In this document: one piece after another, positions 1 to 64,000 of the stretch | Layout: each line of letters starts with the position of its first letter | How positions within the stretch are numbered: position 1 is the stretch's first letter | DNA from: Geodermatophilus pulveris | GTDB taxonomy: Bacteria > Actinomycetota > Actinomycetes > Mycobacteriales > Geodermatophilaceae | NCBI RefSeq assembly: GCF_900188375.1 | Contig: NZ_FZOO01000006.1 | Span: 186,001-250,000, forward strand | Length of the DNA: 64,000 nucleotides | Direction of reading: 5' to 3' | Made by a program: the position numbers and the translations under genes | Notes under the pieces: model-generated | What the model saw: the letters and a program-made list of their open reading frames with translations, nothing else | Told to the model about the DNA's origin: nothing | Databases searched by the model: none

Positions 1-2
1 GC

Positions 3-1229
3 CTCGAGGTCACCTACGTCCGCAACGTCACCGACATCGACGACAAGATCCTCGCCCGGGCCGCCGAGCGGGGCGTGCCGTGGTGGGCCTGGGCGTACAC
101 CAACGAGCTGGCCTGCACCCGCGCCTACGACGCTCTCGGGGTGCTGCCGCCCACGTACGAGCCGCGCGCCACCGGGCACGTCCCGGACATGGTCGAGCTG
201 ATCGCGCGGCTGGTGGAGCGTGGCCACGCCTACGCCGTCGACGGCGACGTCTACTTCGACGTCCGCTCCTTCCCCGACTACGGCGCCCTGACCCGCCAGC
301 GGGTGGAGGACCTGGAGCCGGCCGCCGACACCGAGACCGACGAGCGCAAGCACGACCCCCGCGACTTCGCGCTGTGGAAGGCGCACAAGCCCGGCGAGCC
401 GGAGACCGCGTCGTGGGCCACCCCGTGGGGCCGCGGCCGCCCGGGCTGGCACCTGGAGTGCTCGGCGATGGCCGAGCGGTACCTCGGGCCGGAGTTCGAC
501 CTCCACGGTGGCGGGCTGGACCTGCGCTTCCCGCACCACGAGAACGAGCAGGCCCAGTCGCGCGCCGCCGGCGACGGGTTCGCCCGGTACTGGGTGCACA
601 ACGGCTGGGTGACCCTCGGCGGGGAGAAGATGAGCAAGTCGCTGGGCAACACCGCGCTGGTCGACGAGGTGGTGCGGCGGGCCCGGCCGGTCGAGCTGCG
701 CTACTACCTGGTCGCCCCGCACTACCGCTCGACGATCGAGTTCACCGACGCCGCGCTGGCCGAGGCCGGGGCCGCCTACCGCCGGATCGAGTCCTTCGTG
801 CGGCGCGCCGCTGAGCGGGTGGGCGCGGACGCCGGCGGCCCGGTGCTGTGCGCCGACTTCACCGCCGCCCTGGACGACGACCTGGCCACCCCCGCCGCGG
901 TCGCCGCCGTCCACGAGACGGTCCGGCAGGGCAACACCGCGCTGGCCGAGGGCGACGACAAGGCGGTCGCCGGCGCGCTGGGCTCGGTGCGCGCGATGCT
1001 CGGCGTCCTCGGCCTGGACCCGCTGGACCCCCACTGGGCCGGCGGGGGAGGCGACGACCGGCTGTCCGGGGTGGCCGACGGGCTGGTCGCGCTCGCCCTG
1101 GAGCAGCGGCAGTCCGCCCGCGCGCGCCGGGACTACGCCGCGGCCGACGCCATCCGGGGCTCCCTGGCAGCACTCGGTGTCCAGGTCGAGGACACCCCCT
1201 CCGGACCGCGATGGGAGCTGAGCCGCTGA
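3..1229 (+). CDS. cysS: cysteinyl-tRNA synthetase, 3' part (5' end outside window)
   Basis: The reading frame is already open at the left edge (frame starting at base 3) and begins with the conserved [14 protein letters not shown] segment of class I cysteinyl-tRNA synthetases. The zinc/active-site entrance with the HIGH motif therefore lies upstream, outside the window. The zinc-ligand segment WHLECSAM, the following [17 protein letters not shown] block and the catalytic loop KMSKS (about bases 627-641) are all present, and the C-terminal anticodon-binding helices are intact. The enzyme charges tRNA-Cys in the cytosol. A GTG at 75 is not the real start, because homology continues upstream of it. 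The stop codon overlaps the rlmB start (TGATG), so the two genes are translationally coupled, as is usual in actinobacteria. Confidence 0.97.
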
Positions 1230-2215
1230 TGGCGGGCAACAGCCAGCGCCGGGGGCGCTCGGCCGGCGCGGGCAAGAAGACCGCGACCGCCGGCACCGGC
1301 GGCAAGAACCGGCGCTCGCTGGCCGGGCGGGGCGCCACCCCGCCGGCCGAGATGCGCCCGGGGCACCCCGCCCAGCGGCGCGCCGCCGCCGACGCCCGGC
1401 GGCGGACCGAGCGTGACCGCAGCCGCCAGCGCACCGAGGAGGCGCCCGAGCTGCTGCTGGGCCGCAACCCGGTGGTGGAGGCGCTGCGGGCGCAGATCCC
1501 GGCCACCGCGCTGTACGTGGTCACCGGGGACTCCCGGGCCCAGACCGACGAGCGGATCACCGAGGCGCTGCACCTGGCCAACGACCGTGGCCTGCCGCTG
1601 CTGGAGGTGGGCCGGGCCGAGTTCGACCGGATGTCCAACGGGGCGCTGCACCAGGGCATCGGCCTGCAGGTGCCGCCCTACCAGTACGCGCACCCCGACG
1701 ACCTGCTCGACCTCGCCCGCGACTCCGGCCGCCCGCCGCTGGTGGTCGCCATGGACGGTGTCACCGACCCGCGCAACCTCGGCGCCGTCGTCCGCTCGGC
1801 CGCCGCGTTCGATGCGCACGGCGTCGTCGTCCCGCAGCGCCGGTCGGTCGGCATGACCGCGTCGGCCTGGCGCACCAGCGCCGGCGCCGCGGCGCGGCTG
1901 CCGGTGGCCCGCGCGGTCAACCTGGCCCGGGCGCTGGGCTCCTACCAGGACGCCGGGCTGATGACCGTCGGGCTGGCCGGCGACGGCGACGTCGACGTGC
2001 ACGACTTCGACGGCTTCGCCGACCCGCTCGCCCTGGTGGTCGGCGCCGAGGGGACGGGGCTGTCCCGGCTGGTCCGCGAGCGCTGCGACGTCGTCGTCCG
2101 CATCCCCATCGCACGGGACACCGAGTCGCTCAACGTCAGCGTGGCCGCCGGCATCGCGCTCTACCACACTGCGACCCTCCGGGCCGCACCGCGGCCGGGT
2201 GGCGGCACGGCGTGA
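1229..2215 (+). CDS. rlmB: 23S rRNA (guanosine-2'-O-)-methyltransferase RlmB, SPOUT/TrmH family
   Basis: 328 residues. A long basic, disordered N-terminus (about residues 1-75, rich in Arg, Gly and Ala) is typical of actinobacterial RlmB. It is followed by the L30e-like substrate-binding domain beginning [14 protein letters not shown], then the SPOUT knot. The three SPOUT motifs are visible: [33 protein letters not shown], and [18 protein letters not shown]. The family uses S-adenosylmethionine to methylate a ribose in the 23S peptidyl-transferase region. The ATG at 1229 overlaps the cysS stop; I prefer it to the in-frame ATG at 1211 because of this overlap. The cysS-rlmB order is conserved in many actinobacteria. 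Confidence 0.95.
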
Positions 2216-2300
2216 GCTGAGCCGTTCCGCCACCTCGTCGCGGACCCCTCCGGGCCCCACTCCTCGGCGGCCCTCGCAGGGCGCCTCGCGGGTGCGGTCG

Positions 2301-3590
2301 CTACCCCAGCAGCTGGGCGACGGTGTAGATCACCAGGCCGGCCAGGCCGCCGACCACGGTCCCGTTGATCCGGATGAACTGGAGATCCCGGCCGACCTGC
2401 AGCTCGATGCGGCGGCTGGTCTCCTCGGTGTCCCAGCGCGCAACGGTGCTGCCCACGAGGTCGGCGAGGTCGCCGGAGAACCGCTCCACCAGGTAGCCGG
2501 CGGCCCCGTGCGCGTGCCGCTGCACCAGCTCGCGCACCCGCGGGTCGGTCTGCAGCAGCCCGGCGCCCTCGCGGACCATGCCGGCCAGCCGGGCGCGCAG
2601 CGCCGACCCGGGGTCGGCGGCGGCGGCCAGCGCGGCGTCCTTGAGCGTCGTCCACAGCGACCCGGACCAGGTCCGGACGGCGGGGTGGTCGAGCAGTTCG
2701 GCCTTGAGCTCCTCGACGCGGGCCGCGGTGGCCGGGTCGGTGCGCAGCGCGTGCACGTAGCGGCGCAGCCGGGCGTCGTACACCCGGCGCAGCTCGTGGC
2801 GGGGGTCGTCGCCGACCTCCGCGAGGAAGACCTGCACCCCGGAGAAGACGCGGTCGAACACCCGGTCGTCGACCCAGTCGGGAACCCAGGCGGGGGAGGC
2901 GTCGCCCAGCTGGGCGCGGAAGACCACCCGGTTGTCCTCGAGGAAGCGGGCCAGCCCGCGCAGCGCGGCGGACAGCACCTCCTGGTGCCGGTCGCCGTCC
3001 ACCACCAGCTCCAGCGTCCGCGCCACCACCGGGGCGGCCGGGGTGGCGTGCAGCCTGCGGTCCACCAGGTCGGCGACCGCGGGCCGCAGGTCGTCGTCCT
3101 TGAGCAGCCCGGCGACCGAGTGCAGCAGCGCCCCGGCGTCCCCGGCCAGCCGCTCGGCGCGGCCGGGTGCGGCGAGGAAGGCACCCAGCCGGCCGGGGAC
3201 GTCGATGGTGGTCAGCTTCTCCTCGACCACGCTGCGGGTCAGGAAGTTCTGCTGCACGAAGGTGCCCAGGCTCGCGCCGATCTGGTCCTTCTTGCGCGGG
3301 ATGATCGCCGTGTGCGGGATGGGCAGCCGCATCGGGTGCCGGAAGATCGCGGTGACGGCGAACCAGTCGGCCAGCGCCCCGACCATGGAGGCCTCCGCGG
3401 TGGCCCGCACGTAGCCGACCCACGCGCCGGCCTCCTCGCCGAGCAGCACGCAGCCGAGGAAGACGGCGGCGGCGAGCACGAACAGCCCGGTGGCCAGCCG
3501 CTTCATCCGGGCCAGGTCGCGGGCCCGCTCCGGGTCGTCCAGGGAGGCGGCCAGCGGGGCGGGCGGCGAGCTGGACGACACCCCGCCCAC
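2301..3590 (-). CDS. DUF445 family membrane protein
   Basis: About 429 residues. After a short Ser/Pro-rich start there is an N-terminal hydrophobic segment (LATGLFVLAAAVFLGCVL) and the family hallmark GALADWFAVTAIFRHPMRLPIPHTAIIPRKK, seen here in two consecutive pieces. A long helical, charged middle follows, then a C-terminal membrane segment (VVGGLAGLVIYTVAQLLG) ending at the stop. DUF445 (YjiN-like) proteins are membrane proteins of unknown function. The listed start is a GTG at 3588-3590; a GTG at 3579-3581 with AAGGTG a few bases upstream is an equally good start. The gene converges with rlmB. Confidence 0.85.
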   Translation of the reverse strand: MGGVSSSSPPAPLAASLDDPERARDLARMKRLATGLFVLAAAVFLGCVLLGEEAGAWVGYVRATAEASMVGALADWFAVTAIFRHPMRLPIPHTAIIPRKKDQIGASLGTFVQQNFLTRSVVEEKLTTIDVPGRLGAFLAAPGRAERLAGDAGALLHSVAGLLKDDDLRPAVADLVDRRLHATPAAPVVARTLELVVDGDRHQEVLSAALRGLARFLEDNRVVFRAQLGDASPAWVPDWVDDRVFDRVFSGVQVFLAEVGDDPRHELRRVYDARLRRYVHALRTDPATAARVEELKAELLDHPAVRTWSGSLWTTLKDAALAAAADPGSALRARLAGMVREGAGLLQTDPRVRELVQRHAHGAAGYLVERFSGDLADLVGSTVARWDTEETSRRIELQVGRDLQFIRINGTVVGGLAGLVIYTVAQLLG

Positions 3591-3658
3591 CTTATGAGAG
3601 CGGCCCTTGAGAGAGCGGCCTGGTCGCGAGGCTCGTCGCGGGCCCGGACGGGGGCCGC

Positions 3659-4945
3659 TCAGCCCTCGGTGGCACCGAGGGTGACGTCGATCTGCTCGGT
3701 GGACTGCCCGCGCCGCACGGTGAGGGTGACCTCCTCACCGGGCGAGGCGCTGCGGACGGCGGCGGTCAGCTCGGTGGAGGTGGTCACCAACCGGTCGCCG
3801 ACCGCGGTGACCACGTCGCCGGCCTGCAGGCCCGCGTCCGACGCCGGCGTGCCGGGCTGCACCTGCACCACCTGCGCGCCGGTGCCGATCCCGGGGTTGG
3901 TGCCGTCCGGGGCGGTCTGGGCGCTGACGCCGAGGTAGGTGATGTCGGCCGAGCCGTCGGCCACGATCTCCTGGGCGATCCGCTCCGCGGTGTTGCCCGG
4001 GATGGCGAACCCGACGCCGATGCTGCCGCTCTGCGCCTGCTGGCCGGGCGCGCCCGAGGCCACCGTGGCGATCGCGGTGTTGATGCCGATCACCTCGCCG
4101 GCGCCGTTGACCAGCGCGCCGCCGGAGTTGCCGGGGTTGATGGCGGCGTCGGTCTGCAGCGCGTCGATGACGGTGGCGTCGCCCTCGGTGGAGCCGGTGG
4201 CCACCGCCCGCCCCCGGGCGCTGATGATGCCGTCGGTGACGGTGTCGGACAGGCCGAGCGGGGCGCCGATGGCGACGGCCAGGTCGCCGACCTGCACCGC
4301 GTCGGAGTCGCCGAACGTGGCCGGGGCGAGGCCGGAGGCGTCCTCCAGCCGCAGCACCGCCAGGTCGTACACCGGCTGGGTGCCGACGACGGTGGCGTCG
4401 TAGAGGGTGCCGTCGGGGGTGCGCACCGAGACGACCGGCTGGCCGGCGCCGTCGATGCTGACCACGTGGTCGTTGGTCAGCACGTAGCCGTCCTCGCTGA
4501 GGACGACGCCCGAGCCGCTGCCCGAGCCCGAGCCGTTGGTGACGTAGACGGTGACCGCGCTGGGCGCCGCCTTGGCCGCGGCCGCGGTGACGGCGGTGGC
4601 CGTCTCCGGGTTGGTGATGGTGACGTTCTGCGCGGCGGCCGTGCCGGCGTCGCTGCCGGGGCCGTCGGCACCGTCGGCGAGCAGCACGACCCCGGCGCCG
4701 GCGCCGCCGCCGACCAGGGCGCCGGCGAGCAGGCCGGCCACGCCCATCCGCAGCCGGCCGGCGCGGTGGGACGGCTGCTGCGGGCCCGGCTGCTGCGGGA
4801 CCGGCGGGCCGAACGGCGGCGGCCCGGGGTAGGGCTGTCCGGGTGCGGTGGGACCCTGCGCCGCCGGCCCGTCGGCCGACCGCTGCGGCCAGCCCGGCTG
4901 CGCCCAGGTGCCCGGCGCCGGGGTGGGGTTGCCGTAGGGGTCCAC
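3659..4945 (-). CDS. HtrA/DegP-like membrane-anchored serine protease with PDZ domain
   Basis: 428 residues from a GTG at 4943-4945, preceded by GAGGAGGACGAGG, the likely ribosome-binding site. The longer open frame upstream lacks family character. Layout: Pro/Gln-rich cytoplasmic N-terminus (1-65), one membrane helix (about 67-88), trypsin-like domain, then a C-terminal PDZ domain (about 325-425, with GIGTGAQVVQVQPGTPA and GLQAGDVVTAV). The catalytic triad is visible: His160 in LTNDHVV, Asp194 in YDLAVLRLE, Ser274 in NPGNSGGALVNG. It should degrade or refold misfolded extracytoplasmic proteins. A FetB-like gene lies 106 bp upstream on the same strand, with no overlap. Confidence 0.93.
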   Translation of the reverse strand: MDPYGNPTPAPGTWAQPGWPQRSADGPAAQGPTAPGQPYPGPPPFGPPVPQQPGPQQPSHRAGRLRMGVAGLLAGALVGGGAGAGVVLLADGADGPGSDAGTAAAQNVTITNPETATAVTAAAAKAAPSAVTVYVTNGSGSGSGSGVVLSEDGYVLTNDHVVSIDGAGQPVVSVRTPDGTLYDATVVGTQPVYDLAVLRLEDASGLAPATFGDSDAVQVGDLAVAIGAPLGLSDTVTDGIISARGRAVATGSTEGDATVIDALQTDAAINPGNSGGALVNGAGEVIGINTAIATVASGAPGQQAQSGSIGVGFAIPGNTAERIAQEIVADGSADITYLGVSAQTAPDGTNPGIGTGAQVVQVQPGTPASDAGLQAGDVVTAVGDRLVTTSTELTAAVRSASPGEEVTLTVRRGQSTEQIDVTLGATEG

Positions 4946-5051
4946 GTGTCCTCGTCCTCCTCGTGGGCGGCCCTGCGCCACCCTCGGGCCACCACTGTCG
5001 TCCCTGCGACTGGTCCGCCGCTGACGGTCCCCTGTGAGGTCGCTGGACGCC

Positions 5052-5828
5052 TCAGCCGGGGACGCCGGGCACCAGCCTGCCGCGCGCCACCAGCTCCAGC
5101 ACCGTCCACACGGTGGTGACCTGCGCGGCCAGCAGGCCGACCAGCACCAGCAGCTGGGTGGCACCGGCCTCCAGCGGCGTCCCGCCGCCGAGCAGCACCC
5201 CGACGAAGGCGCCGGGCAGCGTGACCAGCCCGACGGTGCGGGTCTGGTCCAGCGGCGGCACCAGCGCGGTGGCCGCCGCCGGGCCGAGCACCTCGCGGAC
5301 GGCGTCGCGCCGCAGCAGCCCGACGGCGAGCGCGGCTTCCACCTCCCCGCGCCGGGCGGCCAGCTCCTCCCGCAGCCGCCGGCCGGCCAGCGACGTCGCG
5401 GTCATCGCCCCGCCGACGAGGATCCCGGCGACCGGGACCACCGCCTCCCCGCGCAGCGGCACGGTGCCGCTGGCCAGCACGAGGGCCACCACCGGGACCG
5501 CGCCGGCGAGCACCGGGACGGCGGCGGTGCCCACCCGGCCGGCGGCACCGGCGCTGCGCAGCGCCGGCCCGGTCGCCCGCCCGGCCGCGGTGACGGCGGC
5601 GACGCCGACCATGAGCAGCACGAACAGCGCCGAGAGGGGCAGCGAGCGGACGACGACGAGCAGCACGGCCGAGACCGCGGCCAGCTGGACGGTCGCGCGC
5701 ACGGCGGCCACCACGACCGGGCGGTCCTGGCCCAGGCCGGACAGCCGGCCGGCCACGGCGGCGACCGCGGTGAGCGCGACCAGGGCTGCCGCCAGCCGGG
5801 GCCCGAGGTCGACGGCGGAGGAACCCAC
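5052..5828 (-). CDS. FetB/YbbM-type (UPF0014) ABC transporter permease
   Basis: 258 residues with about seven predicted membrane helices spread over the whole length. The segment GAMTATSLAGRRLREEL and the later DQTRTVGLVTLPGAFVGVLLGG block are the best-conserved parts of the FetB family, whose E. coli member works with the ATPase FetA in iron export. No ATPase gene lies next to it in the window, so the partner must be elsewhere. The start is a GTG at 5826-5828 with a weak upstream purine stretch. The exported substrate (iron or another metal) is inferred from family only. Confidence 0.8.
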   Translation of the reverse strand: MGSSAVDLGPRLAAALVALTAVAAVAGRLSGLGQDRPVVVAAVRATVQLAAVSAVLLVVVRSLPLSALFVLLMVGVAAVTAAGRATGPALRSAGAAGRVGTAAVPVLAGAVPVVALVLASGTVPLRGEAVVPVAGILVGGAMTATSLAGRRLREELAARRGEVEAALAVGLLRRDAVREVLGPAAATALVPPLDQTRTVGLVTLPGAFVGVLLGGGTPLEAGATQLLVLVGLLAAQVTTVWTVLELVARGRLVPGVPG

Positions 5829-5857
5829 GGGTGTCGATCATGCACCGCGCCGTCCCC

Positions 5858-5885
5858 GAGGTGCCTCCCGCGCGCGAGGCGCCTC
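5858..5885. terminator. GC-rich hairpin at the end of the universal stress gene
   Basis: Two 10-base arms, GAGGTGCCTC and GAGGCGCCTC, pair with one G-T wobble around an 8-base loop. The right arm overlaps the stop codon of the minus-strand universal stress gene, and the hairpin sits in the short gap to the next minus-strand gene. There is no U-tract, so termination is only plausible. Confidence 0.35.
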
Positions 5886-6792
5886 ACCCGACGGCGATGA
5901 TCTCCTCGCGGGGCTCGGTGGAGGACCGCCGGTGCACCGGGGGCACGAAGACCATCGGCGAGGTGCAGTGCCGCAGCAGCCAGCGGTGCAGCCCGTCCAG
6001 CGGCCGGTGCAGCAGCCCGCCGTGCCCCGCGGTCATCACCAGCAGCGGCGTCGGGCAGGCCGCGGCCAGCACCCGCCCGCCGGTCGGGGAGGGCACCGGT
6101 GCGTGCGTCACCCGCAGGTCGGGCCAGCGCTCGTCCCACTGCGGGGAGTCGGCGGCCCACGCGCCGCCGTCGTCCGGCCGGGTGTGCAGCACCAGCAGCG
6201 GTGTCCGGGTGCGCAGCGCGGCCTCCGCCGCGAACGCCACCACCGGCTCGTCGTCCTCCCGCTCGCCGAGGCCGAGCACCGCCACGTCCGGGCGGGAGCC
6301 GGTGCCACCGGGCCGGGACCGCGGGACGACGACCACCGGGCGGGGGGAGCGGGCAGCGACCCGCTGGGCGACCGAGGCGAGCACCAGCTCGTCGGCCACG
6401 CCGGTGGTGGCGATGCCGAGGACGACGAGCTGCGCGTCCTCGGCGGCGCGCAGCAGCGCGGCCGCCGGGTCACCGGGCACCACCTCGGTGGAGACGGGGA
6501 CCGACGGCGCGGTGTGCACGGCGACCGTGTACGCCTGCGCGGTGGCGCCGCGGGCGCGCGGCAGCCAGGCCGCGGGGGAGCCGGCGACGCCGCGGTGCCC
6601 GAGGTGGGGCGTGGCGTGCACGATCCGCAGCGGGGCGCCGCGGCGGGCGGCGTCCTCGGCGGCCCACCGGACCGCGCGCAGCCCGCACTCGCTGCCGTCG
6701 GCGCCGACCACGACGGGCGGTGGCGGCGGGCCGTCCCCCGGCGCGCGCGGCGCAGGCGTCGTCCCGGCTGGGGTCGGGGTCGTCGTGGACAC
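5884..6792 (-). CDS. universal stress protein, two tandem Usp domains
   Basis: 302 residues from a GTG at 6790-6792, with GGAGGTG seven bases upstream; the open frame continues further but without a comparable ribosome-binding site. After a Pro/Thr-rich leader (about 1-27) there are two Usp (adenine-nucleotide hydrolase-like) domains. The first starts PVVVGADGSECGLRAVRWA and carries AQLVVLGIATTGV. The second starts PDVAVLGLGEREDDEP and ends with VMTAGHGGLLHRPL plus CTSPMVFVPP. The GxxG nucleotide loop of the second domain is poorly kept. Cytosolic stress-response role inferred from family. It is divergent from the small membrane-protein gene, with 188 bp between them for promoters. Confidence 0.85.
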   Translation of the reverse strand: MSTTTPTPAGTTPAPRAPGDGPPPPPVVVGADGSECGLRAVRWAAEDAARRGAPLRIVHATPHLGHRGVAGSPAAWLPRARGATAQAYTVAVHTAPSVPVSTEVVPGDPAAALLRAAEDAQLVVLGIATTGVADELVLASVAQRVAARSPRPVVVVPRSRPGGTGSRPDVAVLGLGEREDDEPVVAFAAEAALRTRTPLLVLHTRPDDGGAWAADSPQWDERWPDLRVTHAPVPSPTGGRVLAAACPTPLLVMTAGHGGLLHRPLDGLHRWLLRHCTSPMVFVPPVHRRSSTEPREEIIAVG

Positions 6793-6980
6793 GGGCACCT
6801 CCGGATGACGGTCGTCCCCCCGTGGCTGCCGTCGAGGGTCCTCGCCCGCGCCGCCGCTGGGAAGCCGTCCGGCCACGGAGGGTGCAACTGCGTGCGGGCT
6901 GGGTAGGGGCGGGACCCGGACCCCCGCTCGCCGGTGGCGCCCGGTCCCTCGTGTCCGCCCCCGCTCCTGGAGGGTGCCCC

Positions 6981-7607
6981 GTGTCCACCCGCGGTCTGCT
7001 CCACCGCCTCCTGCTCGGTCTCGGCGCCGTCGCCGTCGGCGTGCTCGTCGTCGCCGGTGGCCTGGCCCTGCGCCCGCCCGGCCTGGTCGCGGTGGGGATG
7101 GCCGCGGTGGTGGCCGCCTCGCTGGTCGCCGGCGTCTCCCGCGACTCCCTGCCCGGGCCGGCTGAGGTCGTCGACGTCGCCTGGAAGGCCGGGGCGGCGA
7201 CCGTCGTGGCGCTCCTGGCCCTGTGCGGGGCCGCCGTCCTCGGCGGGTCGGTGCTCACCCTCCTGCTGGCCGGGGCCGCCGCGCTGGCCGGCACCGTCAC
7301 GTGGCTGGTCCGCGCGCACCGCGCGCCGGCGCCGTCCGCGCCCGCCGCGGCCCGCCGGCCGTCGTCCCCGCGGCCGGTGTCCGCGCTGGCGACCGACGAG
7401 CTGGGCCGGGAGTGGACGCGGACGTCGGCGGCGCTGGCCGGCCGGCTGGACGCCGCCACCCGCGCAGCGATCGTCGCCCGCCGCGAGGAGACCCTCGACG
7501 AGCTCGAGCGGCGCGACCCGGAGGGCTTCGCGCGGTGGATCGCCGGCCTGCCCGTGGCCGACAGCGACCCCGGCGGCGAGCTGCGGCACGGCGACCCCGC
7601 CCCCTGA
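6981..7607 (+). CDS. small multi-pass membrane protein of unknown function
   Basis: 208 residues from a GTG at 6981 preceded by GGAGGGTGCCCC. The first 110 residues hold about four hydrophobic helices (for example LLLGLGAVAVGVLVVAGGLAL and VVALLALCGAAVLGG). The rest is a soluble, charged tail with the helical stretch RAAIVARREETLDELERRDPEGFARWI, written here only in part: key residues are two Arg and four Glu in the first half. I do not recognise a named family. The tail resembles the short C-terminal segments of actinobacterial membrane proteins that end near FxRW. It is 67 bp upstream of the oxidoreductase gene, so the two may be co-transcribed. Confidence 0.7.
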   Translation: MSTRGLLHRLLLGLGAVAVGVLVVAGGLALRPPGLVAVGMAAVVAASLVAGVSRDSLPGPAEVVDVAWKAGAATVVALLALCGAAVLGGSVLTLLLAGAAALAGTVTWLVRAHRAPAPSAPAAARRPSSPRPVSALATDELGREWTRTSAALAGRLDAATRAAIVARREETLDELERRDPEGFARWIAGLPVADSDPGGELRHGDPAP

Positions 7608-7674
7608 GTCCCCGAGGCGGGGCGGGCACACCCGACGCGCGCGTCGCCTCCTCCACCGCGCACCAGGAGCCGCC

Positions 7675-8538
7675 GTGTCGATCCCCCGCGCCGCAGCGCC
7701 CCCGCCCGTCGCCGTCACCGGTGCCACGGGCGGCCTCGGGGGCCGGGTCGCCCGCATCCTCGCCGGCACGGGCGTCGCCCAGCGGCTGCTCGTCCGTGAC
7801 CCGTCGCGCGCCCCACGAGTGCCCGGCGCCACCACCGCCGTCGCCACCTTCGGCGACCGCGCCGCGGTGCGGCAGGCCCTGACCGGCGTCCCCACCGTCC
7901 TGATGGTCTCGGCCTCCGAGACGCCCGACCGCCTCGACCAGCACCGCGCCTTCGTCGACGCCGCCGTCGACGCCGGCGTGCGGCACCTGGTCTACGTCTC
8001 CTTCCTCGGCGCCGCCCCCGACGCCACGTTCACCCTCGCGCGCGACCACTGGGCGACCGAGCAGCACGTGCGGGCCAGCGGGCTGTCCGCCACGTTCCTG
8101 CGGGACAACCTCTACGCCGACTTCCTGCCGGCGCTGGTGGGGGAGGACGGCGTGATCCGCGGGCCGGCCGGCGACGGGCGCGTCTCCGCCGTCGCCCGGG
8201 ACGACGTCGCCGAGGTGGCGGCCGTCGTCCTCCGTGACCCGGGCGCCCACGTCGGGCGGACCCACGACCTCACCGGACCCGCGGCCCTGACCCTCGCCGA
8301 GGTGGCGGACACGCTGACCGCAGCCACCGGCCGGGCGGTGACCTACCACGCGGAGACGGTGCAGGAGGCGTACGCCTCCCGCGCCGCCACCGGCGCGCCC
8401 GACTGGCAGGTGGACGCCTGGGTGTCGACCTACACCGCGATCGCCGCCGGCGAGATGGCCGCGGTGAGCACCGCGGTGGCCGACGTCACCGGCCGCCCGC
8501 CGCGGAGCCCGGCGGACCTGCTCCGGGACCGCCCCTGA
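7675..8538 (+). CDS. NmrA-like NAD(P)-binding oxidoreductase (atypical SDR)
   Basis: 287 residues from a GTG at 7675. The Rossmann glycine motif VTGATGGLGGRVARIL is near the N-terminus (about residues 13-28). LVRDPSRAPRVPGA follows as the NADP-selecting segment and HLVYVSFLGAAPDATF as the modified active-site strand; the YxxxK catalytic pair of classical SDRs is absent, as in NmrA-like proteins. The C-terminal half (TFLRDNLYADFLPAL, then DDVAEVAAVVL) matches the family pattern. Such proteins bind NAD(P)H as quinone reductases or redox sensors; the substrate here is unknown. Confidence 0.85.
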   Translation: MSIPRAAAPPPVAVTGATGGLGGRVARILAGTGVAQRLLVRDPSRAPRVPGATTAVATFGDRAAVRQALTGVPTVLMVSASETPDRLDQHRAFVDAAVDAGVRHLVYVSFLGAAPDATFTLARDHWATEQHVRASGLSATFLRDNLYADFLPALVGEDGVIRGPAGDGRVSAVARDDVAEVAAVVLRDPGAHVGRTHDLTGPAALTLAEVADTLTAATGRAVTYHAETVQEAYASRAATGAPDWQVDAWVSTYTAIAAGEMAAVSTAVADVTGRPPRSPADLLRDRP

Positions 8539-8682
8539 GCGCTCCCCGGCCCCGCGGGCCCCAGGTTCGACGCCGGCGTCGTGGCCGACCCGGCAGGGCA
8601 CCGCGGCAGGGTGCTGTACGACACCACCACGTCGGGCGGCCGGGTCGGCGCCTCCGGGTCCCTAGACTCGTCCCCGTGGTCC

Positions 8683-8755
8683 GCCGGCGTGGCGCAACTG
8701 GTAGCGCACCCGACTTGTAATCGGGCGGTTGGGGGTTCGAGTCCCCCCGTCGGCT
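8683..8755 (+). tRNA. tRNA-Thr (anticodon TGT)
   Basis: A complete 73-base cloverleaf. The acceptor arms GCCGGCG and CGTCGGC pair over 7 bp with one G-T wobble. The anticodon stem CCCGA/TCGGG encloses loop CTTGTAA, with anticodon TGT. The T-arm GGGGG-TTCGAGT-CCCCC is perfect. The discriminator base is T and CCA is not encoded. Genes for tRNAs are favourite integration sites, and an excisionase-like gene follows only 168 bp away. Confidence 0.96.
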
Positions 8756-8923
8756 CAAAGGTCCAGCTCAGCAAGCTGCTCGTAGCTTGGAGGGAGTCAG
8801 CAAACCCACCGTGCCCCACTTTACCCCCACCTTTTACCGGCCACTGAAACGCACTGTGCGGCGGGAGATGCTCGCCCACCTCTTCCACACCAGGGGGCCG
8901 GCGGACGTCTCGTGCGCCTCAGG

Positions 8924-9145
8924 TCACTCGCTGGGGACACGGCCTGCCTCGATGAAGGCGTCGAGTGATGAGCGCTGCAGGCGCACGTACTTGCCGAGCT
9001 TGACGTAGGAGATGCGCCGCTGGGCAACGAGTCGGCGGATGAATCGCTCGCCGGTCCCGAGGTACTCCCCGGCTTGACCGATGGTCAACAGTTCATCCTG
9101 TGGGGCGTGGGCCGTAGCGGCGCGCAAAGGATTCGGTCGGCTCAT
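8924..9145 (-). CDS. excisionase-like helix-turn-helix protein (orphan)
   Basis: 73 residues. From residue 19 on, ELLTIGQAGEYLGTGERFIR, RLVAQRRISYVKLGKYVRL and the closing DAFIEAGRV form the MerR-like winged helix of the phage/ICE excisionase and AlpA group. Such proteins bind att DNA and bias an integrase towards excision, or act as regulators. In intact elements the integrase gene sits between this gene and the tRNA; here only 168 bp remain there and no integrase frame is seen. I therefore read it as a leftover of a lost or rearranged element. A start further downstream (an internal Met or GTG) is not supported. Confidence 0.8.
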   Translation of the reverse strand: MSRPNPLRAATAHAPQDELLTIGQAGEYLGTGERFIRRLVAQRRISYVKLGKYVRLQRSSLDAFIEAGRVPSE

Positions 9146-9868
9146 GTGGGTGAGCGTGATGTCTGCCCCTCCGGTTTTCCGCCAGTGACCGCAGCGACGT
9201 CTCGGTGAGCCACAAGGTCCGCTCGCAAGTCCCCCGGTCTTCCTCCTGTAGTCCTCCGGTTCCGCGAGTCATCTCATGCCCCGACGGGGCAGCCGAGGCG
9301 GAGATCAGCTCGCCGCTCGCCGGATACCCAGGCAGGCACCTCGTTTGGCGTCGAGCGACGAGAAGCGTGCGCCTGACTCGTCCCGCCCGGCGCCACAGCT
9401 CGCAGGCGGCATGACGGCTCACCTGACTGTGAGACGTCGTGACGGCAGACCGCCCGCCGACGTGCCGGGTCGCCACGAGGCCGCATACCGTCGTCTGGGC
9501 CACGGCGTCGCTGCTGAGCACGTGCGGGCGACTCATCCGAGTCTTGACCCTCGACGCGACCCGGAACCCTGCCCCAAGTCGCGTCCCGACGGCGGGAGGG
9601 GCAGGTCGGCGGTAGCGGTCGCGCGGCCCTTGAGGCTCGTTGCGGACGTGGGGTCGACGCGAGCCGGCTGTTGATCGAGCGCGTCTCCGGGCCGGGCGGG
9701 TCCGAGGCGCTCAGACTGAGCGGAGGCCGAACTGGGGAGGACGACACGCGAACCGTCGGCCAGATGAGGTGGTACCACGGTCGTCCTCCTCGGAGACGGG
9801 CCGCAGGGCCGCGATCCTTGTCGTCCGTGCGCGCGGCTGCGTAGGTTCCCCCTAACGGGGGAGGCGGG
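9146..9868. other. 723-bp stretch without a convincing gene
   Basis: Several short open frames overlap on both strands, but none has a ribosome-binding site, a recognisable motif or sensible composition. I see only the putative promoter/leader of the downstream lipoprotein gene, including the small hairpin at 9848-9861. It is probably eroded island sequence. Confidence 0.5.
9848..9861 (+). promoter_or_regulatory. small hairpin just upstream of the ribosome-binding site of the lipoprotein gene
   Basis: CCCCC-TAAC-GGGGG forms a 5-bp, four-base-loop hairpin whose right arm runs into the GGGGGAGGCGGG ribosome-binding site. The ATG follows at 9869. It could modulate translation, but the stem is short. 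Confidence 0.3.
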
Positions 9869-11470
9869 ATGCGTCGGTACTCGGCCGGGCTGCTGGCGAC
9901 CGTGGTACTGCTCAGCGCGTGCACCGGCAGCGGTACCACTGGAGCGGCTGACGGTGAACCGGACACCTATGAGCTCGGCGGCGGCGCGCGGCTCATCGCG
10001 CCGGCCGGGGCACTCCCGGACGCCGTGGACATCGCCGGTGGGCAGGTCACCGGAGGGCTTCTGGAGCTTTCGGGGTTCCCGTCCGCCGGCGCCGTCGAGG
10101 TGACCGCCAGCGACCAGCCCACCGAGCCGGTCACCGTCGAGATCCCCGTCGCGCTGGCGGCCTACGAGTCGTTGCCCGCAGACGCCGACGACGACGTCCT
10201 CGTCGCGCACCGGCACGGCGGGGAGGACTGGGAGCCACTGACCGGGCAACTCGACCGGGACCGCGGCGTCGTCACCGTCTCCACCGACCGGCTCTCCATC
10301 TTCGACGTCCGCCTGCCGTCGTTCGCCGACCTGCGCGCACAGACCGAGGACATCCTCAACGGGATCCTCGGCAACATCGACTTCTCGCCCGATCCGCCGC
10401 GCTGCGCCCGGGAGCGTGAAGCGCGTGACGCCGGCTACTCGGTCACCTCCACCCGGACGTCGGTGCTGCAGTGGTGCCTGGGCCTGCGGACGGACGGCAG
10501 CCCCGAACTGAAGATCATCGCCAGCCGCCGCTACCCGCTCGTCGCGGTCCTGGGCGGCGGGTTCAGCGTCCGGCAGACCACGGCCGGGGAGCTGGGCGTG
10601 CGCCTGGCGCAGGCAGCGACAGACGCGCTGACCACCGGGCAGATCACCATGAGCCCCGGCGGCACCACGACCCTCGACGTCCGGCTGCAGCCGGGGCAGA
10701 CCAGCCGACTCGTCGCCGACTTCGACGGGTTCGCTCAGTCGCTGGTCTCCCTGCAGGTGGCGGCCGAGGCGATGGTGACGATCGCGTCCATCGCCCGTCC
10801 CGGGGTGGGCCGCGCCGAGCTGATGGACAACACGCTCAACGCGGCCGCCTGCGCGCCAAAGCTCATCGACCTGGCCTTCGACGTGAGCGACGAGGGCCGG
10901 GTGGGCTCCACGGTCGCCGCTTGTTTCGACCCCGACGCCATCACCAACACCCTCGGCAACATCGCCGGGCACATCGTGCTGAAGTTCGCCAACCTCATCG
11001 GGTCGGCCGTCGCGTACGTGTGGAACAGCACCGCTGCCCTGGTCGACGACCTCCGCGGGCAGAGCAGCTACACGATCACCGTACAGCGGGCGGCTCCTGA
11101 GCCGCCGGGACCGGCCTCAGGAGCAGGCTGCGACGTCGACGCCCTGACGACCGCGGTGTGCCGGGTCGTGCGCGCCCTGGTCGACGATGACCACAGCGGG
11201 CTGACAGAGGGTGAACGCAGCGCCATCGCGGACGTGACGACGGTGCCGGCCACCGCGTGGCAGGTCGACGGCTGCGAGGCCGTCGGGGACATCAGCGCCG
11301 AGTGCCTCGTCCTCTTCGACGCCGACGCCGGCGCAGCACACGGGACAGGGCTGACCTTCGCCGTGCAGCCGGTCAACGGCGAGTACGACCCAACCACTGG
11401 GCAATACACGGCGCCGCCGGGTGAGGAAATCCGCTACGAGGTGACCGGTTTCCTCGGGTACGGCCCCTGA
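9869..11470 (+). CDS. secreted lipoprotein, 533 aa, unknown function (paralogue of the 13.3-15.2 kb lipoprotein)
   Basis: A signal peptide with lipobox LLSAC (Cys at about residue 17) should anchor it to the outer face of the membrane. Then come a ZU5/Ig-like segment (GGGARLIAPAGALPDAVDI), a propeptide-like region ending RLSIFDVRLPSF, and a Cys-containing core (PDPPRCAREREARDAGY, VLQWCLGLRTDG). A further Cys pair lies at AAACAPKLIDLAFDV and VAACFDPDAI. The C-terminal 110 residues add a second unit with four Cys. The strong GGAGG ribosome-binding site fixes the start. The same order of Ig-like segment, Cys core and paired Cys block occurs in the minus-strand 604-residue lipoprotein nearby. No named family recognised. 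Confidence 0.8.
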   Translation: MRRYSAGLLATVVLLSACTGSGTTGAADGEPDTYELGGGARLIAPAGALPDAVDIAGGQVTGGLLELSGFPSAGAVEVTASDQPTEPVTVEIPVALAAYESLPADADDDVLVAHRHGGEDWEPLTGQLDRDRGVVTVSTDRLSIFDVRLPSFADLRAQTEDILNGILGNIDFSPDPPRCAREREARDAGYSVTSTRTSVLQWCLGLRTDGSPELKIIASRRYPLVAVLGGGFSVRQTTAGELGVRLAQAATDALTTGQITMSPGGTTTLDVRLQPGQTSRLVADFDGFAQSLVSLQVAAEAMVTIASIARPGVGRAELMDNTLNAAACAPKLIDLAFDVSDEGRVGSTVAACFDPDAITNTLGNIAGHIVLKFANLIGSAVAYVWNSTAALVDDLRGQSSYTITVQRAAPEPPGPASGAGCDVDALTTAVCRVVRALVDDDHSGLTEGERSAIADVTTVPATAWQVDGCEAVGDISAECLVLFDADAGAAHGTGLTFAVQPVNGEYDPTTGQYTAPPGEEIRYEVTGFLGYGP

Positions 11471-11504
11471 CCCTGCTGCTGGTCGACGGCCGGCGCCAGC
11501 AGGG
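11471..11504 (+). terminator. inverted repeat directly after the lipoprotein stop codon
   Basis: Perfect 8-base arms CCCTGCTG and CAGCAGGG enclose an 18-base GC-rich loop that can itself fold. The repeat starts at the first base after the stop codon, between two convergent genes. No T-run follows, which is normal for high-GC actinobacteria. Confidence 0.4.
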
Positions 11505-11771
11505 ACACGACCGTCGACGTCCCGCCGCACCCGGACCCGGCCCGCCGCGGTCCCGAGCGGCGCAGCGCTCCACGGCGAGCGCCCGGAGCTGGTCACAACG
11601 ACTCGGCCGAGGCGTCGTGAGGTGATGCGACGGCCGCGGGTGTGCGGGTCTCCGCCGTGCCGGTGCCGGGGCCGGCGGGAACGAGCCGGTGGGCGCCCAG
11701 GCAACGTGGCGCGTGGGTGCTCGGGTGCGAATGATGTGGCTTCCCCCGCGGTGAGGTGCCGCACGCTCGGG
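11505..11771. other. intergenic space between convergent lipoprotein genes
   Basis: Apart from the hairpin listed at 11471-11504, I see no gene or motif here; small open frames on both strands are GC-driven. Confidence 0.5.
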
Positions 11772-12947
11772 TCACTGGCCGCAGCTGTAGGCGTCCTCCG
11801 GGGCGGCGCCGTCCTGGCACCAGGATCCGGGCCCGTTCACGCTATCGCTGAGCGGGGTCTCCAGTAGCACGTGCGGGGCCTGCAGCTCCAGCATGAACTG
11901 GTAGCCGACGTCGTGGAAGGGCGGCTGCTCGGCGCTGCGGTCGACGCCCTGGGTGTCGGTGACGGTGACCGCCGTGATCGTGGCGGTGAGGGTGGAGTCG
12001 TCGACTGTGTAGCTAAACTGCTCGACGTCGTTGCACCACTCATCCCCGCAGGTGGACCCGTAGGTCATCACGCCGCCGGCGCCGTGAATTGTCAGCTGCG
12101 CCCCGTGCGCGTACCAGTCGCCGAGGAACTCCGCCGGCGGCCCGCCGGCGGTGCCCCCGCCACCGGAGTCCACGCCGGCCGGGTCCTCGGCCGCGGTGCC
12201 GCTGTCGTCCGTGCCGATGAGCGCGTCGATCTCCGCCCGGTCGTAGCCCTCGAAGAACACCGCACAGCTGGGTGTGTCCCGGGCCTCCCGGTAGAAGCCG
12301 ACGGAGCCCGGGGACCGGGCCACGACCTGCGCGGCGTCGAGGCCGGCGCTGTTGGTGAGGGTGTCCTGGTCGACGAAGATGGTGATCACCGGCAGCACGG
12401 CGATGGCCATGCCCACGAGCTGCCCGAGCGCTTTGGTGCGGTAGTCGGGGGCGGACGGGTCGAGGTCGGACAGGCTCGCGCTGATGCCCCGTAGCGCCTG
12501 CTCGACCTGCTGCATGGCGGTGTCCGCACGAGCTGCGACGGCCTCGCCGCCGTCGAAGGTCGGTTCCTCCGCCGCTGCCAGCGTGACCTGCGCCGCAGCG
12601 GCACGGTCAGCGAACTCTGTGCTCGCTGCGGCCGCCTCGGTGACCATCTGCTGCACCTGCGCCGAGTCCGCGGCGCCACCCCCGGTGCTCTGGGCCATCC
12701 GGTCGGAGAAGGCCTGCATCTCGGTGAACAGGCCGCCGATCTCGTCGCAGACGGCCGACACGAACGTAGGCGCCGGTGGCGCCGACGTCTCGGTGGTCGG
12801 CTCCTGGTCCTGCGTCGCTGACTCGGCGGCTGCCGAGGACTGCGGCGCCTGTGCGGCGGTGTCGTCCTCGCAGCCGGTGACGACCAGCAGCGCGCCGAGT
12901 GCCGCGGCCGCGCCCAGACGGCGGATGGAGAAAATGCCAGCTGTCAT
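11772..12947 (-). CDS. secreted lipoprotein with C-terminal lipocalin-like domain, unknown function
   Basis: 391 residues from the ATG at 12945-12947 (MTAGIFSIRRLG). A signal peptide ends in the lipobox VVTGC (Cys about residue 28). A Gln/Ser/Thr-rich linker leads to a helical domain (about 60-250; VCDEIGGLFTEMQAFSDRM and AAASTEFADRAAAAQVTLA) ending in a Cys-containing FYREARDTPSCAVFF segment. After a Gly linker, the C-terminal domain starts GDWYAHGAQLTIHGAGG and carries two Cys in GSTCGDEWCND, a beta-rich pattern like other actinobacterial lipocalin-like lipoproteins. The ATG is preferred to the longer upstream frame because only it gives a proper signal peptide. Function unknown. Confidence 0.8.
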   Translation of the reverse strand: MTAGIFSIRRLGAAAALGALLVVTGCEDDTAAQAPQSSAAAESATQDQEPTTETSAPPAPTFVSAVCDEIGGLFTEMQAFSDRMAQSTGGGAADSAQVQQMVTEAAAASTEFADRAAAAQVTLAAAEEPTFDGGEAVAARADTAMQQVEQALRGISASLSDLDPSAPDYRTKALGQLVGMAIAVLPVITIFVDQDTLTNSAGLDAAQVVARSPGSVGFYREARDTPSCAVFFEGYDRAEIDALIGTDDSGTAAEDPAGVDSGGGGTAGGPPAEFLGDWYAHGAQLTIHGAGGVMTYGSTCGDEWCNDVEQFSYTVDDSTLTATITAVTVTDTQGVDRSAEQPPFHDVGYQFMLELQAPHVLLETPLSDSVNGPGSWCQDGAAPEDAYSCGQ

Positions 12948-13336
12948 GGTGAATCGCCCCCGCCCCCGCGGCCGGCCCGCCGCCAGCCTGGCCGAGGGAG
13001 CGTCACAGGACCGCCACTGGGGGTCAAGGGCTGCTGCCGTCGCTGGCGAGGATGCAAGCCGCGGCCGGCGCGCGACCGGCGGCCGACCCCATCTGGTCAG
13101 TGTCGGCTGGAGCACATGGCGGAGGTGGTCGGCGGGCAGCAGCTTGCCAGGGGCGTTCTCCTCCGTCGTCGGCGTCGCATGGAGATGGAGGCGATCCCTG
13201 CGCACCGCCTAACTCCCTGCACCGGATGCCTCGCCCGCCCGCCGAGCGCCGGCCGCGCCGCTCGCAAGGGCGGCCGGATCGCTCCGGGGCAGGGCCTGCC
13301 GCGGAGCGCATGTCGGCGTGGCGTACGCGGACGCGG
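12948..13336. other. 389-bp intergenic stretch, no gene seen
   Basis: Open frames here run through from neighbouring genes in other phases and have no start signals. It should hold the promoter of the 391-residue lipoprotein gene and the 3' end of the next one. Confidence 0.5.
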
Positions 13337-15151
13337 TCAGACGCAGGGCGCCTCGCCGACGGCGGCCGCCAGACCGAACTGCATGTAGTCCACGGTGGCC
13401 TGGTCGAAGCTGAGGAACTGCGCCGCATGCCCCCCGGAGCTGGCGGTGTACCGAGTGGTGAAGGCGTCGCTGGGGTCGGCGTCGACGACGGCACCGGGGT
13501 AGGCCGCCTCCACCTCGGCTACATCGCCGCCCAGCGTCACCCCGGTGTCGGTGGCCGGCGCGTCACCGCCGCCGTAGGCCGCGACGGCGACCTGACCGTC
13601 CTGCAGGCCGAACGTCAGGCCGGGGAATTGGGGCAGGGTGGCCTGAGCGCAGCCCAGGCCGTTGTCCTCGCTGACGTCGAAGCGCGCCCCGAGCGCCTCC
13701 TCGGCTGCGGGAACCGGCGTGCCCCACGGGACCGGGCCGATGCCGTCCAGCCCGACGGTGACGTCGGTGACCGGGCCTCGGCCGGCGAGGTCGAGGTGCA
13801 CGTCGCCGGGCCGGTCGACGCCGTTCTGCGAGAACGCGTCGGGCAGCTGCGTCCAGATGTCGCGCACCGCGCCGGCCGCGCCGGCCACCGCCAGCGCCTT
13901 CCCCAGCAGCCGCAGCGTCTTCGACGTCCTCTCCAGCGCCGCCTCTGCCTCGCGCGCGTAGGCGTCCTCACCGAAGAGGTTGAGCGCCCCGGCGAACGCC
14001 CGGTCGGGGTCCTCTAGTGCCGACAGCGCGGCTTGCGCGAAGCACACGGCAAAGTCGGCCATCCCGCCGGCGTCGTCGATCGAGGCGGGGATCTTGTCGG
14101 CGCACTGGACGCTGAGGTAGGTGACCGCAAGCAGCCCCTGCCGCGGCTCGAGACCGAGCAGCCCGGTCAGCCCCGCGCCGAGGGACAGTGCTGCGCTCTT
14201 CCCGTCGGTGTAGGAGGTGAACGTCAGCGTCCGGTCCAGGCCCGGTTGGCCGGCGCCGGCGGTGAACAGCGTTCCCGAGTCGACGAGCACCTGCCGGTCG
14301 GAATCGAAGCCGAACACCTGGCCGAGCGCGGCCCGCAGCGCCGCCGGCTGGGTCTCCAGCCAGGTGTACTCCACGCCGTCGGGCACGCTGATCCACACGT
14401 AAAAGCGGCGGTTGGGGGTCAGCTGCACCTCGGCCCGGTCCCGGCCGCTGTCCGAGTCGGTGTTGGTGATGAGGCAGCTGTGCAGCAGCGTCGTAGCCGG
14501 CCGCATCATCGCGAAGCCCGGCCCGTTGTCGGCACATGCCAGTGCATCGGTCCGGCTCAGCAGCGCGTCAGTGGTGGCGTCGGCCAGGCTACGCACCCAG
14601 TTCACCGGGTTGAGCCAGGCCGGCCACTGAGGGGAGAACTCGGTCGTCTCGACCACGATGTGCCCGTCGGCGGTGACCTCGGCCGGAAGCGTCTCCCACG
14701 TGCCGTCGTGCCGCTGGTGCTGAACGACGGGGATGTCGTCGGGTCCGCGGGCGGCTGCGACGTCGGTGAGGACGAGCCGCAGCGGCGTGGCCGGCTGCGT
14801 CCCGTCGAAGGTGACGTCGATACCCGACCCGGCCGGGGTGAGACCGTCGGTCGGCGGTGGGGCGTCGGCGGACGGGGTGACGGTCACGGTGCCGGGCGTG
14901 GCGAAGGTACCGGCCGGTGCGGTGAGCTGGCCGACGCCGTCGAGGGTCACCTCGAGCGCCTCCGTAGGAGACACGTCGACGGTGGCCGTGTCGGTGGCCG
15001 TGGTGCCGCCGACATCGGCGGGCTCGTCGGCGGTGCAACCCGACGTCAGTAGGAGCACGCCTGCGGCCAGTGCCCCCGTAAGGCGGCATCGGCGGCTGTT
15101 GGGGCGCCACCGGGCGCCGGTCGCTGCCGTCGGAGGAGCTGGCAACAGCAT
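13337..15151 (-). CDS. secreted lipoprotein, 604 aa, unknown function (paralogue of the 9.9 kb lipoprotein)
   Basis: The N-terminus is basic (RWRPNSRRCRLTG) and leads into a hydrophobic core and lipobox LTSGC (Cys about residue 40). The ATG at 15149-15151 gives a long n-region, so the true start may be slightly downstream. A ZU5/Ig-like segment follows (GQLTAPAGTFATPGTVTVTP), then a second strand-rich region ending ETTEFSPQWPAWLNPVNW. The Cys core (DALACADNGPGFAMM, LLHSCLITN) and a Cys pair (SVQCADKIPASID, FAVCFAQAAL) come next. The C-terminal 170 residues form a separate domain (GLDGIGPVPWGTPVPAAEEAL onward, with Cys in GLGCAQATLP and at the very end) that resembles small actinobacterial secreted domains. 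Order and spacing of segments mirror the plus-strand 533-residue lipoprotein. Confidence 0.78.
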   Translation of the reverse strand: MLLPAPPTAATGARWRPNSRRCRLTGALAAGVLLLTSGCTADEPADVGGTTATDTATVDVSPTEALEVTLDGVGQLTAPAGTFATPGTVTVTPSADAPPPTDGLTPAGSGIDVTFDGTQPATPLRLVLTDVAAARGPDDIPVVQHQRHDGTWETLPAEVTADGHIVVETTEFSPQWPAWLNPVNWVRSLADATTDALLSRTDALACADNGPGFAMMRPATTLLHSCLITNTDSDSGRDRAEVQLTPNRRFYVWISVPDGVEYTWLETQPAALRAALGQVFGFDSDRQVLVDSGTLFTAGAGQPGLDRTLTFTSYTDGKSAALSLGAGLTGLLGLEPRQGLLAVTYLSVQCADKIPASIDDAGGMADFAVCFAQAALSALEDPDRAFAGALNLFGEDAYAREAEAALERTSKTLRLLGKALAVAGAAGAVRDIWTQLPDAFSQNGVDRPGDVHLDLAGRGPVTDVTVGLDGIGPVPWGTPVPAAEEALGARFDVSEDNGLGCAQATLPQFPGLTFGLQDGQVAVAAYGGGDAPATDTGVTLGGDVAEVEAAYPGAVVDADPSDAFTTRYTASSGGHAAQFLSFDQATVDYMQFGLAAAVGEAPCV

Positions 15152-15790
15152 CCTGTTTCCCGCCCATCTGCCCGAGGCGGCCCCCGCGCCGGCCCGGCGA
15201 ACAGCATCCGGACCGGAGTAGGTCCCGTCAACTCCTCCATGCCCGCCCCGGTGCCCGGGGGCCAGGCACCGTCAACGAGCCGGTGCACTGGCGTCCCCTT
15301 CTGGTGCCGCCGGCCGAGGGCACTGTGGGCAACCGCCCGGGCTCAGGCACCCAGTGACGGGGCCACCGGCAGCAGCCGACGCACGACCGCGGGGCGGCTG
15401 GGAGCGCGGGTTTCGCCAGGTCCGCATGCCTCAGGCCAGCAGCCGTCCCACCGCGGTGGCGATGGCCACCTGTCACGGGGCGAAAGGACGGCAATGCCGC
15501 GTTCAGCACCTGTGACCCGGTTCGGGATGAGGGTTGAGCGGACGGACGCACGCGGACGTTCCTGGGTGGCTGCTCCACCATGCAGGAGTCATGAGACGAC
15601 GACGCCTCGAGATTCCGACTGCATTACCTGGAGCTCCGAGTGCGTTCTCCGGTGTTGCTCCTGTAGTTCTCCCGTCGAGAGCCCGATCGCGCCACGACGA
15701 GGCCCGTCGGACGAAGTCGAGGTTGCGGCTAGGGTTCGGCGGCACACGAGCGGGGTGTCCACCGAACGGGTGACGTGGAGGAGAGCTGCC
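15152..15790. other. 639-bp stretch without a recognised gene
   Basis: Lies between the divergent 604-residue lipoprotein and the XRE regulator. Open frames on both strands lack ribosome-binding sites or motifs. It must contain the promoters of both flanking genes; I cannot place them with confidence. Confidence 0.5.
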
Positions 15791-16243
15791 ATGGCGCGGC
15801 CACTGCTTCGAGGTGACCGCTTACGGGCTGCCCGTGAGGCCGTGGGGCTGACCAGAGAAGAACTGGCCACCAAGCTGGATCTCTCCGGCCCGGCGCGCAT
15901 CCGGGTCTGGGAGACCGGGCTCGAACGCCCGCGGCCCCGCTTCGTACCGCAGCTGGCGGCTGCCCTGAAAGTCGATCCGTTGCATCTCCTGGACGTCGAT
16001 GCAGGGGACCCGCCCTTGGCGGCTCTCCGCCTGGCGGCTGGATTTGCCACGAACCAGGTGACTGCTCCCGGTTTGTCGGTCATGACGTACGTGCGCCTGG
16101 AGGACGGTCGCCCCGGTGTAGATCACTCCGCCACGGTGATTGCCGCCGTCGCCGAAGTCCTCGGTGTGGACGTCGCTCGCGTGGAGGCGGCCGTCCGCCG
16201 TTCTCGCAGCGACCACGCGGCCGTGGCCTCCTTCGGCAGCTAA
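15791..16243 (+). CDS. XRE-family helix-turn-helix protein
   Basis: 150 residues from the ATG at 15791, with GGAGGAGAG just upstream; the longer frame upstream is not supported. Residues 4-58 are a Cro/CI helix-turn-helix: LRAAREAVGLTREELATKLD, then PARIRVWETGLERPRPRFV and LAAALKVDPLHLLD. The remainder (VMTYVRLEDGRPGVDHSATV and VAEVLGVDVARVEAAVRRSR) resembles a second small helical DNA- or protein-binding unit. It sits immediately upstream of the Tad operon on the same strand and is the obvious candidate regulator of that operon; this is inferred from position only. Confidence 0.85.
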   Translation: MARPLLRGDRLRAAREAVGLTREELATKLDLSGPARIRVWETGLERPRPRFVPQLAAALKVDPLHLLDVDAGDPPLAALRLAAGFATNQVTAPGLSVMTYVRLEDGRPGVDHSATVIAAVAEVLGVDVARVEAAVRRSRSDHAAVASFGS

Positions 16244-16287
16244 ACAGGAGGATTACGGGAGGAAGAGCTTGTCTTCACGGGCGATCT

Positions 16288-16308
16288 TGGTGGTAATTTC
16301 CCCCACCA
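16288..16308 (+). promoter_or_regulatory. inverted repeat in the leader of the Tad operon
   Basis: TGGTGG and CCACCA flank a 9-base A/T-rich centre (TAATTTCCC). It lies between the XRE regulator gene and the first gene of the Tad operon, about 20 bases upstream of a good GGGAGG site. It could be an operator or a leader hairpin. Confidence 0.35.
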
Positions 16309-16452
16309 CTTGCCCGGGAGGTGCCCATGGTTTGCACGACAGAGTCGAGCGCGACCTGGGCGGGCGTGCCCTCGAAGCTCGTAGCCCGCCTGCTTTCGGG
16401 GCGTGCTCCTGCCGGAGCGTGGCCCGCGGCCTCTCCGGCGAGTGCACTCGCG

Positions 16453-17046
16453 ATGACGACGCAGAGATGGACGGCTGGCCTACTGCTGGCGCTTCTGCTT
16501 CTCGCCGGCTGCGCGGAGAGCAACGCGAGTCCGGACTCCTCGCCGAGCCCGACGACGACCTCGGCGTCGCAGACTCTGCCGGTTCCTGTAACGAGCAGCG
16601 CGCCGACTCCCGAGGAGGAGGCGGCAGAGGCTGCGACCGCAGCGGTCGACGAGATGTTGCGCGTGACCGACGCGGCCAAGAAGGATCCAGGCGCCAGGGA
16701 CTGGGAACCGGAGATCCGGCGATTCGCGGGCGACCCCGCTGCCCTGCTCGCCGTCACTGCAGTTCGGGACTACGCGACGATCGGCCTCCGCCAGGAAGGC
16801 GACACCGCGGTCGACCTGGAGGTCGCCGGCGTCGACCTGGCGTCTCCCGAAGGGCCGACCGTGAGGATCACGGGCTGCTACGACAGCCAGAGCACGCGGG
16901 TCGTGAAGGTGGAGTCCGGCGAGGTCGTGCCGCCAGGGACCCCGCTTCGGTACGTCTGGGACATCACCGTGACCCGGTACGAGGCCGAACCTGGATCCCC
17001 GTGGCTGGTTAACCAGCTTGACCCGTTGACGGATCGACCGTGCTGA
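16453..17046 (+). CDS. lipoprotein at the head of the Tad operon
   Basis: 197 residues from the ATG at 16453, where the signal peptide begins (TAGLLLALLLLAGC, lipobox Cys about residue 20). A strong GGGAGG site precedes another in-frame ATG at 16327, which would add 42 residues before the signal peptide. I prefer the short form because a lipobox should be near the N-terminus. A Ser/Thr/Pro linker is followed by a helical segment (ATAAVDEMLRVTDAAKKDPG) and a strand-rich domain with one Cys (RITGCYDSQSTRVVKVES) ending WLVNQLDPLTDRPC. This pattern of small secreted proteins accompanies actinobacterial Tad and conjugation loci. The stop overlaps the next start by seven bases. Confidence 0.75.
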   Translation: MTTQRWTAGLLLALLLLAGCAESNASPDSSPSPTTTSASQTLPVPVTSSAPTPEEEAAEAATAAVDEMLRVTDAAKKDPGARDWEPEIRRFAGDPAALLAVTAVRDYATIGLRQEGDTAVDLEVAGVDLASPEGPTVRITGCYDSQSTRVVKVESGEVVPPGTPLRYVWDITVTRYEAEPGSPWLVNQLDPLTDRPC

Positions 17047-17948
17047 GGCTGTCCCGCGTGGCCTTGCTGACGGCTGCGATGCTCGCCGTTCCGGGCGGGC
17101 TGACCAGCGCCATGGCTGCCCCACCTGTCGACTGCGCGAAGCAGGACGCACAAACCGGCATCTGCCTGGTCGAGGCGACTTCTCCCGGGCAGGACGCGGG
17201 CGCGGACCCGGTGGCCAGCGGCGCCAAGCCTGGTGGGAGCCAGGCGACGGGCGGTGAGGCCTCGCCCCAGGACCCGTGCACGTACACGAAAGCGCAGCCG
17301 CAGCCGGCGTCTACAAGTGCGCTTTGGGCGGGACAGTCTCCGGCCGACGGAGCGATGTACGCGAAGGTCTGTCCACGGGTGGACGGGTCCGGCCTCACCA
17401 CGCTGCTCGTGTACATACCGACCGGCTCCGCTCCGCCGGCCGGACCACCCGTGGACCCGCGTGTCCTGGCCGAGCAGGCGATCGCCTCGCTCGTCATGCG
17501 TGCCCCAGAGATCCGAATGGCGCCGCCACCCGGGTCTACCGGGGGTCTGGTGGGTCTGCCGGTGTGGATGTGGACCGAGCGCGGGGAGGAGTTCCTCGGG
17601 CCGACCCGGCAGTCGGTGTCGGCCGGTGGTGTCACGGTCGCCGCCGTGGGCGAGGTGAGCCGCATCGTCTGGGACATGGGGGACGGCACCACGGTTGTCT
17701 GCGGCGCCGGAACGCCGTACTCGCCGGGCGCCGAGGGCTCCTCACCGGACTGCGGCCACGTCTATGCACAGGCGTCGAGCCGACATGTGCCAGGCGGTGG
17801 CCCGTGGCCGATCACCGCGACGAGCACATGGACGGTCACCTGGTCCGGCGGAGGGCTGTCGGGAACCGAGACGCTGGAGCTGTCCTCGTCGGCGGAACTG
17901 TTCGTCGGCGAGTTGCACGTCCTGAACCAGGACGAGGGCAGTCGATGA
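17040..17948 (+). CDS. secreted protein with PKD-like segment, Tad operon
   Basis: 302 residues. The signal peptide (VALLTAAMLAVPGGLTSAMAA) suggests cleavage near residue 27, with no lipobox. A Gly/Gln/Ser-rich, low-complexity region runs to about residue 95 and is followed by a strand-rich region (DGSGLTTLLVYIPTG). The C-terminal part contains a PKD-like turn (IVWDMGDGTTVVCGAGTPY) with one Cys pair (VVCG and PDCGHVYAQ), then alternating strands up to the stop. It overlaps the upstream lipoprotein and the downstream SAF gene. A cell-surface partner of the pilus or secretion apparatus is likely; no enzymatic motif seen. Confidence 0.75.
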   Translation: MLRLSRVALLTAAMLAVPGGLTSAMAAPPVDCAKQDAQTGICLVEATSPGQDAGADPVASGAKPGGSQATGGEASPQDPCTYTKAQPQPASTSALWAGQSPADGAMYAKVCPRVDGSGLTTLLVYIPTGSAPPAGPPVDPRVLAEQAIASLVMRAPEIRMAPPPGSTGGLVGLPVWMWTERGEEFLGPTRQSVSAGGVTVAAVGEVSRIVWDMGDGTTVVCGAGTPYSPGAEGSSPDCGHVYAQASSRHVPGGGPWPITATSTWTVTWSGGGLSGTETLELSSSAELFVGELHVLNQDEGSR

Positions 17949-18631
17949 CGCGCACCCAGCCACCGAAAGCCAGCGCACTGCCCCCTGCGGCGGCGGGCAA
18001 CGGGCTCCCCCGGGCGCCGGTGCTGCCACCTCCGCGCCGCCGACGCCGTCCGGCGCTGCTGGCGCTGGCGGTGACCATGGTGGTCCTCGGAGCGCTGGGG
18101 GCGACCTACCTGGCGACCTCGCTGGGCCACACGTCTCCGGTGATCGCGCTGGCACGGGAGGTGCCCTGGGGCCAGGTCATCACCGCTGCCGACTTGGTGG
18201 AGGCGAGGATCTCGCCTGATCCGGCGTTGCAGCCGATTCCGTACGGTGATCGCGACCAGGTGATCGGCATGGTGGCGGCGACCACCCTGGCGCCAGGTTC
18301 GCTGCTCACCCGCGACGCGCTGACCGATCAGCGGCTCCCGGCCCCGGGTCAGCAACTGGTCGGAGTCGGGGTGTCGGCGGTGCAGCTGCCGGCGACCGCG
18401 CTGCGGCCCGGCGATGACGTCCTCCTGGTGCCCGTGGCCGCAGGCAGCGCTCCAGCAGGGAACGAGGCAGGAGCTCCAGGCGTGGTGGACGCGACCGTGG
18501 TGCAGACCGGTACGCCGGGAACCGACGGGCTGCGAGTGGTCGACGTGCTCGTCGCCGCGGCCGACGGGCCCGACGTCGCCGCCCGCGCCGCTGCAGGCCT
18601 GATCGCCATCGTCGTGGTCGCCGGCGAGTAG
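17945..18631 (+). CDS. SAF-domain membrane protein (CpaB/RcpC-like)
   Basis: 228 residues. A Pro/Arg-rich cytoplasmic start is followed by one membrane helix (LLALAVTMVVLGALGATYLA, about residues 38-57). The SAF domain then begins VIALAREVPWGQVITAADLVEA and contains MVAATTLAPGSLLTRDAL. The SAF domain is the core of CpaB/RcpC proteins of Tad pilus loci. The C-terminal half (AVQLPATALRPGDDVLLVPV) is shorter than in CpaB. The ATG at 17945 overlaps the previous stop. Its position before a CpaE-like ATPase and TadA fits the Tad order. Confidence 0.85.
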   Translation: MTRTQPPKASALPPAAAGNGLPRAPVLPPPRRRRRPALLALAVTMVVLGALGATYLATSLGHTSPVIALAREVPWGQVITAADLVEARISPDPALQPIPYGDRDQVIGMVAATTLAPGSLLTRDALTDQRLPAPGQQLVGVGVSAVQLPATALRPGDDVLLVPVAAGSAPAGNEAGAPGVVDATVVQTGTPGTDGLRVVDVLVAAADGPDVAARAAAGLIAIVVVAGE

Positions 18632-18640
18632 GCGGCTGCC

Positions 18641-19444
18641 GTGTTGGTCGCGCTGTGCTCGGCCAAGGGCGCGCCCGGAGTGACCACCAGCGGCCTGGCG
18701 CTGGCGCTGTCCTGGCCGCGGCCGGCGGTACTGGCCGAGCTGGACCCGGCCGGCGGCGACGTGCTGGCCGGATACGGCCGAGGTGAGTTGTCCGCCGGCG
18801 GGCTGGCCGACCTGGAGCTGGCGGCGCGGCGTGGCGGACTGGCCCGACACCTGGACAGCCAGCTGCTGCGGCTCGACTCCGAGGGGCGAGCGCGCCTCCT
18901 ACCCGGCTTGGCCGACCCCGCCGGCGCCCGGCACGTGGACTGGGACCGCCTGGCAGCCGTGCTGGCGACGGTGGAGGACGGCGCGGTTGACGTCATCGCC
19001 GACTGCGGTCGGTTGCGCGCCGAGCACTTTCCGGCAGCCGTCGTCCGGCGGGCTGCCGCCGTGGTCTTGGCCACCGGCTCGACGCTGCGTGCCGTACGTG
19101 CGGCGACACAGGCGATCGCCGAGCTTCGCGGAGGAGAGGGCCGTGCCGGCCTGGTGGCCACGCTGGTGATCGGTCCGGGTGAGCCGTACGGCGAGCGGGA
19201 GATCGGCGAGGCGCTCGGCGTTCAGGTCATCGGTTCGCTGCCGCGCGATGCCAAGGCGGCGTCGGTGCTCAGTGACGGCGCGCCGGCCGGCCGGCTGTTC
19301 GCCCAGTCAGCGCTGCTGCGGGCTGCGCGGACGGTCGCGACCCGCTTGGACGAGTTCGCCGCGGCGCACGAAACCCGGTTGGCGCCACCGCCGGCGCCCG
19401 TTCCTTCGGCCGCGACCGCGATCGGGGACAGCCGTGTCCGCTGA
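18641..19444 (+). CDS. CpaE/MinD-like ATPase with degenerate P-loop, Tad operon
   Basis: 267 residues from a GTG at 18641. The deviant Walker A is SAKGAPGVTTSGLALAL near residue 7-23. The signature first Lys of ParA/MinD proteins is present, but the P-loop Lys before the Thr pair is a Val. A switch-like ELDPAGGDVLAGY follows, and DVIADCGRL replaces the Walker B strand. The C-terminal part (VIGSLPRDAKAASVLSDGAPA) matches the CpaE/MinD pattern, ending in a Pro-rich tail. CpaE-like proteins localise Tad machinery. The altered P-loop suggests weak or no hydrolysis. It overlaps the next gene by 11 bases. Confidence 0.85.
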   Translation: MLVALCSAKGAPGVTTSGLALALSWPRPAVLAELDPAGGDVLAGYGRGELSAGGLADLELAARRGGLARHLDSQLLRLDSEGRARLLPGLADPAGARHVDWDRLAAVLATVEDGAVDVIADCGRLRAEHFPAAVVRRAAAVVLATGSTLRAVRAATQAIAELRGGEGRAGLVATLVIGPGEPYGEREIGEALGVQVIGSLPRDAKAASVLSDGAPAGRLFAQSALLRAARTVATRLDEFAAAHETRLAPPPAPVPSAATAIGDSRVR

Positions 19445-20855
19445 CCTCGCTGCTGGCCTCCTGGGCGTCGGGGCCGTGCCTCGTCGACGTGATGTGCCAC
19501 CGGTCTCGGTGGACTGGGCGCTGGTGCGCCGACTTCATGAGGCGACGGCGACGGCGCTGGCCGCGGAGCTCAAGCGCCGTCCGACGCTCAGCGCGGTGGC
19601 GCAGCAAGAGCTTGCCCGCACGCTCGTCCAGGACGGCGTCGACGAACTGGTGCGCGAGCGGATGCGCGCCGGGCAGGCGGTGCCTACCCCGGAGGACGAA
19701 CAGGCGATCGCCGAGGCGGTGTTCGCGGCCCAGTTCGGGCTCGGCCGGCTGCAGCCCTACGTGGACGACCAGCGGGTGGAGAACATCGAGGCGCACGGGC
19801 ACGACAACGTGTGGGTCGGCTACGCCGACGGCCGCGACGTCCGGGTCGACCCGATCGCCGACTCGGACGAGGACTTGGTGCGGCAGCTCCAGCACATCGC
19901 CGCCCGGCTGGGCCGCGCCGAGCGCACGCTGACCACGGCCAGCCCGCTGCTGACCATGCGCCTGCCGGACGGGTCGCGGTTGGCCGCCGTGATCGAGACC
20001 GTGCCGCGTCCGCAGCTGGTGATCCGCCGGCACCGGATCCGCAACGTCGACCTCGACGACCTGATCGGCCTCCGCGCGATCGACCGGCCGCTGGCGGAGT
20101 TCCTCCGGGCGGCGGTTCGGGCGCGGAAGAACATCGTAGTCACCGGCGCGCAGGGTGCGGGCAAGACGCTGATGCTGCGCGCGCTGGCCAACGAGCTGCC
20201 GGTGAGCGAGAACCTGGCCACGATCGAGAAGCACTTCGAGCTGTTGCTGCACGAGCTGTCCGACCGGCACCCCCGGGTGGTGCCGTTTGAGGCACGGGAG
20301 GGCACCGGCGAGCGCGGCCCGGACGGCCGCCGTCTCGGCGAGGTGACGCTGACCGAGCTGGTGGAGCAGGCGCTGGTGATGAACGTGTCCCGGGTATGGC
20401 TGGGCGAGGTCCGCGGCGAGGAGGCCTGGCCGCTGATCGAGGTGATGGAGGCCGGCGAGGGCGGCTCGTGCTGCACCTTGCACGCCCGCTCCGCGCACCA
20501 CGCCTTCGAGCGGCTGGCCAACCTGTGCATGCGCGGTCGCGCGGCGGTCACCCCGGACCACGCCTACAGGTCGTGCGCGTCGGCGATCGACCTGATCGTG
20601 CACATCACCACCGTGGACGAGCGGTGGATCGGCGGTGAGCGGCAGCGGTTCGTCAGCCAGGTCGTCGAGTGCAACGGCATCGGCGAGGGCGGGCGCCCGG
20701 CGGTCACCGAGGTCTTCGCTCCGGGAGCCGACGGTCGAGCGGTACCCGAGCACGACCCCGTGGACCTGGCCGACTACGTCCGGGTCGGCTTCGATCCGGC
20801 TTGGCTGCGCGTCGGCCAACGAGCCTGGTCCGGCACGGTCGAGGGACGACGTTGA
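19434..20855 (+). CDS. tadA: TadA/CpaF-type secretion ATPase
   Basis: 473 residues from a GTG at 19434. The N-terminal domain has DELVRERMRAGQAVPTPEDE and the segment VENIEAHGHDNVWVGYADG. The ATPase core carries Walker A GAQGAGKTLMLRAL, the Asp box, and the Walker B/His region RVWLGEVRGEEAWPL followed by GGSCCTLHARSAHHAFERL; the latter has the conserved His. PilT/VirB11-type ATPases of this subgroup form hexamers at the inner face of the membrane and drive Flp pilus assembly. The gene is the centre of the tad block: CpaE-like upstream, TadB and TadC downstream, all overlapping. Confidence 0.93.
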   Translation: MSADLAAGLLGVGAVPRRRDVPPVSVDWALVRRLHEATATALAAELKRRPTLSAVAQQELARTLVQDGVDELVRERMRAGQAVPTPEDEQAIAEAVFAAQFGLGRLQPYVDDQRVENIEAHGHDNVWVGYADGRDVRVDPIADSDEDLVRQLQHIAARLGRAERTLTTASPLLTMRLPDGSRLAAVIETVPRPQLVIRRHRIRNVDLDDLIGLRAIDRPLAEFLRAAVRARKNIVVTGAQGAGKTLMLRALANELPVSENLATIEKHFELLLHELSDRHPRVVPFEAREGTGERGPDGRRLGEVTLTELVEQALVMNVSRVWLGEVRGEEAWPLIEVMEAGEGGSCCTLHARSAHHAFERLANLCMRGRAAVTPDHAYRSCASAIDLIVHITTVDERWIGGERQRFVSQVVECNGIGEGGRPAVTEVFAPGADGRAVPEHDPVDLADYVRVGFDPAWLRVGQRAWSGTVEGRR

Positions 20856-21757
20856 GCGGCGCGGGCCTGCTGGCCGGCGTGTGCGGGGCGCTCTTGGTCG
20901 CCGGCTTGCTGCTGGCCGCGCACGCGCTCACCGCCCCAGACACACCAGCTCGGCCGCGGCGCCGCAGACCACGTCCGGCGTCGTCGGTCGACCGTCCGGC
21001 GCGGTGGCAGCGGGCACTGTGGGGAGCCGCCGCCGTGGCGGCGGCCACGGTGTGGCTGGCCTCCGGCTGGCCGGTCGGCGGGGTGCTGGTCGGGCTGGCG
21101 GTGATAGGGGTGCCGTGGCTGCTGGCGCAGTTCTCCGCCGGCAACGCCGCGGTCGAGCGGCTGGAGGCGCTACAGGAGTGGGTGCGCCGCACCTCTGACG
21201 TCCTGGCCGCGGGCGGCGGGCTGGAGCAGACACTGATCCGCTCGGCCCGCACGGCGCCCGGGCCGATCCAGGCGGAGGTGGTCACGCTGGGCGCGCGGCT
21301 GCAGGCGCGGTGGCCGACGTCGCGGGCGCTACTGGCCTTCGCCGACGATCTCGACGACGCCGCCGGTGACCTGGTCGTCGGCGCCCTGCTTCTCGGTGCG
21401 GAACTGCGCGGGCCGGGGCTGGCACGGGTGCTGACCGAACTGGCGGGAAGCCTCACCGAAGAGGTGACCATGCGCCGCAAGGTCGAGGCCGACCGCGCCA
21501 AACCCCGCGCGAACGCCCGCTGGCTGCTGCTGATCACGGTCGCCGCGGCCGGGCTGGCGGCGCTGAACGGCGACTACCTCGCGCCCTACGGCACCGGGCT
21601 GGGCCAGCTGGTGCTGGCGGTCATCTGCGCGCTGATCGTGGGCTGCCTGCTGTGGATGCGCCGGCTCACCGTGGCCGCGCCGTCAGCACGGTTCCTGGTC
21701 GATCGCGACGGCGGACGGCGGACCGAGCTCGACCCGGACGAGGTGCCGGCCCGGTGA
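20852..21757 (+). CDS. tadB: TadB-like type II secretion F-domain membrane protein
   Basis: 301 residues from a TTG at 20852 whose last base overlaps the TadA stop; no better start follows. Membrane helices: one at the very N-terminus, two around residues 55-90, two at the C-terminus (LLLITVAAAGLAALNGDYLA and LGQLVLAVICALIVGCLL). Between them lies the cytoplasmic T2SSF domain with LQEWVRRTSDVLAAGGGLEQ and RGPGLARVLTELAGSLTEEV. TadB and TadC form the platform of the Tad machine in the membrane. Confidence 0.88.
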   Translation: MSGAGLLAGVCGALLVAGLLLAAHALTAPDTPARPRRRRPRPASSVDRPARWQRALWGAAAVAAATVWLASGWPVGGVLVGLAVIGVPWLLAQFSAGNAAVERLEALQEWVRRTSDVLAAGGGLEQTLIRSARTAPGPIQAEVVTLGARLQARWPTSRALLAFADDLDDAAGDLVVGALLLGAELRGPGLARVLTELAGSLTEEVTMRRKVEADRAKPRANARWLLLITVAAAGLAALNGDYLAPYGTGLGQLVLAVICALIVGCLLWMRRLTVAAPSARFLVDRDGGRRTELDPDEVPAR

Positions 21758-22668
21758 GCGGCACCCAGGCGTTGTTGATCGGCTCCGGCGCGGTCGTCGG
21801 GCTCGGCGTGTTTCTGCTGCTGCGCGCCGCCCTGGTGGCCGAACAGCCGCAGCTGGCCGACGCGTTGGCCCGGCTGAACGGCGCGTCTTCCGCGGTACGG
21901 GTCGCGTCGGTCTCCGAGGCGAGTGACCGGTGGGCGCGCGCAGCCGGCCGCGCCGGAATTTGGGTCGGTGCCCGACTGCCGGTCGCGGGACGGCGGGCGC
22001 CCAGCCAGGCGCTGGCGTTGATCGGGTGGACGCCGGAGGGCTACGCCGTCCGCAAGGTCGGCCTCGCCGCGTTCGGCGCGGTCTTCGTGCCGCTGCTGAC
22101 AGCCGTACTGGGATTGATCGGCGTCCGCATGCCAGTAGCGGTCCCGGTGGTCGGATCGCTGGCGCTGGCCGTCGTCCTCTTCTTCGTCGTCGACCTCGTC
22201 GTACGTGATGAGGCCGCCGAGGCGCGCTCCCAGATGCGCCGGGCGCTGTGCTCCTACCTAGACCTGGTCAGCCTCCGCCGCGACGCCAGCGAGGGCCCGA
22301 CCATCGCCCTGGAGCGGGCTGCCGCGCTCGGCGACGGGTGGGTGTTCGCCCGGATCACCGACGCGCTGGTCGCCGCCCGGTTGGCCGGCGAACCGCCGTG
22401 GGACGGGCTGCGCCGGTTGGCCGCCGACACCGGCGTCGGCGAGCTGGCCGACGTCGCGGACATCGCCGCGGTCGCCGCCGTCGAAGGCGCCTCGATCGCC
22501 CCGACGCTGCGGGCCCGCGCCCAGTCGCTGCGGGTTCAGCTGCTGGCCGAGGAGGAGGCCGCGGCCAACACCGCCAGCGAGAAGCTCACCGCTCCGGTCG
22601 CCCTGCTGTCGATCGCCTTCCTGCTGCTGTTCCTCTATCCCGCCCTGGTCCGACTGATGGCCAGCTGA
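21754..22668 (+). CDS. tadC: TadC-like type II secretion F-domain membrane protein
   Basis: 304 residues from a GTG at 21754 overlapping the TadB stop. One N-terminal helix is followed by two in the middle (VGLAAFGAVFVPLLTAVLGL, VPVVGSLALAVVLFFVVDL) and one at the end (LLSIAFLLLFLYPALVRL). The F domain includes LCSYLDLVSLRRDASEGPTI and SLRVQLLAEEEAAANTASEK, which match TadC. The partner role with TadB is inferred from family and order. Confidence 0.88.
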   Translation: MSGTQALLIGSGAVVGLGVFLLLRAALVAEQPQLADALARLNGASSAVRVASVSEASDRWARAAGRAGIWVGARLPVAGRRAPSQALALIGWTPEGYAVRKVGLAAFGAVFVPLLTAVLGLIGVRMPVAVPVVGSLALAVVLFFVVDLVVRDEAAEARSQMRRALCSYLDLVSLRRDASEGPTIALERAAALGDGWVFARITDALVAARLAGEPPWDGLRRLAADTGVGELADVADIAAVAAVEGASIAPTLRARAQSLRVQLLAEEEAAANTASEKLTAPVALLSIAFLLLFLYPALVRLMAS

Positions 22669-22699
22669 CCCCAGCGTCCCCGAGTCGAAGGGAACCCCG

Positions 22700-22897
22700 A
22701 TGATGCCGCTGATCAGTACCCTCACCGCCCTCGCCGCTGCCCTGCGCGACCGGCTCCACGATCTGCGCGACGAGCCGGAACGCGGCTCGCTGTCGGTGGA
22801 GCAGGTGATCATCACGGTGGCGCTGATCGGTATCGCCGTCGCACTGGTCGCAGTGATCGCCAACGCGGTCACCTCTCGCTCGAGCTCGATCCAGTAG
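22700..22897 (+). CDS. Flp-type small pilin
   Basis: 65 residues. A charged leader ends in the prepilin cleavage pattern ERG/SLSVE (Gly at -1, Glu at +5), followed directly by a hydrophobic helix QVIITVALIGIAVALVAVIAN and a short Ser-rich end. That is the exact architecture of Flp/Fap pilins, which are cut by a TadV-type peptidase at the Gly. No peptidase gene is visible in the operon, so a peptidase elsewhere must act. GGGAA precedes the ATG; two ATGs are adjacent, and the second is equally good. Confidence 0.85.
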   Translation: MMPLISTLTALAAALRDRLHDLRDEPERGSLSVEQVIITVALIGIAVALVAVIANAVTSRSSSIQ

Positions 22898-22903
22898 CCA
22901 CTC

Positions 22904-23368
22904 GTGGCCCGCTCTGCCAGCCCGCGCGGCCCCAGACCGCCGTCCCGGCTCGGCCACGTCCATGGCCGCCAGGCCAGCGACGTGGTGCGTCGACGGCTGT
23001 CCGGTGAGCGTGGCGCGGCGTCGGTGGAGCTGGCGGTCACGTTCCCGGTCGTGCTCCTGCTGGTCATGACTCTGATCCAGGCGGCCCTGTGGTTCCATGC
23101 CCGCTCGATCGCCCTCGGTGCAGCGCAGGAGGGTGCCCGCGAGGGCCGGGTGCAGCCTGCCTCGACCGCGCGCGCCGAGACGGCGGCCGAGGGCTTCCTC
23201 GATCAGACCGCCTCCGACCTGCTCACCGGCCGGGTCGTGACCGTGGCCGGCTCGCCGAGCAGCATCGAGGTGACCGTGAGCGGAACCTCGATCAGTCTCT
23301 TCCCCGGGCTGTCCGGCTGGTCGGTCACCCAGAGTGCCGTCGGCCCGGTGGAACGGCCCGCCCCGTGA
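22904..23368 (+). CDS. TadE-like pseudopilin
   Basis: 154 residues from a GTG at 22904, six bases after the pilin stop. A basic leader ends GERGAASVE, again a G/xxxxE prepilin pattern, followed by the helix LAVTFPVVLLLVMTLIQAALWF. The periplasm-side part has the TadE segment ARSIALGAAQEGAREGRVQP and ends in an acidic/hydrophobic region. TadE proteins are minor pilins. The stop overlaps the next GTG. Confidence 0.85.
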   Translation: MARSASPRGPRPPSRLGHVHGRQASDVVRRRLSGERGAASVELAVTFPVVLLLVMTLIQAALWFHARSIALGAAQEGAREGRVQPASTARAETAAEGFLDQTASDLLTGRVVTVAGSPSSIEVTVSGTSISLFPGLSGWSVTQSAVGPVERPAP

Positions 23369-23790
23369 ACGGTCCGGTAGGGGAGCGGGGGTCGGTGTCG
23401 GTCGAGCTGGCGCTGCTGGCCCCGGCGCTGCTCCTGCTGCTGTCCTTCGCCGTTGTCGCCGGCCGTAGCCAGGTCGCCGAAGCCGCCGTCGCCGAGGCCG
23501 CTCGCGCGGCCGCCCGGGAAGCGTCCCTGTCCCGCGATCCCGCCATCGCGACGGCCTCGGCCACCGCGCAGGCGGAGCGCACCCTGGCCGCTCAGGACCT
23601 GCGATGTGAGCGCACCGCCATCGATGTCGACACCGCCGGCTTCCAGGCACCACCCGGCCAGCCCGGCGACGTCACGGTGTCGATCACGTGCGTCGTCGGC
23701 ATGGCCGACCTGCTCGCGCCCGGCCTGCCCGGATCGGTGAGCGTGGACGCGACCTTCACCAGCCCCGTCGACGCCTACCGCGAACGATGA
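23365..23790 (+). CDS. second TadE-like pseudopilin
   Basis: 141 residues from a GTG at 23365 that overlaps the preceding stop. The leader ends GERGSVSVE (G/xxxxE), then the helix LALLAPALLLLLSFAVVAGR. The segment AEAAVAEAARAAAREASLS is the usual TadE amphipathic helix, and a Cys pair sits at LRCERTAIDV and ITCVVGMADL. The end is LDAYRER-like and overlaps the next gene's ATG. Confidence 0.85.
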   Translation: MNGPVGERGSVSVELALLAPALLLLLSFAVVAGRSQVAEAAVAEAARAAAREASLSRDPAIATASATAQAERTLAAQDLRCERTAIDVDTAGFQAPPGQPGDVTVSITCVVGMADLLAPGLPGSVSVDATFTSPVDAYRER

Positions 23791-24227
23791 CCTCCCGCGA
23801 GCGCCCACAAGGCCAGGACGCCGAGCGCGGGGCCCTCGGCGTCTTCCTCACCGTCCTCGTCCCTGGGCTGCTGCTGATCATCGGCCTGGCCGTCGACGGC
23901 GGCGTGAAGGTGGCCGCCACTCAGCGCGCCAACGCCATCGCCGACGAGGCCGCCCGCGCCGGCGGCCAAGCCCTCGACGTCTCCGCCGCCCTCGCCGGGC
24001 AGGTGCTGGTGGACCCAGCGTCCGCGGTCGCCGCCGCGCAGGACTATCTCGACCGCAATGGCGTGCAGGGCGGGGTGACGGTCGTGGACGGCGACACCCT
24101 GACGGTGACCACGACGATCACTGAGCCCACCACCTTCCTCGGCCTCATCGGCATTCAGACCATGACCGTGGAGGGCTCCGGGATCGCCGACCTCATCACC
24201 GACCAGAGCGGGGGAGCGGGACCATGA
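23787..24227 (+). CDS. TadG-like pilus-assembly protein
   Basis: 146 residues. After an Arg/Gln-rich leader comes GALGVFLTVLVPGLLLIIGL, the helix, then DGGVKVAATQRANAIADEAA and RAGGQALDVSAAL, a TadG-type helix. The rest is strand-rich with VVDGDTLTVTTTITEPTTFL and GSGIADLITDQS. It is much shorter than classical TadG, which carries a vWA domain; only the N-terminal Tad segment is present. The ATG overlaps the previous stop and its own stop overlaps the LysM/BTAD ATG. Confidence 0.8.
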   Translation: MTSRERPQGQDAERGALGVFLTVLVPGLLLIIGLAVDGGVKVAATQRANAIADEAARAGGQALDVSAALAGQVLVDPASAVAAAQDYLDRNGVQGGVTVVDGDTLTVTTTITEPTTFLGLIGIQTMTVEGSGIADLITDQSGGAGP

Positions 24228-27200
24228 CCACCACACCGCGGTCGCTCGACCTGCTGCGCCGGCTGCTCGCGCTTCTGGCTCTGGTAGCTGCACTTGCTGG
24301 CGTCCCGACCGCGCTCTGGCAGCTCGGCGCCGCCTACCTGCCGACGGCACTCCCTTCATGGGAGCAGGTCACGGCTGCGTTGAGCGGGCCGGACACCGGC
24401 GCGGTCTTCCTCGGCCTGCTCGTCGTGATCGGCTGGGCCGCGTGGGCGGTGTTCGCCCTCTCGGTGGCCGTCGAGCTCGCCGCTCAGTTGCGCGGTCTCC
24501 CACCGCTACGGCTGCCCGGCCTGGCGGCACCACAGCAGCTGGCCGGCCTCCTCGTTGCCGCCGTCGTCGGCGTCGGGGGTGCGCCCCTCCTCGCCGCCCC
24601 GGCGATCGCGGGACCACCCGTGGTCGCGGAGCAGCCGACCGACGAGCCGCCACCACTACCTGCCCCATCACCGGATGCCGAGCCGGCAGAGCCTGCCGCG
24701 AACGGCCCCACCTACACCGTGCAACCGCGCGACACGCTCGGCCGTATCGCCGCCCGCTCCCTGGGGGACTGGGCGCGGTTCGAGGAGATCCTCGAGCTCA
24801 ATCGCGGTCGCACCCAGCCCGACGGCGCCGTCCTGGCCGACCCGGCGCTGATCCGCCCCGGCTGGGTCCTGGTCCTCCCAGCCGACGCCACCCCGCCCGA
24901 GGCTGGAGCAACCGCCGTTGAGGTGACGGTGCAGCCCGGCGACACCCTTGCCGACATCGCCGAGCAGCAGGGGCTGAACGGCTGGCAGCCGATCTTCGAC
25001 ATCAACGCCGGCGAACCGCTTCCCGGCGGCGGCCGGTTCACCGACCCCGACCTGATCCGCCCCGGGCAGGTCCTCGACCTCCCACCCGCCGAGCTCGCAA
25101 CCCCCGACCCGCCTCCGCCGGCCGCTCCGGAACCACCCGCCGAGGACGCGCCGCCGTCGCCGCCCCCGCCGAGTGAGGCCGAGGCGCCCATGCCGGCCGA
25201 GCCCTCGCCGACACCACCGGTCTCGCCGCCATCGGCGAGTCGTTCCGACGAACCAGCACCACCGGCAGCCGACAGCCGCGATGCCGAGGCCGACCAGTTC
25301 CCGTCGGAACTGGCGGCCGTCCTCGCCGGCAGCGGGGCGTTGCTCGCCGCTGGCACGGGTGTGGCGTGGCTGGCCCACCGCCGCCAGCGGCTGCGCCGCC
25401 GGCGTACCGGCCGACGACTGGCCCCGGTGCCGCAGGAACTGTCGGCCACGCAGACGGCCGTGACCTCGGCTGCCGACGCGGGCACGGCCGACTACGCCGC
25501 GCTTGACCTCGCTCTGCGCAGCCTCGCCGTCCGGATCTCCGACGACCCTGACGGGCGGCTGCCCGACGTCGTCGCCGCCCGCCTCCACGACGGCCGACTC
25601 GACCTCCGGCTGCACACCCCCGCCGACCGTCCGCCGCCCGAGCCGTGGACCGCCGACGACACCGGCTTGTGGTGGTCGGTACAGCTGGACCAGGACACGG
25701 GCGTCGCTCCCGAGGTGGCCCGGGCACGCCTGGCGCCCTACCCGACTCTGGTGACCATCGGCGTGAACGGCGCAGACCGCTGGCTGCTGGACCTGGAACG
25801 CCTCGGCGCCGTGTACATCACCGGACCGGCCGACCGGCGTCAGGACTTCGCCCGGCACTTGGCCGCCGAACTGGCCGTCAACAGCTGGTCGGACCTGCTG
25901 ACCATCACTCCCGTCGGCTTCGGCGACGAGCTGGTCGACCTGGCACCACACCGCATCCACCCTGTGGACACACCCGCCGACCCCGAACTTCGCTCCACCC
26001 TGTGTGAAGCAGTCGAGCGCGACTCCGACGACCTGCTGGACGGGCGGCTACGAGCCGGAGCCGGCGACGGCTGGATGCCGCACGTCGTCCTCACTCCACA
26101 CCGAGCGCGTCAGGACGACGGCGAGCTGGCCGAGGCCGCCGCCGTCCTGCGGGGCTCGGAGCAGCGCGCAGCGCTCGCACTCGTGCTCGGCGTTGAGCCG
26201 GCACAGGCCAGCGACGAGGGGCTGCTCACGCTGACCGACGACGGATCGCTGCTCGTCCCGGCACTCGGACTGCGGCTCCCCGCCCCGCAGCTGACCGCCC
26301 AACAAGCTCGCGACATCGCCACCCTCCTGTCGTTCGAGCGCGACGCGATGGACGACGCCATCCCCGCATCCGGCGGGGACCGGCCGTGGCAGGTCCACAC
26401 CGACGCCGCCGGAGCGCTGCTGGATGACGCGAAGGCGGAGGAGCCCGGCGACGCTCCGCACCGCCTGCCTCAGCCACGGCCACCCCGCCGGGCTTCTGCT
26501 GGCGGCGCCGCACTCGGGCCGGTGCCGCCGGAGGACCGCCCCAAGGGTTCGGATGGCAACGGCGTGAAGTCGCCAGGCCAGTCGCGCCCGACCGAGCTGC
26601 GTCAGCGGATCGAGGACGACCTCGAGCAGCTCGACCGTGATCTGGCGGACTGGTGGTCGTCGGACTGCGCCAGGCCCCGGCTGAGCCTCCTCGGACCGGT
26701 CACCCTGCGCGCGCATGGCGACGAGCACGCCGTCGCCAGGTCCGGGCGGCGGCGCCGCTACGAAGAGGTGGTCGCCTACCTGGCCACCCGCCCGCACGGC
26801 GCCACCGCCGACGAGGCCGCCACCGCTTTGCAGCCGGCCCGCGGCGGCAAGACCGACCCGGTCAGCGTCCGCGCCTACGTGCACCGGATGACCGCCGGTG
26901 CCCGCGCCTGGCTCGGCGACGACCCGGCGACCGGCGAGAAGCATCTAAGCTCCGGCTACCGCGGCCGTTACACGCTGACCGGCGTGCTCGTCGACGCCGA
27001 CCTCTTTCGCCAGCTGCGCGCCCGTGCCGAAGTTCGCGGCGACGACGGTCTGCCCGATCTGCTTGCCGCACTCGAGCTGGTGTCCGGACCGCCGTTCGCC
27101 CAGCGTCCCGCGGGTTACGAGTGGCTGGACGGCCTGGACCTCACGCTGACCGCGGGCATCTGCGACGTCGCCCATCAGGTCGTCACCGCTGCTCTCACTG

Positions 27201-27442
27201 GCGATGACCTGGCTGCGGCCCGCGCCGCCTCCGCAACTGCCCTTCTCGTCGCGCCGGACGACGAGAAGGTGCTGCTCGACGCGATGTGGGTCGCCTACCA
27301 CGAGGGCAGCCGCGCCGAGGCCGAAACCTACGTCGCACGCATCGTGGACATTCACGATGGCGAGGATGAGATGGACCTGCCCATGAGCACCGCGGAGGCC
27401 GTCAACCGCGCCCGCCGACAGTTCCTCGACCGAGCCTCTTAG
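24224..27442 (+). CDS. membrane protein with two LysM domains and a C-terminal BTAD-type module
   Basis: 1072 residues. Two or three membrane helices lie in residues 10-130 (LLALLALVAALAGVPTALW, FLGLLVVIGWAAWAVFAL, PQQLAGLLVAAVVGVGGAPL). Two LysM peptidoglycan-binding domains follow at about 163-218 (YTVQPRDTLGRIAARSLGD) and 232-288 (VEVTVQPGDTLADIAEQQG). A Pro-rich linker leads to a further helix (about 362-385). A cytoplasmic middle domain then leads to a C-terminal OmpR-like winged helix starting RPRLSLLGPVTLRAHGD (about 817), continuing GRRRRYEEVVAYLATRPHG, and a BTAD/TPR repeat (LLAALELVSGPPFAQRPAGY, ATALLVAPDDEKVLLDAMWV) to the stop. LysM should face the wall and the DNA-binding-like part the cytosol. 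It ends the Tad operon. Confidence 0.85.
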   Translation: MTTTPRSLDLLRRLLALLALVAALAGVPTALWQLGAAYLPTALPSWEQVTAALSGPDTGAVFLGLLVVIGWAAWAVFALSVAVELAAQLRGLPPLRLPGLAAPQQLAGLLVAAVVGVGGAPLLAAPAIAGPPVVAEQPTDEPPPLPAPSPDAEPAEPAANGPTYTVQPRDTLGRIAARSLGDWARFEEILELNRGRTQPDGAVLADPALIRPGWVLVLPADATPPEAGATAVEVTVQPGDTLADIAEQQGLNGWQPIFDINAGEPLPGGGRFTDPDLIRPGQVLDLPPAELATPDPPPPAAPEPPAEDAPPSPPPPSEAEAPMPAEPSPTPPVSPPSASRSDEPAPPAADSRDAEADQFPSELAAVLAGSGALLAAGTGVAWLAHRRQRLRRRRTGRRLAPVPQELSATQTAVTSAADAGTADYAALDLALRSLAVRISDDPDGRLPDVVAARLHDGRLDLRLHTPADRPPPEPWTADDTGLWWSVQLDQDTGVAPEVARARLAPYPTLVTIGVNGADRWLLDLERLGAVYITGPADRRQDFARHLAAELAVNSWSDLLTITPVGFGDELVDLAPHRIHPVDTPADPELRSTLCEAVERDSDDLLDGRLRAGAGDGWMPHVVLTPHRARQDDGELAEAAAVLRGSEQRAALALVLGVEPAQASDEGLLTLTDDGSLLVPALGLRLPAPQLTAQQARDIATLLSFERDAMDDAIPASGGDRPWQVHTDAAGALLDDAKAEEPGDAPHRLPQPRPPRRASAGGAALGPVPPEDRPKGSDGNGVKSPGQSRPTELRQRIEDDLEQLDRDLADWWSSDCARPRLSLLGPVTLRAHGDEHAVARSGRRRRYEEVVAYLATRPHGATADEAATALQPARGGKTDPVSVRAYVHRMTAGARAWLGDDPATGEKHLSSGYRGRYTLTGVLVDADLFRQLRARAEVRGDDGLPDLLAALELVSGPPFAQRPAGYEWLDGLDLTLTAGICDVAHQVVTAALTGDDLAAARAASATALLVAPDDEKVLLDAMWVAYHEGSRAEAETYVARIVDIHDGEDEMDLPMSTAEAVNRARRQFLDRAS

Positions 27443-27526
27443 TAGGGGCCGCAGCGCCATGCCGTATCCGCCCCGACCGCAGCTGCGCCCGCTGCCGGCG
27501 TTTGGCGGAACCGCCGCACCGGCACC
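27443..27526. other. gap after the Tad operon
   Basis: No open frame with start signals is evident; in the frame of the downstream remnant, WRNRRTGT precedes the GTG at 27527. Confidence 0.4.
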
Positions 27527-27698
27527 GTGCCCAGCCAGCGGCTGCAGGCGCAGCTGGAGGCCTTCGTGCTTGCCGAGTACGCCGTCGGCCGCTCGCTGCG
27601 GGAGATCGCCGAGTTGATCGACCGTTAAGGGCACGGTCAAGACGCGGCTGGCGACCTCGGCAACCATCAGCCAGTGGGCTGAGGGCTTGGCGGGATAG
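27527..27698 (+). pseudogene. remnant of a small helix-turn-helix protein, split by a frameshift
   Basis: From a GTG at 27527 the frame reads LQAQLEAFVLAEYAVGRSL, REIAELIDR and then a stop at 27626. In the next frame the sequence continues KGTVKTRLATSATISQWAEG to a stop at 27696. Joined, this gives the pattern of the short actinobacterial helix-turn-helix proteins (about 65-75 residues) that share the REIAxxxxxSxGTVxxRL layout. The break lies near 27620 and makes an intact product unlikely. Confidence 0.45.
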
Positions 27699-28120
27699 AA
27701 GAGCGGGGTTGTGGCCCCCCACGACATGACGGCACGGTCTGGGGATGGTGGGGCACCGTCGCAGAACTACCCTTCCTGACCTGGCCTCCGGGTCCAGAGG
27801 CCGACGACGCCGGAAGGGTGGGCCGCCATGGTTTCGCACGCGCCTCTGACCGTCGACGTCACTGTGACGAAGGCCAGTGCTGACGACCGGGACGTGCCGG
27901 TCGGAGTTTTCGAGTGGACGATCAGCGCAGTCTTGTGTCCGCAATGTGTCGCCGGGCCCCTGCTTAGACCCCCTTCTGTTCAAGCGAGCGCTCTTGTAGG
28001 AAGACCCACGAGGACAGCGGTCACGGAGTCACCCGGGTTGAAACGGCGATATGCGGTCCTGCGGCGTACTAGGCCGCGTGCGCCAGAGCAGCCCTCGACC
28101 GTGCAGGATCAGAGCTGTCC
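27699..28120. other. 422-bp stretch upstream of the dynamin cluster
   Basis: One plus-strand frame (27828-28124) has a GGAAGGGTGGG site before its ATG and would encode 98 residues without known motif; it overlaps the dynamin gene start and I do not count it as a gene. The promoter of the dynamin operon should lie here. Confidence 0.4.
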
Positions 28121-29608
28121 GTGACCCTGAACCGGCTGTCGTCGAAAGTTGTCGATCTGTGTGAGCGGGCGGACGGAGTCGGTGACCCGGTCTTGGCCGA
28201 CCATGCCGCGCGGGTCGCCGCCACGGTGCGCGAGCCGCTCTGCCTCGCCGTCGCGGGCCGGGTCAGCTCGGGGAAGTCCACCTTGGTCAACGCTCTGCTG
28301 GGGCGGCGGGTCGCCCCCACCCGCGAGACGGAATGCACCAAGCTGGTCACCTGGTACCGCCATGGCCCGGTCGAGAAGGTGGACGTCGTCCTCCGCCGGG
28401 GCGGCACCCGCACCGTCCGGCTCACCCCGGAGGGACGCCTGCCGGAGGACGTGGGCGCGCCGACCGCCGACGTGGAGCGGCTCGAGGTCCGCCTTCCGGT
28501 GGCCGCACTGGAGAGGTTGACCATCGTCGACACCCCTGGCCTGGCCTCGGCCACCGGGGGACACAGCGCCCGCACCGAGGCCGCCCTGGGCACCGGCAGG
28601 CGCGACGACGCGGACGCCTCCATGATGGACGCGCGGTCCACCGAGGCGACCGGTCGGGCCGACGCGGTGCTGTTCGTCTTCGCCGCGTCGCTGCGGGCCG
28701 ACGAGCGGGACACGATCGGCGCCTTCCGGCGGACGACGTCGCCCGTCGGCTCGCCGTCCCCGGTGAACACCCTCGGCGTCCTGACCAAGGCCGACCTGCT
28801 CACCGATCCGGGGGACGACCCATGGCCGGTCGCCGAGCGGCTGGCCGCCGACTTCCGCACCCGTCTGGTCCACGAGGTGACCGAGGTGGTGCCGGTCAGC
28901 GGCCTCCTGGCCGAGACCGTGGCGGCCGGCGCGTTCACGGAGGCCGACGCCGACGCGCTGGACCTGCTGGCCGCGCTCGACGACCGGAGCCTGCGCCGCC
29001 TCCTGCGGACCGCGGACGCCTTCCGCACCCGCGACGTCCCCGTTTCCGGAGCCGTGCGGGCGTCCCTGCTCGCGCGGCTGTCCCTGTACGGCGTCGACAC
29101 GGCGATCGCCGCGGTCCGGGGGGGCGCGCGGACCGCGGCGGGCCTCACCGCTGTCCTGGCCGGCCGGTCCCGGCTGCAGGACGTCCGCGGCGTCGTCGAG
29201 AAGACCTTCGCGGCCCGGGCGGACGCCCTCAAGGCCTCCGCCGCCTTGGCGCGGCTCGGCCGGATGGCGTGGGACAGGTCCCTGTCCGGCGAGGGGCGCG
29301 CCTGGCTGGGGGACCAGGTCGAGCTCCTCCGCCTGGACCCGGCGATGCACGCCATCGCGGAACTGCACGCCCTGGGCGAGCTCACGGCGGGCCGCGCCCG
29401 GCTGCCCGGTGACCTGGAGGTCGAGTTCCGGAGGCTCGTGGACGCCGACCGGGAGGACGGTCCGGTGCCCAGCTCGCACGCCGAGCTGCGCGGCCTCGGG
29501 GAGCGCTTCGCCCGGTTCGCGTTCGACGCGGCCCCCGCGGACGCCCACGTCGCCAGGGTCGCCGCCCGCAGCATCCACCTCCGACGCACCGACGGGAGCA
29601 CCCGATGA
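28121..29608 (+). CDS. dynamin-like GTPase 1 (chaperone-dynamin cluster)
   Basis: 495 residues from a GTG at 28121. G1 loop G46-RVSSGKST, switch Thr region in PTRETECTKLVTW, G3 D137-TPG, G4 T222-KAD. The remaining parts are helical with few hydrophobic segments, so this is a soluble GTPase of the dynamin-related group. The insertion between G3 and G4 (GGHSARTEAALGTGRRDDAD) is longer than usual. The stop overlaps the start of the GrpE-like gene. Family members remodel or guard membranes, often as tandem pairs, and a second GTPase follows one gene downstream. A ring or filament with the second protein is plausible but inferred. Confidence 0.85.
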   Translation: MTLNRLSSKVVDLCERADGVGDPVLADHAARVAATVREPLCLAVAGRVSSGKSTLVNALLGRRVAPTRETECTKLVTWYRHGPVEKVDVVLRRGGTRTVRLTPEGRLPEDVGAPTADVERLEVRLPVAALERLTIVDTPGLASATGGHSARTEAALGTGRRDDADASMMDARSTEATGRADAVLFVFAASLRADERDTIGAFRRTTSPVGSPSPVNTLGVLTKADLLTDPGDDPWPVAERLAADFRTRLVHEVTEVVPVSGLLAETVAAGAFTEADADALDLLAALDDRSLRRLLRTADAFRTRDVPVSGAVRASLLARLSLYGVDTAIAAVRGGARTAAGLTAVLAGRSRLQDVRGVVEKTFAARADALKASAALARLGRMAWDRSLSGEGRAWLGDQVELLRLDPAMHAIAELHALGELTAGRARLPGDLEVEFRRLVDADREDGPVPSSHAELRGLGERFARFAFDAAPADAHVARVAARSIHLRRTDGSTR

Positions 29609-30195
29609 CCGCTGCGCCCGCCGGTACCGGCGCCGGGACGGCGCGTGTCCCGGTCCGGCAGGGGCTGCTCACGGCCGTGCTCGGCGTCGTCCTCGTAGCC
29701 GGGGCCGTGACCCAGACCGCGTGGTGGGTCCGGGACCTCGGCACGGGGGCGCTCGCCGCCCGGGCGGCCCTGGTCCTGGCCGCGGCCCTCGGCGGCGCCC
29801 TGCTGGCGCTGGGCCTCCGGGACGCCCTGGCCCGTCCGGCCGCGGCGCCGGCCGTCCCGCAGCCGCCGGTGCCATTGCCGGTGCCGCAGCCGGTGGTGGC
29901 GGCCCCGCAGCCGGACGACGGTCTGGTCCGCAGGGTCCTCGAGGTGCGGGACCTGCTGGACAACACGGCGCTGCGCGCCCGGCTCGACGACGGGATCCGC
30001 AGCGCCGGCTTCGAGCTGATCACGCCGGCCCCGGGCGAGCCCTTTGACCCGGGTGTCCACACCGCCGTGGACACCGAGGCGGCGACCGACGGCGCCGCCC
30101 CGGGGACCATCGCCGCGGTCGAGCAGGTCGGGCTGCTGCAGCAGGGCCGCCTCTACCGGCGCGCCGCGGTCGTCGTGTGGGAGGAGGCGCGATGA
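29605..30195 (+). CDS. membrane-anchored GrpE-like nucleotide exchange factor
   Basis: 196 residues, ATG overlapping the previous stop. Two hydrophobic helices lie at about 19-40 (LLTAVLGVVLVAGAVTQTAW) and 50-70 (AARAALVLAAALGGALLALG), then a Pro/Val-rich linker with repeated PQPxVP units. The C-terminal 90 residues match a GrpE head domain: helix VLEVRDLLDNTALRARLDDG, the GFELITPAPGEPFDPGVHTA turn, and the wing GTIAAVEQVGLLQQGRLYRR followed by AAVVVW. GrpE exchanges nucleotide on Hsp70 proteins; a vWA-Hsp70 protein is encoded 5 kb downstream. The usual GrpE long N-terminal coiled coil is replaced by membrane helices. Confidence 0.8.
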   Translation: MTAAPAGTGAGTARVPVRQGLLTAVLGVVLVAGAVTQTAWWVRDLGTGALAARAALVLAAALGGALLALGLRDALARPAAAPAVPQPPVPLPVPQPVVAAPQPDDGLVRRVLEVRDLLDNTALRARLDDGIRSAGFELITPAPGEPFDPGVHTAVDTEAATDGAAPGTIAAVEQVGLLQQGRLYRRAAVVVWEEAR

Positions 30196-32081
30196 GTGAC
30201 CCGGCCCGTGCGGCCCTCGACCGGACGATCGCCGGGGTGCGCAGCGCGGTCGCCGCCGTGGACGACCGGCTGCCGCGGGAGATCGACGAGGCCGAGGCGT
30301 CGGCGCGGGCCGCGGGGCGGACGGTCGTGGTCGTGGTCGGCGAGGTAAAACAGGGCAAGTCCTCGCTGGTGAACGCGCTCGTGGGCCGACCCGGGACCTC
30401 CCCGGTCGACGTCACCGTCACGACCTCCACCTACCTGCTGTTCCGGTCCGGTGGACCTGAGGGCGCGACCCTGCACCTCGCCGACGGCGCGCCGCCGGTC
30501 CAGGTGCCCGTCGCCGACCTGCCGGCGTGGGCCACCCCGGACGCGCCGGCCCCGGTGCGGTACGCCGAGGTCACGGTCGCCGCGCCGTGGCTCGACGACC
30601 TCGTGCTCGTCGACACCCCCGGGGCCGGCGGTCTCGTCGCGGCGCACGCGACGGCGGCGCTCGAGGCGGCCGGCCGGGCGTCGGCGCTGCTCTTCGTCAC
30701 CGACGCGCTCGCCCCGCTGTCCGGGGTGGAGCTGGACTTCCTGCGCCAGGTGTCCGAGCGCGTGGAGACGGTCGTGTTCGCGCTGACCAAAATCGGTCCG
30801 CAGCCGGGCTGGTCGGCGGTGCTGGACGAGAACAAGGCGAACCTCGCGGCGGCGGCGCCGCGCTTCGCCTCCGCTCGCTGGGTCGCCGTCGACTCCCGGC
30901 TGGCCGCGCAGGCCCTCGAGAGCCTCGACGCCCACCCCTCCGAGGTCGGCTCCGCGGCCGGCGTTCCCGACGAGGACGTGACCGACGCGCTCGAGGACTG
31001 GGAGGAGTCGGGGGTCGGCGAGCTCCTGGACGTCGTGCGCACCGAGCTGGCACCGGCGGCCGAGACGCTCGCGGCGGCGAACACCTTGCGTGCGGTCCGG
31101 TCGATCGCCGCCCGGGCCGACCGCGAGCTGGCCCTGCGGCTGGCGCAGCTGCAGGCCGACCCCGCGCTCGAGGAGGCCGTCGCCGAGCACCACCGGCGGC
31201 TGGTCGAGCTCGAGGACGAGCAGCGCACCTGGGCCCCGCGCCTGGAGAAGGACCTCAACCTGCTGCGCATCGACATCAACCGGCAGCTGGCCACCCGGGT
31301 CGACGACCAGCGGGACAGGTGGTCCGAGCGGCTGCGCACCCTGCGGCGGGCACCCGACGACGCGACCTTCGCCCGGCTCTGCGACGAGCTGCAGGGGGAC
31401 CTCGGCGTCATCGGCCGGGACGTGCTCGCACTGACCTGCACCCGCTTCCGGGCGGTCGCCGGCGAGCTGTTCGCCGAACTGGCCGACACGGCGTCGGTCG
31501 TCACGGCGCTGGACAGCCTTGGTACGGACGCCGTCCTGCCGTCCCCGAGCCGCCTCCCGCCGAACCGGTCCCACGGGGTCAAGGACACGATGGACCTCTA
31601 CTACGGGTGGCTGATGGGCAGCGGGCTCGGCGGGGGTGCCGGTGCGGCGGTGGTCGCCCTCACCGGCCTCGGGCCGCTCGGCTGGGCCCTCGGTGCGGTC
31701 GGGGGCGTCGCCGGGATCGCGCTGCGGCACTGGGTGACCCGGGACAGCGGGCGGCAGGCCGACGTCCGCGCGGCCCTCACCTCGTGGATCACCCAGGCCG
31801 AGGCCGAGATCCGCTCGGAGGTCGAGCGCAACACCGTCCAGGCGCGCTTCTCCCTGGCCGAGGCCTTCCGGGCCGCGCTGCAGCAGGCCAAGGCGGAGGC
31901 CCAGGAGTTCCTGGACGCGTCCAAGGCCGCTCGGCAGCGGTCGGCGGCCGAGCTGGCCGCACAGCGGACGGCCCTTGAGACGCAGCGCAGGACGCTGGCC
32001 AAGCACGCCGAACGGGTCGACACCCTGCTGAGGTCGCCGCTCGCCGTTCCGCCCGGGCGGCGGACGGCTGCGGTGAGGTGA
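30192..32081 (+). CDS. dynamin-like GTPase 2 with membrane hairpin
   Basis: 629 residues from the ATG at 30192, which overlaps the GrpE-like stop. G1 is G50-EVKQGKSS, G3 is D141-TPGAGG, G4 is TKIG, with the usual Asp replaced by Gly. After helical stalk regions (RLVELEDEQRTWAPRLEKDL) a Gly-rich hydrophobic hairpin (about residues 473-512, WLMGSGLGGGAGAAVVALTG and following) can enter a membrane, as in bacterial dynamin-like proteins. A coiled-coil C-terminus (EAFRAALQQAKAEAQEFLDA) follows. The stop overlaps the acidic-protein start. Confidence 0.85.
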   Translation: MSDPARAALDRTIAGVRSAVAAVDDRLPREIDEAEASARAAGRTVVVVVGEVKQGKSSLVNALVGRPGTSPVDVTVTTSTYLLFRSGGPEGATLHLADGAPPVQVPVADLPAWATPDAPAPVRYAEVTVAAPWLDDLVLVDTPGAGGLVAAHATAALEAAGRASALLFVTDALAPLSGVELDFLRQVSERVETVVFALTKIGPQPGWSAVLDENKANLAAAAPRFASARWVAVDSRLAAQALESLDAHPSEVGSAAGVPDEDVTDALEDWEESGVGELLDVVRTELAPAAETLAAANTLRAVRSIAARADRELALRLAQLQADPALEEAVAEHHRRLVELEDEQRTWAPRLEKDLNLLRIDINRQLATRVDDQRDRWSERLRTLRRAPDDATFARLCDELQGDLGVIGRDVLALTCTRFRAVAGELFAELADTASVVTALDSLGTDAVLPSPSRLPPNRSHGVKDTMDLYYGWLMGSGLGGGAGAAVVALTGLGPLGWALGAVGGVAGIALRHWVTRDSGRQADVRAALTSWITQAEAEIRSEVERNTVQARFSLAEAFRAALQQAKAEAQEFLDASKAARQRSAAELAAQRTALETQRRTLAKHAERVDTLLRSPLAVPPGRRTAAVR

Positions 32082-32620
32082 CCATGACTCCCGACCCGCC
32101 CGGCCCGGAGGACGTCCCGGACCGCACGGACGGCGGCTGGCGGCCGGACGACGGCGCCACGTCCCTCGCCGGCGAGGGCGTCGGCGGGACCCCCGACGAC
32201 CCGTACGCCCACGAGCCCGCGGACCACGGCGCGCCGGAGGCCGCAGACCCCGGCCACGGCAGCGACCACCCCTCCGACGAGGACGACGGCCCGGACGACG
32301 ACCCGGACGGGGACCCGGAGGACGACCCGGACGGGGACGAGGACGGCGACCTGGGGTCCTGGTTCGCCGGCGACTGGGTCGACCCCTCGGTGCTCCCCGG
32401 CGGGACGGACACCGACGCCGACGACGACCTCCCCGGCGACCCGGAGATCGCGCAGGTGGCCCAGCTGCTGTGGCGGCGGGCCGCTCCCGGGATGCCACCG
32501 CCGGCCGACGCCGACGACACCGGGACGCTGCTCCAGGCCGTCTCCGACCGCGGCCGGGACGACCTCGACCAGCAGGCGGCCCGCATCCTCCTCCGCATGC
32601 TTGGTGGGGCCGGCTCCTGA
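32078..32620 (+). CDS. highly acidic protein of the chaperone-dynamin cluster
   Basis: About 180 residues from a GTG at 32078 overlapping the GTPase stop (an ATG at 32084 is the other option). The first 110 residues are extremely rich in Asp, Glu, Gly and Pro (around 32268-32352 nearly every second residue is acidic). The last 70 residues form a short helical part with ending ILLRMLGGAGS. No family recognised; it resembles an acidic co-factor or regulator tail. Its stop-start coupling to the GTPase suggests a stoichiometric partner. Confidence 0.65.
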   Translation: MTMTPDPPGPEDVPDRTDGGWRPDDGATSLAGEGVGGTPDDPYAHEPADHGAPEAADPGHGSDHPSDEDDGPDDDPDGDPEDDPDGDEDGDLGSWFAGDWVDPSVLPGGTDTDADDDLPGDPEIAQVAQLLWRRAAPGMPPPADADDTGTLLQAVSDRGRDDLDQQAARILLRMLGGAGS

Positions 32621-32716
32621 ACGGGTGCCGGGGGTGGCGCGGAACGAGGATCCCCTCGCCGCTCCGGCGCTCTAGCGTCCACCCATCGCGACCGACCCGC
32701 AGCGAGGAGGCCGGAG

Positions 32717-34036
32717 ATGACCGGCACGGGCCAGGGGACGCCGGTCGTCGGGCGGGCCGACACCATCGCGGCGATCAGCGGCGCACTCGAGGACGCCGGG
32801 GTGCAGCTCGTGGCCGGCCCGGCGGGGATCGGCAGGACCACCGTGGCCACGGCTGCCGCGGACCGGACCGGGCGGGAGGTGTGGGCAGGAGGGGGGCTGC
32901 CCGCCCTGGCCGACCGTCCCGGCCTGGCCCTGGCGCGTGCCGTGCGGGTGCCCGTGCCCGCCGAGCCCCAGGACGCGGCCACGCTCGTCGTCGCCCTCAC
33001 CCGCGACGGGGTCCTGCTCCTCGACGACGTGCAGTGGGCCGACGCGCACTCGGTGCGGGTGACCGTGGCGTCGGCGGCGGCGGTCCGCACCCTGCTCTGC
33101 GTCACCGAGGAGGGTCACGAGGCCGGTGGGGCAGGGGACGCCGGGACGTCTGCACCGGTCGCCCGCGCAGCGGCCCGCACCACGTTCCGGCTCGCCCCCC
33201 TGGCCGACGCCAATGTCGCCGCACTCGTCCGGCGGGCCGACCCGGCGGCTCCCGAGGACGACGTGGCGCGGATCGTGGCCGCTGCCCGGGGGAACCCGGC
33301 AGCGGCCCTCGCCCTGGTCGCGGGGGACAGCCGTTCGGCCCGGCGGGCTCTCGCCGTGCGCGCCCGGGCCCTCAGCGTGGCCGGCCGTACCGCGCTCGTC
33401 GTCCTGGGGCTTCGCGGCCGCCCCACCCGCGCCGGGCGCCTCGGACCGGGCGCGGCGGAGCTGGTGGACCACGGCCTGGCCATGCCGGCGGGTCCGGGCG
33501 ACGACCCCCTCCTGGCCTTCCCCTCGGCCGCCACCTACGCCCTGGCCGGCACGCTGGCCTCCGCCGAGGCGCTCGCGGCGCTGCACCGCCACCTCGCCGC
33601 GGTCAGCCGTGACCCGTGGGACCGGGTCCGCCACCTCGCCGGGTCCGGCGATCCCGAGGGCGCCGTCGGGCTGGCGATCCGGGCCGCCCGCGAGCTCGGC
33701 GCCGGCGAGCGGGCCCGCCTCCTCGCCTTCGCCGCCGGGCTGGCCCGGGGCGAGCGCCGGCGGCAGCTCTGGCAGGCCGCGGCGGAGGCCGCCGATGCCG
33801 CCAGCGACGGCGAGGCCGCCGCCCACGCCCGCCGCCAGGCGGTGCGGGGTCGGCTCACCGACCGGGAGAGCGAGGTCATGACCCTGGTCGCGGCGGGCAT
33901 GACCACGGCTGCCGTCGCCCGCCGCCTGCTCGTCTCCGCCGAGACGGTGGAGACGCACGTCCGTTCGGCCGTCGCCAAGCTCGGCGGGCGCAACCGCACC
34001 GAGGCCGCCGTCCTGTTCGCCGCGGAGGGTCGATGA
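32717..34036 (+). CDS. short LuxR-type regulator with degenerate AAA/STAND-like P-loop
   Basis: 439 residues with GGAGGCCGGAG before the ATG at 32717. N-terminal P-loop GPAGIGRTTVAT has Arg in place of the Lys, while Walker B VLLLDDVQWAD is complete. The C-terminal 60 residues are a LuxR helix-turn-helix (LTDRESEVMTLVAAGMTTAA, VARRLLVSAETVETHVRSAV). LAL-type regulators are usually about 900 residues with a TPR middle; this one has only a short alanine/arginine-rich helical middle. It is separated from the upstream operon by 96 bp and overlaps the next gene. Confidence 0.8.
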   Translation: MTGTGQGTPVVGRADTIAAISGALEDAGVQLVAGPAGIGRTTVATAAADRTGREVWAGGGLPALADRPGLALARAVRVPVPAEPQDAATLVVALTRDGVLLLDDVQWADAHSVRVTVASAAAVRTLLCVTEEGHEAGGAGDAGTSAPVARAAARTTFRLAPLADANVAALVRRADPAAPEDDVARIVAAARGNPAAALALVAGDSRSARRALAVRARALSVAGRTALVVLGLRGRPTRAGRLGPGAAELVDHGLAMPAGPGDDPLLAFPSAATYALAGTLASAEALAALHRHLAAVSRDPWDRVRHLAGSGDPEGAVGLAIRAARELGAGERARLLAFAAGLARGERRRQLWQAAAEAADAASDGEAAAHARRQAVRGRLTDRESEVMTLVAAGMTTAAVARRLLVSAETVETHVRSAVAKLGGRNRTEAAVLFAAEGR

Positions 34037-34560
34037 CGGACGACGTCCCGCCGCCCCTGCTCGTCGCTCCCGACGAGGCGGCGGCGCGGGTGGCGGCCGC
34101 CGCGCTGCGGGACGAGGGCTGGACGGTCACCGGTCCCGACGCCGTCCCGCGGGAGCCCTGGGACCTGCGCGACCGCGGGCACGTGGTGGCGATGACGGTC
34201 GGTGACGCCGCCCTCCCGGACGCCGTCGAGCTCGCGGTCCGGGGGGCCGGGCTCGTGGTGGTGGTCGACGTCGCCGACCCGGTGAGCGTGGAGGCGTTCC
34301 TCGACCAGCTCCACCGCATCGGCCTGGTCGGCGAGGCGGGGACGGCCACCCGGCCGGTCCCGGTCCGGGCGCTGACGGCCGAGGAAGCAGCGGTGCTGGA
34401 CGCGCTCGCGGACGGCGCGTCGATCCCCGAGGCCGCAGCGCGGTCGTTCCTGTCGCTGCGCACGGCCAACCGCCGGCTGGCCTCGGCCCGTGCCGCGCTG
34501 GGTGTGGCCTCCACGCGGGCGGCGGTGCTCGCGCACCGGGCGGCCAGGGACCGCCGGTGA
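34033..34560 (+). CDS. small LuxR-type helix-turn-helix protein
   Basis: 175 residues, ATG overlapping the previous stop. The first 110 residues look receiver-like (LLVAPDEAAARVAAAALRDEG, VVVVDVADPVSVEAFLDQLH), but I cannot identify a phosphorylation Asp. The end (PVRALTAEEAAVLDALADGA, SIPEAAARSFLSLRTANRRL) is a LuxR-like helix-turn-helix. Together with the preceding gene it is the likely regulatory pair of the cluster. Confidence 0.7.
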   Translation: MTDDVPPPLLVAPDEAAARVAAAALRDEGWTVTGPDAVPREPWDLRDRGHVVAMTVGDAALPDAVELAVRGAGLVVVVDVADPVSVEAFLDQLHRIGLVGEAGTATRPVPVRALTAEEAAVLDALADGASIPEAAARSFLSLRTANRRLASARAALGVASTRAAVLAHRAARDRR

Positions 34561-34589
34561 CGGGGGCCGCCGGTGACGGGGGCCGCCGG
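34551..34589. repeat. 16-bp tandem repeat, about 2.4 copies, across a stop codon
   Basis: The unit CCGCCGGTGACGGGGG occurs at 34551-34566 and 34567-34582, and seven more bases follow. The stop codon of the small LuxR gene (TGA) lies in the first copy. Slippage here would extend or shift the C-terminus. Confidence 0.7.
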
Positions 34590-34604
34590 CCGACCGCCGT
34601 CCCG

Positions 34605-35273
34605 TCAGTCGCGGGTGAGCACGAAGCGCCAGCGTGCCTCGGCACCGGGGCAGGTAGCGCCCGAGGAGTGCTCCGCGTAGTCGCCGGTCAGGCTGCCGTC
34701 CTCGCCCGAGAACCGCAGCAGCCACCCCGTGCTCGCCGGCCCCGCTCCCTCGCACACCGCCGCGCGTCCTGCGGGGACTATCCCCTTGGCGGTGTGCCTG
34801 CCGAGCGGGTCGGCGGGGGACAGCGGCGCTCGGTCGTAGCCCCTGCGGGCTACGACCGAGCACGGCGACCCGGGCCGCTCGGGGCAGTCGATGGTCAGCT
34901 CCATGGGGAGCGTCTCGGGGCAGGGGGCCTCCGTTCCCCGGCACGAGCGCAGCACGGCCGTGCCGGTCCAGGACCCGTCGAGCCCCGTGGCGGGTGCGGC
35001 CCCGGTCGGAGGGGTCGGGGACCGCGGGGGAGCGGCCCCGGTGGTCGGCGGGGGCGCGGCATCCGGGGACGGGCGGGGCTCGAGGCCGAGCGTCAGGTTC
35101 ACCGCCAGGACCACCGCCACCGTGACCAGGGCCGCCAGTCCCAGCACCGCCGCCAGGACCCATCGGTGGTGCCCGGGAGGCGGCGGGACCTGCGGCGGCG
35201 GGGGAGCGCCGGGAACGGCCCACGCGGAAGCCGCGGGGGAGGGTGCTCGCCCGGTCTGCTGGGGGTCGGTCAC
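34605..35273 (-). CDS. membrane-anchored extracytoplasmic protein, unknown function
   Basis: 222 residues. A Pro-rich cytoplasmic N-terminus (about 1-35) precedes one membrane helix (VLAAVLGLAALVTVAVVLAV), a Pro/Ser/Thr-rich linker, and a 125-residue secreted domain starting GLDGSWTGTAVLRSCRGTEA. The domain has paired Cys (RSCRGTEAPC, IDCPERPGSPC, AAVCEGAG, GATCPGAE) that could form disulfides. It is encoded on the opposite strand from the cluster and ends a few bases from the repeat at 34551. A perfect inverted repeat lies inside it (34828-34861). Confidence 0.7.
   Translation of the reverse strand: MTDPQQTGRAPSPAASAWAVPGAPPPPQVPPPPGHHRWVLAAVLGLAALVTVAVVLAVNLTLGLEPRPSPDAAPPPTTGAAPPRSPTPPTGAAPATGLDGSWTGTAVLRSCRGTEAPCPETLPMELTIDCPERPGSPCSVVARRGYDRAPLSPADPLGRHTAKGIVPAGRAAVCEGAGPASTGWLLRFSGEDGSLTGDYAEHSSGATCPGAEARWRFVLTRD
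34828..34861. repeat. perfect 15-bp inverted repeat with 4-base loop inside a gene
   Basis: GCTCGGTCGTAGCCC and GGGCTACGACCGAGC flank CTGC. The arms match perfectly and fall in the coding part of the minus-strand secreted-domain gene (around residues ARRGYDRAPLS). Confidence 0.85.
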
Positions 35274-35477
35274 CGGGGTCCTCCCGTGCGCTGGGGCGCG
35301 CGGCCCGGGGCGAACCGGACCGGGTGCGCGCCCGTCGTGAGGCGGGGAGGGGACGTTACTGCTGGTGAGCGGTGCCAGGCCGGTTCCGCGCAGCCCGGCG
35401 CGCGGGACACCGCCGGACCGGATCGGGGCCTACCATCCCGCGTCATCCTGCGACACGCCGGCCGGACGGGGGCGCCG

Positions 35478-37241
35478 ATGGACCAGCGGTCACCTGGAGG
35501 TCGCCCGGGCGCGCCTCTGCACCTCATCTGGCTGGTGGACTGTTCCGGCTCCATGCAGCTGGACGGGAGGCTGCGAGCCGTCGACGGCGCCATCCGCGAC
35601 GCCCTCCTGCACTGCGCGAGCATCGTCTCCCGCGATCCGCGGATCCGTGTCCTCATCCGCGCGCTCACCTTCTCCTCCGGCGCGCGGTGGCACGTCGCGC
35701 AGCCCGTGCCGGTGGAGGACCTCACCTGGCCCGCCCTGCCCCCGGCCGGCGGTTACACCGACCTGGGCGCGGCGCTGCGCGAGGTGTCGGGTGCGCTGGG
35801 CGCGCTGCCGGAGGACCCGACCGCCCTGCCGCCCGTCCTCGTCCTCGTCTCCGACGGAGAGCCGACCGACGAATACCAGATCGGCCTCCAGGTCCTGGCC
35901 TCGGCACCGTGGGGAGCCCGGGCGCAGCGGTTCGCCGTGGGCATCGGTCCGGACGCCGACCTCGCCGTCCTGCAGGAGTTCCTCGGCCGGCCGGACGCCC
36001 GCCCCGTGCATGTCGCCCGGCCGGACCACCTCGCCGAGGTGCTCCGCGCCGTCTGGAGCGGGGCTCACCAGGCAGCGGCGGCGCGGGTGGGCCCCGCGGT
36101 CGCACGCCCAGCGGGTCCACCGCGCTCCGATCCGGTGAACGGGATCCGGCCCGTCCGGTGGGAGCGGGGGACACCGGAGCGGGCCCGGGCCGGACCGTCG
36201 GCCGCCATCGACTTCGGCACCACGTACACCTCGGCCGCCGTGCGGGACGCCGCAGGCACGGTGACCACCATCGCCTTCGACAGCGGCCACACCCGGTACC
36301 CCTCCGGGGTGCTGCGGCAGCCCGGCGGGTCGTTGCTGGTCGCTACCCAGGCCGAGGCCCAGGCGGCCATGCACCCGCACGCCTTCGAGCCCACCCCGAA
36401 GCGGCTCGTCGGCCACGAGACCGTCGTCCTCGGTGGCGAGGAGATGGCCGTGGTGGACCTGGTCGCCGCCGTCCTGCGGCACGCCGCCGACGAGGTCCAC
36501 CGGCAGCACGGACGCGGTCTGCCGGTGGTGCTCACCCATCCCGCCGACTGGCGCGGGGCACGGCTGGGGATGCTCGTCGATGCGGCCGGGCGCGCCGGCC
36601 TGGGCGAGGTCACGCTCGTCCCCGAACCGGTCGCCGCGGCCGCTGCCTACACCTCGGGCGACTCGGTCGCGGTCGGGGCGCTGGCCGCCGTCTACGACCT
36701 GGGAGGGGGCACGTTCGACGCCGCCGTCGTCGAGCGCACCGACGACGGCTGGCGGCTGGCGGGGCCACCGGCCGGCATTGACCCGCTCGGCGGCGTCGAC
36801 TTCGACCGCCTCCTGCTCGACCACCTCGGGGACGTCGTGGCCGACCGCAAGCCGGAGGTCTGGGCCAAGCTGGACGACCCGCCCGACATGGCCTGGCGGC
36901 GCCACCGGCGGGAGCTGCAGCGCGAGGTCCGTGCGGCCAAGGAGGCGCTCTCCGCCCATCCGGCCTGGACGGTGTACGTACCCGGCGCCGAGGAATCGGT
37001 CACCGTCACGGCCGAGGACTTGGAGCGGCTCATCGGCCCGCTGGTCGACCGCAGCGTCGAGCTCATGGTGGCCACCATCGCCGAGGCCGGGTGCACGCCC
37101 CGCGACCTGCATGCCCTCTACCTCACTGGCGGGTCCTCGCGGATCCCGCTGGTGCACCGCCGGCTCTGGGACGCGCTCGACACCGAACCACGCACCCGTG
37201 CCGACCCCAAGCTCGTCGTCGTGACCGGGGCGCTCGGTTGA
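35478..37241 (+). CDS. vWA-Hsp70 fusion protein without substrate-binding domain
   Basis: 587 residues from the ATG at 35478. Residues 14-200 are a von Willebrand A domain with the complete MIDAS start D21-C-S23-G-S25, plus GGYTDLGAALREV and LVLVSDGEPTDE. A linker leads to an Hsp70 ATPase domain from about residue 240 (AIDFGTTYTSAAVRDAAGTV). It has the connecting THPADWRGARLGML region, the second phosphate loop VYDLGGGTFDAAVVE and adenosine motif LYLTGGSSRIPLVHRRL. The protein ends right after the ATPase, so the substrate-binding and lid domains of DnaK are absent. The vWA domain may supply target binding. Likely partner of the upstream GrpE-like protein. Confidence 0.87.
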   Translation: MDQRSPGGRPGAPLHLIWLVDCSGSMQLDGRLRAVDGAIRDALLHCASIVSRDPRIRVLIRALTFSSGARWHVAQPVPVEDLTWPALPPAGGYTDLGAALREVSGALGALPEDPTALPPVLVLVSDGEPTDEYQIGLQVLASAPWGARAQRFAVGIGPDADLAVLQEFLGRPDARPVHVARPDHLAEVLRAVWSGAHQAAAARVGPAVARPAGPPRSDPVNGIRPVRWERGTPERARAGPSAAIDFGTTYTSAAVRDAAGTVTTIAFDSGHTRYPSGVLRQPGGSLLVATQAEAQAAMHPHAFEPTPKRLVGHETVVLGGEEMAVVDLVAAVLRHAADEVHRQHGRGLPVVLTHPADWRGARLGMLVDAAGRAGLGEVTLVPEPVAAAAAYTSGDSVAVGALAAVYDLGGGTFDAAVVERTDDGWRLAGPPAGIDPLGGVDFDRLLLDHLGDVVADRKPEVWAKLDDPPDMAWRRHRRELQREVRAAKEALSAHPAWTVYVPGAEESVTVTAEDLERLIGPLVDRSVELMVATIAEAGCTPRDLHALYLTGGSSRIPLVHRRLWDALDTEPRTRADPKLVVVTGALG

Positions 37242-37338
37242 CCCCGCGCCGCTGGTGCCCCGGTGGCCGCGAGCCTTGCCGTGCCAGGGGCCGCCACCTA
37301 CCTTGTAGCGACCTCCAGCCAGACGAAGTGGTGCCGGC

Positions 37339-38415
37339 ATGACGACGCCCACGGACGCCCGCGACGTGCTGACCGAGTGGGTGCGCCGGTGCGGGCCCTC
37401 CTTCCTCGACCAGCCCCGGCGCGTGCGGGCCGTCCTGCACGACGCCGTCCCCTCCGCGTCTCACCAGACGGCACTGCTGTCGGCGGCCCTCGAGCACGGC
37501 GTGGCCCGGCGCGTCCTCGACACGCCGCCCGATCGGCTGACCGGCGAGCTCGATCGGCTGACCGCGGAGCTGGTCGAGCGGCGTGGCCTGACGCGGCTGG
37601 ACGCGGCATGGGCGGTGGGCACCGTGGCAGCGGCGCTCGGAGCGTCGAGCGGCCAGGAATCACCGGGGCCCGGAGCGGGTCATCCCTCCTCGGGGCACCC
37701 CGGCCGACCACCGTCTCCTCCGCCGGGCACCGGGACGCCGGCCGGCCGGTCGGTGCGGCGCAAGTGGTGGCTCATCGGTGCGGCGGCCCCGGTCGTGCTG
37801 GTGTCGGTCGTCCTGGGCGTCATGCGCACGATCCCCCAGCCCGACCCGCCACCCGAAGACGTGACGGGCACCGAGACCGGCAGCGGCACCGGTAGCGGCA
37901 CCGGCACCGGCACCGGCTCGGGCAGCGACACCGGGACCGGCAGCGGCTCGGGCAGCGGCACCGGGACCGGCAGTGGTGGGGGTGACGACCCCTGTGCCCT
38001 GCTCACCAGCAGCGAGTGCGCAATCTGGGAGGAGCTGCCCGGCGACCTGTACGCGCAGTGCAGCGGGATCAACCCGGTGCCGCCGGCCACGGCCGGGCTG
38101 GGCTGCGTCGTCCCCGGCACGTACCGGACGGGGGAGAACTACAGCCGGGACCTGGCGGTCTACGAGTACGCGGACACGTTGGACCGTGACGCAGCCGTCC
38201 AGGGGCTCGGCCAGAACCCGTGCGACACGTTCACCATCAAGAGCACTGCCGGTGCCGTGACCGACACCGGCACCCTCTACTGCTTCCCCGACCAGGACGG
38301 GATGGCCCTCCTCGTCTGGACGTACGACTCGAAGCCCTACGAGGTCTGGGCCAAGGGTGTGAACCAGGACGTCGAGGGCCTCGTCAACTGGTTCTTCACC
38401 ATCCCGCATCCCTGA
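37339..38415 (+). CDS. single-pass membrane protein with Gly/Thr/Ser repeat linker, cluster end
   Basis: 358 residues with an ATG at 37339. N-terminal helical cytosolic part (VLTEWVRRCGPSFLDQPRR, DAAWAVGTVAAALGAS) of about 105 residues resembles effector-like helical domains of chaperone clusters; a Pro-rich linker and one membrane helix (LIGAAAPVVLVSVVLGVM, about 153-170) follow. Then comes a low-complexity run of GTGS-type units (about residues 176-215), and a secreted 140-residue domain with Cys in DPCALLTSSECAIWEEL, YAQCSGINP, GLGCVVPG, QNPCDTFTI and LYCFPDQDG. It follows the vWA-Hsp70 gene by 97 bp. Function unknown; a surface sensor is one option. Confidence 0.7.
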   Translation: MTTPTDARDVLTEWVRRCGPSFLDQPRRVRAVLHDAVPSASHQTALLSAALEHGVARRVLDTPPDRLTGELDRLTAELVERRGLTRLDAAWAVGTVAAALGASSGQESPGPGAGHPSSGHPGRPPSPPPGTGTPAGRSVRRKWWLIGAAAPVVLVSVVLGVMRTIPQPDPPPEDVTGTETGSGTGSGTGTGTGSGSDTGTGSGSGSGTGTGSGGGDDPCALLTSSECAIWEELPGDLYAQCSGINPVPPATAGLGCVVPGTYRTGENYSRDLAVYEYADTLDRDAAVQGLGQNPCDTFTIKSTAGAVTDTGTLYCFPDQDGMALLVWTYDSKPYEVWAKGVNQDVEGLVNWFFTIPHP

Positions 38416-38688
38416 CGGTGGCGGCAGATCGGTCCGGCGTCCTCGACGGGGCGTCGAGGTCGGTGCGTACCACGTGCCCCGCGGGAACGCGCGCAGGTCG
38501 GGCCCGGCCCGTGGCGCAGGCCTCGTGCCTGCATGCCGTCCGGGAGGACGATCCGGCGCCGTCCTGCTGCCAGGACCCGGCGGAGGAGTGCGCACGAGCG
38601 TGAGGTCGGCCCCGGGGGATCGTGGCGCTGGAGCGGCACCACGGGCTGCGGGAGCACCTCCGGTCGCCGCTGGAGCGCGCCGTCGCGG

Positions 38689-39198
38689 TCAGCTCGCGTC
38701 ACCGTCCGCTGCTCCCGGCTGCCCGCCCCGGTGCACCGGATCGGCGGGATCGGCGGCGGTGCTGGCCGCGAGCTCGCTGCGCAGCTCCACGAGCAGCAGA
38801 CCCAGCACGTTCGCTCCCGTCCCGCGGGGCCCCCGCCCCCAGAAGGAGTCGCGCGGGCTGGCCTCGACCAGCCGGGCGTCGCCCGTGCCCACGAGTAGGA
38901 CGCCGAGTGCGGGGTGCTGGGTGAACTTGGCGCGCAGCGCCGTCCGCATGACGTCGACGCGGACCGACATCCAGTCCCGGCGCACGTGCCGGTGCAGCTG
39001 CCGGGCGAGATCGAGGGCTGCGCGAGGGCTGGGGCAGGTGCGGATCCGCTCGCGCAGCCCGGCATCGGCGAACTTCGCCGCCTGGAAGTAGTGCTCGGTC
39101 GTCGGCCACCGGAGCCCCTCGATCAGGACCGGGAAGGGCGCGAAGTTGGTGAACTCGAAGAACTCCTCGTCGGGCGCGAAGAAGCGCAGCTCGTCCAC
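38689..39198 (-). CDS. NADAR-family protein (YbiA-like N-glycosidase)
   Basis: 169 residues from a GTG at 39196-39198, preceded by AGGAGGTGACGAC. The family core is plain: DEEFFEFTNFAPFPVLIEGL, WPTTEHYFQAAKF, and the C-terminal SFWGRGPRGTGANVLGLLL. NADAR domains act on ADP-ribose-linked substrates, known from a riboflavin-pathway enzyme and from guanine-ADP-ribosyl removal in toxin-antitoxin pairs. I see no DarT-like partner next to it, so a housekeeping role and an orphan antitoxin both remain possible. The tail is Ala/Asp-rich. Confidence 0.88.
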   Translation of the reverse strand: MDELRFFAPDEEFFEFTNFAPFPVLIEGLRWPTTEHYFQAAKFADAGLRERIRTCPSPRAALDLARQLHRHVRRDWMSVRVDVMRTALRAKFTQHPALGVLLVGTGDARLVEASPRDSFWGRGPRGTGANVLGLLLVELRSELAASTAADPADPVHRGGQPGAADGDAS

Positions 39199-39274
39199 GT
39201 CGTCACCTCCTGGCGGCCGGCCCGGTGCCGGTGTCCTGCGGTGGCGGGCAGTGTCCCTGGCGGTGACCGGAACG

Positions 39275-39907
39275 TCAGCGGTTCGCCGGGTGGTAGATGG
39301 GCGGAGGGCCCGAGAGGACGATCCCGGAGTAGCGGTCGGCCAGCCGCGCGTAGCCCTCGATCGGCTCGCCGTCGGCCAGGTTGAGGTAGAGGTCGGTGAA
39401 GACCTCGAAGCCGATGAGCGCCGCACGGAACGGAACCGGTTCCAGGAGCCGGAACGCGACCGAGGCGAGCCAGTCGTCGAGTGGCCGCCGCCAGGCGAAG
39501 GAGTGCCCGTCCTCGGTCGGGTAACCGCACACGCGCGGATCGATGCGTCCCAGTGCCCCCAGCGGTACGCCGAAGTAGAGCCAACCCGTGCCGTCCTCGT
39601 CCAGCACCGGGCCGCTGTGACAGACCACGCGGTGACCACCCGGCAGGCGGACGACCCCGTCCCCGGCCGTGGCGTCCCTGCCGGTCACCTGCCACACGGC
39701 CTGGTACGCGCGCTCGAGCAGCGCCTGGTCCGCCGGCGCGTACCGGACCAGGAGTTCGTAGTCGCCACCTGACCAGTTGTCCGGATCCGCGGGATCCGCC
39801 GGGTCGAACGGCACCGGCTCCGAGCGGCCGTGGGGGATGCCGGGGAGCGCGCTCGGCCGCCGACGACCGGAGCGACCGGGTCGGGCGCGCCACGGGGGAG
39901 CAGGCAT
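39275..39907 (-). CDS. conserved protein of unknown function
   Basis: 210 residues from the ATG at 39905-39907 (MPAPPWRARPGRSG); the longer frame upstream is not supported. Clear, ordered features: GGDYELLVRYAPADQALLER, the GTGWLYFGVPLGALGRIDPR segment, and DGHSFAWRRPLDDWLASVAF. The end (ALIGFEVFTDLYLNLADGEP) is strand/helix rich. No named family recognised. Same strand as the NADAR gene (77 bp upstream of it), so the two may form a small operon. Confidence 0.65.
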   Translation of the reverse strand: MPAPPWRARPGRSGRRRPSALPGIPHGRSEPVPFDPADPADPDNWSGGDYELLVRYAPADQALLERAYQAVWQVTGRDATAGDGVVRLPGGHRVVCHSGPVLDEDGTGWLYFGVPLGALGRIDPRVCGYPTEDGHSFAWRRPLDDWLASVAFRLLEPVPFRAALIGFEVFTDLYLNLADGEPIEGYARLADRYSGIVLSGPPPIYHPANR

Positions 39908-40156
39908 GGGGGCATCGTCTGCCCGACCCGAGGCCCGGGCATCCCCTTTCCGTGCCACCGCCCCGCGGCCTCCGGCCGGCGCGGTGCTCGGCCGTCCTCG
40001 GCGGCCGTCGCCCACCCGCCGGCGGGTGCGGCGGAGAAGAGGGCTGCGACCGGCCCGATGGCACGGAACGGGGATGGCGGCGAGGGGTTGCGGTCCTACT
40101 GTTCGCCGGTGTACGGGCCCCACCCCGGAGCCCGGGTCGCAGAGGAGACGATCCCC

Positions 40157-41878
40157 ATGAGCCTGCACGACCCGCTGGGTCTGGACGACTCGGCGTCTCA
40201 GGACGACGGCACCCTGCAGTCGTCGGACCGGATCACCGTTTCGTCGTTCGGAGGCGACGGCGCCTTCGACACGGGTCTCCCGGACCTCGACGACACCGGG
40301 GTCGTCGACCCCGCGACGGGGGAGCCCACGGTGGACGCCGGCCCGGAGCCGTCGGACGGAGGCCTGCCCGGGTTCGACGACGTCGACCCCGCGTCGGTGG
40401 ACTTCCCGCTGGTGGACCCGGCGTCGGTCATCGTGGACCCGGCGGCCGTCGTCGTCGGCGAACCGGCCGAGGACGCGGAGTACTGGCTGTACCAGGGGGA
40501 CGGCCAGGGCACCTGCGCTCCGACGGCCGTCGCCATGGTGATCGCCGACGTGCTGGACGATCCGCTCGTCACCAACGAGGTCGTGCTCCAGCGGGCCCTC
40601 GAGCTGGGCCTGATCACCCACGACCCGGCCGCCGACGGCGATGCCGGGACCGACTCGGCCGGTGACTGGTCGGGGATCGACAACACCGGGATGATGGTGC
40701 TCTGCGAGGAGTTCGGCCTCGACGTGAGCTCGTCGTTCGGGGACACGAACCAGCTGATCGACTCCCTGGACAGCGGCCGGGCGGTCATGGTGGGCCTGGA
40801 TGCCCACGAGATCTGGTACGGCGAGGACGACGCCGGCGACCAGGGCTACGACGACAACCACGCCGTCGTGGTCACCGGCATAGACCTGACCAACGGCCTG
40901 GTGTACCTCAACGACCCCGGCACCCCGGAGGGCCGGGGTGCGGTCGTGCCGCTGGCGCAGTTCGAGGACGCCTGGGCCGATGCCGCCAACCAGATGATCT
41001 TCACCGACGTCACCGAGGACCAGGCAGCGGCCACCGTCGACCTGGGCGGTGCGCCGGTGGAGGTCCCGTCGGGAACCGGGCCCGAGGTGTACCCGGACGC
41101 GGCGGGTGCCGGCCTGGCGGCCGCGCCGGCCGACCGACCGTCGCTCGTGCCCGAGGACGCCACCGGCCTGGTCGTGCTGCCGTTCACCTTCGTGCCGCAG
41201 GTCGCCGACGTGGTCTCGGCGGACCAGAGGGGCACGAGCGAACCGGATCGGAGAGGTGCCGGCGGGTTCGACGCGAACGCCGACGGCATCCCCGACCCGA
41301 CCCTCATGGACATGACCGGGGAGGGGTTGGACGACAGCGTCGGACTCGACTCCGACCAGAACGGCATCTTCGAGGTCTTCGCCACGGACCTAAACCACGA
41401 CAGCATGATCGAGGCAGTAGCCATCGATCAGGATCAGAACGGTGTCCCAGAGGTTTTCATGGCGGATCAGAACCGTGACGGCAGTCTCGAGACGACGGCG
41501 GTCGATCCGAATCAGGACGGTGTGCTCGATTCCGCCTCCTCGCTGTACGGGACCTACGGCAATCCCAATGGTCCGGCAGGCGGGATCGAGGTGACCGCCA
41601 ACCCGGACGGCTCCAGCAACATCAACATCGGCCCGGCCGACAGTGGGCTGAGCCCCGCTGGGGGGTACGGCCCACCGCTGGGATTCGGTACACCGGTCGG
41701 TCCAGGTGCCTCCGAGCCGTACGACTACAGCTCCTACGACCGGGACAGCGACGGCGACCGCATTCCCGACGCCCGGGACCCGCAGCCCACGGCTCCGTAC
41801 GCGTCCCAGTCGATGGACCAGGACGGCGACCGCATTCCCGACGCATCCGACCACAACCCGACGTCCTACGGGTCCTGA
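40157..41878 (+). CDS. C39-like cysteine peptidase with Ca-binding-type repeats
   Basis: 573 residues from the ATG at 40157 with AGAGGAGACG upstream. No signal peptide is visible; the first 100 residues are acidic and repetitive (PGFDDVDPASVDFPLVDPAS). The papain-like core is visible: C120 in GDGQGTCAPTAVAMV, H235 in DDNHAVVVTGID, N252/D253 in VYLNDPGTPE. After about residue 370 there are Asp/Asn-rich repeats (LDSDQNGIFEVFATDLNHD, IDQDQNGVPEVFMADQNRD). Near the C-terminus two thrombospondin-3-type units occur (DSDGDRIPDARDPQP and DQDGDRIPDASDHNP). The repeats should bind calcium. Secreted by an unclear route, or intracellular. Confidence 0.82.
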   Translation: MSLHDPLGLDDSASQDDGTLQSSDRITVSSFGGDGAFDTGLPDLDDTGVVDPATGEPTVDAGPEPSDGGLPGFDDVDPASVDFPLVDPASVIVDPAAVVVGEPAEDAEYWLYQGDGQGTCAPTAVAMVIADVLDDPLVTNEVVLQRALELGLITHDPAADGDAGTDSAGDWSGIDNTGMMVLCEEFGLDVSSSFGDTNQLIDSLDSGRAVMVGLDAHEIWYGEDDAGDQGYDDNHAVVVTGIDLTNGLVYLNDPGTPEGRGAVVPLAQFEDAWADAANQMIFTDVTEDQAAATVDLGGAPVEVPSGTGPEVYPDAAGAGLAAAPADRPSLVPEDATGLVVLPFTFVPQVADVVSADQRGTSEPDRRGAGGFDANADGIPDPTLMDMTGEGLDDSVGLDSDQNGIFEVFATDLNHDSMIEAVAIDQDQNGVPEVFMADQNRDGSLETTAVDPNQDGVLDSASSLYGTYGNPNGPAGGIEVTANPDGSSNINIGPADSGLSPAGGYGPPLGFGTPVGPGASEPYDYSSYDRDSDGDRIPDARDPQPTAPYASQSMDQDGDRIPDASDHNPTSYGS

Positions 41879-42333
41879 CCGCTCAGTCCCGAGCCACGCA
41901 CGAGGTGGGTCGCCCACCCGACGGTCGGCAGGACATGCGGGTTTCGCGCCCGACCTGCCGCCCGCCGTCGGGAGGTCAGCAGCTCAACCGTTCCTTGTGC
42001 GGCGTGTGAGCGTCCCGAGCGCTGCGCTCGGTCGGCGGTCGTCTGACTGCTGACTCGGAGACGAGCAGTCGACGCGGTGGGTGAAGTGGTGCGGTGGCGC
42101 CCCAGCACGACGTCGTGCGGAGCGCCTCACTGTCAGCGGGTCGAGTACACAGGACGATGCCCCGTGATGGGGCCATCCGGGTCAGCTCGGGAGCCGCGCC
42201 GTCCGCTTGACCCTGGGGACGACGCCGCGTGCCGGCGCCAACAGGCGCTCCGACCTCTGTCGCCGGCTTGCTCGGAGCTCGACGCCGGACGGGCACCGCT
42301 TCGTTCGCGTCCGCACGATCTCCGGGCACGACG
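41879..42333. other. 455-bp stretch without recognised gene
   Basis: Holds the inverted repeat at 41904-41918 after the peptidase gene. Open frames here lack start signals and do not continue into known families. Confidence 0.5.
41904..41918 (+). terminator. small hairpin after the C39-like gene
   Basis: GGTGGG-TCG-CCCACC, 6-bp stem and 3-base loop, about 25 bases past the stop. The tight loop is compatible with a factor-independent terminator, but no T-run follows. Confidence 0.3.
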
Positions 42334-42750
42334 TCACCAGAGGAGTGCGGCGACCCCGCGGGCCAACGCGGCGAGCCCCTCGCCCGGCTCCACCTCCAGC
42401 GGGACGGTGACCCGCCAAGCGCCGTCCGCATCCGTCGCGGTCAGCTCCACCTGGAGTCGGATACGGCGTCCCGCATGCTCGGCCCTGACGGCCAGGGAGC
42501 CCTCGAACGACCGCCAATGGCGAACTCCGGCCCACCCACGAAAGTCGCGGGTCAGATCTTCCAGGAAGTGCGGCAGGCCGTCTCCATCGAGGGTGCGGAC
42601 CCACACCGTGGCCAGCAGATCCGGACCTCGAGCCGTCACGCCAACGTCGATGACCTCGTCCCCGAAGGGCCGGACCGCGCGCGTGAGAGCCACTGTCACG
42701 TCGCGTTTGTCCGCTGAGGCGAGGACGATGCCCTCCGCCGAGTCCGTCAA
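42334..42750 (-). CDS. DUF6228-like protein
   Basis: 138 residues with ATG at 42748-42750. Strand-rich, beginning DSAEGIVLASADKRDVTVAL, with the pattern LLATVWVRTLDGDGLPHFLE, DLTRDFRGWAGVRHWRSFEG and the closing VTVPLEVEPGEGLAALARG. This matches the DUF6228 family found scattered in actinobacterial accessory regions; the role is unknown and an immunity-type role is often suggested for similar small proteins. The end ALLW is at the stop. Confidence 0.7.
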   Translation of the reverse strand: MTDSAEGIVLASADKRDVTVALTRAVRPFGDEVIDVGVTARGPDLLATVWVRTLDGDGLPHFLEDLTRDFRGWAGVRHWRSFEGSLAVRAEHAGRRIRLQVELTATDADGAWRVTVPLEVEPGEGLAALARGVAALLW

Positions 42751-42821
42751 GCCGAGGTACCCGGGTGAAGAGTGATGGTCATGTGCGCACAGCTACCCTG
42801 GTGGGGCCGTTGGTATACGCA

Positions 42822-43082
42822 CTAGTCCGGCATGCGAGGAAGCCGTTTCATCATTGCTTCGATCTCGGGCACCAGCTGCTGAGCGATTGAAGCGATGTCC
42901 GGTAGAAGACCGGAAAGCTGATCAAGCGCGTCCGAGGCCATCTGTCCGCGAAGATCACTTCCTGCTGACCACGCGTTGAGGTCTGCCTCGATGTCCGAAA
43001 GCCTCCCGGCGAGTTCGGTGTCCTGGCGGAATGTCGCGAGGTTGTGAACGAGCTCGATGATCTGAAGATCCTCGTCTGGCAT
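42822..43082 (-). CDS. small protein of unknown function, 86 aa
   Basis: All-helical sequence (PDEDLQIIELVHNLATFRQD, TELAGRLSDIEADLNAWSAG, QLVPEIEAMMKRLPRMPD). Lower GC than its neighbours, with AGGGAGAGCAGCGA before the ATG. It lies on the same strand as DUF6228, 71 bp upstream. No family recognised. Confidence 0.6.
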   Translation of the reverse strand: MPDEDLQIIELVHNLATFRQDTELAGRLSDIEADLNAWSAGSDLRGQMASDALDQLSGLLPDIASIAQQLVPEIEAMMKRLPRMPD

Positions 43083-43191
43083 TCGCTGCTCTCCCTCCGC
43101 TTACCCATACCGTAGTCCGACGCCAGTCGCGTAGCCGAGGGCGGCGTCGTCAGCGCCGCCCGCAGGCCACGGCCCTAGGTGTACTCGGCCA

Positions 43192-43398
43192 TCAGGTTGG
43201 TGCCAGGCGGCTGATTGGAGTGCGCCCGCCGAACGCGCTGTGGCGGCGCTGAGTGTTGTAGTGCTCGATCCACGGAGCATGGGCGGCTGAGCGTTGGTCG
43301 TTGCTGGTGAAGGCCTGCCGGTAGGCCCATTCGGTGGCCAGGGTGCGGTTGAGGCGTTCGACCTTGCCGTTCTGCCAGGGGCAGTTATGGGAAGTCTC
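43192..43398 (-). pseudogene. IS481/IS3-type transposase C-terminal fragment
   Basis: Minus-strand frame with the integrase-core ending: CPWQNGKVERLNRTLATEWA, then HAPWIEHYNTQRRHSAFGGR and TPISRLAPT before the stop. The catalytic Glu-containing PWQNGKVERLNRTL piece remains, but the first two catalytic Asp blocks are missing. The fragment ends about 20 bp from the tRNA-Tyr 3' end, so only the last 70 residues of the transposase survive. Confidence 0.85.
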
Positions 43399-43418
43399 CA
43401 ACATTCCCCGTGGTTCGG

Positions 43419-43501
43419 TGGGCGTGGCAGGAATCGAACCTGCTAAGCGCGAGGCACCGGGTTTACAGCCCGGCCCGACTCTCCATCGTCGGCGCACGCC
43501 C
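43419..43501 (-). tRNA. tRNA-Tyr (anticodon GTA)
   Basis: 83-base class II tRNA on the minus strand. Acceptor arms GGGCGTG and CACGCCC pair perfectly over 7 bp, discriminator A. The anticodon stem CCGGG/CCCGG holds loop CTGTAAA (anticodon GTA). The T-arm GCAGG-TTCGATT-CCTGC is perfect and the variable arm is 13 bases long. D-arm CCGA/TCGG encloses CGATGGAGAG. It lies directly next to an IS fragment, with the conjugation locus starting 2.2 kb away; it is a candidate integration site. Confidence 0.85.
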
Positions 43502-43612
43502 GAGGTTGTCATGTTCGGGTAGTAGCCCAGGCTACCGCGTACGTCACTAGTCCTACCCGTCGTTGAGCGCGCCTGGCGTACCGCTGAGGCGCCGACCAAG
43601 CGCCGCGCCACG

Positions 43613-44747
43613 GTGATCAACCTTGATGCGACCCCCATGCTGCGGTCGGCGGCCGTGACATCGGCCTGGCGCGGACGCGGCGTCGGCGCCGCATCCGCCG
43701 CGTTAACCCGGAGCGTTCGTCGCTCGGCGGCGGGAACCGCGGACGACGGTCGTCCACGACGCGTCGCCCCTCGGCGGGCTCCTACCAGCACCAGGCAGGC
43801 CGCGAGCTCGGCGGCAGCGGTGAAGGCGGGAGAAGCGCAACGGCTCGCCGGGCTGTTCCAGGACTTGGTGGACATCCATCGGCAGGGCTTCCCGCCGGCG
43901 CAGTCACCTGTGGCGCCCCCGCCGCCGGCTCCCGACACGGATGCGATCCGCGCCCGCCACCGAAAGGCCGCCCTCACCGGCATCGGGCTGCTCCGGCGGC
44001 AGGAGCGGGCCGCCGCCCAGGAACAGGCTGACCGCGCGGCGGAGGTGAAGTTGCAAGCCAGCTGGGCCGAGGCCCAACGCATGCAGGCCGACTACCAGGC
44101 CCAGCTGGACGTCTGGTGGGCGGCGCTGCTGGCGAACGAACCGGACACCGGCATCGGCACGCTCGCCGAGGCGTTCGAGGACAACGAGGCCGCTGCCGCG
44201 CCCCTGAGCGTCGACGGGGACGAGGTGTCCCTCGTCGTCCTGGCGCCGAGTGACAGTGAGGCATTCGTCCCGGAGCGGATGCCCGGCACGACGGCCAGCG
44301 GCAACCTGAGCCAGCAAGCTCCCCAAGAGCGAGCGGGCGGCCCTCTACACCGCAGCCGCGATGGGGCACGCCCTGGTCACCATTAAGGAGGCCCTTGCCG
44401 TCGCCCCGGGCATTCAGTGGGTGCGGCTCATCGCCCTACGCCACGCCGCCGCCGACGCTTACGGCCGGCCCAGGCTCGAGTGCCTGCTGGCCGGCACGTA
44501 GACGCGGCAGGTCCTACAAGGTGTCGCCTGGGCCAGCGCCGATGCGACGACGGTGGCGCCGGACACCGCGGAGGAACTGTTGGTCAAGCTGCGGGCCGGA
44601 AAGGAACTGCAGCCGCTGAGCCTGGACTCCCAGCCGGAGATCCAGCAGTTGCTGAAGGCCGCGGACGTCGAGGCCTCGTCTCCTAGCAGCGGCGGACTGG
44701 CGCCATCGGCGCCTTCGTCGATGGTGAGCGTCACCTTGATCAGCTGA
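43613..44747 (+). pseudogene. broken gene of unknown function near the tRNA-Tyr
   Basis: The plus-strand frame from 43613 runs 257 codons with GEAQRLAGLFQDLVDIHRQG, RARHRKAALTGIGLLRRQER and DVWWAALLANEPDTGIGTLA. It then loses sense near 44315, and the sense continues in another frame (LPKSERAALYTAAAMGHALV, TIKEALAVAPGIQWVRLIAL) up to a stop at 44499. After that stop the same frame carries on (VAPDTAEELLVKLRAGKELQ, PLSLDSQPEIQQLLKAADVE) to 44747. One frameshift and one in-frame stop thus split a protein of about 370 residues. The RRQERAAAQEQADRAAEVKL part is helical. Family not recognised. Confidence 0.7.
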
Positions 44748-44788
44748 CGCCGCTGCCAGCCAGCCACTGTCGTGTCGAGGATGTCGCG

Positions 44789-45252
44789 GTGGCACCTGCC
44801 GAGGACAACCGCCGCCTGTTCGATCCGGCGCGCGAGCGGGTCGAGCCGATGAAGCGCCCGATGCCGGTGCCGCTGCCGTGCCGACCGGAGTTGACCAACG
44901 ATGACGTGGCCCTGCTGCGCGAGGGTGTCGGCCGGGTCAGCATGGACCACCGGTGGCGGTGCAACTCGACGCTGAGGACATTCTGCACCTGTACCGGTCC
45001 TGGACCGGCTACGAGGTCTACCGGGCCATCCTGGTCTCCAGCGGCGCAGCCCACCGGATCGAAGACTTGATGGTGACCGCCCCGGAGCGCTACTGCCCCG
45101 GCGAGGACACCCTGGAGGAAAGCCGCCGGTTCCTCGGCGCGTTGGCGGTGGTGTTGCAGCTGGCGATGGACCGTCGGGCCGGATGGGGTGACTATCCGCC
45201 GTTCCCCGACGGTTCGCCCCCGAGCACCCTGACGCGCCGGTCCTGGTGGTGA
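44789..45252 (+). pseudogene. second broken unknown gene
   Basis: Frame one (44789) reads PAEDNRRLFDPARERVEPMK, NDDVALLREGVGRVSMDH and then goes into nonsense. From about 44950 another frame reads VQLDAEDILHLYRSWTGYEV, YRAILVSSGAAHRIEDLMV and ends near 45252. The two parts fit end to end, so a frameshift near 44950 is likely. It may be the downstream partner of the broken gene before it. No family recognised. Confidence 0.5.
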
Positions 45253-45659
45253 CGCCGGCTACCCACGGTGTCGGACGAGTGCTGGCAGCGGGGCGGGGCG
45301 GCGGTGACCGATGAGACGACGAACCTGGCGGAGCACACCACCGATGAGTCCCGTACGGCCGGGAGGGGCGTCGCGCTGCCCGTCCAATTGGCGACACCGC
45401 TCAGGCCTCCCGGAAGTCTCAGGTAGCTCGCTGGTGCAGAGGTCTACATCGCCCGCTGCTCCGGCACTCACCTGACTGCGGCAGGAGACTTCTCTGGCGT
45501 AGCCGACTGGAGGATTACGAGAGGTCGGAGCGACACGGTCGGCGCATGCAGACCGCAACCCCGTGTCGGGAATCGATAGCCGGCCGGGCGAACCATGACG
45601 CGCCGCCGTCGGCGTCGTTGGCCATCACCAGCCCCATGCGTCCCCAGGGGCACCGGCCG
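45253..45659. other. 407-bp stretch before the conjugation operon
   Basis: Short frames on both strands lack start signals. It presumably contains the promoter of the operon. An in-frame upstream extension of the ParA-like gene to 45546 is possible but unconvincing. Confidence 0.45.
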
Positions 45660-46535
45660 ATGACGGTCGAGGCGATGCGCGCGGCCGTCATCGCGATCCG
45701 CGCGGGGACCTACGACGAGGTCACCGATGACGTCGCCTGCATATGTCAGGTATCCGACGCGGCGGTCGTCGCCGGCACATGTCGGCCAGATGCTGATCCG
45801 ACGCCATGGGCGGCAGCCGAGGTCAGCGGCGCTGTCGTCTTGGTCGTGGCCGGTCACGCCGGGGCGGGCGCCTCGACGGTTGCGTTGGCGGTCGCCGAAG
45901 GGCTGGCGGAGAGCCGGCGGGTGCAGCTGGTCGACTACGCCGAGCCGGTCCGGTCGGGGCTGGCCGAGGCCTCGACCATCGAGCTCGGTACGGAAGGCGC
46001 CGGGTGGCGCCGCGGCCGGCGCGGTCGACTGGACGTCTTCCGCCTCACCCGCCGCCCGGACGACGGAGAACTCCCGCCGCCCCCGCAGCCTGATGGCACG
46101 GAACGGCTGCTGGTCGTTGACGCCGGCTGGTCGCTCACCATCGCGCTGCTCGACTCACCCAGTTGCCTCATCCCGGACGGGAGGGTCGTCGTCGTCACCC
46201 GGGTGACGGTGCCCGCGGTCCGGCAGACCGAGCGCGTGCTGGCCGCCATCGGCGGCGAGCCGGTGGTCGCCGCAGTCGGCCCGGCGCGCTGGCCCCAGGC
46301 GGTGCAGGCCAGCTGCGGACCACGACTGCGTGAGCTGCGGTCGCGGGGGCGGGTAGTCCGGGTTCCGGTCGACCGGCGACTGGAGACCTCTGGGCTGACC
46401 GGGGACCGGCTGCCGAAGCCGGTAGCGGCCGCCGGCCGGCTAATGGCTGCACTTCTGGTGCCGGCCGGACCCCCTCAGCCCCGGCATCGGCGCCGGGCAG
46501 CGTCCTCCCGGACCGGCTCGACGGGAACCCGATGA
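45660..46535 (+). CDS. ParA/MinD-like protein with altered P-loop, conjugation operon
   Basis: 291 residues from the ATG at 45660. A helix-turn-helix-like start (AMRAAVIAIRAGTYDEVTDD) is followed by the P-loop strand AVVLVVAGHAGAGASTVALA, where the Lys expected before the Ser/Thr is Ala. A deviant Asp strand RVQLVDYAEPVRSGLAEAST and LLVVDAGWSLTIALLDSPSC come next, then a C-terminal strand/helix part with VPVDRRLETSGLTGDRLPKP. Such proteins are found at the head of actinobacterial conjugation operons. The stop overlaps the pilin-like gene start. Confidence 0.8.
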   Translation: MTVEAMRAAVIAIRAGTYDEVTDDVACICQVSDAAVVAGTCRPDADPTPWAAAEVSGAVVLVVAGHAGAGASTVALAVAEGLAESRRVQLVDYAEPVRSGLAEASTIELGTEGAGWRRGRRGRLDVFRLTRRPDDGELPPPPQPDGTERLLVVDAGWSLTIALLDSPSCLIPDGRVVVVTRVTVPAVRQTERVLAAIGGEPVVAAVGPARWPQAVQASCGPRLRELRSRGRVVRVPVDRRLETSGLTGDRLPKPVAAAGRLMAALLVPAGPPQPRHRRRAASSRTGSTGTR

Positions 46536-46915
46536 GGAGCGCACGCGAGACCGCGCACGCGGCGGGTCGGGCGGCGCCAGCCGTCGCAGTCGTGCTCGTC
46601 GGCTTGGTCGTGCTGGGCGGCGGGCCCGCGGCTGCGGCGCCGGTGGAGATCGCCGCGGCGGTCTGCCCGGAGCCGCCGCCGGGGATGCAGGCCTTCGCCG
46701 ACGACGTGACCGCCTGGGTGAAGTGGGGCGTGCTGGCGCTGATCGGCATCGGCGCGGTGATGTCGCTCGGGTCGATCCTGGTCGGGCGGATCTTCTCCCA
46801 TCCGCATGCCTCCCGGTACGGCGCGATGGGTGTCGCCGTCGTGGTGATGGTGGCGATCACCTACACGGTGATCCTGACGATCCTGGGCTCGATCACCGGC
46901 AGCGGGTGCACCTGA
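46532..46915 (+). CDS. small two-helix membrane protein, pilin-like (VirB2-type candidate)
   Basis: 127 residues. Signal-like N-terminus (APAVAVVLVGLVVLGGGPAA) followed by a Cys-containing loop and two membrane helices (WGVLALIGIGAVMSLGSILV and MGVAVVVMVAITYTVILTIL), ending ITGSGCT. Size, two helices and position before a VirB6-like gene fit VirB2-type pilins of Gram-positive conjugation systems; sequence similarity alone is weak. The ATG overlaps the ParA-like stop. Confidence 0.7.
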   Translation: MRSARETAHAAGRAAPAVAVVLVGLVVLGGGPAAAAPVEIAAAVCPEPPPGMQAFADDVTAWVKWGVLALIGIGAVMSLGSILVGRIFSHPHASRYGAMGVAVVVMVAITYTVILTILGSITGSGCT

Positions 46916-47724
46916 TGAAGAGCCTTCAGAAGCACCAGGGGAGCGGAACGACGGAGTGGAGCCCGGCCCGGCTGCTGACTCTTCTCGTGGTCGGCGCGCT
47001 GGTGGCGCTCGCGGTGCTGGCCGGATTGGTCCTCGCCGTCGTCGCAGCACTGGGCCGCGACGACCCGGGCCCGGCGGACGCCGCACCACAGGCCGCAGCC
47101 CCGGCGACGGAGACATCGCAACGAGATGTGCTGGCCGCCGCTCCCATGCCGCCCGCCGAACCGGAGGCCGCGCTGCCTGGGCCGCTGGCGACCCAGTCCG
47201 CCGGCGTCCTCGAGCTGCCACGGCCCACCGGCGTCGGCCCGACAGAGGTGCCGACCGGCTTCCCGCGCACTCCCGAGGGGGCGCTGGCACAGCTGGCGGC
47301 CATCGACGTGACCGCCATGGAGAGCGGATCGGTGGACGGCGTGCGCCAGGTCATCGTCAAGTGGGCCGCGCCGGGTGGTCCCACCTCGGAGACGTGGTCG
47401 GGCGTGGACGGGATGGCGCGGCTGCTCTCTGCGGCCGGTCTGTCCAACGCCGGGTCGCCGCAGTTCGCCATCGTGGTCCGCCCGCTGATGGGACTGATCA
47501 AGGGCACGGTCGGCCCGGACTTCGCGGTGGTGTGCGTGGACTTCGAGTTCACCGTCACCGTGGAGCAGACCTCGCGGATCGCGATCGCCGACTGCCAGCG
47601 CATGGTCTGGACCGGCGACCGTTGGCTGATCGCGCCCGGGCCGGAACCGGCCCCGGCGCCGTCGGTGTGGCCGGGCACCGAGGCTGCGGTCGCGGCCGGC
47701 TACCGGGACTTGCGCTATGTGTAG
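46915..47724 (+). CDS. single-pass membrane protein of the conjugation operon (TcpC/VirB8-like candidate)
   Basis: 269 residues from the ATG at 46915 overlapping the previous stop (TGATG). One membrane helix (LLTLLVVGALVALAVLAGLV, about 19-40), an Ala/Pro-rich linker, and a soluble strand/helix part (FPRTPEGALAQLAAIDVTAM, TVGPDFAVVCVDFEFTVTVE, CQRMVWTGDRWLIAPGPEPA). This is the layout of TcpC/VirB8-type bridging proteins, but no single motif proves it. The VirB6-like gene overlaps its end by eight bases. Confidence 0.6.
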   Translation: MKSLQKHQGSGTTEWSPARLLTLLVVGALVALAVLAGLVLAVVAALGRDDPGPADAAPQAAAPATETSQRDVLAAAPMPPAEPEAALPGPLATQSAGVLELPRPTGVGPTEVPTGFPRTPEGALAQLAAIDVTAMESGSVDGVRQVIVKWAAPGGPTSETWSGVDGMARLLSAAGLSNAGSPQFAIVVRPLMGLIKGTVGPDFAVVCVDFEFTVTVEQTSRIAIADCQRMVWTGDRWLIAPGPEPAPAPSVWPGTEAAVAAGYRDLRYV

Positions 47725-49315
47725 GCACCTGCTCGGGCGGCGCGGCCGACGGGCGTTGATCGTCATCGCTGTCTTGACGGTCGCGGGCTGGCTGGCGAGC
47801 TCGGCTCCGGCGTCGGCGGACTCGACGGTGCTGGCGTTCCCGGCGGAGCCGGCTACCGACGACGGGGCGTTGTCGTGCCTTCCGATCAATCCGTTCTGCG
47901 TGCTCGGCGAGGCGGCCGGCGCGGTGGTCGCCGACGTGTGGATCAACGCCATGCTCTCGCTGTGGGAGGCCGGACTGTGGCTGCTCGGCCTGGCCTTCTC
48001 CGTGATCGACGCCCTGGCCACGCCGGACCTGTCCGCCGGCGGCCCGCTGGCGGCGGTGTATCCGGTGACCTTCGGCATCGGAGCGACCTTGGCCGCGCTG
48101 ATGGCCATGGTGCAGCTGGGCGTCGCGGCGTTGCGCCGGGACGGGGAGACACTCGGCCGACTGCTGGTCGGCCTCCTGCAGTTCGGACTGATGTGGACCA
48201 GCTACGTCGGCGTGGCCGCGCTGCTGGTCACCGGTGTCTCCGGATTGACCACCGCCCTGCTGAGCAGCCTGCTGGGCATCGACAACATGGCTTCCTTCGA
48301 CCCGTCGATCAGCGTGGGCCGTGACCTGGTCGACGGCACGGTCGCCACCGTCCTGGGTGTCTCCTCGGTCTTCCTGCTGGTGCCGGCCAGTGTCGGCTTC
48401 CTGCTGCTGATGCTGGTCCGCGAGGCAGCGTTGATCGTGCTGGCGGCAACGTCGGCGATCTCGGCCGGCGGGCTGCTGGCGCAGACGTCGAGCTCCTGGT
48501 TCTGGCGCAGCCTGCGCTGGTTCCTCGCCGCGCTGCTGGTCGCCCCGGTGGCCGTGCTCGTCCTCGGGGTGGGCGTGACCGTCACCGAAGGCATCCTCAC
48601 CGGAGCCGAGGAGACGAGCACCGAGCAGGCGGTCGGCATGGCGGTGGTCGGCTGTCTGCTGATTCTGCTGGCGGCGATCTGTCCGCTGGCGCTGTTCCGG
48701 CTGTTGGCCTTCGTCGACCCGGGAACCTCCAGCGGCGCGGCGCTGCGCTCCTCGCTGGCCGCCTCCGGCGGCGTGATGGGCGCGCTGGGGAATCTCGGCG
48801 GCCGGGGTGGTGGCCGCGCCGCGGGTGCCGCGGCCGCGGGTGGCGGGGCCATGGCGGCCTCCGGAGGGGTGGCCGCCTCGGGGGCCGCCGCGCAGATGGC
48901 CGGGGACCGGGCGCAGGGCGAGTCGACCGCGGACTCCGCCACGCAAGGCCGGTTCGCCGGCGTCCTGCACGGACTCACGGTCGGCACTGCACAGGCGGGC
49001 CGATTGGCCGCGGGGGTGGCCGCCTCGGCAGCCGACGTGCTCTCCGGCGCCGGGATCGGGCACTCCGCGCACTACTACGGACCGCCCGTACCCACTCCCG
49101 GCTCCAACGGACACGGCCGAGCAGCGCTCGGTTCGGCGGGGGGCTCGGCGCGAACGGACGACGGCGGACTGCTGTCGGGTGGCGCAGGTCCGGCGTCGTT
49201 CCGGTTGGCGGGCAACGACCGGAACGACCACCCGGCCGACGCGGGTGATGCCAGCCCGCCGGTTCCCCGGCCACCTCGTCGAGACGACGGGCCTGCCGAT
49301 GGCGGTGCGCGGTGA
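47717..49315 (+). CDS. VirB6/TrbL-like multi-pass membrane protein
   Basis: 532 residues, ATG at 47717. A signal peptide (ALIVIAVLTVAGWLASSAPA) leads to a Cys-containing loop (ALSCLPINPFCVLGE), six to seven membrane helices (for example VYPVTFGIGATLAALMAMVQ, VFLLVPASVGFLLLMLVREA, VLVLGVGVTVTEGILTGAEE) and a 170-residue Gly/Ala/Ser-rich tail after residue 360. That is the VirB6/TrbL arrangement of type IV secretion. The tail is low-complexity and probably cytosolic. It overlaps the SCO6880 gene. Confidence 0.75.
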   Translation: MCRHLLGRRGRRALIVIAVLTVAGWLASSAPASADSTVLAFPAEPATDDGALSCLPINPFCVLGEAAGAVVADVWINAMLSLWEAGLWLLGLAFSVIDALATPDLSAGGPLAAVYPVTFGIGATLAALMAMVQLGVAALRRDGETLGRLLVGLLQFGLMWTSYVGVAALLVTGVSGLTTALLSSLLGIDNMASFDPSISVGRDLVDGTVATVLGVSSVFLLVPASVGFLLLMLVREAALIVLAATSAISAGGLLAQTSSSWFWRSLRWFLAALLVAPVAVLVLGVGVTVTEGILTGAEETSTEQAVGMAVVGCLLILLAAICPLALFRLLAFVDPGTSSGAALRSSLAASGGVMGALGNLGGRGGGRAAGAAAAGGGAMAASGGVAASGAAAQMAGDRAQGESTADSATQGRFAGVLHGLTVGTAQAGRLAAGVAASAADVLSGAGIGHSAHYYGPPVPTPGSNGHGRAALGSAGGSARTDDGGLLSGGAGPASFRLAGNDRNDHPADAGDASPPVPRPPRRDDGPADGGAR

Positions 49316-50826
49316 GCGCTCACCGCTACGGCGACTACTCCCGCGACGTCTCGGGCTGGTTCCTCGGGATGACCGGCGCCCAGCTGGCACTGGTCGCCCT
49401 GGCCGGCGTGCCGGCGCTGCTTGCGCTGAACGCCCAGGCCTGGGGGCTGTTCTTCGGCTGGCTGCCGGTGTGGGCGCTGCTGGCCGCGGTGCTGCTGGTG
49501 CCCGTCCGGGGTCGCGCGGCCGGCCGCTGGACGGCCGACCTGCTCCTGCACGCGATCGGAGTGCTCATGGGATGGACGGCGTTCGGCTCACGCGCCGCAT
49601 CGGGGACGGCCGACGACCTGGCCGAGGCGGACCTCCCGGGAGTCCTGGCCGGCATCCGCACCCACGACGGGCCGCCCTTCGGGCAGCTGTTCGACCGCCC
49701 GGTGATCGTGCAGGACTCCGCAGCGCGCACCTGGGCGGCGGTGGCCCGGATCACCCATCCCGGCGTCGGACTGGCCGAGCCGGGCGAGCGGGACCGGATG
49801 GGCGCCGGGCTGGCGGAGCTGTGCGAGCTGACCGCCCGCACCGAACTGGTCGACCTCCTCGCCGTGCACCTGCGCACCGTGCCCGACGACGGTGCCGAAC
49901 GCGCCGCCTGGGAAAGCGCGCATACCCGCGGCGACGCACCGACCTTGGCCACCCAGGTCAACGCGCTGCTGGGGGCGATGCTGAGCCCGGCGGCGGTGCG
50001 CACCGAGGCCTTCGTGACCGTCGTCGCCGGCGAAGGCCGGCTCGCCCGGGCTGCGAAAGAGGCCGGTGGTGGGGTGGACGGCCGCGCCCGCGTGCTGCAC
50101 GGAGCGATGGCCGAGGTCGAGACGGCGCTGCGTGGCCCGGTCGGCTGCACCGCGGTCTCCTGGCTGGACTCCGCCGCGCTGGCCGCCGCGGTGCGCACCG
50201 GCTTCGCCCCCGGGGATCGCGGCCCGCTGGTCGCCGCCGACCTGGCCGCCGCCTCCGGGCAGCAGGTGGCCGCCGGAGTGCCGATGGCGGCCGCAGGCCC
50301 CACCCAGGCCCGCGCCGAGGTGCGGCACTACGTGCACGACGCGTGGGCGTCCGTCACGGACACGATCCTGCTGCCCGACCAGGGGGCGGTGCTCGGCGCG
50401 CTGGCGCCGGTGCTGGTGCCGACCACGGCGGGGGAGCGGCGCTGCCTGACGGTGTTCCTCGCCCCGCTGCCGCTGGAGCGGGCCACCCGGATGGTCGGCC
50501 GGGAGGAGATGAGCGCCACCACCGGCAACGAGCTGCGCGCCCGGATGGGCTTCCAGCAGCGGGCCCGCCAGCGCCGTGACACCGAGCGGATCGGCGCAGC
50601 CGACGAGAAGCTGGCCACCGGCCGGGCACTGGTCCGCCTCGCCGCCGCTGCCTGCGTCACCGTCCCGGCGTCCTGGCCGGTCGCCGAGCACGGCCGCCGG
50701 TTGTCCGCCTCCGTCCGCGCCGCCGGATTCGTGCCGCTGCGGCTGGACCTGGCGCAGGATGCCGGCTTCGCCGCCGCTGCCATCCCCCTCGGCGTGGGGC
50801 TGCCGAATCGGCGGGGGCGACGATGA
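49312..50826 (+). CDS. SCO6880-family conjugation protein
   Basis: 504 residues, GTG at 49312. An N-terminal pair of membrane helices (GAQLALVALAGVPALLALNA and LPVWALLAAVLLVPVRGRA) precedes a large cytosolic part: RTWAAVARITHPGVGLAEPG, ELTARTELVDLLAVHLRTVP and AEVRHYVHDAWASVTDTILL. The ending DLAQDAGFAAAAIPLGVGLP is typical of the SCO6880 family, which always accompanies the VirB4-like ATPase in actinobacterial conjugation loci and probably links it to the membrane channel. Overlaps the next gene by four bases. Confidence 0.85.
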   Translation: MSAHRYGDYSRDVSGWFLGMTGAQLALVALAGVPALLALNAQAWGLFFGWLPVWALLAAVLLVPVRGRAAGRWTADLLLHAIGVLMGWTAFGSRAASGTADDLAEADLPGVLAGIRTHDGPPFGQLFDRPVIVQDSAARTWAAVARITHPGVGLAEPGERDRMGAGLAELCELTARTELVDLLAVHLRTVPDDGAERAAWESAHTRGDAPTLATQVNALLGAMLSPAAVRTEAFVTVVAGEGRLARAAKEAGGGVDGRARVLHGAMAEVETALRGPVGCTAVSWLDSAALAAAVRTGFAPGDRGPLVAADLAAASGQQVAAGVPMAAAGPTQARAEVRHYVHDAWASVTDTILLPDQGAVLGALAPVLVPTTAGERRCLTVFLAPLPLERATRMVGREEMSATTGNELRARMGFQQRARQRRDTERIGAADEKLATGRALVRLAAAACVTVPASWPVAEHGRRLSASVRAAGFVPLRLDLAQDAGFAAAAIPLGVGLPNRRGRR

Positions 50827-52331
50827 CCCGCCGCATGTCCCGCCGCGGGCGCGATGTCGCCGTCCTGCTCGACGACTTCGGCCACCGCCTGCCCACCGTC
50901 CCTACAGCACCGGCGGCGACCCGCGAGCGGGCGCCGTTCACCTCGGGGGTGCCCCGCCGCGGCCCCCGCGGCCGCGGCCGGGGCCGGGCCGCGACCCCGG
51001 CCCCGCTGTCGGTGTGGCGGATGACCTCGGAGCAGACCCCGGTGGCGTGGCCGCTGATCCCCACGCCCGGCCTGCCGCCCACCGGCGCACAGATGGGCAT
51101 TGACCTGCTCTCCGGCGGGACCTTCTACTGCGACCCGGTCGGCTGGGTCACCGACGACGACGTCCCGGTCACCAATCCCAACGTCGTCGTCTTCGGCAAA
51201 CCCGGACGCGGTAAGTCCGCCACCGTCAAGGCCTTCGCGCTGCGGATGCTTGGCTACGGCTACCGCACCCTGGTCCTGGGGGACACCAAGGACGAGTACG
51301 AACCGCTGTGCCGTGAGCTGGGGGTGGAGCCGTTCGCCATCGGCCACGGTCTGCCCGCGCGGATCAACCCGCTCGCCTTCGGCCCCCTCGGGCACGGCTG
51401 GGACCGGCTCGATGCCGCCGAGGCGCGCCGCCGCGAGGCGATCATCTTCGCCCGCTGGCTGGTGCTGCTGCGCGGCCTGGTCGGCTCGCAGTCCGTGCCG
51501 TTCGGCCCGGTGGAGGAGAACGCCGTCGGGGAGGCACTGCGGCTACTCACCGGCTACCGCTCGGGCGCCACCCGGCTGAGCGAGCCCACCCTGCCGCAGC
51601 TGTGGCGGGCGCTCGACGAGCCTCCCGACGAGTTGGTCGCCGGCTGCCGGTACGCCGACCTCCGGCACTTCCTCGACGCCACCCGCGTCCTGCGCGACGC
51701 CCTCGGCGCCCTGGTCAAGGGTTCACTGGCCGGGCTGTTCGACGACCACACCAGCATCGACGTCGACTGGCGCGCACCCATCCAGTCGCTGTCACTGTCC
51801 CGGCTGGAGCCGCTCGGCGATCAGGCCGTCGGCATTGCGCTGACCTGCCTGAACTCCTGGGGCCAGGCGATGCGCGAGATTGCCGACCCCGGCGACCTGC
51901 GCATCGTGGTCCGCGACGAGACGTGGCGGCAGATGCGCCTGGGCGTGGAGGCCATGAAGAGCCTGGACGCCAACCTGCGGCTGTCCCGCCGGGACGCCGA
52001 CGTGCAGATCTTGCTGGCCCACAAGCCCTCGGACATGCTCACCGCCGGCGACGCCACCTCCCAAGCCGTGGCGATAGCCCGCGACCTGCTGCACCTGTGC
52101 GACACCCGGGTGCTGCACGGCCAGGACCAGGCTGTCGGCGACGAGCTGGGCAGCATGCTCGGCCTGTCCCCGGTGGCGCAGCGGGTGGTCACCGGCTGGG
52201 CGGTCGCCGGCAAGGGCCGGGCGCTGTGGCTGGTCGGGGACCGGGCGTTCAAGGTGCAGACCGTCCTCACCGAGCCCGAGCTGCGGCTGACCTACACCAA
52301 CGAGGCCCTCACCGCCGGAGGAGCGGCGTGA
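50823..52331 (+). CDS. VirB4/TraC-like conjugation ATPase
   Basis: 502 residues from the ATG at 50823. Walker A is VVFGKPGRGKSATVKAFALR (about 123-142); Walker B-like LRIVVRDETWRQMRLGVEAM lies around 362. Segments ARINPLAFGPLGHGWDRLDA and LLAHKPSDMLTAGDATSQAV match VirB4-type ATPases that power the type IV channel. It is shorter than Gram-negative VirB4 (about 800), because the N-terminal domain is carried by the separate SCO6880 protein; this split is known for the actinobacterial class. The stop overlaps the M23 gene's GTG. Confidence 0.9.
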   Translation: MTRRMSRRGRDVAVLLDDFGHRLPTVPTAPAATRERAPFTSGVPRRGPRGRGRGRAATPAPLSVWRMTSEQTPVAWPLIPTPGLPPTGAQMGIDLLSGGTFYCDPVGWVTDDDVPVTNPNVVVFGKPGRGKSATVKAFALRMLGYGYRTLVLGDTKDEYEPLCRELGVEPFAIGHGLPARINPLAFGPLGHGWDRLDAAEARRREAIIFARWLVLLRGLVGSQSVPFGPVEENAVGEALRLLTGYRSGATRLSEPTLPQLWRALDEPPDELVAGCRYADLRHFLDATRVLRDALGALVKGSLAGLFDDHTSIDVDWRAPIQSLSLSRLEPLGDQAVGIALTCLNSWGQAMREIADPGDLRIVVRDETWRQMRLGVEAMKSLDANLRLSRRDADVQILLAHKPSDMLTAGDATSQAVAIARDLLHLCDTRVLHGQDQAVGDELGSMLGLSPVAQRVVTGWAVAGKGRALWLVGDRAFKVQTVLTEPELRLTYTNEALTAGGAA

Positions 52332-53497
52332 GCGGACCGGCGGAAGGAGCGGTCCGGGTCTACGCCACGCGGTGGCTGGTGCAGGCCGCCGCGCCCGCCG
52401 CCATCCCTGTGATCACCGCGTTCACCCTGCTGCTCATCCCGCTGGCCGTGCTCGCTGCCCCGGAGGCATCGAGGCCGGCGGCCTCCTCCGCCTGTTCGAC
52501 CGGCGGCACCGGCGCGACCGTCGCCGGCGTCGACCTGGACGCCGTCCAGATGGGGCAGGCGCAGACCATCGCGCACGTCGCCGCGGGGCGCGGGCTCGGG
52601 CCGTACGCGGCCACGGTGGCGCTGGCCACCGCCTACCAGGAGTCCCGGATCCAGATGCTGGCCAACGACGGCAGCAGCCCCGAACTGACCGCCGAGCAGG
52701 CCGCGGTGACCGCCACCAGCCTGCAGTACACGCATGACGGTCTGGGCTCCGACCACGACAGCGTCAACACCTTCCAGCAGCGGTGGATCGCCGGCTGGGG
52801 CACCGTCGCCCAGCTGATGGACCCCGTCTACGCCGCCGAGGCCTTCTACGCCCGGCTCGTCGAGGTGCCGAACTGGCAGACGGTCCCGCTCACCCGGGCG
52901 GCGCAGGCTGTGCAGGTGTCGGCCGCGGGCGGCGCCTACGCCCGCTGGGAGCCGCTGGCCCGGGAGCTGACCGCGATGCTGTGGCCGGCCGCGCAGGCCG
53001 CCGCGGTCGACCCGTTCGGCGCGGCGCCCGGCGTCTGCCCGGGCCTGCCGGCGGCGGCCGGGTCGTGGGTCCGGCCCAGCTCCGGCACGGTCACCTCCGG
53101 CTACGGACCCCGCTGGGGAACCCTGCACGCCGGGGTCGATCTCGCCGGCCCCCGCGGCGCGCCGGTCTACGCCGCCAGCGGCGGCACCGTGATCCGTGCC
53201 GCGTGCACCAGCGTCTTCTGCGACCGCGACGGCAACCTCGGCCTGGGCGGCTACGGCAACCTCGTCGAACTCGACCACGGCGGCGGAGTGACCACCCGGT
53301 ACGCGCACCTGTCCGGCTACACCGTCACACCCGGCCAGCAGGTGCCCGCCGGGGCACTGCTCGGCTTCCAGGGCTCCACCGGCAACAGCACCGGCGTCCA
53401 CCTGCACTTCGAGGTCCGCCTCGACGGCGCTCCGGTCGACCCAGTGCCCTGGCTCGCCGACCGCGGCGTCGACCTGGACGCCCCCGACGCCGGATGA
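52328..53497 (+). CDS. M23 peptidase with lytic-transglycosylase-like part (VirB1-type cell-wall hydrolase)
   Basis: 389 residues from a GTG at 52328. An N-terminal membrane helix (AAIPVITAFTLLLIPLAVLA) precedes an external region with a goose-lysozyme-like helix (ATVALATAYQESRIQMLAND, DSVNTFQQRWIAGWGTVAQL). The C-terminal part has the M23 metal sites: H in TLHAGVDLAGPRGAPVYAAS, H in TTRYAHLSGY, and HLHFEVRLDG. It should open peptidoglycan for the channel. An Asp/Cys-rich loop (ACTSVFCDRDGNLGLGGYG) is an insertion. Only stop-start overlaps separate it from its neighbours. Confidence 0.88.
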   Translation: MSGPAEGAVRVYATRWLVQAAAPAAIPVITAFTLLLIPLAVLAAPEASRPAASSACSTGGTGATVAGVDLDAVQMGQAQTIAHVAAGRGLGPYAATVALATAYQESRIQMLANDGSSPELTAEQAAVTATSLQYTHDGLGSDHDSVNTFQQRWIAGWGTVAQLMDPVYAAEAFYARLVEVPNWQTVPLTRAAQAVQVSAAGGAYARWEPLARELTAMLWPAAQAAAVDPFGAAPGVCPGLPAAAGSWVRPSSGTVTSGYGPRWGTLHAGVDLAGPRGAPVYAASGGTVIRAACTSVFCDRDGNLGLGGYGNLVELDHGGGVTTRYAHLSGYTVTPGQQVPAGALLGFQGSTGNSTGVHLHFEVRLDGAPVDPVPWLADRGVDLDAPDAG

Positions 53498-53562
53498 GCC
53501 ACCCCATGCCAGACATCGGAGGAGGAGCCATGCACGAAACGCCGACAGGACGGCGGCAGTGA
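53494..53562 (+). CDS. tiny overlapping open frame with a strong ribosome-binding site
   Basis: An ATG at 53494 overlaps the M23 stop and opens 22 codons (MSHPMPDIGGGAMHETPTGR and so on). A second ATG at 53530 has a very strong GGAGGAGGAGCC site 3-12 bases before it and would give only 10 residues. The stop overlaps the GTG of the coupling-protein gene. It may be a leader that couples translation between the hydrolase and the coupling protein. Confidence 0.4.
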   Translation: MSHPMPDIGGGAMHETPTGRRQ

Positions 53563-55469
53563 GCGCCGGCCGCTCCCAACCCGACGTCGGCCCTGCAGGC
53601 TGGGAGATCCCCGCCGCCGCCGCCGTGGTCTGGCTGACCGCAGGCGCACTGCTGCTGCCCGCCGCCCGAGCCGCCGCGGCGCTCTTGACCGGCGGCGGCT
53701 GGGTGTGGCCGGACGGGTCGGTCGCCTTGGTCGCCTCCGTCGGCGGGCTGCTCACCGGCGACGCGGCCGCTGGCCTCGACCACACGCAAAGCGCAGCGCT
53801 GCCAAGGACGGGCGCCGTGTACGCAGCCGTCATCACCGTCCTCGTGCTGTTCTTGGGCGGCAGCGGGGGAGCGGTGTGGGCCGCGCACCGATTCCTCGGC
53901 GGAGGAGCGGGCATGGCCACCCGTGGCCAGGCCGCCGAGGCGCTCGGCTCCGCCCGACTGCGCCAGGCCGCCCGCATCATCCGCCCGGATCTGCCTAGCG
54001 GCCGCCGACGCGGAGTCCACCCGTCGGTCGAGCGGGAGGTGGGCTGGCGGCTGGGCCACGCCGCCGTCCCCACTGCCGGGCAGCTGTGGGTGCCCTTCGA
54101 CCGCACCACCGGCGTCTACGGCCCGCAGGGCTCCGGCAAGACCCTCGACCTGCTCGTCCCCGCGTTGCTCGACGCCCCCGGCCCGGCGCTGGTGACCCTG
54201 ACCAAGGCCGAAGACCTGCTGCTCACCCTCGACGCCCGCGCCGACGGCGACCGTCCGGTCGCCGTGCTCGACCCCTTCGGCGCGGTGCCGGGGCTGCCTG
54301 AGCTGGTGTGGGACCCGGTCGCCGGCTGCGTCGACCCGATGGTCGCCGAGCGCCGCGCCAAGGCGTTCACCGCCGGCACCGTGACCGGTGCGGTCACCGG
54401 CGGCAGCAGCGACAGTGCGGCGCGGTTCTACGCGTTCGAGGGGGCCAAGGTGCTGCAGGCCTATCTGCACGCCGCGGCGCTGACCGGCCGCAGCCTCGAG
54501 CACGTTCTGGAGTGGGCCGCCCATCCCCAGGCGGCCAGCCAGCCGGCCGACATCCTGCGCGCCCATCCGCACGCCGCACCGTTCTGGGACGGTCTGCTGC
54601 ACGGCGCCCTGCACGGTGATCCGCGCACGGCCGGCAACACGACGACGACCGTGCAGCAGGCTCTGGCGCTGTTCTTCCAGGCCGACATCCGCCGCCGCTG
54701 CGTGCCCGGACCCGGCCGGGGGGCCATCGACATCCCGGCGCTGCTGTCCGCCGGCGGCACCATCTACCTGCTCGGCCGCGAGGACCCCTACGCCTCGGCG
54801 TCCCCGCTTATGACCGCGCTGGCCGAGCACGTCCTCGACACCGCACTGCAGCTGGCCGCCGCCGGGCCCACCGGGCGGCTGTGCCCGCCGCTGCTGGCCT
54901 GCCTGGACGAGCTGCCCTCCACCGCGCCGCTGCCGACCCTGCGCACCCGGATGGCCAACGACCGGGCGCTGGGGGTCAGCTTCATCTACGCCGCCCAGAC
55001 CTGGCGGCAGCTGGTGCTCGTCTACGGCGAGGACGAGGCCCGCGCCCTGTTCGGGCTCACCAACGTGATCGTCGCCTTCGGCGGCGGCAAGGACGGCGCC
55101 TTCTACCGCGAGCTCTCCGAGCTGCTCGGCACCACCCGGGTGCGGCGCACCTCCTACAGCTACCGAGGAGCCGGGTGGGGGCGGTCCACCCACGGCGAGA
55201 CGGTGCCGGTGCTGCGACCGGAGGAGATCCGCCAGCTGCCGCCCGGTCGGGCGCTGGTGGTGGCCGAGAACGCTCCGCCGCTGATCGCCCGGCTCACCCG
55301 GTGCCTCACCGGCCGCCGCGGTGCGGAGCTGCTCGGGGCCCAGTCCGCCGCCCGCGACCGCGTCGCCGCCGTCCGCGACGAGACCGCGGCTCCGGCCGAG
55401 CGCGCCGCCCGCGCACACCGGGCGGCCGCCAGCGCCGGCCTGGCCCCGACCGGGCAGGACACCCGATGA
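53559..55469 (+). CDS. VirD4/TraG-type coupling protein
   Basis: 636 residues from a GTG at 53559. Two N-terminal membrane helices (IPAAAAVVWLTAGALLLPAA and VYAAVITVLVLFLGGSGGAV) precede the ATPase: Walker A GPQGSGKTLDLLVPALLD (about 188-205), Walker B PLLACLDELPSTAPLPTLRT (about 447). The AGNTTTTVQQALALFFQADI and VSFIYAAQTWRQLVLVYGED segments match the TraG/TraD family. It pulls relaxase-bound DNA to the channel. The end is Ala/Arg-rich; the stop overlaps the next ATG. Confidence 0.9.
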   Translation: MSAGRSQPDVGPAGWEIPAAAAVVWLTAGALLLPAARAAAALLTGGGWVWPDGSVALVASVGGLLTGDAAAGLDHTQSAALPRTGAVYAAVITVLVLFLGGSGGAVWAAHRFLGGGAGMATRGQAAEALGSARLRQAARIIRPDLPSGRRRGVHPSVEREVGWRLGHAAVPTAGQLWVPFDRTTGVYGPQGSGKTLDLLVPALLDAPGPALVTLTKAEDLLLTLDARADGDRPVAVLDPFGAVPGLPELVWDPVAGCVDPMVAERRAKAFTAGTVTGAVTGGSSDSAARFYAFEGAKVLQAYLHAAALTGRSLEHVLEWAAHPQAASQPADILRAHPHAAPFWDGLLHGALHGDPRTAGNTTTTVQQALALFFQADIRRRCVPGPGRGAIDIPALLSAGGTIYLLGREDPYASASPLMTALAEHVLDTALQLAAAGPTGRLCPPLLACLDELPSTAPLPTLRTRMANDRALGVSFIYAAQTWRQLVLVYGEDEARALFGLTNVIVAFGGGKDGAFYRELSELLGTTRVRRTSYSYRGAGWGRSTHGETVPVLRPEEIRQLPPGRALVVAENAPPLIARLTRCLTGRRGAELLGAQSAARDRVAAVRDETAAPAERAARAHRAAASAGLAPTGQDTR

Positions 55470-56038
55470 CCGACTCCCCGCTCGCCGTCCCCTTTCCCAA
55501 GCCGCCGCAGGAGGTGCGCCGCGCCCTCGAACAGCTCCGGCTGGCCGAGGACGCCGGCCTCGAGCCCACCGGCCTGCCACTGCTGGACCGGCCCTGGGAC
55601 CCGGCCACCTGCTCGCCGTCCGTCCGTCAGCAGCTGTGGCCGTGGCTGGGCGACGTAGCCGCCTGGCTCAACCACACCTACGCCTGGCAGACCACACACG
55701 CGATCCCGTCCTGCTGGGCCCGTCACCCACACCTCGTCCAGGAGCTCGCCGTGCTCGCCTGCTTGCGCATCACCGCTGCCGCCGCCCTCGTGCCGCACGC
55801 GCTCGAGGAGTGGCACCGCTACGCGCTGCCCAGCTTCCACGCCCGGATGAGCGAACGACTCGGTACGGGCTGCCCGCCCGGCCGGCACACCGACTGGCCC
55901 GCCCGCTCCCGGGCCATCGACTACGACAGCCGGCAGGCCACCGAAGCGCGGCGAGCGCTGTTCGATGACGACCTCCGCCGGACCCCGGCCACCGAGAGCG
56001 GTGCCGGGCCGACCGGCAGCGGGATCGACAGGCCATGA
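55466..56038 (+). CDS. conserved conjugation-operon protein, unknown function
   Basis: 190 residues. Helical with a Trp-rich centre: LWPWLGDVAAWLNHTYAWQT, HAIPSCWARHPHLVQELAVL and EEWHRYALPSFHARMSERLG. The pattern of Trp and His with HPHLVQELA is typical of DUF4913-like proteins that accompany actinobacterial coupling proteins; I assign this only loosely. The start is fixed by the ATGA overlap with the coupling-protein stop, and the end overlaps the next gene. Confidence 0.65.
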   Translation: MTDSPLAVPFPKPPQEVRRALEQLRLAEDAGLEPTGLPLLDRPWDPATCSPSVRQQLWPWLGDVAAWLNHTYAWQTTHAIPSCWARHPHLVQELAVLACLRITAAAALVPHALEEWHRYALPSFHARMSERLGTGCPPGRHTDWPARSRAIDYDSRQATEARRALFDDDLRRTPATESGAGPTGSGIDRP

Positions 56039-56628
56039 GCCGTTCGACCGCGCACGGCCGCGGGGACTGGATGTCGCTGCTCGACGGCGTGCGCGTCAGC
56101 CGCCGCTGGATGACGCGGCACACCCCCGCCCTACTGGCCGCCTGGTGCGACGCCCCCACCGCCGAGCACCGGCGGGCGATCGCCGTCCGCATCCTGCAGA
56201 TCGCGGCCGACCTGGAGAGCGAACCGGACGACGCCGACGACACGGCGGCCGAGTCGACCTGGTCGGAGCTCGTCGCCCCTATCGATGCCCGACTGGTGCG
56301 CGGTCCGGACTGGCCGCCCCTGGCCGCCGCGCTGACCCGGGCCGCGGCCACCGACTACGACATCGCCGCCCGGCTGCCCGCCCTGGCCGCCGCCGCGCCG
56401 CTGCCCGCCCGTCACCCGGCCCGGGAGCTGCACTGGCGATTGCTCGACGACTGCCCGGACGCCCTGCCGCCCCTCCGCCCTACCGGTGACCGAACGGCGA
56501 CCGCCGCGGGAGCCCCGGTCGTCCACAACAGCACTGGTCGTCCACAGATCCCTTACGGCGTCCCGCCCGGTTGGCCGCGCCGACCGAGCCTCGACCCAGC
56601 CGACCTTCAGAACAGGAGACCGTCATGA
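56035..56628 (+). CDS. conserved conjugation-operon protein, unknown function
   Basis: 197 residues, ATG overlapping the previous stop. Helical first part (RVSRRWMTRHTPALLAAWCD, HRRAIAVRILQIAADLESEP), then an Ala-rich end with ARHPARELHWRLLDDCPDAL. This last motif resembles the closing region of actinobacterial relaxases or replicative proteins, but no catalytic Tyr/His cluster is present, so I do not call it a relaxase. The C-terminal 50 residues are Pro/Arg-rich. Confidence 0.6.
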   Translation: MSRSTAHGRGDWMSLLDGVRVSRRWMTRHTPALLAAWCDAPTAEHRRAIAVRILQIAADLESEPDDADDTAAESTWSELVAPIDARLVRGPDWPPLAAALTRAAATDYDIAARLPALAAAAPLPARHPARELHWRLLDDCPDALPPLRPTGDRTATAAGAPVVHNSTGRPQIPYGVPPGWPRRPSLDPADLQNRRPS

Positions 56629-56921
56629 CCGCCGACGTGGCCAGCGACCCGCTCAGCTATGCCGCCTCGCTCCTCGACGCCGTCGGCGCCGACCGGGAAC
56701 AGGTGCCCGCCGACATCGCCCTGGAATGCCTCTACGCCGCCGAGCTGCTCGAACTGGCCGGCGCCCGCACCGAATCGACACCGCTGATCGACGGCGACCC
56801 CCGGGCCAGCGTCCGTGCCGCCATGGGAGCACTCGGCCTGCTGGACGAGGCCGCATTCGCCAACCCCCAGGTGCTCGACGCCGCCCGCGCCGCCCGGCAC
56901 GCCCTGCGGCGACTGGGCTGA
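56625..56921 (+). CDS. small conjugation-operon protein, 98 aa
   Basis: ATG at 56625 with ACAGGAGACCGTC before it. All-helical (DPLSYAASLLDAVGADREQV, DIALECLYAAELLELAGART, QVLDAARAARHALRRLG), with no known motif. It overlaps the gene before and is three bases from the next; likely a helper of the following 440-residue protein. Confidence 0.6.
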   Translation: MTADVASDPLSYAASLLDAVGADREQVPADIALECLYAAELLELAGARTESTPLIDGDPRASVRAAMGALGLLDEAAFANPQVLDAARAARHALRRLG

Positions 56922-56924
56922 GAA

Positions 56925-58247
56925 GTGGCCACCACCCTGCAGCAGCTCCTCGACGGCCTCACCCAGCGGGCCACCGAGCCGAAGCCCTCGGCGACGATCG
57001 AGGACGTCACCGGCACACTGGACCACCTCGGCCGGGCGCTCACCGGCCTGGCCCACGACGGGCTCACGCCCGGCAACAGCATGCGGCAGCGCACCATCAC
57101 CGACCTCGCCGCCGCGTGCACCACCGTCGGCAGGCTGTGGCCGCACACCGGCGGACCCCTTACCGACCTAGCCGGCGCCGCCGCCGACCTCGTCGGCCGC
57201 GACCGCGCCATCATGGGCCGCTCGCACCGGTGGGCCGTCAGCGTCGAACTGGCGGAGGTCGCCGACCACTCCGCGGGGCTCGCCCACCGGCTGCTGCCAC
57301 AGGCGGCGGTCGACGAGCTGGCGACCGTCCGGGAGCTGGCCGTCGTCGTCGAACAGCTCGCACAGACCGACCCCCCGACGGCGGCCGGTGCGGCGGTGCT
57401 CGACCGCCTGGTACCCATGCCAGGCAACCCGCTGGCAGCCGCACAGCTGACCGTCCTGGATGCCTCCGGGGCGCTGGCCGCGGCAGTCGACCGAGCCCGG
57501 GAACGCAACGAATTGAGCCTGCGCAACTTCCGGGCCGCCGTCGCCGCGGCCGAGATCACCAGCCGCAGCGCCGCCACCGTCACCGCAGCCGCCACCGGCA
57601 ACGACGCCGGACCGCTGCTGGTCACCGGGCTCGCCTGGCAGCTGGTCGGCCGCGCCAGCACGGTCTTCGACGACGGCCGACAAACGCGGTCCACCGATCC
57701 CCACGGCGTCGTCCCGTGGGCGTTGACGTTCGTGGGCCACCTGCGCGCACAGGTCGCCTTCGACACCGACATCGCGGCCCTCCGCGACTGGGAGGACCTG
57801 GCGGCCGTCGCCAGCAGGATGCAGCAGGTCACCGGCCAGCTGTCGGTCCTCGCCGAGCATCTCGTCTCGGCCGTCGACCGCTGGTCCCGCACCGGACAGC
57901 TGTACGCGAACGCTCGGGACCTACCTCCCATGGACAACATGCCGGAGGACCGGGTGGCCGCGGTGATCGCCGGACGACACGTGCAGGCCCGCGGCGCCGA
58001 CCTCGACCGCCTGCGGCAGGTCGTCGGCAGGGCCGCGGAACTATCGACCGGACTGGCCGACGCGCTACACCGCGCCGCCAGCATGGGGTCGCTGGCTCGA
58101 GGGCACCAGGCCACCCGGCACGCCCCGAGGGCACGGGCGCCGGTCGCAGCCGAGCGACTGCTCAGCCATCCCCAAAGTCTCGATCGCGACGCCACCACCA
58201 TTCAGTCGTCGCACCGGACGGGACGGGAAGCACCGCCGTCTCGATAG
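56925..58247 (+). CDS. large helical conjugation-operon protein, unknown function
   Basis: 440 residues from a GTG at 56925. Helix-rich throughout: TIEDVTGTLDHLGRALTGLA, LVGRDRAIMGRSHRWAVSVE, DWEDLAAVASRMQQVTGQLS, GADLDRLRQVVGRAAELSTG; no membrane segment or P-loop. It is the last gene of the operon. Similar long helical proteins end conjugation operons in other actinobacteria; function unknown. Confidence 0.65.
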   Translation: MATTLQQLLDGLTQRATEPKPSATIEDVTGTLDHLGRALTGLAHDGLTPGNSMRQRTITDLAAACTTVGRLWPHTGGPLTDLAGAAADLVGRDRAIMGRSHRWAVSVELAEVADHSAGLAHRLLPQAAVDELATVRELAVVVEQLAQTDPPTAAGAAVLDRLVPMPGNPLAAAQLTVLDASGALAAAVDRARERNELSLRNFRAAVAAAEITSRSAATVTAAATGNDAGPLLVTGLAWQLVGRASTVFDDGRQTRSTDPHGVVPWALTFVGHLRAQVAFDTDIAALRDWEDLAAVASRMQQVTGQLSVLAEHLVSAVDRWSRTGQLYANARDLPPMDNMPEDRVAAVIAGRHVQARGADLDRLRQVVGRAAELSTGLADALHRAASMGSLARGHQATRHAPRARAPVAAERLLSHPQSLDRDATTIQSSHRTGREAPPSR

Positions 58248-58445
58248 CCGATCGCCGCGCGGGACGCGCGCGCAAGGGGATTCCTGCGGGACACGGCGAC
58301 TCCGGTCGTGGCGTCAGCGACCTAAAGCGGCAGATTGATGCGCGACCACGGGCGCCTGCAGGATTCCCTTGCGGCAGGCAGTGTCGTGGTCCGCCTTGAG
58401 CTTGAGCCGCCATCACGGCTCTGAACGCTGCAGGCGACGATCGAC

Positions 58446-59039
58446 CTATTCGGCGGCACCTAGTGCAGGCTCATCAGGCACTCCAAGGTCCCTGCGCATC
58501 GTCTCCTGAAGCAAGTCGTACTTCTGCCTGAGACGTGCGTTGAGATCCTCCGCGTCCTCGTAGTGCTCGCCTTGGTGGGGCGGCAGCCCATCAAACCTTT
58601 GGAGGGTCCTCACAGCGTCGTCAGCAATATCGGTGACCGCCGTGGATGCGAAGAGCCGCAAGGTGCGGAGCTCCTCAGTAAGCTCCACGTAGGTCCGGTC
58701 ATCCTCCGGGACCGGTTGCGGCCAGTGCCCAGGCAAGTAATACCGGCCGGCCACCAGCTCCCACACCTGATCGAACTGCGTGACGAACCTGAGATATGCG
58801 TCCCGACGCTGCTCGTAGCTGCGGGCCGCGTCCTCCCTGGCCCACTGCTCACGCTGCTGCCGCTCCTGCCGATCCCACTGCTCCTGCTCGCGCTGGCGTG
58901 CCTCGTCTCGGGTGCGCTGCTCGCGGATGTCGGAACGCCACTGCGTGTAGAGCACTCCGAGTAGACCCAGGAAACCCACAAGAAGCGGGACCCAGAGCGG
59001 CACGCCACTGCTGGTTGGCACTGCTCCTCCTGCGGACAT
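58446..59039 (-). CDS. single-pass membrane protein with cytosolic coiled coil
   Basis: 197 residues with ATG at 59037-59039. One helix near the N-terminus (PLWVPLLVGFLGLLGVLYTQ), then a Glu/Gln/Arg coiled coil (RDEARQREQEQWDRQERQQR, EQWAREDAARSYEQRRDAYL), and a helical end with FDQVWELVAGRYYLPGHWPQ and VELTEELRTLRLFASTAVTD. This layout is common in actinobacterial accessory regions; role unknown. GC and codon use are lower than in the conjugation operon. Confidence 0.65.
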   Translation of the reverse strand: MSAGGAVPTSSGVPLWVPLLVGFLGLLGVLYTQWRSDIREQRTRDEARQREQEQWDRQERQQREQWAREDAARSYEQRRDAYLRFVTQFDQVWELVAGRYYLPGHWPQPVPEDDRTYVELTEELRTLRLFASTAVTDIADDAVRTLQRFDGLPPHQGEHYEDAEDLNARLRQKYDLLQETMRRDLGVPDEPALGAAE

Positions 59040-59301
59040 CGACAGGCGCTAAGCACAGCACGACGAGCAGCCTGGTGGCGCCCCGTACGCGGAACCGGCT
59101 ACGGCGAACCGTAGAGGGCTCTACGGACCAGCACAGGACGTTCCACAGCGGATCGGCTACCGGACGCCTGTGGGCTAGCGAGATGAAGCGTGTCTGCCAG
59201 CAAGCACGAGTGGCGGACCGGCCGGCGGGGTCGTGCCTCTCCTGAGCTCAAGCCCTCCAGTCAGCCGTGAGCGACCGAAGTTGCCCACGCAGGGCGAACG
59301 C

Positions 59302-59592
59302 CTACGTCGACGGGCTGCTGCCCCCTACCCGACCCCCGACCGCGACGCCGATGGCTACAGCGAGGTTGACTGCCGCGCTAGCGACCATGGTCGTACCCCC
59401 TTCCAAGTAGGCAGCGAGTGCTGCGAGGCCGGACACGATCGAGATAAGCGTGCCGATCTTGATCCACTTGTTGAGACGTACGCGGCCGGGTGCACCAGCA
59501 CCGGTCTGAGGACCGGCAGTCGGGAATCGGGTAGGGGACAGCAGCGCCAGTCGGAGATTGGCACGAACGATCGGTGATGGCAACGCTCCCAA
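59302..59592 (-). CDS. small membrane protein of unknown function
   Basis: 96 residues at most; a GTG or ATG start further in (near VRLNKWIKIGTLISIVSGLA) would give about 60 residues. Two hydrophobic helices (IGTLISIVSGLAALAAYLEG and MVASAAVNLAVAIGVAVGGR). Two-helix proteins this small occur as toxins or holin-like peptides, but there is no proof here. Confidence 0.5.
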   Translation of the reverse strand: MGALPSPIVRANLRLALLSPTRFPTAGPQTGAGAPGRVRLNKWIKIGTLISIVSGLAALAAYLEGGTTMVASAAVNLAVAIGVAVGGRVGGSSPST

Positions 59593-59779
59593 GGTGGCCG
59601 CTGCGTACCGGCTGGCACCCGATCGCTATCCGGGCGGTGGCCGGAATCGGCTCGCTGTCGCGGTGCTGATCAGGTTGCGGACGCGCTCCGGGATTTGCGG
59701 CCAACGCCAGGGGGCCGATGCGGCCACCGGCTGCCACACCACCCAGGATGACTGAGGTACCTGAGGTGCCGCAGCTGCC

Positions 59780-60472
59780 CTAGTCGGGGATGAAGTGGCC
59801 GGTCGCTCGCGCGTCGTGCAGGAGGTCGCCACAGAGGTCTACTGCTCGTTGTAGGCAGTCGGCGAGCCAGACGGTGACGTCGACGGAGTCGCCAGGGGCG
59901 CCCGGCAGGGACAGCTTGGTGGTGGCCCGGCCCTCACTGGTCGGCTCGTTGATGACCGCGTCGAAGTGACGGGCCAACGTCGTGTGGTGGGTCGTGCGGT
60001 TTCGCAGCCGTCGGGCCTGGGCGAGCCAGCCGGTCGGGACCGCCGCCTTCTCGTCTGCGCGAGCGTTCCGCAGTGCACCGACCGAGGGAGCAGCTCCGCC
60101 CTGGGTGACGAGCTGGGCGACAAGCTTGTCGGCCTTTGCGAGGTCGTACTGGTGCTCCTGCAACGGAGGAGTGCTCAGCCGGCGTTCCAGTGTGACGATC
60201 AGTCGTGCCCGGGCCGCGTCCACGGCCCCTGTCAGGTTCGACAGGCATCCGTCCAGGGCCATCTCGACCCCGGCGTGCCGGTCAAGGCCGACGGCGCTTT
60301 CCAGGTGCTGCAGGACGTCGAGGTACCAGCGGGCCGCTCGCAGCTTCAAATCCACCCAGGAGTCATCGGGTGCCAGCACCGCCGAAGCGCTCTCAGGGGA
60401 CGGGTCCTTGATGTGCTGTCCTAGCGGCCACAGGATCTGCGAGGGCGGCTCCAGCAACGGGTCGCTCGACAC
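59780..60472 (-). CDS. HEPN-like protein with RX4H motif, unknown function
   Basis: 230 residues with an ATG at 60470-60472. Helical throughout (SWVDLKLRAARWYLDVLQHL, LDGCLSNLTGAVDAARARLI, YDLAKADKLVAQLVTQGGAA). Near residue 157 the motif RRLRNRTTHHTTLARH contains RNRTTH, an Arg-X4-His pattern as in HEPN ribonucleases and some toxins. No partner antitoxin gene is clear beside it. The assignment is structural guesswork; a HEPN-like accessory protein is the best reading. Confidence 0.5.
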   Translation of the reverse strand: MSSDPLLEPPSQILWPLGQHIKDPSPESASAVLAPDDSWVDLKLRAARWYLDVLQHLESAVGLDRHAGVEMALDGCLSNLTGAVDAARARLIVTLERRLSTPPLQEHQYDLAKADKLVAQLVTQGGAAPSVGALRNARADEKAAVPTGWLAQARRLRNRTTHHTTLARHFDAVINEPTSEGRATTKLSLPGAPGDSVDVTVWLADCLQRAVDLCGDLLHDARATGHFIPD

Positions 60473-60589
60473 AGGCTGACCCTAGGCTGGGCGGCCCACG
60501 TCACCAGGAAAGCATCAGCCGCGGCGACTGGCAGCGTGGTGAACTCGGTTCAGAGCTCAAGACCCTCAGCGGTCTATCGCATAGAGCGA

Positions 60590-61644
60590 CTAGGGAAGTA
60601 CCGACCGGGGAACGGCGACCGGCACGGCATCAGCTCGACCGACATAGCCGGCAGCGATGTCTGCAAGGGGATCCCCTTGCAGATCAGAGTCCTCCAGCAG
60701 CGAGTGCGGCGGCCGCTGCCCGGCCACGCGGATCAGCTGGGCCAGGGTGGTCGGGGTGGGGGTGTAGCAGCGGTAGAAGGCCAGCTCCCCGGTGGTGAGG
60801 TTGCGGCGCACCAGCAGCGACCAGACTCCCGGCGGGAGCTGCTCCTGCTGCTCGCCCGGCTGGGGTCGGCGGGCCGGCGCCGCGGTGCGCGGGTCCAGCT
60901 CGACCCAGGCCCAGGCATAGCGGCGGGGGCCGTGCGCGCCGGTGCCCGCCGAGCGGACCTGCCAGGCGGAGCGGGGCAGGTCGGCGGTGATCTGCGCGGC
61001 GGTGCGCGCGCTGGCGGCATCGACCGGCAGCCGGCGGTGGCCGGCGGTGGCGAGCACGGAGCCGATGCCGCGTTCCTCCAGGCAGCGGGCCAGCCGTGGG
61101 TCGGCGCCGTAGACCTCGTCGGCGGTGATCCAACCGGCGGGGACGCCGGCGGCCGCGCAGCGGTCCGGGTCGTCGGTCCAGGAGCGCGGCAGATACAGCT
61201 CCCGGTCGATCATCGCGTGCCCGCTCCGGGAGGCGTAGCCGAGATAGACGCCGACCTGGGCGTTCTCGATCCGCCCGGCGGTGCCGGTGTACTGCCGCTG
61301 CACGCCGACAGTGTGTCGGCCCTTCTTCAGATCCCCGGTCTCGTCCACGACCAGGATTCCGTCGCCAGGATTCCGTCGGCGGCGCCGAGGTGCTCGACGA
61401 CGAAGTCGCGCAGCTCACCGGCGACCGCGTCGGTGTCCCACACCGCCCGCGCCAGCAGATGCTGCATGCCCCACGGCCGGGCCTCGCCTGCCTGCTCGGC
61501 CAGCGTCCAGCAGTTCCTCGGCCCCTCCCGGCTCAGCAGCGCCAGCAGCATCCATCCCAACCGGATCCGCGACTCCGGGCGCACGACATGCGGACCGATG
61601 CGTTTCAGCAGGTCATCGACGTAGATGCGCCTCGATCCCGGCAC
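60590..61644 (-). pseudogene. IS701-family transposase, frameshifted and C-terminally truncated
   Basis: N-terminal half (61327-61644) reads DLLKRIGPHVVRPESRIRLG, EGPRNCWTLAEQAGEARPWG and LVDELRD-like parts; the second half (60590-61348) reads DETGDLKKGRHTVGVQRQYT, WITADEVYGADPRLARCLEE and TLAQLIRVAGQR. The frames are separated by a perfect 14-bp tandem duplication (61351-61364 and 61365-61378). Deleting one copy restores GILVVDETGDLKKG. The DDE residues of D in VVDETG and D in ITADEVYG are present, but the third catalytic block and the C-terminal third are missing after RVAGQR, where unrelated sequence starts. Confidence 0.85.
61351..61378. repeat. 14-bp tandem duplication inside the IS701 remnant
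   Basis: CCAGGATTCCGTCG occurs twice in succession. It shifts the transposase frame by 14 bases, which explains the split between the two open frames. Confidence 0.9.
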
Positions 61645-61855
61645 GCTGCAGCTCCTCCACCACGAACCGCCAGCCGGTGCAGGCCTCGACTGCGAACGCC
61701 GCCGGGCTCTTGGCGACGGTCGTGCTCAGCCAGCGGCGCAACCGCAACCGGTCCGCCGGAGCAATCCGGCCCCGCCGGGACTGGCCGCTGCGCCCATCGA
61801 GGTAGTCGAAGGTGATCTGCCGCCGGTGGACGTCCAGTCCTCCTACGATCCGCAT
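61613..61855 (-). pseudogene. IS110-family transposase N-terminal fragment
   Basis: Starts MRIVGGLDVHRRQITFDYLD (ATG at 61853-61855), with the DEDD-type first catalytic Asp in GLDVH, then RLRRWLSTTVAKSPAAFAVE and ACTGWRFVVEELQRAGIEAH. The frame ends just where the IS701 sequence begins. Only the first 80 residues of the usual 330-400 remain, so it is disrupted. Confidence 0.8.
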
Positions 61856-61927
61856 CGGGGACCTCCTCAAGCTCCAACAACCCGACGCACTCCACGGTGC
61901 GCTGAGCTGAGGGGGTCCCTCCGCATG

Positions 61928-62198
61928 TCATCTTTTCGCCCGGACGCTGACCGAGTCCAGGCTGGCCCGCGACCAGTCCAGCCGGCCTGCTCGCCCAGTC
62001 GGTCGAGCACCGCCTGGTGCAGCTGCGGCCGGTGGAGAGCAGGAACGCGATGCCCTCGAGCACGTCCCGGTCGGAGGTACGGGGCCGGCCGGTGCGGCCG
62101 TGCACCGCCGGCCTGCGCGGTGGGATCAGCGGCTCGACCAGCGCCCACAGCTCGTCACTGCTCAGCCGCGACGGCGGTAAAGACGCCGGCAACGACAT
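61928..62198 (-). pseudogene. IS5-family transposase remnant with internal deletion
   Basis: The start reads MSLPASLPPSRLSSDELWAL and VEPLIPPRRPAVHGRTGRPR, the DUF4096 start of IS5 proteins, up to IAFLLSTG. After a break, another frame has LDWSRASLDSVSVRAKR before a stop at 61928-61930; in intact IS5 this comes about 50 residues later. An internal deletion and frameshift are therefore likely. Confidence 0.75.
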
Positions 62199-62246
62199 GC
62201 GCCGCAGCCTGCGCCGAACCGTCAAGACGGGACAGAGCCCGACGAC

Positions 62247-62510
62247 CTACTTCTGCAACGTCTTCCTAGTACGTCCGGTGGCCGCCGGATCGTCATGGAT
62301 CCTGCGACGTTCCGAGCGGTCCCTACGTCGATCGATCCACCAGAGGAGTCGGTCATGCGAATCTTGCGGCATCATCAACGCGAGTACGGAGACGACGAAG
62401 CTGCCGATAAGGAGCGGGATCAGGACGCCCAAAGGAGCCCCGTGCGAGACCAACAGCGCCAGTGTTACCGCGGCAAATCCAGGCGCTACAGCGCCGGTTG
62501 CTTTCGACAT
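62247..62510 (-). CDS. small membrane protein, 87 aa, unknown function
   Basis: ATG at 62508-62510, preceded by GGAGGCCCTC. Two helices (VAPGFAAVTLALLVSHGAPL and GVLIPLLIGSFVVSVLALMM) are followed by a basic, Arg-rich cytosolic tail (RLLWWIDRRRDRSERRRIHD). A slightly longer start at 62522 lacks the good site. It lies opposite to the NTPase gene. Confidence 0.55.
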   Translation of the reverse strand: MSKATGAVAPGFAAVTLALLVSHGAPLGVLIPLLIGSFVVSVLALMMPQDSHDRLLWWIDRRRDRSERRRIHDDPAATGRTRKTLQK

Positions 62511-62674
62511 GAGGGCCTCCACGCTTCGCCGATCTGCTGGCCCCAGCTTGAGGAGTCGGCGATAACATGCGGCGCAACACTGAAGGGGTCAGAAAGACGG
62601 CGCTCGAGATCGCCGGTTTTCCGGGCCTCGACCTCGGGCCCTACTGAAACGGACTAGAACTCGCTGAAGATGGG

Positions 62675-64000
62675 ATGCAAGGAGTGACCGAACGCGGCGA
62701 AAGCGATCTCAGTACCTACGACGCCGCCTTGCGGAGCTTCTGTGGCGATTTAAGGCGACTCAGGATCGAAGTTGGCGGACCCACACTGGAGGCACTGGCT
62801 GCTATCCGATCCCCATCCGGATTTACCATGCCAGGCATATCCGCCATCTCGAACATCCTTAATGGCAAGATCAGGAGGCCACCCGAGTGGGAGTTTGTAA
62901 CCGCTTACGTCGCCGCCTGCCGCCGGGCCGCCGCTAAACGCGGCCGCCATCCGTTGGTTTCGACCGAGGAGTTGCACTGGCGAGCACGACACGAGCTACT
63001 GCAGTCCGCATACAGTCAACAACAAAGTGGCCGGCGCGGTAGCCACCCGAAGCGGCAGGACAACGCCAACGGGTCGATCATCAACGACTTGGCACTGAGC
63101 GCTCGCCTGCAAGCAATCTATAACCTGATCACAGACACAGGCGCAGGCTCTGGTAGCAGCTCCCGGATGTACGAATTGAGCCAGGACGGTCGCAATCCGG
63201 TCATCACGTTCTCCGCTCGGGACATGGAGCCCTGGTTGCGGCTTCTATCCGCGAACCGCTTCGTCGTCCTGGTCGGCCCGCCGGGCTCTGGTAAGACAAC
63301 CCTGCTTTTGGAGACGGCGGCTGCGAGCGCTACAAGACTACTGAGCACAGAGCCCTCGGAAGGCCTCACCTGTCCTTTGCCAATCTATAAAGCATCCCCT
63401 CGCACGGGCCAAGCGCTCGAAGTTGGGCCACCTCTCGAGGCATTGCTCCAGCCCCCGCCGGCAACCTCGCCTGACGCACAACGCTTACTCCTGCTTGACG
63501 ATGCTGATGCCTGGCCCGATCCTGCAGGCACGCTCGCAACCGTGACCGTCGGACTCCGCCAGTCCGCAACTTGCGCGTTGATCACCGTCCAAGAGGACAG
63601 CCCACTTCTGCCCCTTCTTCAGTCATCCGGCTCACCCGCGGTAGTATTGCGTCTACACCCCCTGAGCGAAGCCGACGTCGCCTCGCTGGCCGAGGAGTTG
63701 ATCAGCCGTCGGACTGACAAGGTCGGGGAAAACCGCAGGAATGCACACTGGAGCATATTACGAGTCATTCCGAAGCTTCCCATCTTCGTTCGCCTTGCTG
63801 CTGGCTTGCCAGATCCGTTGGAGCTCAAGCTTCGACCGTCTCTGGATGCCCTGGAGCTACTCATAGACCTAGTTCGCGTGAGTATGGGTGGTGAAGCATT
63901 CCATGGAGAGCCGCTCGACATCCTAAGGACACTCGGGCAGGCTACATGGGACTCGCTAGATGTCACGCCTTCGGGTGCAAAGCGCCTCGCGTTGAGATTC
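62675..64000 (+). CDS. HTH-headed STAND/NACHT-like NTPase, 3' part outside window
   Basis: Reading frame from the ATG at 62675 (or GTG 62684) stays open to the right edge, at least 440 residues. Residues 10-95 resemble the XRE-like helical start of actinobacterial NACHT proteins (AALRSFCGDLRRLRIEVGGP, ISAISNILNGKIRRPPEWEF). Then come a linker, Walker A VLVGPPGSGKTTLLLETAAA (about residue 200), Walker B LLLLDDADAWPDPAGTLATV and a winged-helix-like ALAELVR-type end still continuing. GC content is visibly lower than in the neighbours. STAND NTPases often act in anti-phage defence or regulation; the C-terminal sensor, which would tell, is outside the window. Confidence 0.75.
   Translation, partial: MQGVTERGESDLSTYDAALRSFCGDLRRLRIEVGGPTLEALAAIRSPSGFTMPGISAISNILNGKIRRPPEWEFVTAYVAACRRAAAKRGRHPLVSTEELHWRARHELLQSAYSQQQSGRRGSHPKRQDNANGSIINDLALSARLQAIYNLITDTGAGSGSSSRMYELSQDGRNPVITFSARDMEPWLRLLSANRFVVLVGPPGSGKTTLLLETAAASATRLLSTEPSEGLTCPLPIYKASPRTGQALEVGPPLEALLQPPPATSPDAQRLLLLDDADAWPDPAGTLATVTVGLRQSATCALITVQEDSPLLPLLQSSGSPAVVLRLHPLSEADVASLAEELISRRTDKVGENRRNAHWSILRVIPKLPIFVRLAAGLPDPLELKLRPSLDALELLIDLVRVSMGGEAFHGEPLDILRTLGQATWDSLDVTPSGAKRLALRF

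Follow-up and report, generated by a model that had tools for sequence, protein, structure and literature searches.

In the 64-kb window analysed here (the whole stretch of Geodermatophilus pulveris DNA under study), the open frame 35478-37241 on the plus strand encodes a protein of 587 residues, P0001, in which an N-terminal vWA domain with a full MIDAS is followed by a disordered linker, a full Hsp70 ATPase domain (NBD) and the stop. The vWA domain, of TerY-P type, spans residues 1-213 (35478-36116; MIDAS D21-x-S23-x-S25, T94 and D126) and is 40-56% identical to stand-alone TerY-P vWA proteins. The linker covers residues 214-240 (36117-36197) and includes W228, an apparent relic of the vWA C-terminal motif, and the NBD runs over residues 241-587 (36198-37241, with the stop codon at 37239-37241), keeps all its catalytic residues and carries neither the interdomain linker nor the substrate-binding domain (SBD). 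Third-position GC is 0.92 over the whole frame, with 0.91 in the vWA part, 0.80 in the linker and 0.93 in the NBD, and the vWA and NBD values resemble those of the neighbouring genes. In the full-length fold prediction, pLDDT falls below 50 at residues 196-236, giving a disordered tether of about 40 residues between the domains; the vWA domain was folded separately, since the full-length model, whose alignment contains no vWA relatives, predicts it poorly. The open frame, the Pfam HSP70 match and the vWA fold match make the fusion of a vWA domain to an SBD-less Hsp70 ATPase, first proposed in an earlier note on this DNA, real in sequence.

Upstream of P0001, and also on the plus strand, lie two dynamin-like GTPases with a GrpE-domain gene between them. 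The first dynamin (28121-29608; Dynamin_N E 6e-14, IniA match 2.6e-6) is followed by a predicted membrane protein (29605-30195) whose C-terminal GrpE domain (residues 125-191; PF01025, 36.8 bits versus a cut-off of 25.8) makes it a candidate nucleotide exchange factor, and then by the second, IniA-like dynamin (30192-32081; Dynamin_N E 6.5e-13 with a start 15 bases upstream, IniA 2.1e-15). The GrpE-domain protein has a hydrophobic stretch from about residue 50 and matches the E. coli GrpE of 1dkg at 1.3e-4. By eye, the motif FDPxxHEA or something near it is present in all 20 GrpE-domain genes compared; the pattern DPxxHx(A/V) was found in 17 of the 20 (one hit lying elsewhere in the frame), and the other three have FD(T/A)xxHEA. 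The dynamins also match the PADLOC LeoA and LeoBC models (5e-10 and 1.6e-20), which we take as dynamin-family similarity. The dynamin block ends with an acid-rich, disordered-looking protein (32084-32620, plus strand), with no family in Pfam or NCBIfam, which one might speculate to be a MIDAS ligand. The second dynamin and the start of P0001 are 3.4 kb apart, with the acid-rich protein, a pair of regulator-like genes and an ORF on the minus strand in between. One of the regulator-like genes encodes an AAA-like and LuxR-type protein (32717-34036, plus strand; GerE E 1.5e-15), tied to P0001 by position alone, and it is followed by a gene for a small protein that matches a helix-turn-helix weakly. 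Neither a sigma-70-like promoter nor a terminator-like site was found. Directly after P0001, a predicted membrane protein (37339-38415, plus strand) has an N-terminal domain of about 100 residues that also occurs in TerY-P loci (46% identity over 98 residues to a gene of a Blastococcus TerY-P locus).

Pfam HSP70 matches residues 318-585 of P0001 (profile positions 103-368 of 599, E 5e-31). The closest solved structure by sequence is DnaK 2v7y (E 3e-28) and, by fold, DnaK models and crystals come first with Z about 42. In the alignment with DnaK, a check proposed at the outset, residues 237-587 of the NBD model align to DnaK 1-377 (Z 42.0, 339 aligned) with nothing behind, and P0001 indeed stops right after the ATPase, at the last NBD helix (577-586). 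The presence of the Hsp70 nucleotide motifs was likewise borne out: the NBD is complete, the catalytic residues D245, K308, E383, D407 and T412 are kept, and their columns are invariant in 36 aligned NBDs (those aligning nearly end to end). Judged by its sequence, the domain thus looks catalytically able. P0001 does not have the DVLLLD linker carried by the DnaK of its own genome, and a missed SBD was found neither in another frame nor downstream when the SBD of that DnaK was searched against the six frames of 30001-44000 (best E 0.26 over 11 residues); as a positive control, the same DnaK finds the P0001 gene at 3e-20. This DnaK, a normal one, is the only other Hsp70-family match in the genome (4.38 Mb, 26 contigs) at E <= 0.001. 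At the J-contact positions P0001 has T379, P382 and V385, versus R144, N147 and T150 in its own DnaK, which we take to be equivalent to R167, N170 and T173 of E. coli, and the N and T of the last two positions are kept in none of the 36 aligned NBDs.

The NBDs nearest to that of P0001, with up to 51% identity, belong to non-DnaK Hsp70s of the order, the best match coming from genome G122, where two tandem NBD-first Hsp70s stand beside a dynamin-GrpE-dynamin cluster of the same gene order, together with a C39-like protein. Among 44 Hsp70 loci, five encode a DnaK with its SBD, the other 39 are all without an SBD match (E <= 1e-3), and a vWA match (E <= 0.1) is present in none. Each of the 39 non-DnaK Hsp70s carries 44-500 residues behind the NBD (two frames being cut by the locus end), and among the 29 of them run through Pfam there are beta-propellers in four, a protein kinase in one and a VWA match in none. 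P0001 alone among the Hsp70s examined has a vWA domain, and it alone has nothing behind the NBD. This branch of Hsp70s uses its ATPase with other modules, and because the SBD is missing in 39 of 39 relatives that have no vWA at all, the vWA domain did not replace a lost SBD.

Run on P0001 alone, Pfam VWA (PF00092) gives E 0.002 and 18.8 bits, below the curated cut-off of 23.8. Despite this score, the vWA assignment can be called firm on the family matches and the predicted fold: PF00092 and PF13519 both match all 34 aligned vWA sequences at E <= 0.01, the P0001 part included, and the domain folded alone (mean pLDDT 89.4, pTM 0.87) has as its best solved match the vWA domain 4fx5 (Z 21.1, rmsd 2.1, 171 aligned), the best 50 structural matches being solved vWA domains with Z 18.5-21.1. 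The MIDAS residues D21, S23 and S25, which the earlier note had read as intact, are so in the 34-sequence alignment, where they are invariant together with D126, and T94 is present in at least 90% of the sequences.

The origin of this domain is indicated by its relatives. TerY-P triads, as described in PMC11090510, combine a TerY-like vWA protein with a PP2C phosphatase and a Ser/Thr kinase. A scan of about 85,000 species by peptide patterns yielded 190 vWA relatives, and the best 80 of these 190, from many phyla, are all stand-alone ORFs of 233-327 codons from stop to stop. Within 6 kb of these best 80 there is a PP2C in 78 loci and a TerY-P kinase in 60, with some of the contigs ending early, and an Hsp70 match (E <= 1e-4) in none. 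The PADLOC TerY model matches 21 of the 34 aligned vWA members and, weakly, P0001 (E 0.0069); in the PADLOC run that also scored the dynamins, P0001 received only one weak row (E 0.039). The nearest relative is the vWA protein of a Blastococcus triad, with identities reaching 56%; a search of the family (112 genomes, its own included) returned one close relative, of 55% identity, in genome G315, and among 396 genomes of the phylum vWA matches turned up in three others. From the PP2C and kinase neighbours of the stand-alone relatives and the TerY model matches, the vWA domain of P0001 can be assigned by sequence to the TerY-P triad family. Homologues of the N-terminal domain of the gene at 37339-38415 occur in 6 of the best 80 TerY-P loci, that of Blastococcus included, and this gene may be a remnant of the ancestral locus from which the vWA domain also came. 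The other triad members were not detected nearby: tblastn of the window with two triad PP2Cs gave no match at E <= 1, and with a triad kinase gave a best E of 0.04, at chance level. This kinase-like match covers 52 residues at 35309-35464, on the minus strand shortly before P0001, and was taken as chance. In the own genome, one triad kinase query gave only a generic match of 104 residues (E 6.6e-8), and one PP2C query, run without a positive control, gave none.

The earlier note had suggested that the vWA domain might be the client-binding part of the protein, and this idea is supported in part: the vWA is the sole obvious partner-binding module, but its being a stand-in for a lost SBD is not supported by the relatives. 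In Hsp70s the NBD drives the client domain from its C-terminal end, by way of the linker. The vWA domain of P0001 sits at the opposite end, on a disordered tether of about 40 residues, so that an SBD-like allosteric release of clients is unlikely, and since it derives from signalling triads, "adaptor or partner-docking part" describes it better than "client-binding part". In its strict form, the proposal would have the MIDAS hold on to a client by a peptide or an acidic residue while the NBD drives its release, much as MoxR ATPases work with vWA domains, which are presented as peptide-binding co-chaperones by Kaur et al. 2020 (PMC7159879). This precedent, the intact MIDAS and an NBD that looks catalytically able are all in keeping with such a role. 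Nonetheless, we regard it as unlikely, given the N-terminal position of the vWA domain, away from the allosteric end of the NBD, the two J-contact positions changed in 36 of 36 aligned NBDs, the SBD missing in 39 of 39 relatives without any vWA, and the relatives of the vWA itself, which are signalling adaptors.

The point at which the two domains were joined can be placed from the tails of the vWA relatives. In the best 80 of the 190 vWA relatives, the last residue is Trp in all 80, with V or I at -2 in 79 and D at -3 in 74, a (D)VW tail that is a criterion from this analysis and not a published TerY-P criterion; two further triad vWAs, those of genomes G461 and G597, end in DDVW and DEVW, and more remote vWA proteins in G597 and G514 have a different ending (DFGA). 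In P0001, W228 sits in the segment IRPVRW, close to the position of the C-terminus of the 231-residue Blastococcus protein (RLPVTW, then stop), and the NBD starts about 14 residues later. The fusion was therefore made right behind the old C-terminus, leaving the formerly free tail internal. A join exactly where vWA proteins normally stop, in a 26-contig assembly, is also what would be seen if two separate genes had lost an intervening stop codon through a sequencing or assembly artefact. However, the stretch between W228 and D245 offers a separate NBD no start codon of the ATG, GTG or TTG type (nor do codons 229-254 as a whole, by the codon list), the GTG at codon 220 precedes the Trp and would require an NBD start overlapping the vWA end, and both the frame and the high third-position GC continue through the linker (0.80). 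Assembly error is an unlikely source of the fusion, and we consider the lost-stop version of events very improbable.

The search for other vWA-Hsp70 fusions that the earlier note had proposed was run on order, family, phylum and plasmid sets and returned no second one. None was present among 297 other genomes of the order (four candidates scored in each, among the best matches by E-value), 107 other relatives (up to 12 candidates each) or 395 other genomes of the phylum at E <= 1e-62 (full-length-grade matches, three candidates each), and the 111 other genomes of the family yielded no ortholog of the fusion either. Of 72,556 plasmid records, 1157 had some match and none covered 80% of P0001. 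The best 80 of the 190 vWA relatives and the 29 SBD-less Hsp70s run through Pfam likewise contained no second fusion, and a peptide-pattern scan of genome contigs with the whole of P0001 found no match. These sets overlap, and the peptide-pattern scans could miss a strongly diverged fusion. Since the fusion occurs in none of the 111 other genomes of the family, its conservation cannot be used as evidence.

Such rarity would also be expected of a recent fusion in decay, in which the vWA, left over after the kinase and phosphatase of a TerY-P triad had been lost, was fused to an Hsp70 gene next to it. Besides its restriction to one genome (against 297 others of the order, 111 of the family and 395 of the phylum at full-length scores), this scenario is consistent with the vWA sequence, which departs from the family at 26 of 86 conserved columns (those at least 90% conserved), with the MIDAS untouched. 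The other 33 relatives show at most 9 departures of 87 (median 4) and the Blastococcus protein 7 of 86, a comparison biased towards P0001 looking more deviant by the choice of relatives by similarity. The lack of a triad kinase or PP2C in the window or, with one query each, in the genome, and the triad-associated gene left at 37339, point in the same direction. Yet 1761 stop-free bases with a third-position GC of 0.92, a kept MIDAS and kept NBD catalytic residues amount to more constraint than decay leaves, and we find the scenario improbable. A further alternative is that P0001 still fills the vWA position in a phosphorylation switch of TerY-P type, its kinase and phosphatase being encoded elsewhere and the NBD serving as an added regulator. 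The ancestry of the vWA and the retained neighbour at 37339 would suit this, but the Trp tail that is free in all of the best 80 of 190 relatives is internal in P0001, the family-conserved R12, M112, R115 and W191 are changed, and the genome gave only the generic kinase match and, with a query lacking a positive control, no PP2C. We accordingly hold this alternative to be highly doubtful.

The first dynamin was searched in 298 genomes (137 with E <= 1e-25), and one locus of 16-20 kb was taken for each other genus with a best E <= 2e-57, giving 29 genera. The second dynamin is present in 29 of the 29 loci and the GrpE-domain gene stands between the dynamins in 27, while a vWA domain is found in none. 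Ten of the 29 loci also contain a non-DnaK Hsp70 NBD within their 16-20 kb; in a first, partly hand-picked set the count had been 9 of 20, and the eight genera passed over there, whose dynamin matches were as strong or stronger, had none. By chance, with a handful of NBDs in a genome of several Mb, we estimate that an NBD would fall near the trio about one time in fifty, so the link between trio and NBD is real but, with 19 loci having no NBD nearby, optional. The trio can hence do without an NBD close by.

P0001 is a TerY-P vWA domain fused in frame, behind a tail relic, to an SBD-less Hsp70 ATPase near this trio. As to its function, we tentatively prefer to regard it as a chimeric adaptor-switch, recruited to the membrane, that acts on the two dynamins and has its nucleotide exchanged by the GrpE-like protein. 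The preference follows from three points: the vWA domain already served as an adaptor before it was fused, a client domain is lacking in such NBDs anyway, and the vWA is attached to that end of the NBD which, in known Hsp70s, is not coupled to clients. The NBD would then serve as a slow ATP/ADP switch needing no J-protein. The membrane GrpE-domain protein (29605-30195) would bind it and exchange its nucleotide, thereby bringing the chimera to the membrane, and the MIDAS of the vWA domain would grip an acidic residue of a partner from the same locus, which could be one of the dynamins, the acid-rich protein (32084-32620) or the membrane protein (37339-38415). In this way P0001 might control how the two dynamins assemble at the membrane, taking the part played in a TerY-P triad by kinase and phosphatase, and would act as an adaptor-switch and not as a folding chaperone. 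Against this adaptor-switch proposal we count the 19 of 29 loci with no NBD near the dynamins, the possibility that the GrpE domain works with a different Hsp70 such as DnaK, and the 3.4-kb interval with its intervening genes, which makes co-transcription of P0001 with the trio uncertain.

A bolder and rather less probable suggestion is that the fusion can be read as a "Rosetta stone", meaning that one and the same partner step is the target of the TerY-P vWA adaptor and of the SBD-less Hsp70 found in dynamin-GrpE clusters. Dynamin pairs, SBD-less Hsp70s and TerY-P signalling would then be interchangeable parts of one logic of membrane defence or repair. In that case the (D)VW tail would be a docking peptide, made needless by covalent fusion. 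If these proposals are true, they suggest partners for two gene sets that are widespread but poorly understood, the TerY-P triads and the actinobacterial SBD-less Hsp70s, they imply that an Hsp70 ATPase can be the nucleotide switch of a bacterial dynamin pair by way of a membrane GrpE domain, and they single out the short C-terminal Trp motif of TerY-P vWAs as testable. The locus suggests that known switch parts, a TerY-P adaptor and the ATP-driven half of an Hsp70, have apparently been wired in a new way near two dynamins.

We found no description of the fusion, or of the dynamin-GrpE-dynamin trio, in the open-licence literature, and the available portions of PMC8195603 and PMC7824862 contain nothing on either. 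Comparison with known systems is nevertheless informative. Canonical DnaK has the NBD fold and the catalytic residues in common with P0001, which differs from it by the absence of the interdomain linker and SBD, by the changed J-contact positions and by the additional vWA domain. The actinobacterial SBD-less Hsp70s have the same kind of NBD, no detectable SBD and similarly changed J-contact positions, but they have residues after the NBD and no vWA (0 of 29), whereas in P0001 the extra module is an N-terminal vWA domain and nothing follows the NBD. The TerY-P triads share with this locus the vWA family and, in some cases, the N-terminal domain of the neighbour at 37339-38415; in contrast, none of their PP2C or kinase genes was found adjoining P0001, its vWA is fused to an NBD, as in none of the best 80 relatives, and the Trp that is C-terminal and free in the triad vWAs is internal.

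Two dynamin-like genes stand together, as here, in the mycobacterial IniA/IniC pair (PMC6715688), whose IniA is matched by the second dynamin (2.1e-15), and side by side in the Campylobacter DLP1/2 pair (PMC6104087). Searching these two papers for GrpE as a term gave no occurrence, and the present locus differs from both pairs by the GrpE-domain gene between the dynamins and the Hsp70 NBD nearby. A parallel in gene content is offered by the GTPase-centred GAP1-N2 systems, for which Kaur et al. 2020 (PMC7159879) distinguish three themes that do not overlap: one comprises HSP70, GrpE and, in some cases, an Hsp70 domain lacking the peptide-binding part, and a third comprises a kinase, a PP2C and a stand-alone vWA. 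Markers of these systems are a GAP1-N2 protein and a zinc-ribbon GTPase. One presumed GAP1-N2 protein, a neighbouring gene in G461, gave no match in the own genome when used as a query without a positive control. As far as that description goes, GTPases, a GrpE-domain protein and an SBD-less Hsp70 share one neighbourhood in these systems as they do around P0001, but here the GTPases are dynamin-like, and modules belonging to two separate themes are joined in a single protein.

The window encodes a dynamin, a GrpE-domain protein and a second dynamin in succession (28121-32081), and this order is conserved in 27 of 29 loci (L052, L146-L163, L165, L246 and L248-L253), each taken from a different genus of the order. 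We found no description of this trio in the literature searched. A protein resembling C39 peptidases (40157-41878; PF13529, 7.5e-9) is also encoded in the window, and a homologue with 55% identity over 199 aa adjoins the trio in L052, the locus whose Hsp70 nucleotide-binding domains (NBDs) are nearest to that of P0001, the vWA-Hsp70 fusion, with weak matches beside the trio in L150 and L159, two further dynamin loci. The C39-like protein is thus a possible additional member of the dynamin cluster.

Among the other genes of the window, a set at 18071-24227, including a T2SSE ATPase (19509-20855), looks on visual inspection like one for a Tad/Flp pilus or for secretion. A 1072-aa protein (24224-27442) has two LysM matches, and its C-terminal part looks like a transcriptional activator by eye. 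A NADAR-domain protein lies on the reverse strand at 38689-39198 (PF08719, 1.4e-34). Following a tRNA-Tyr gene (43417-43501, reverse strand) there is a run of genes with by-eye resemblance to conjugation genes, among them a TraG/TraD-like coupling protein (53559-55469), and the region 43417-58247 is perhaps an integrated conjugative element, with approximate boundaries.

In the stand-alone vWA proteins of TerY-P type, Trp is the exact last residue in all 80 of the proteins inspected (the best 80 of 190 relatives, L064-L143), and the tail mostly reads (A/D)DVW. This acidic-aromatic ending is reminiscent of docking tails, for example the SSB tail, and may possibly serve as a docking peptide for the kinase or the phosphatase. 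On visual inspection, the Blastococcus vWA-PP2C-kinase triad (L051:2-12024) has what look like type VII secretion genes next to it, coding for an FtsK/EccC-like ATPase and WXG100-like small proteins.

A further fusion is found in genome G182 (L054:9149-11240, forward strand), where a Ser/Thr protein kinase is joined N-terminally to an Hsp70 NBD, in a frame truncated by the contig end. This protein shares the layout of P0001, whereas its signalling module is different, being a Ser/Thr kinase instead of a vWA domain.
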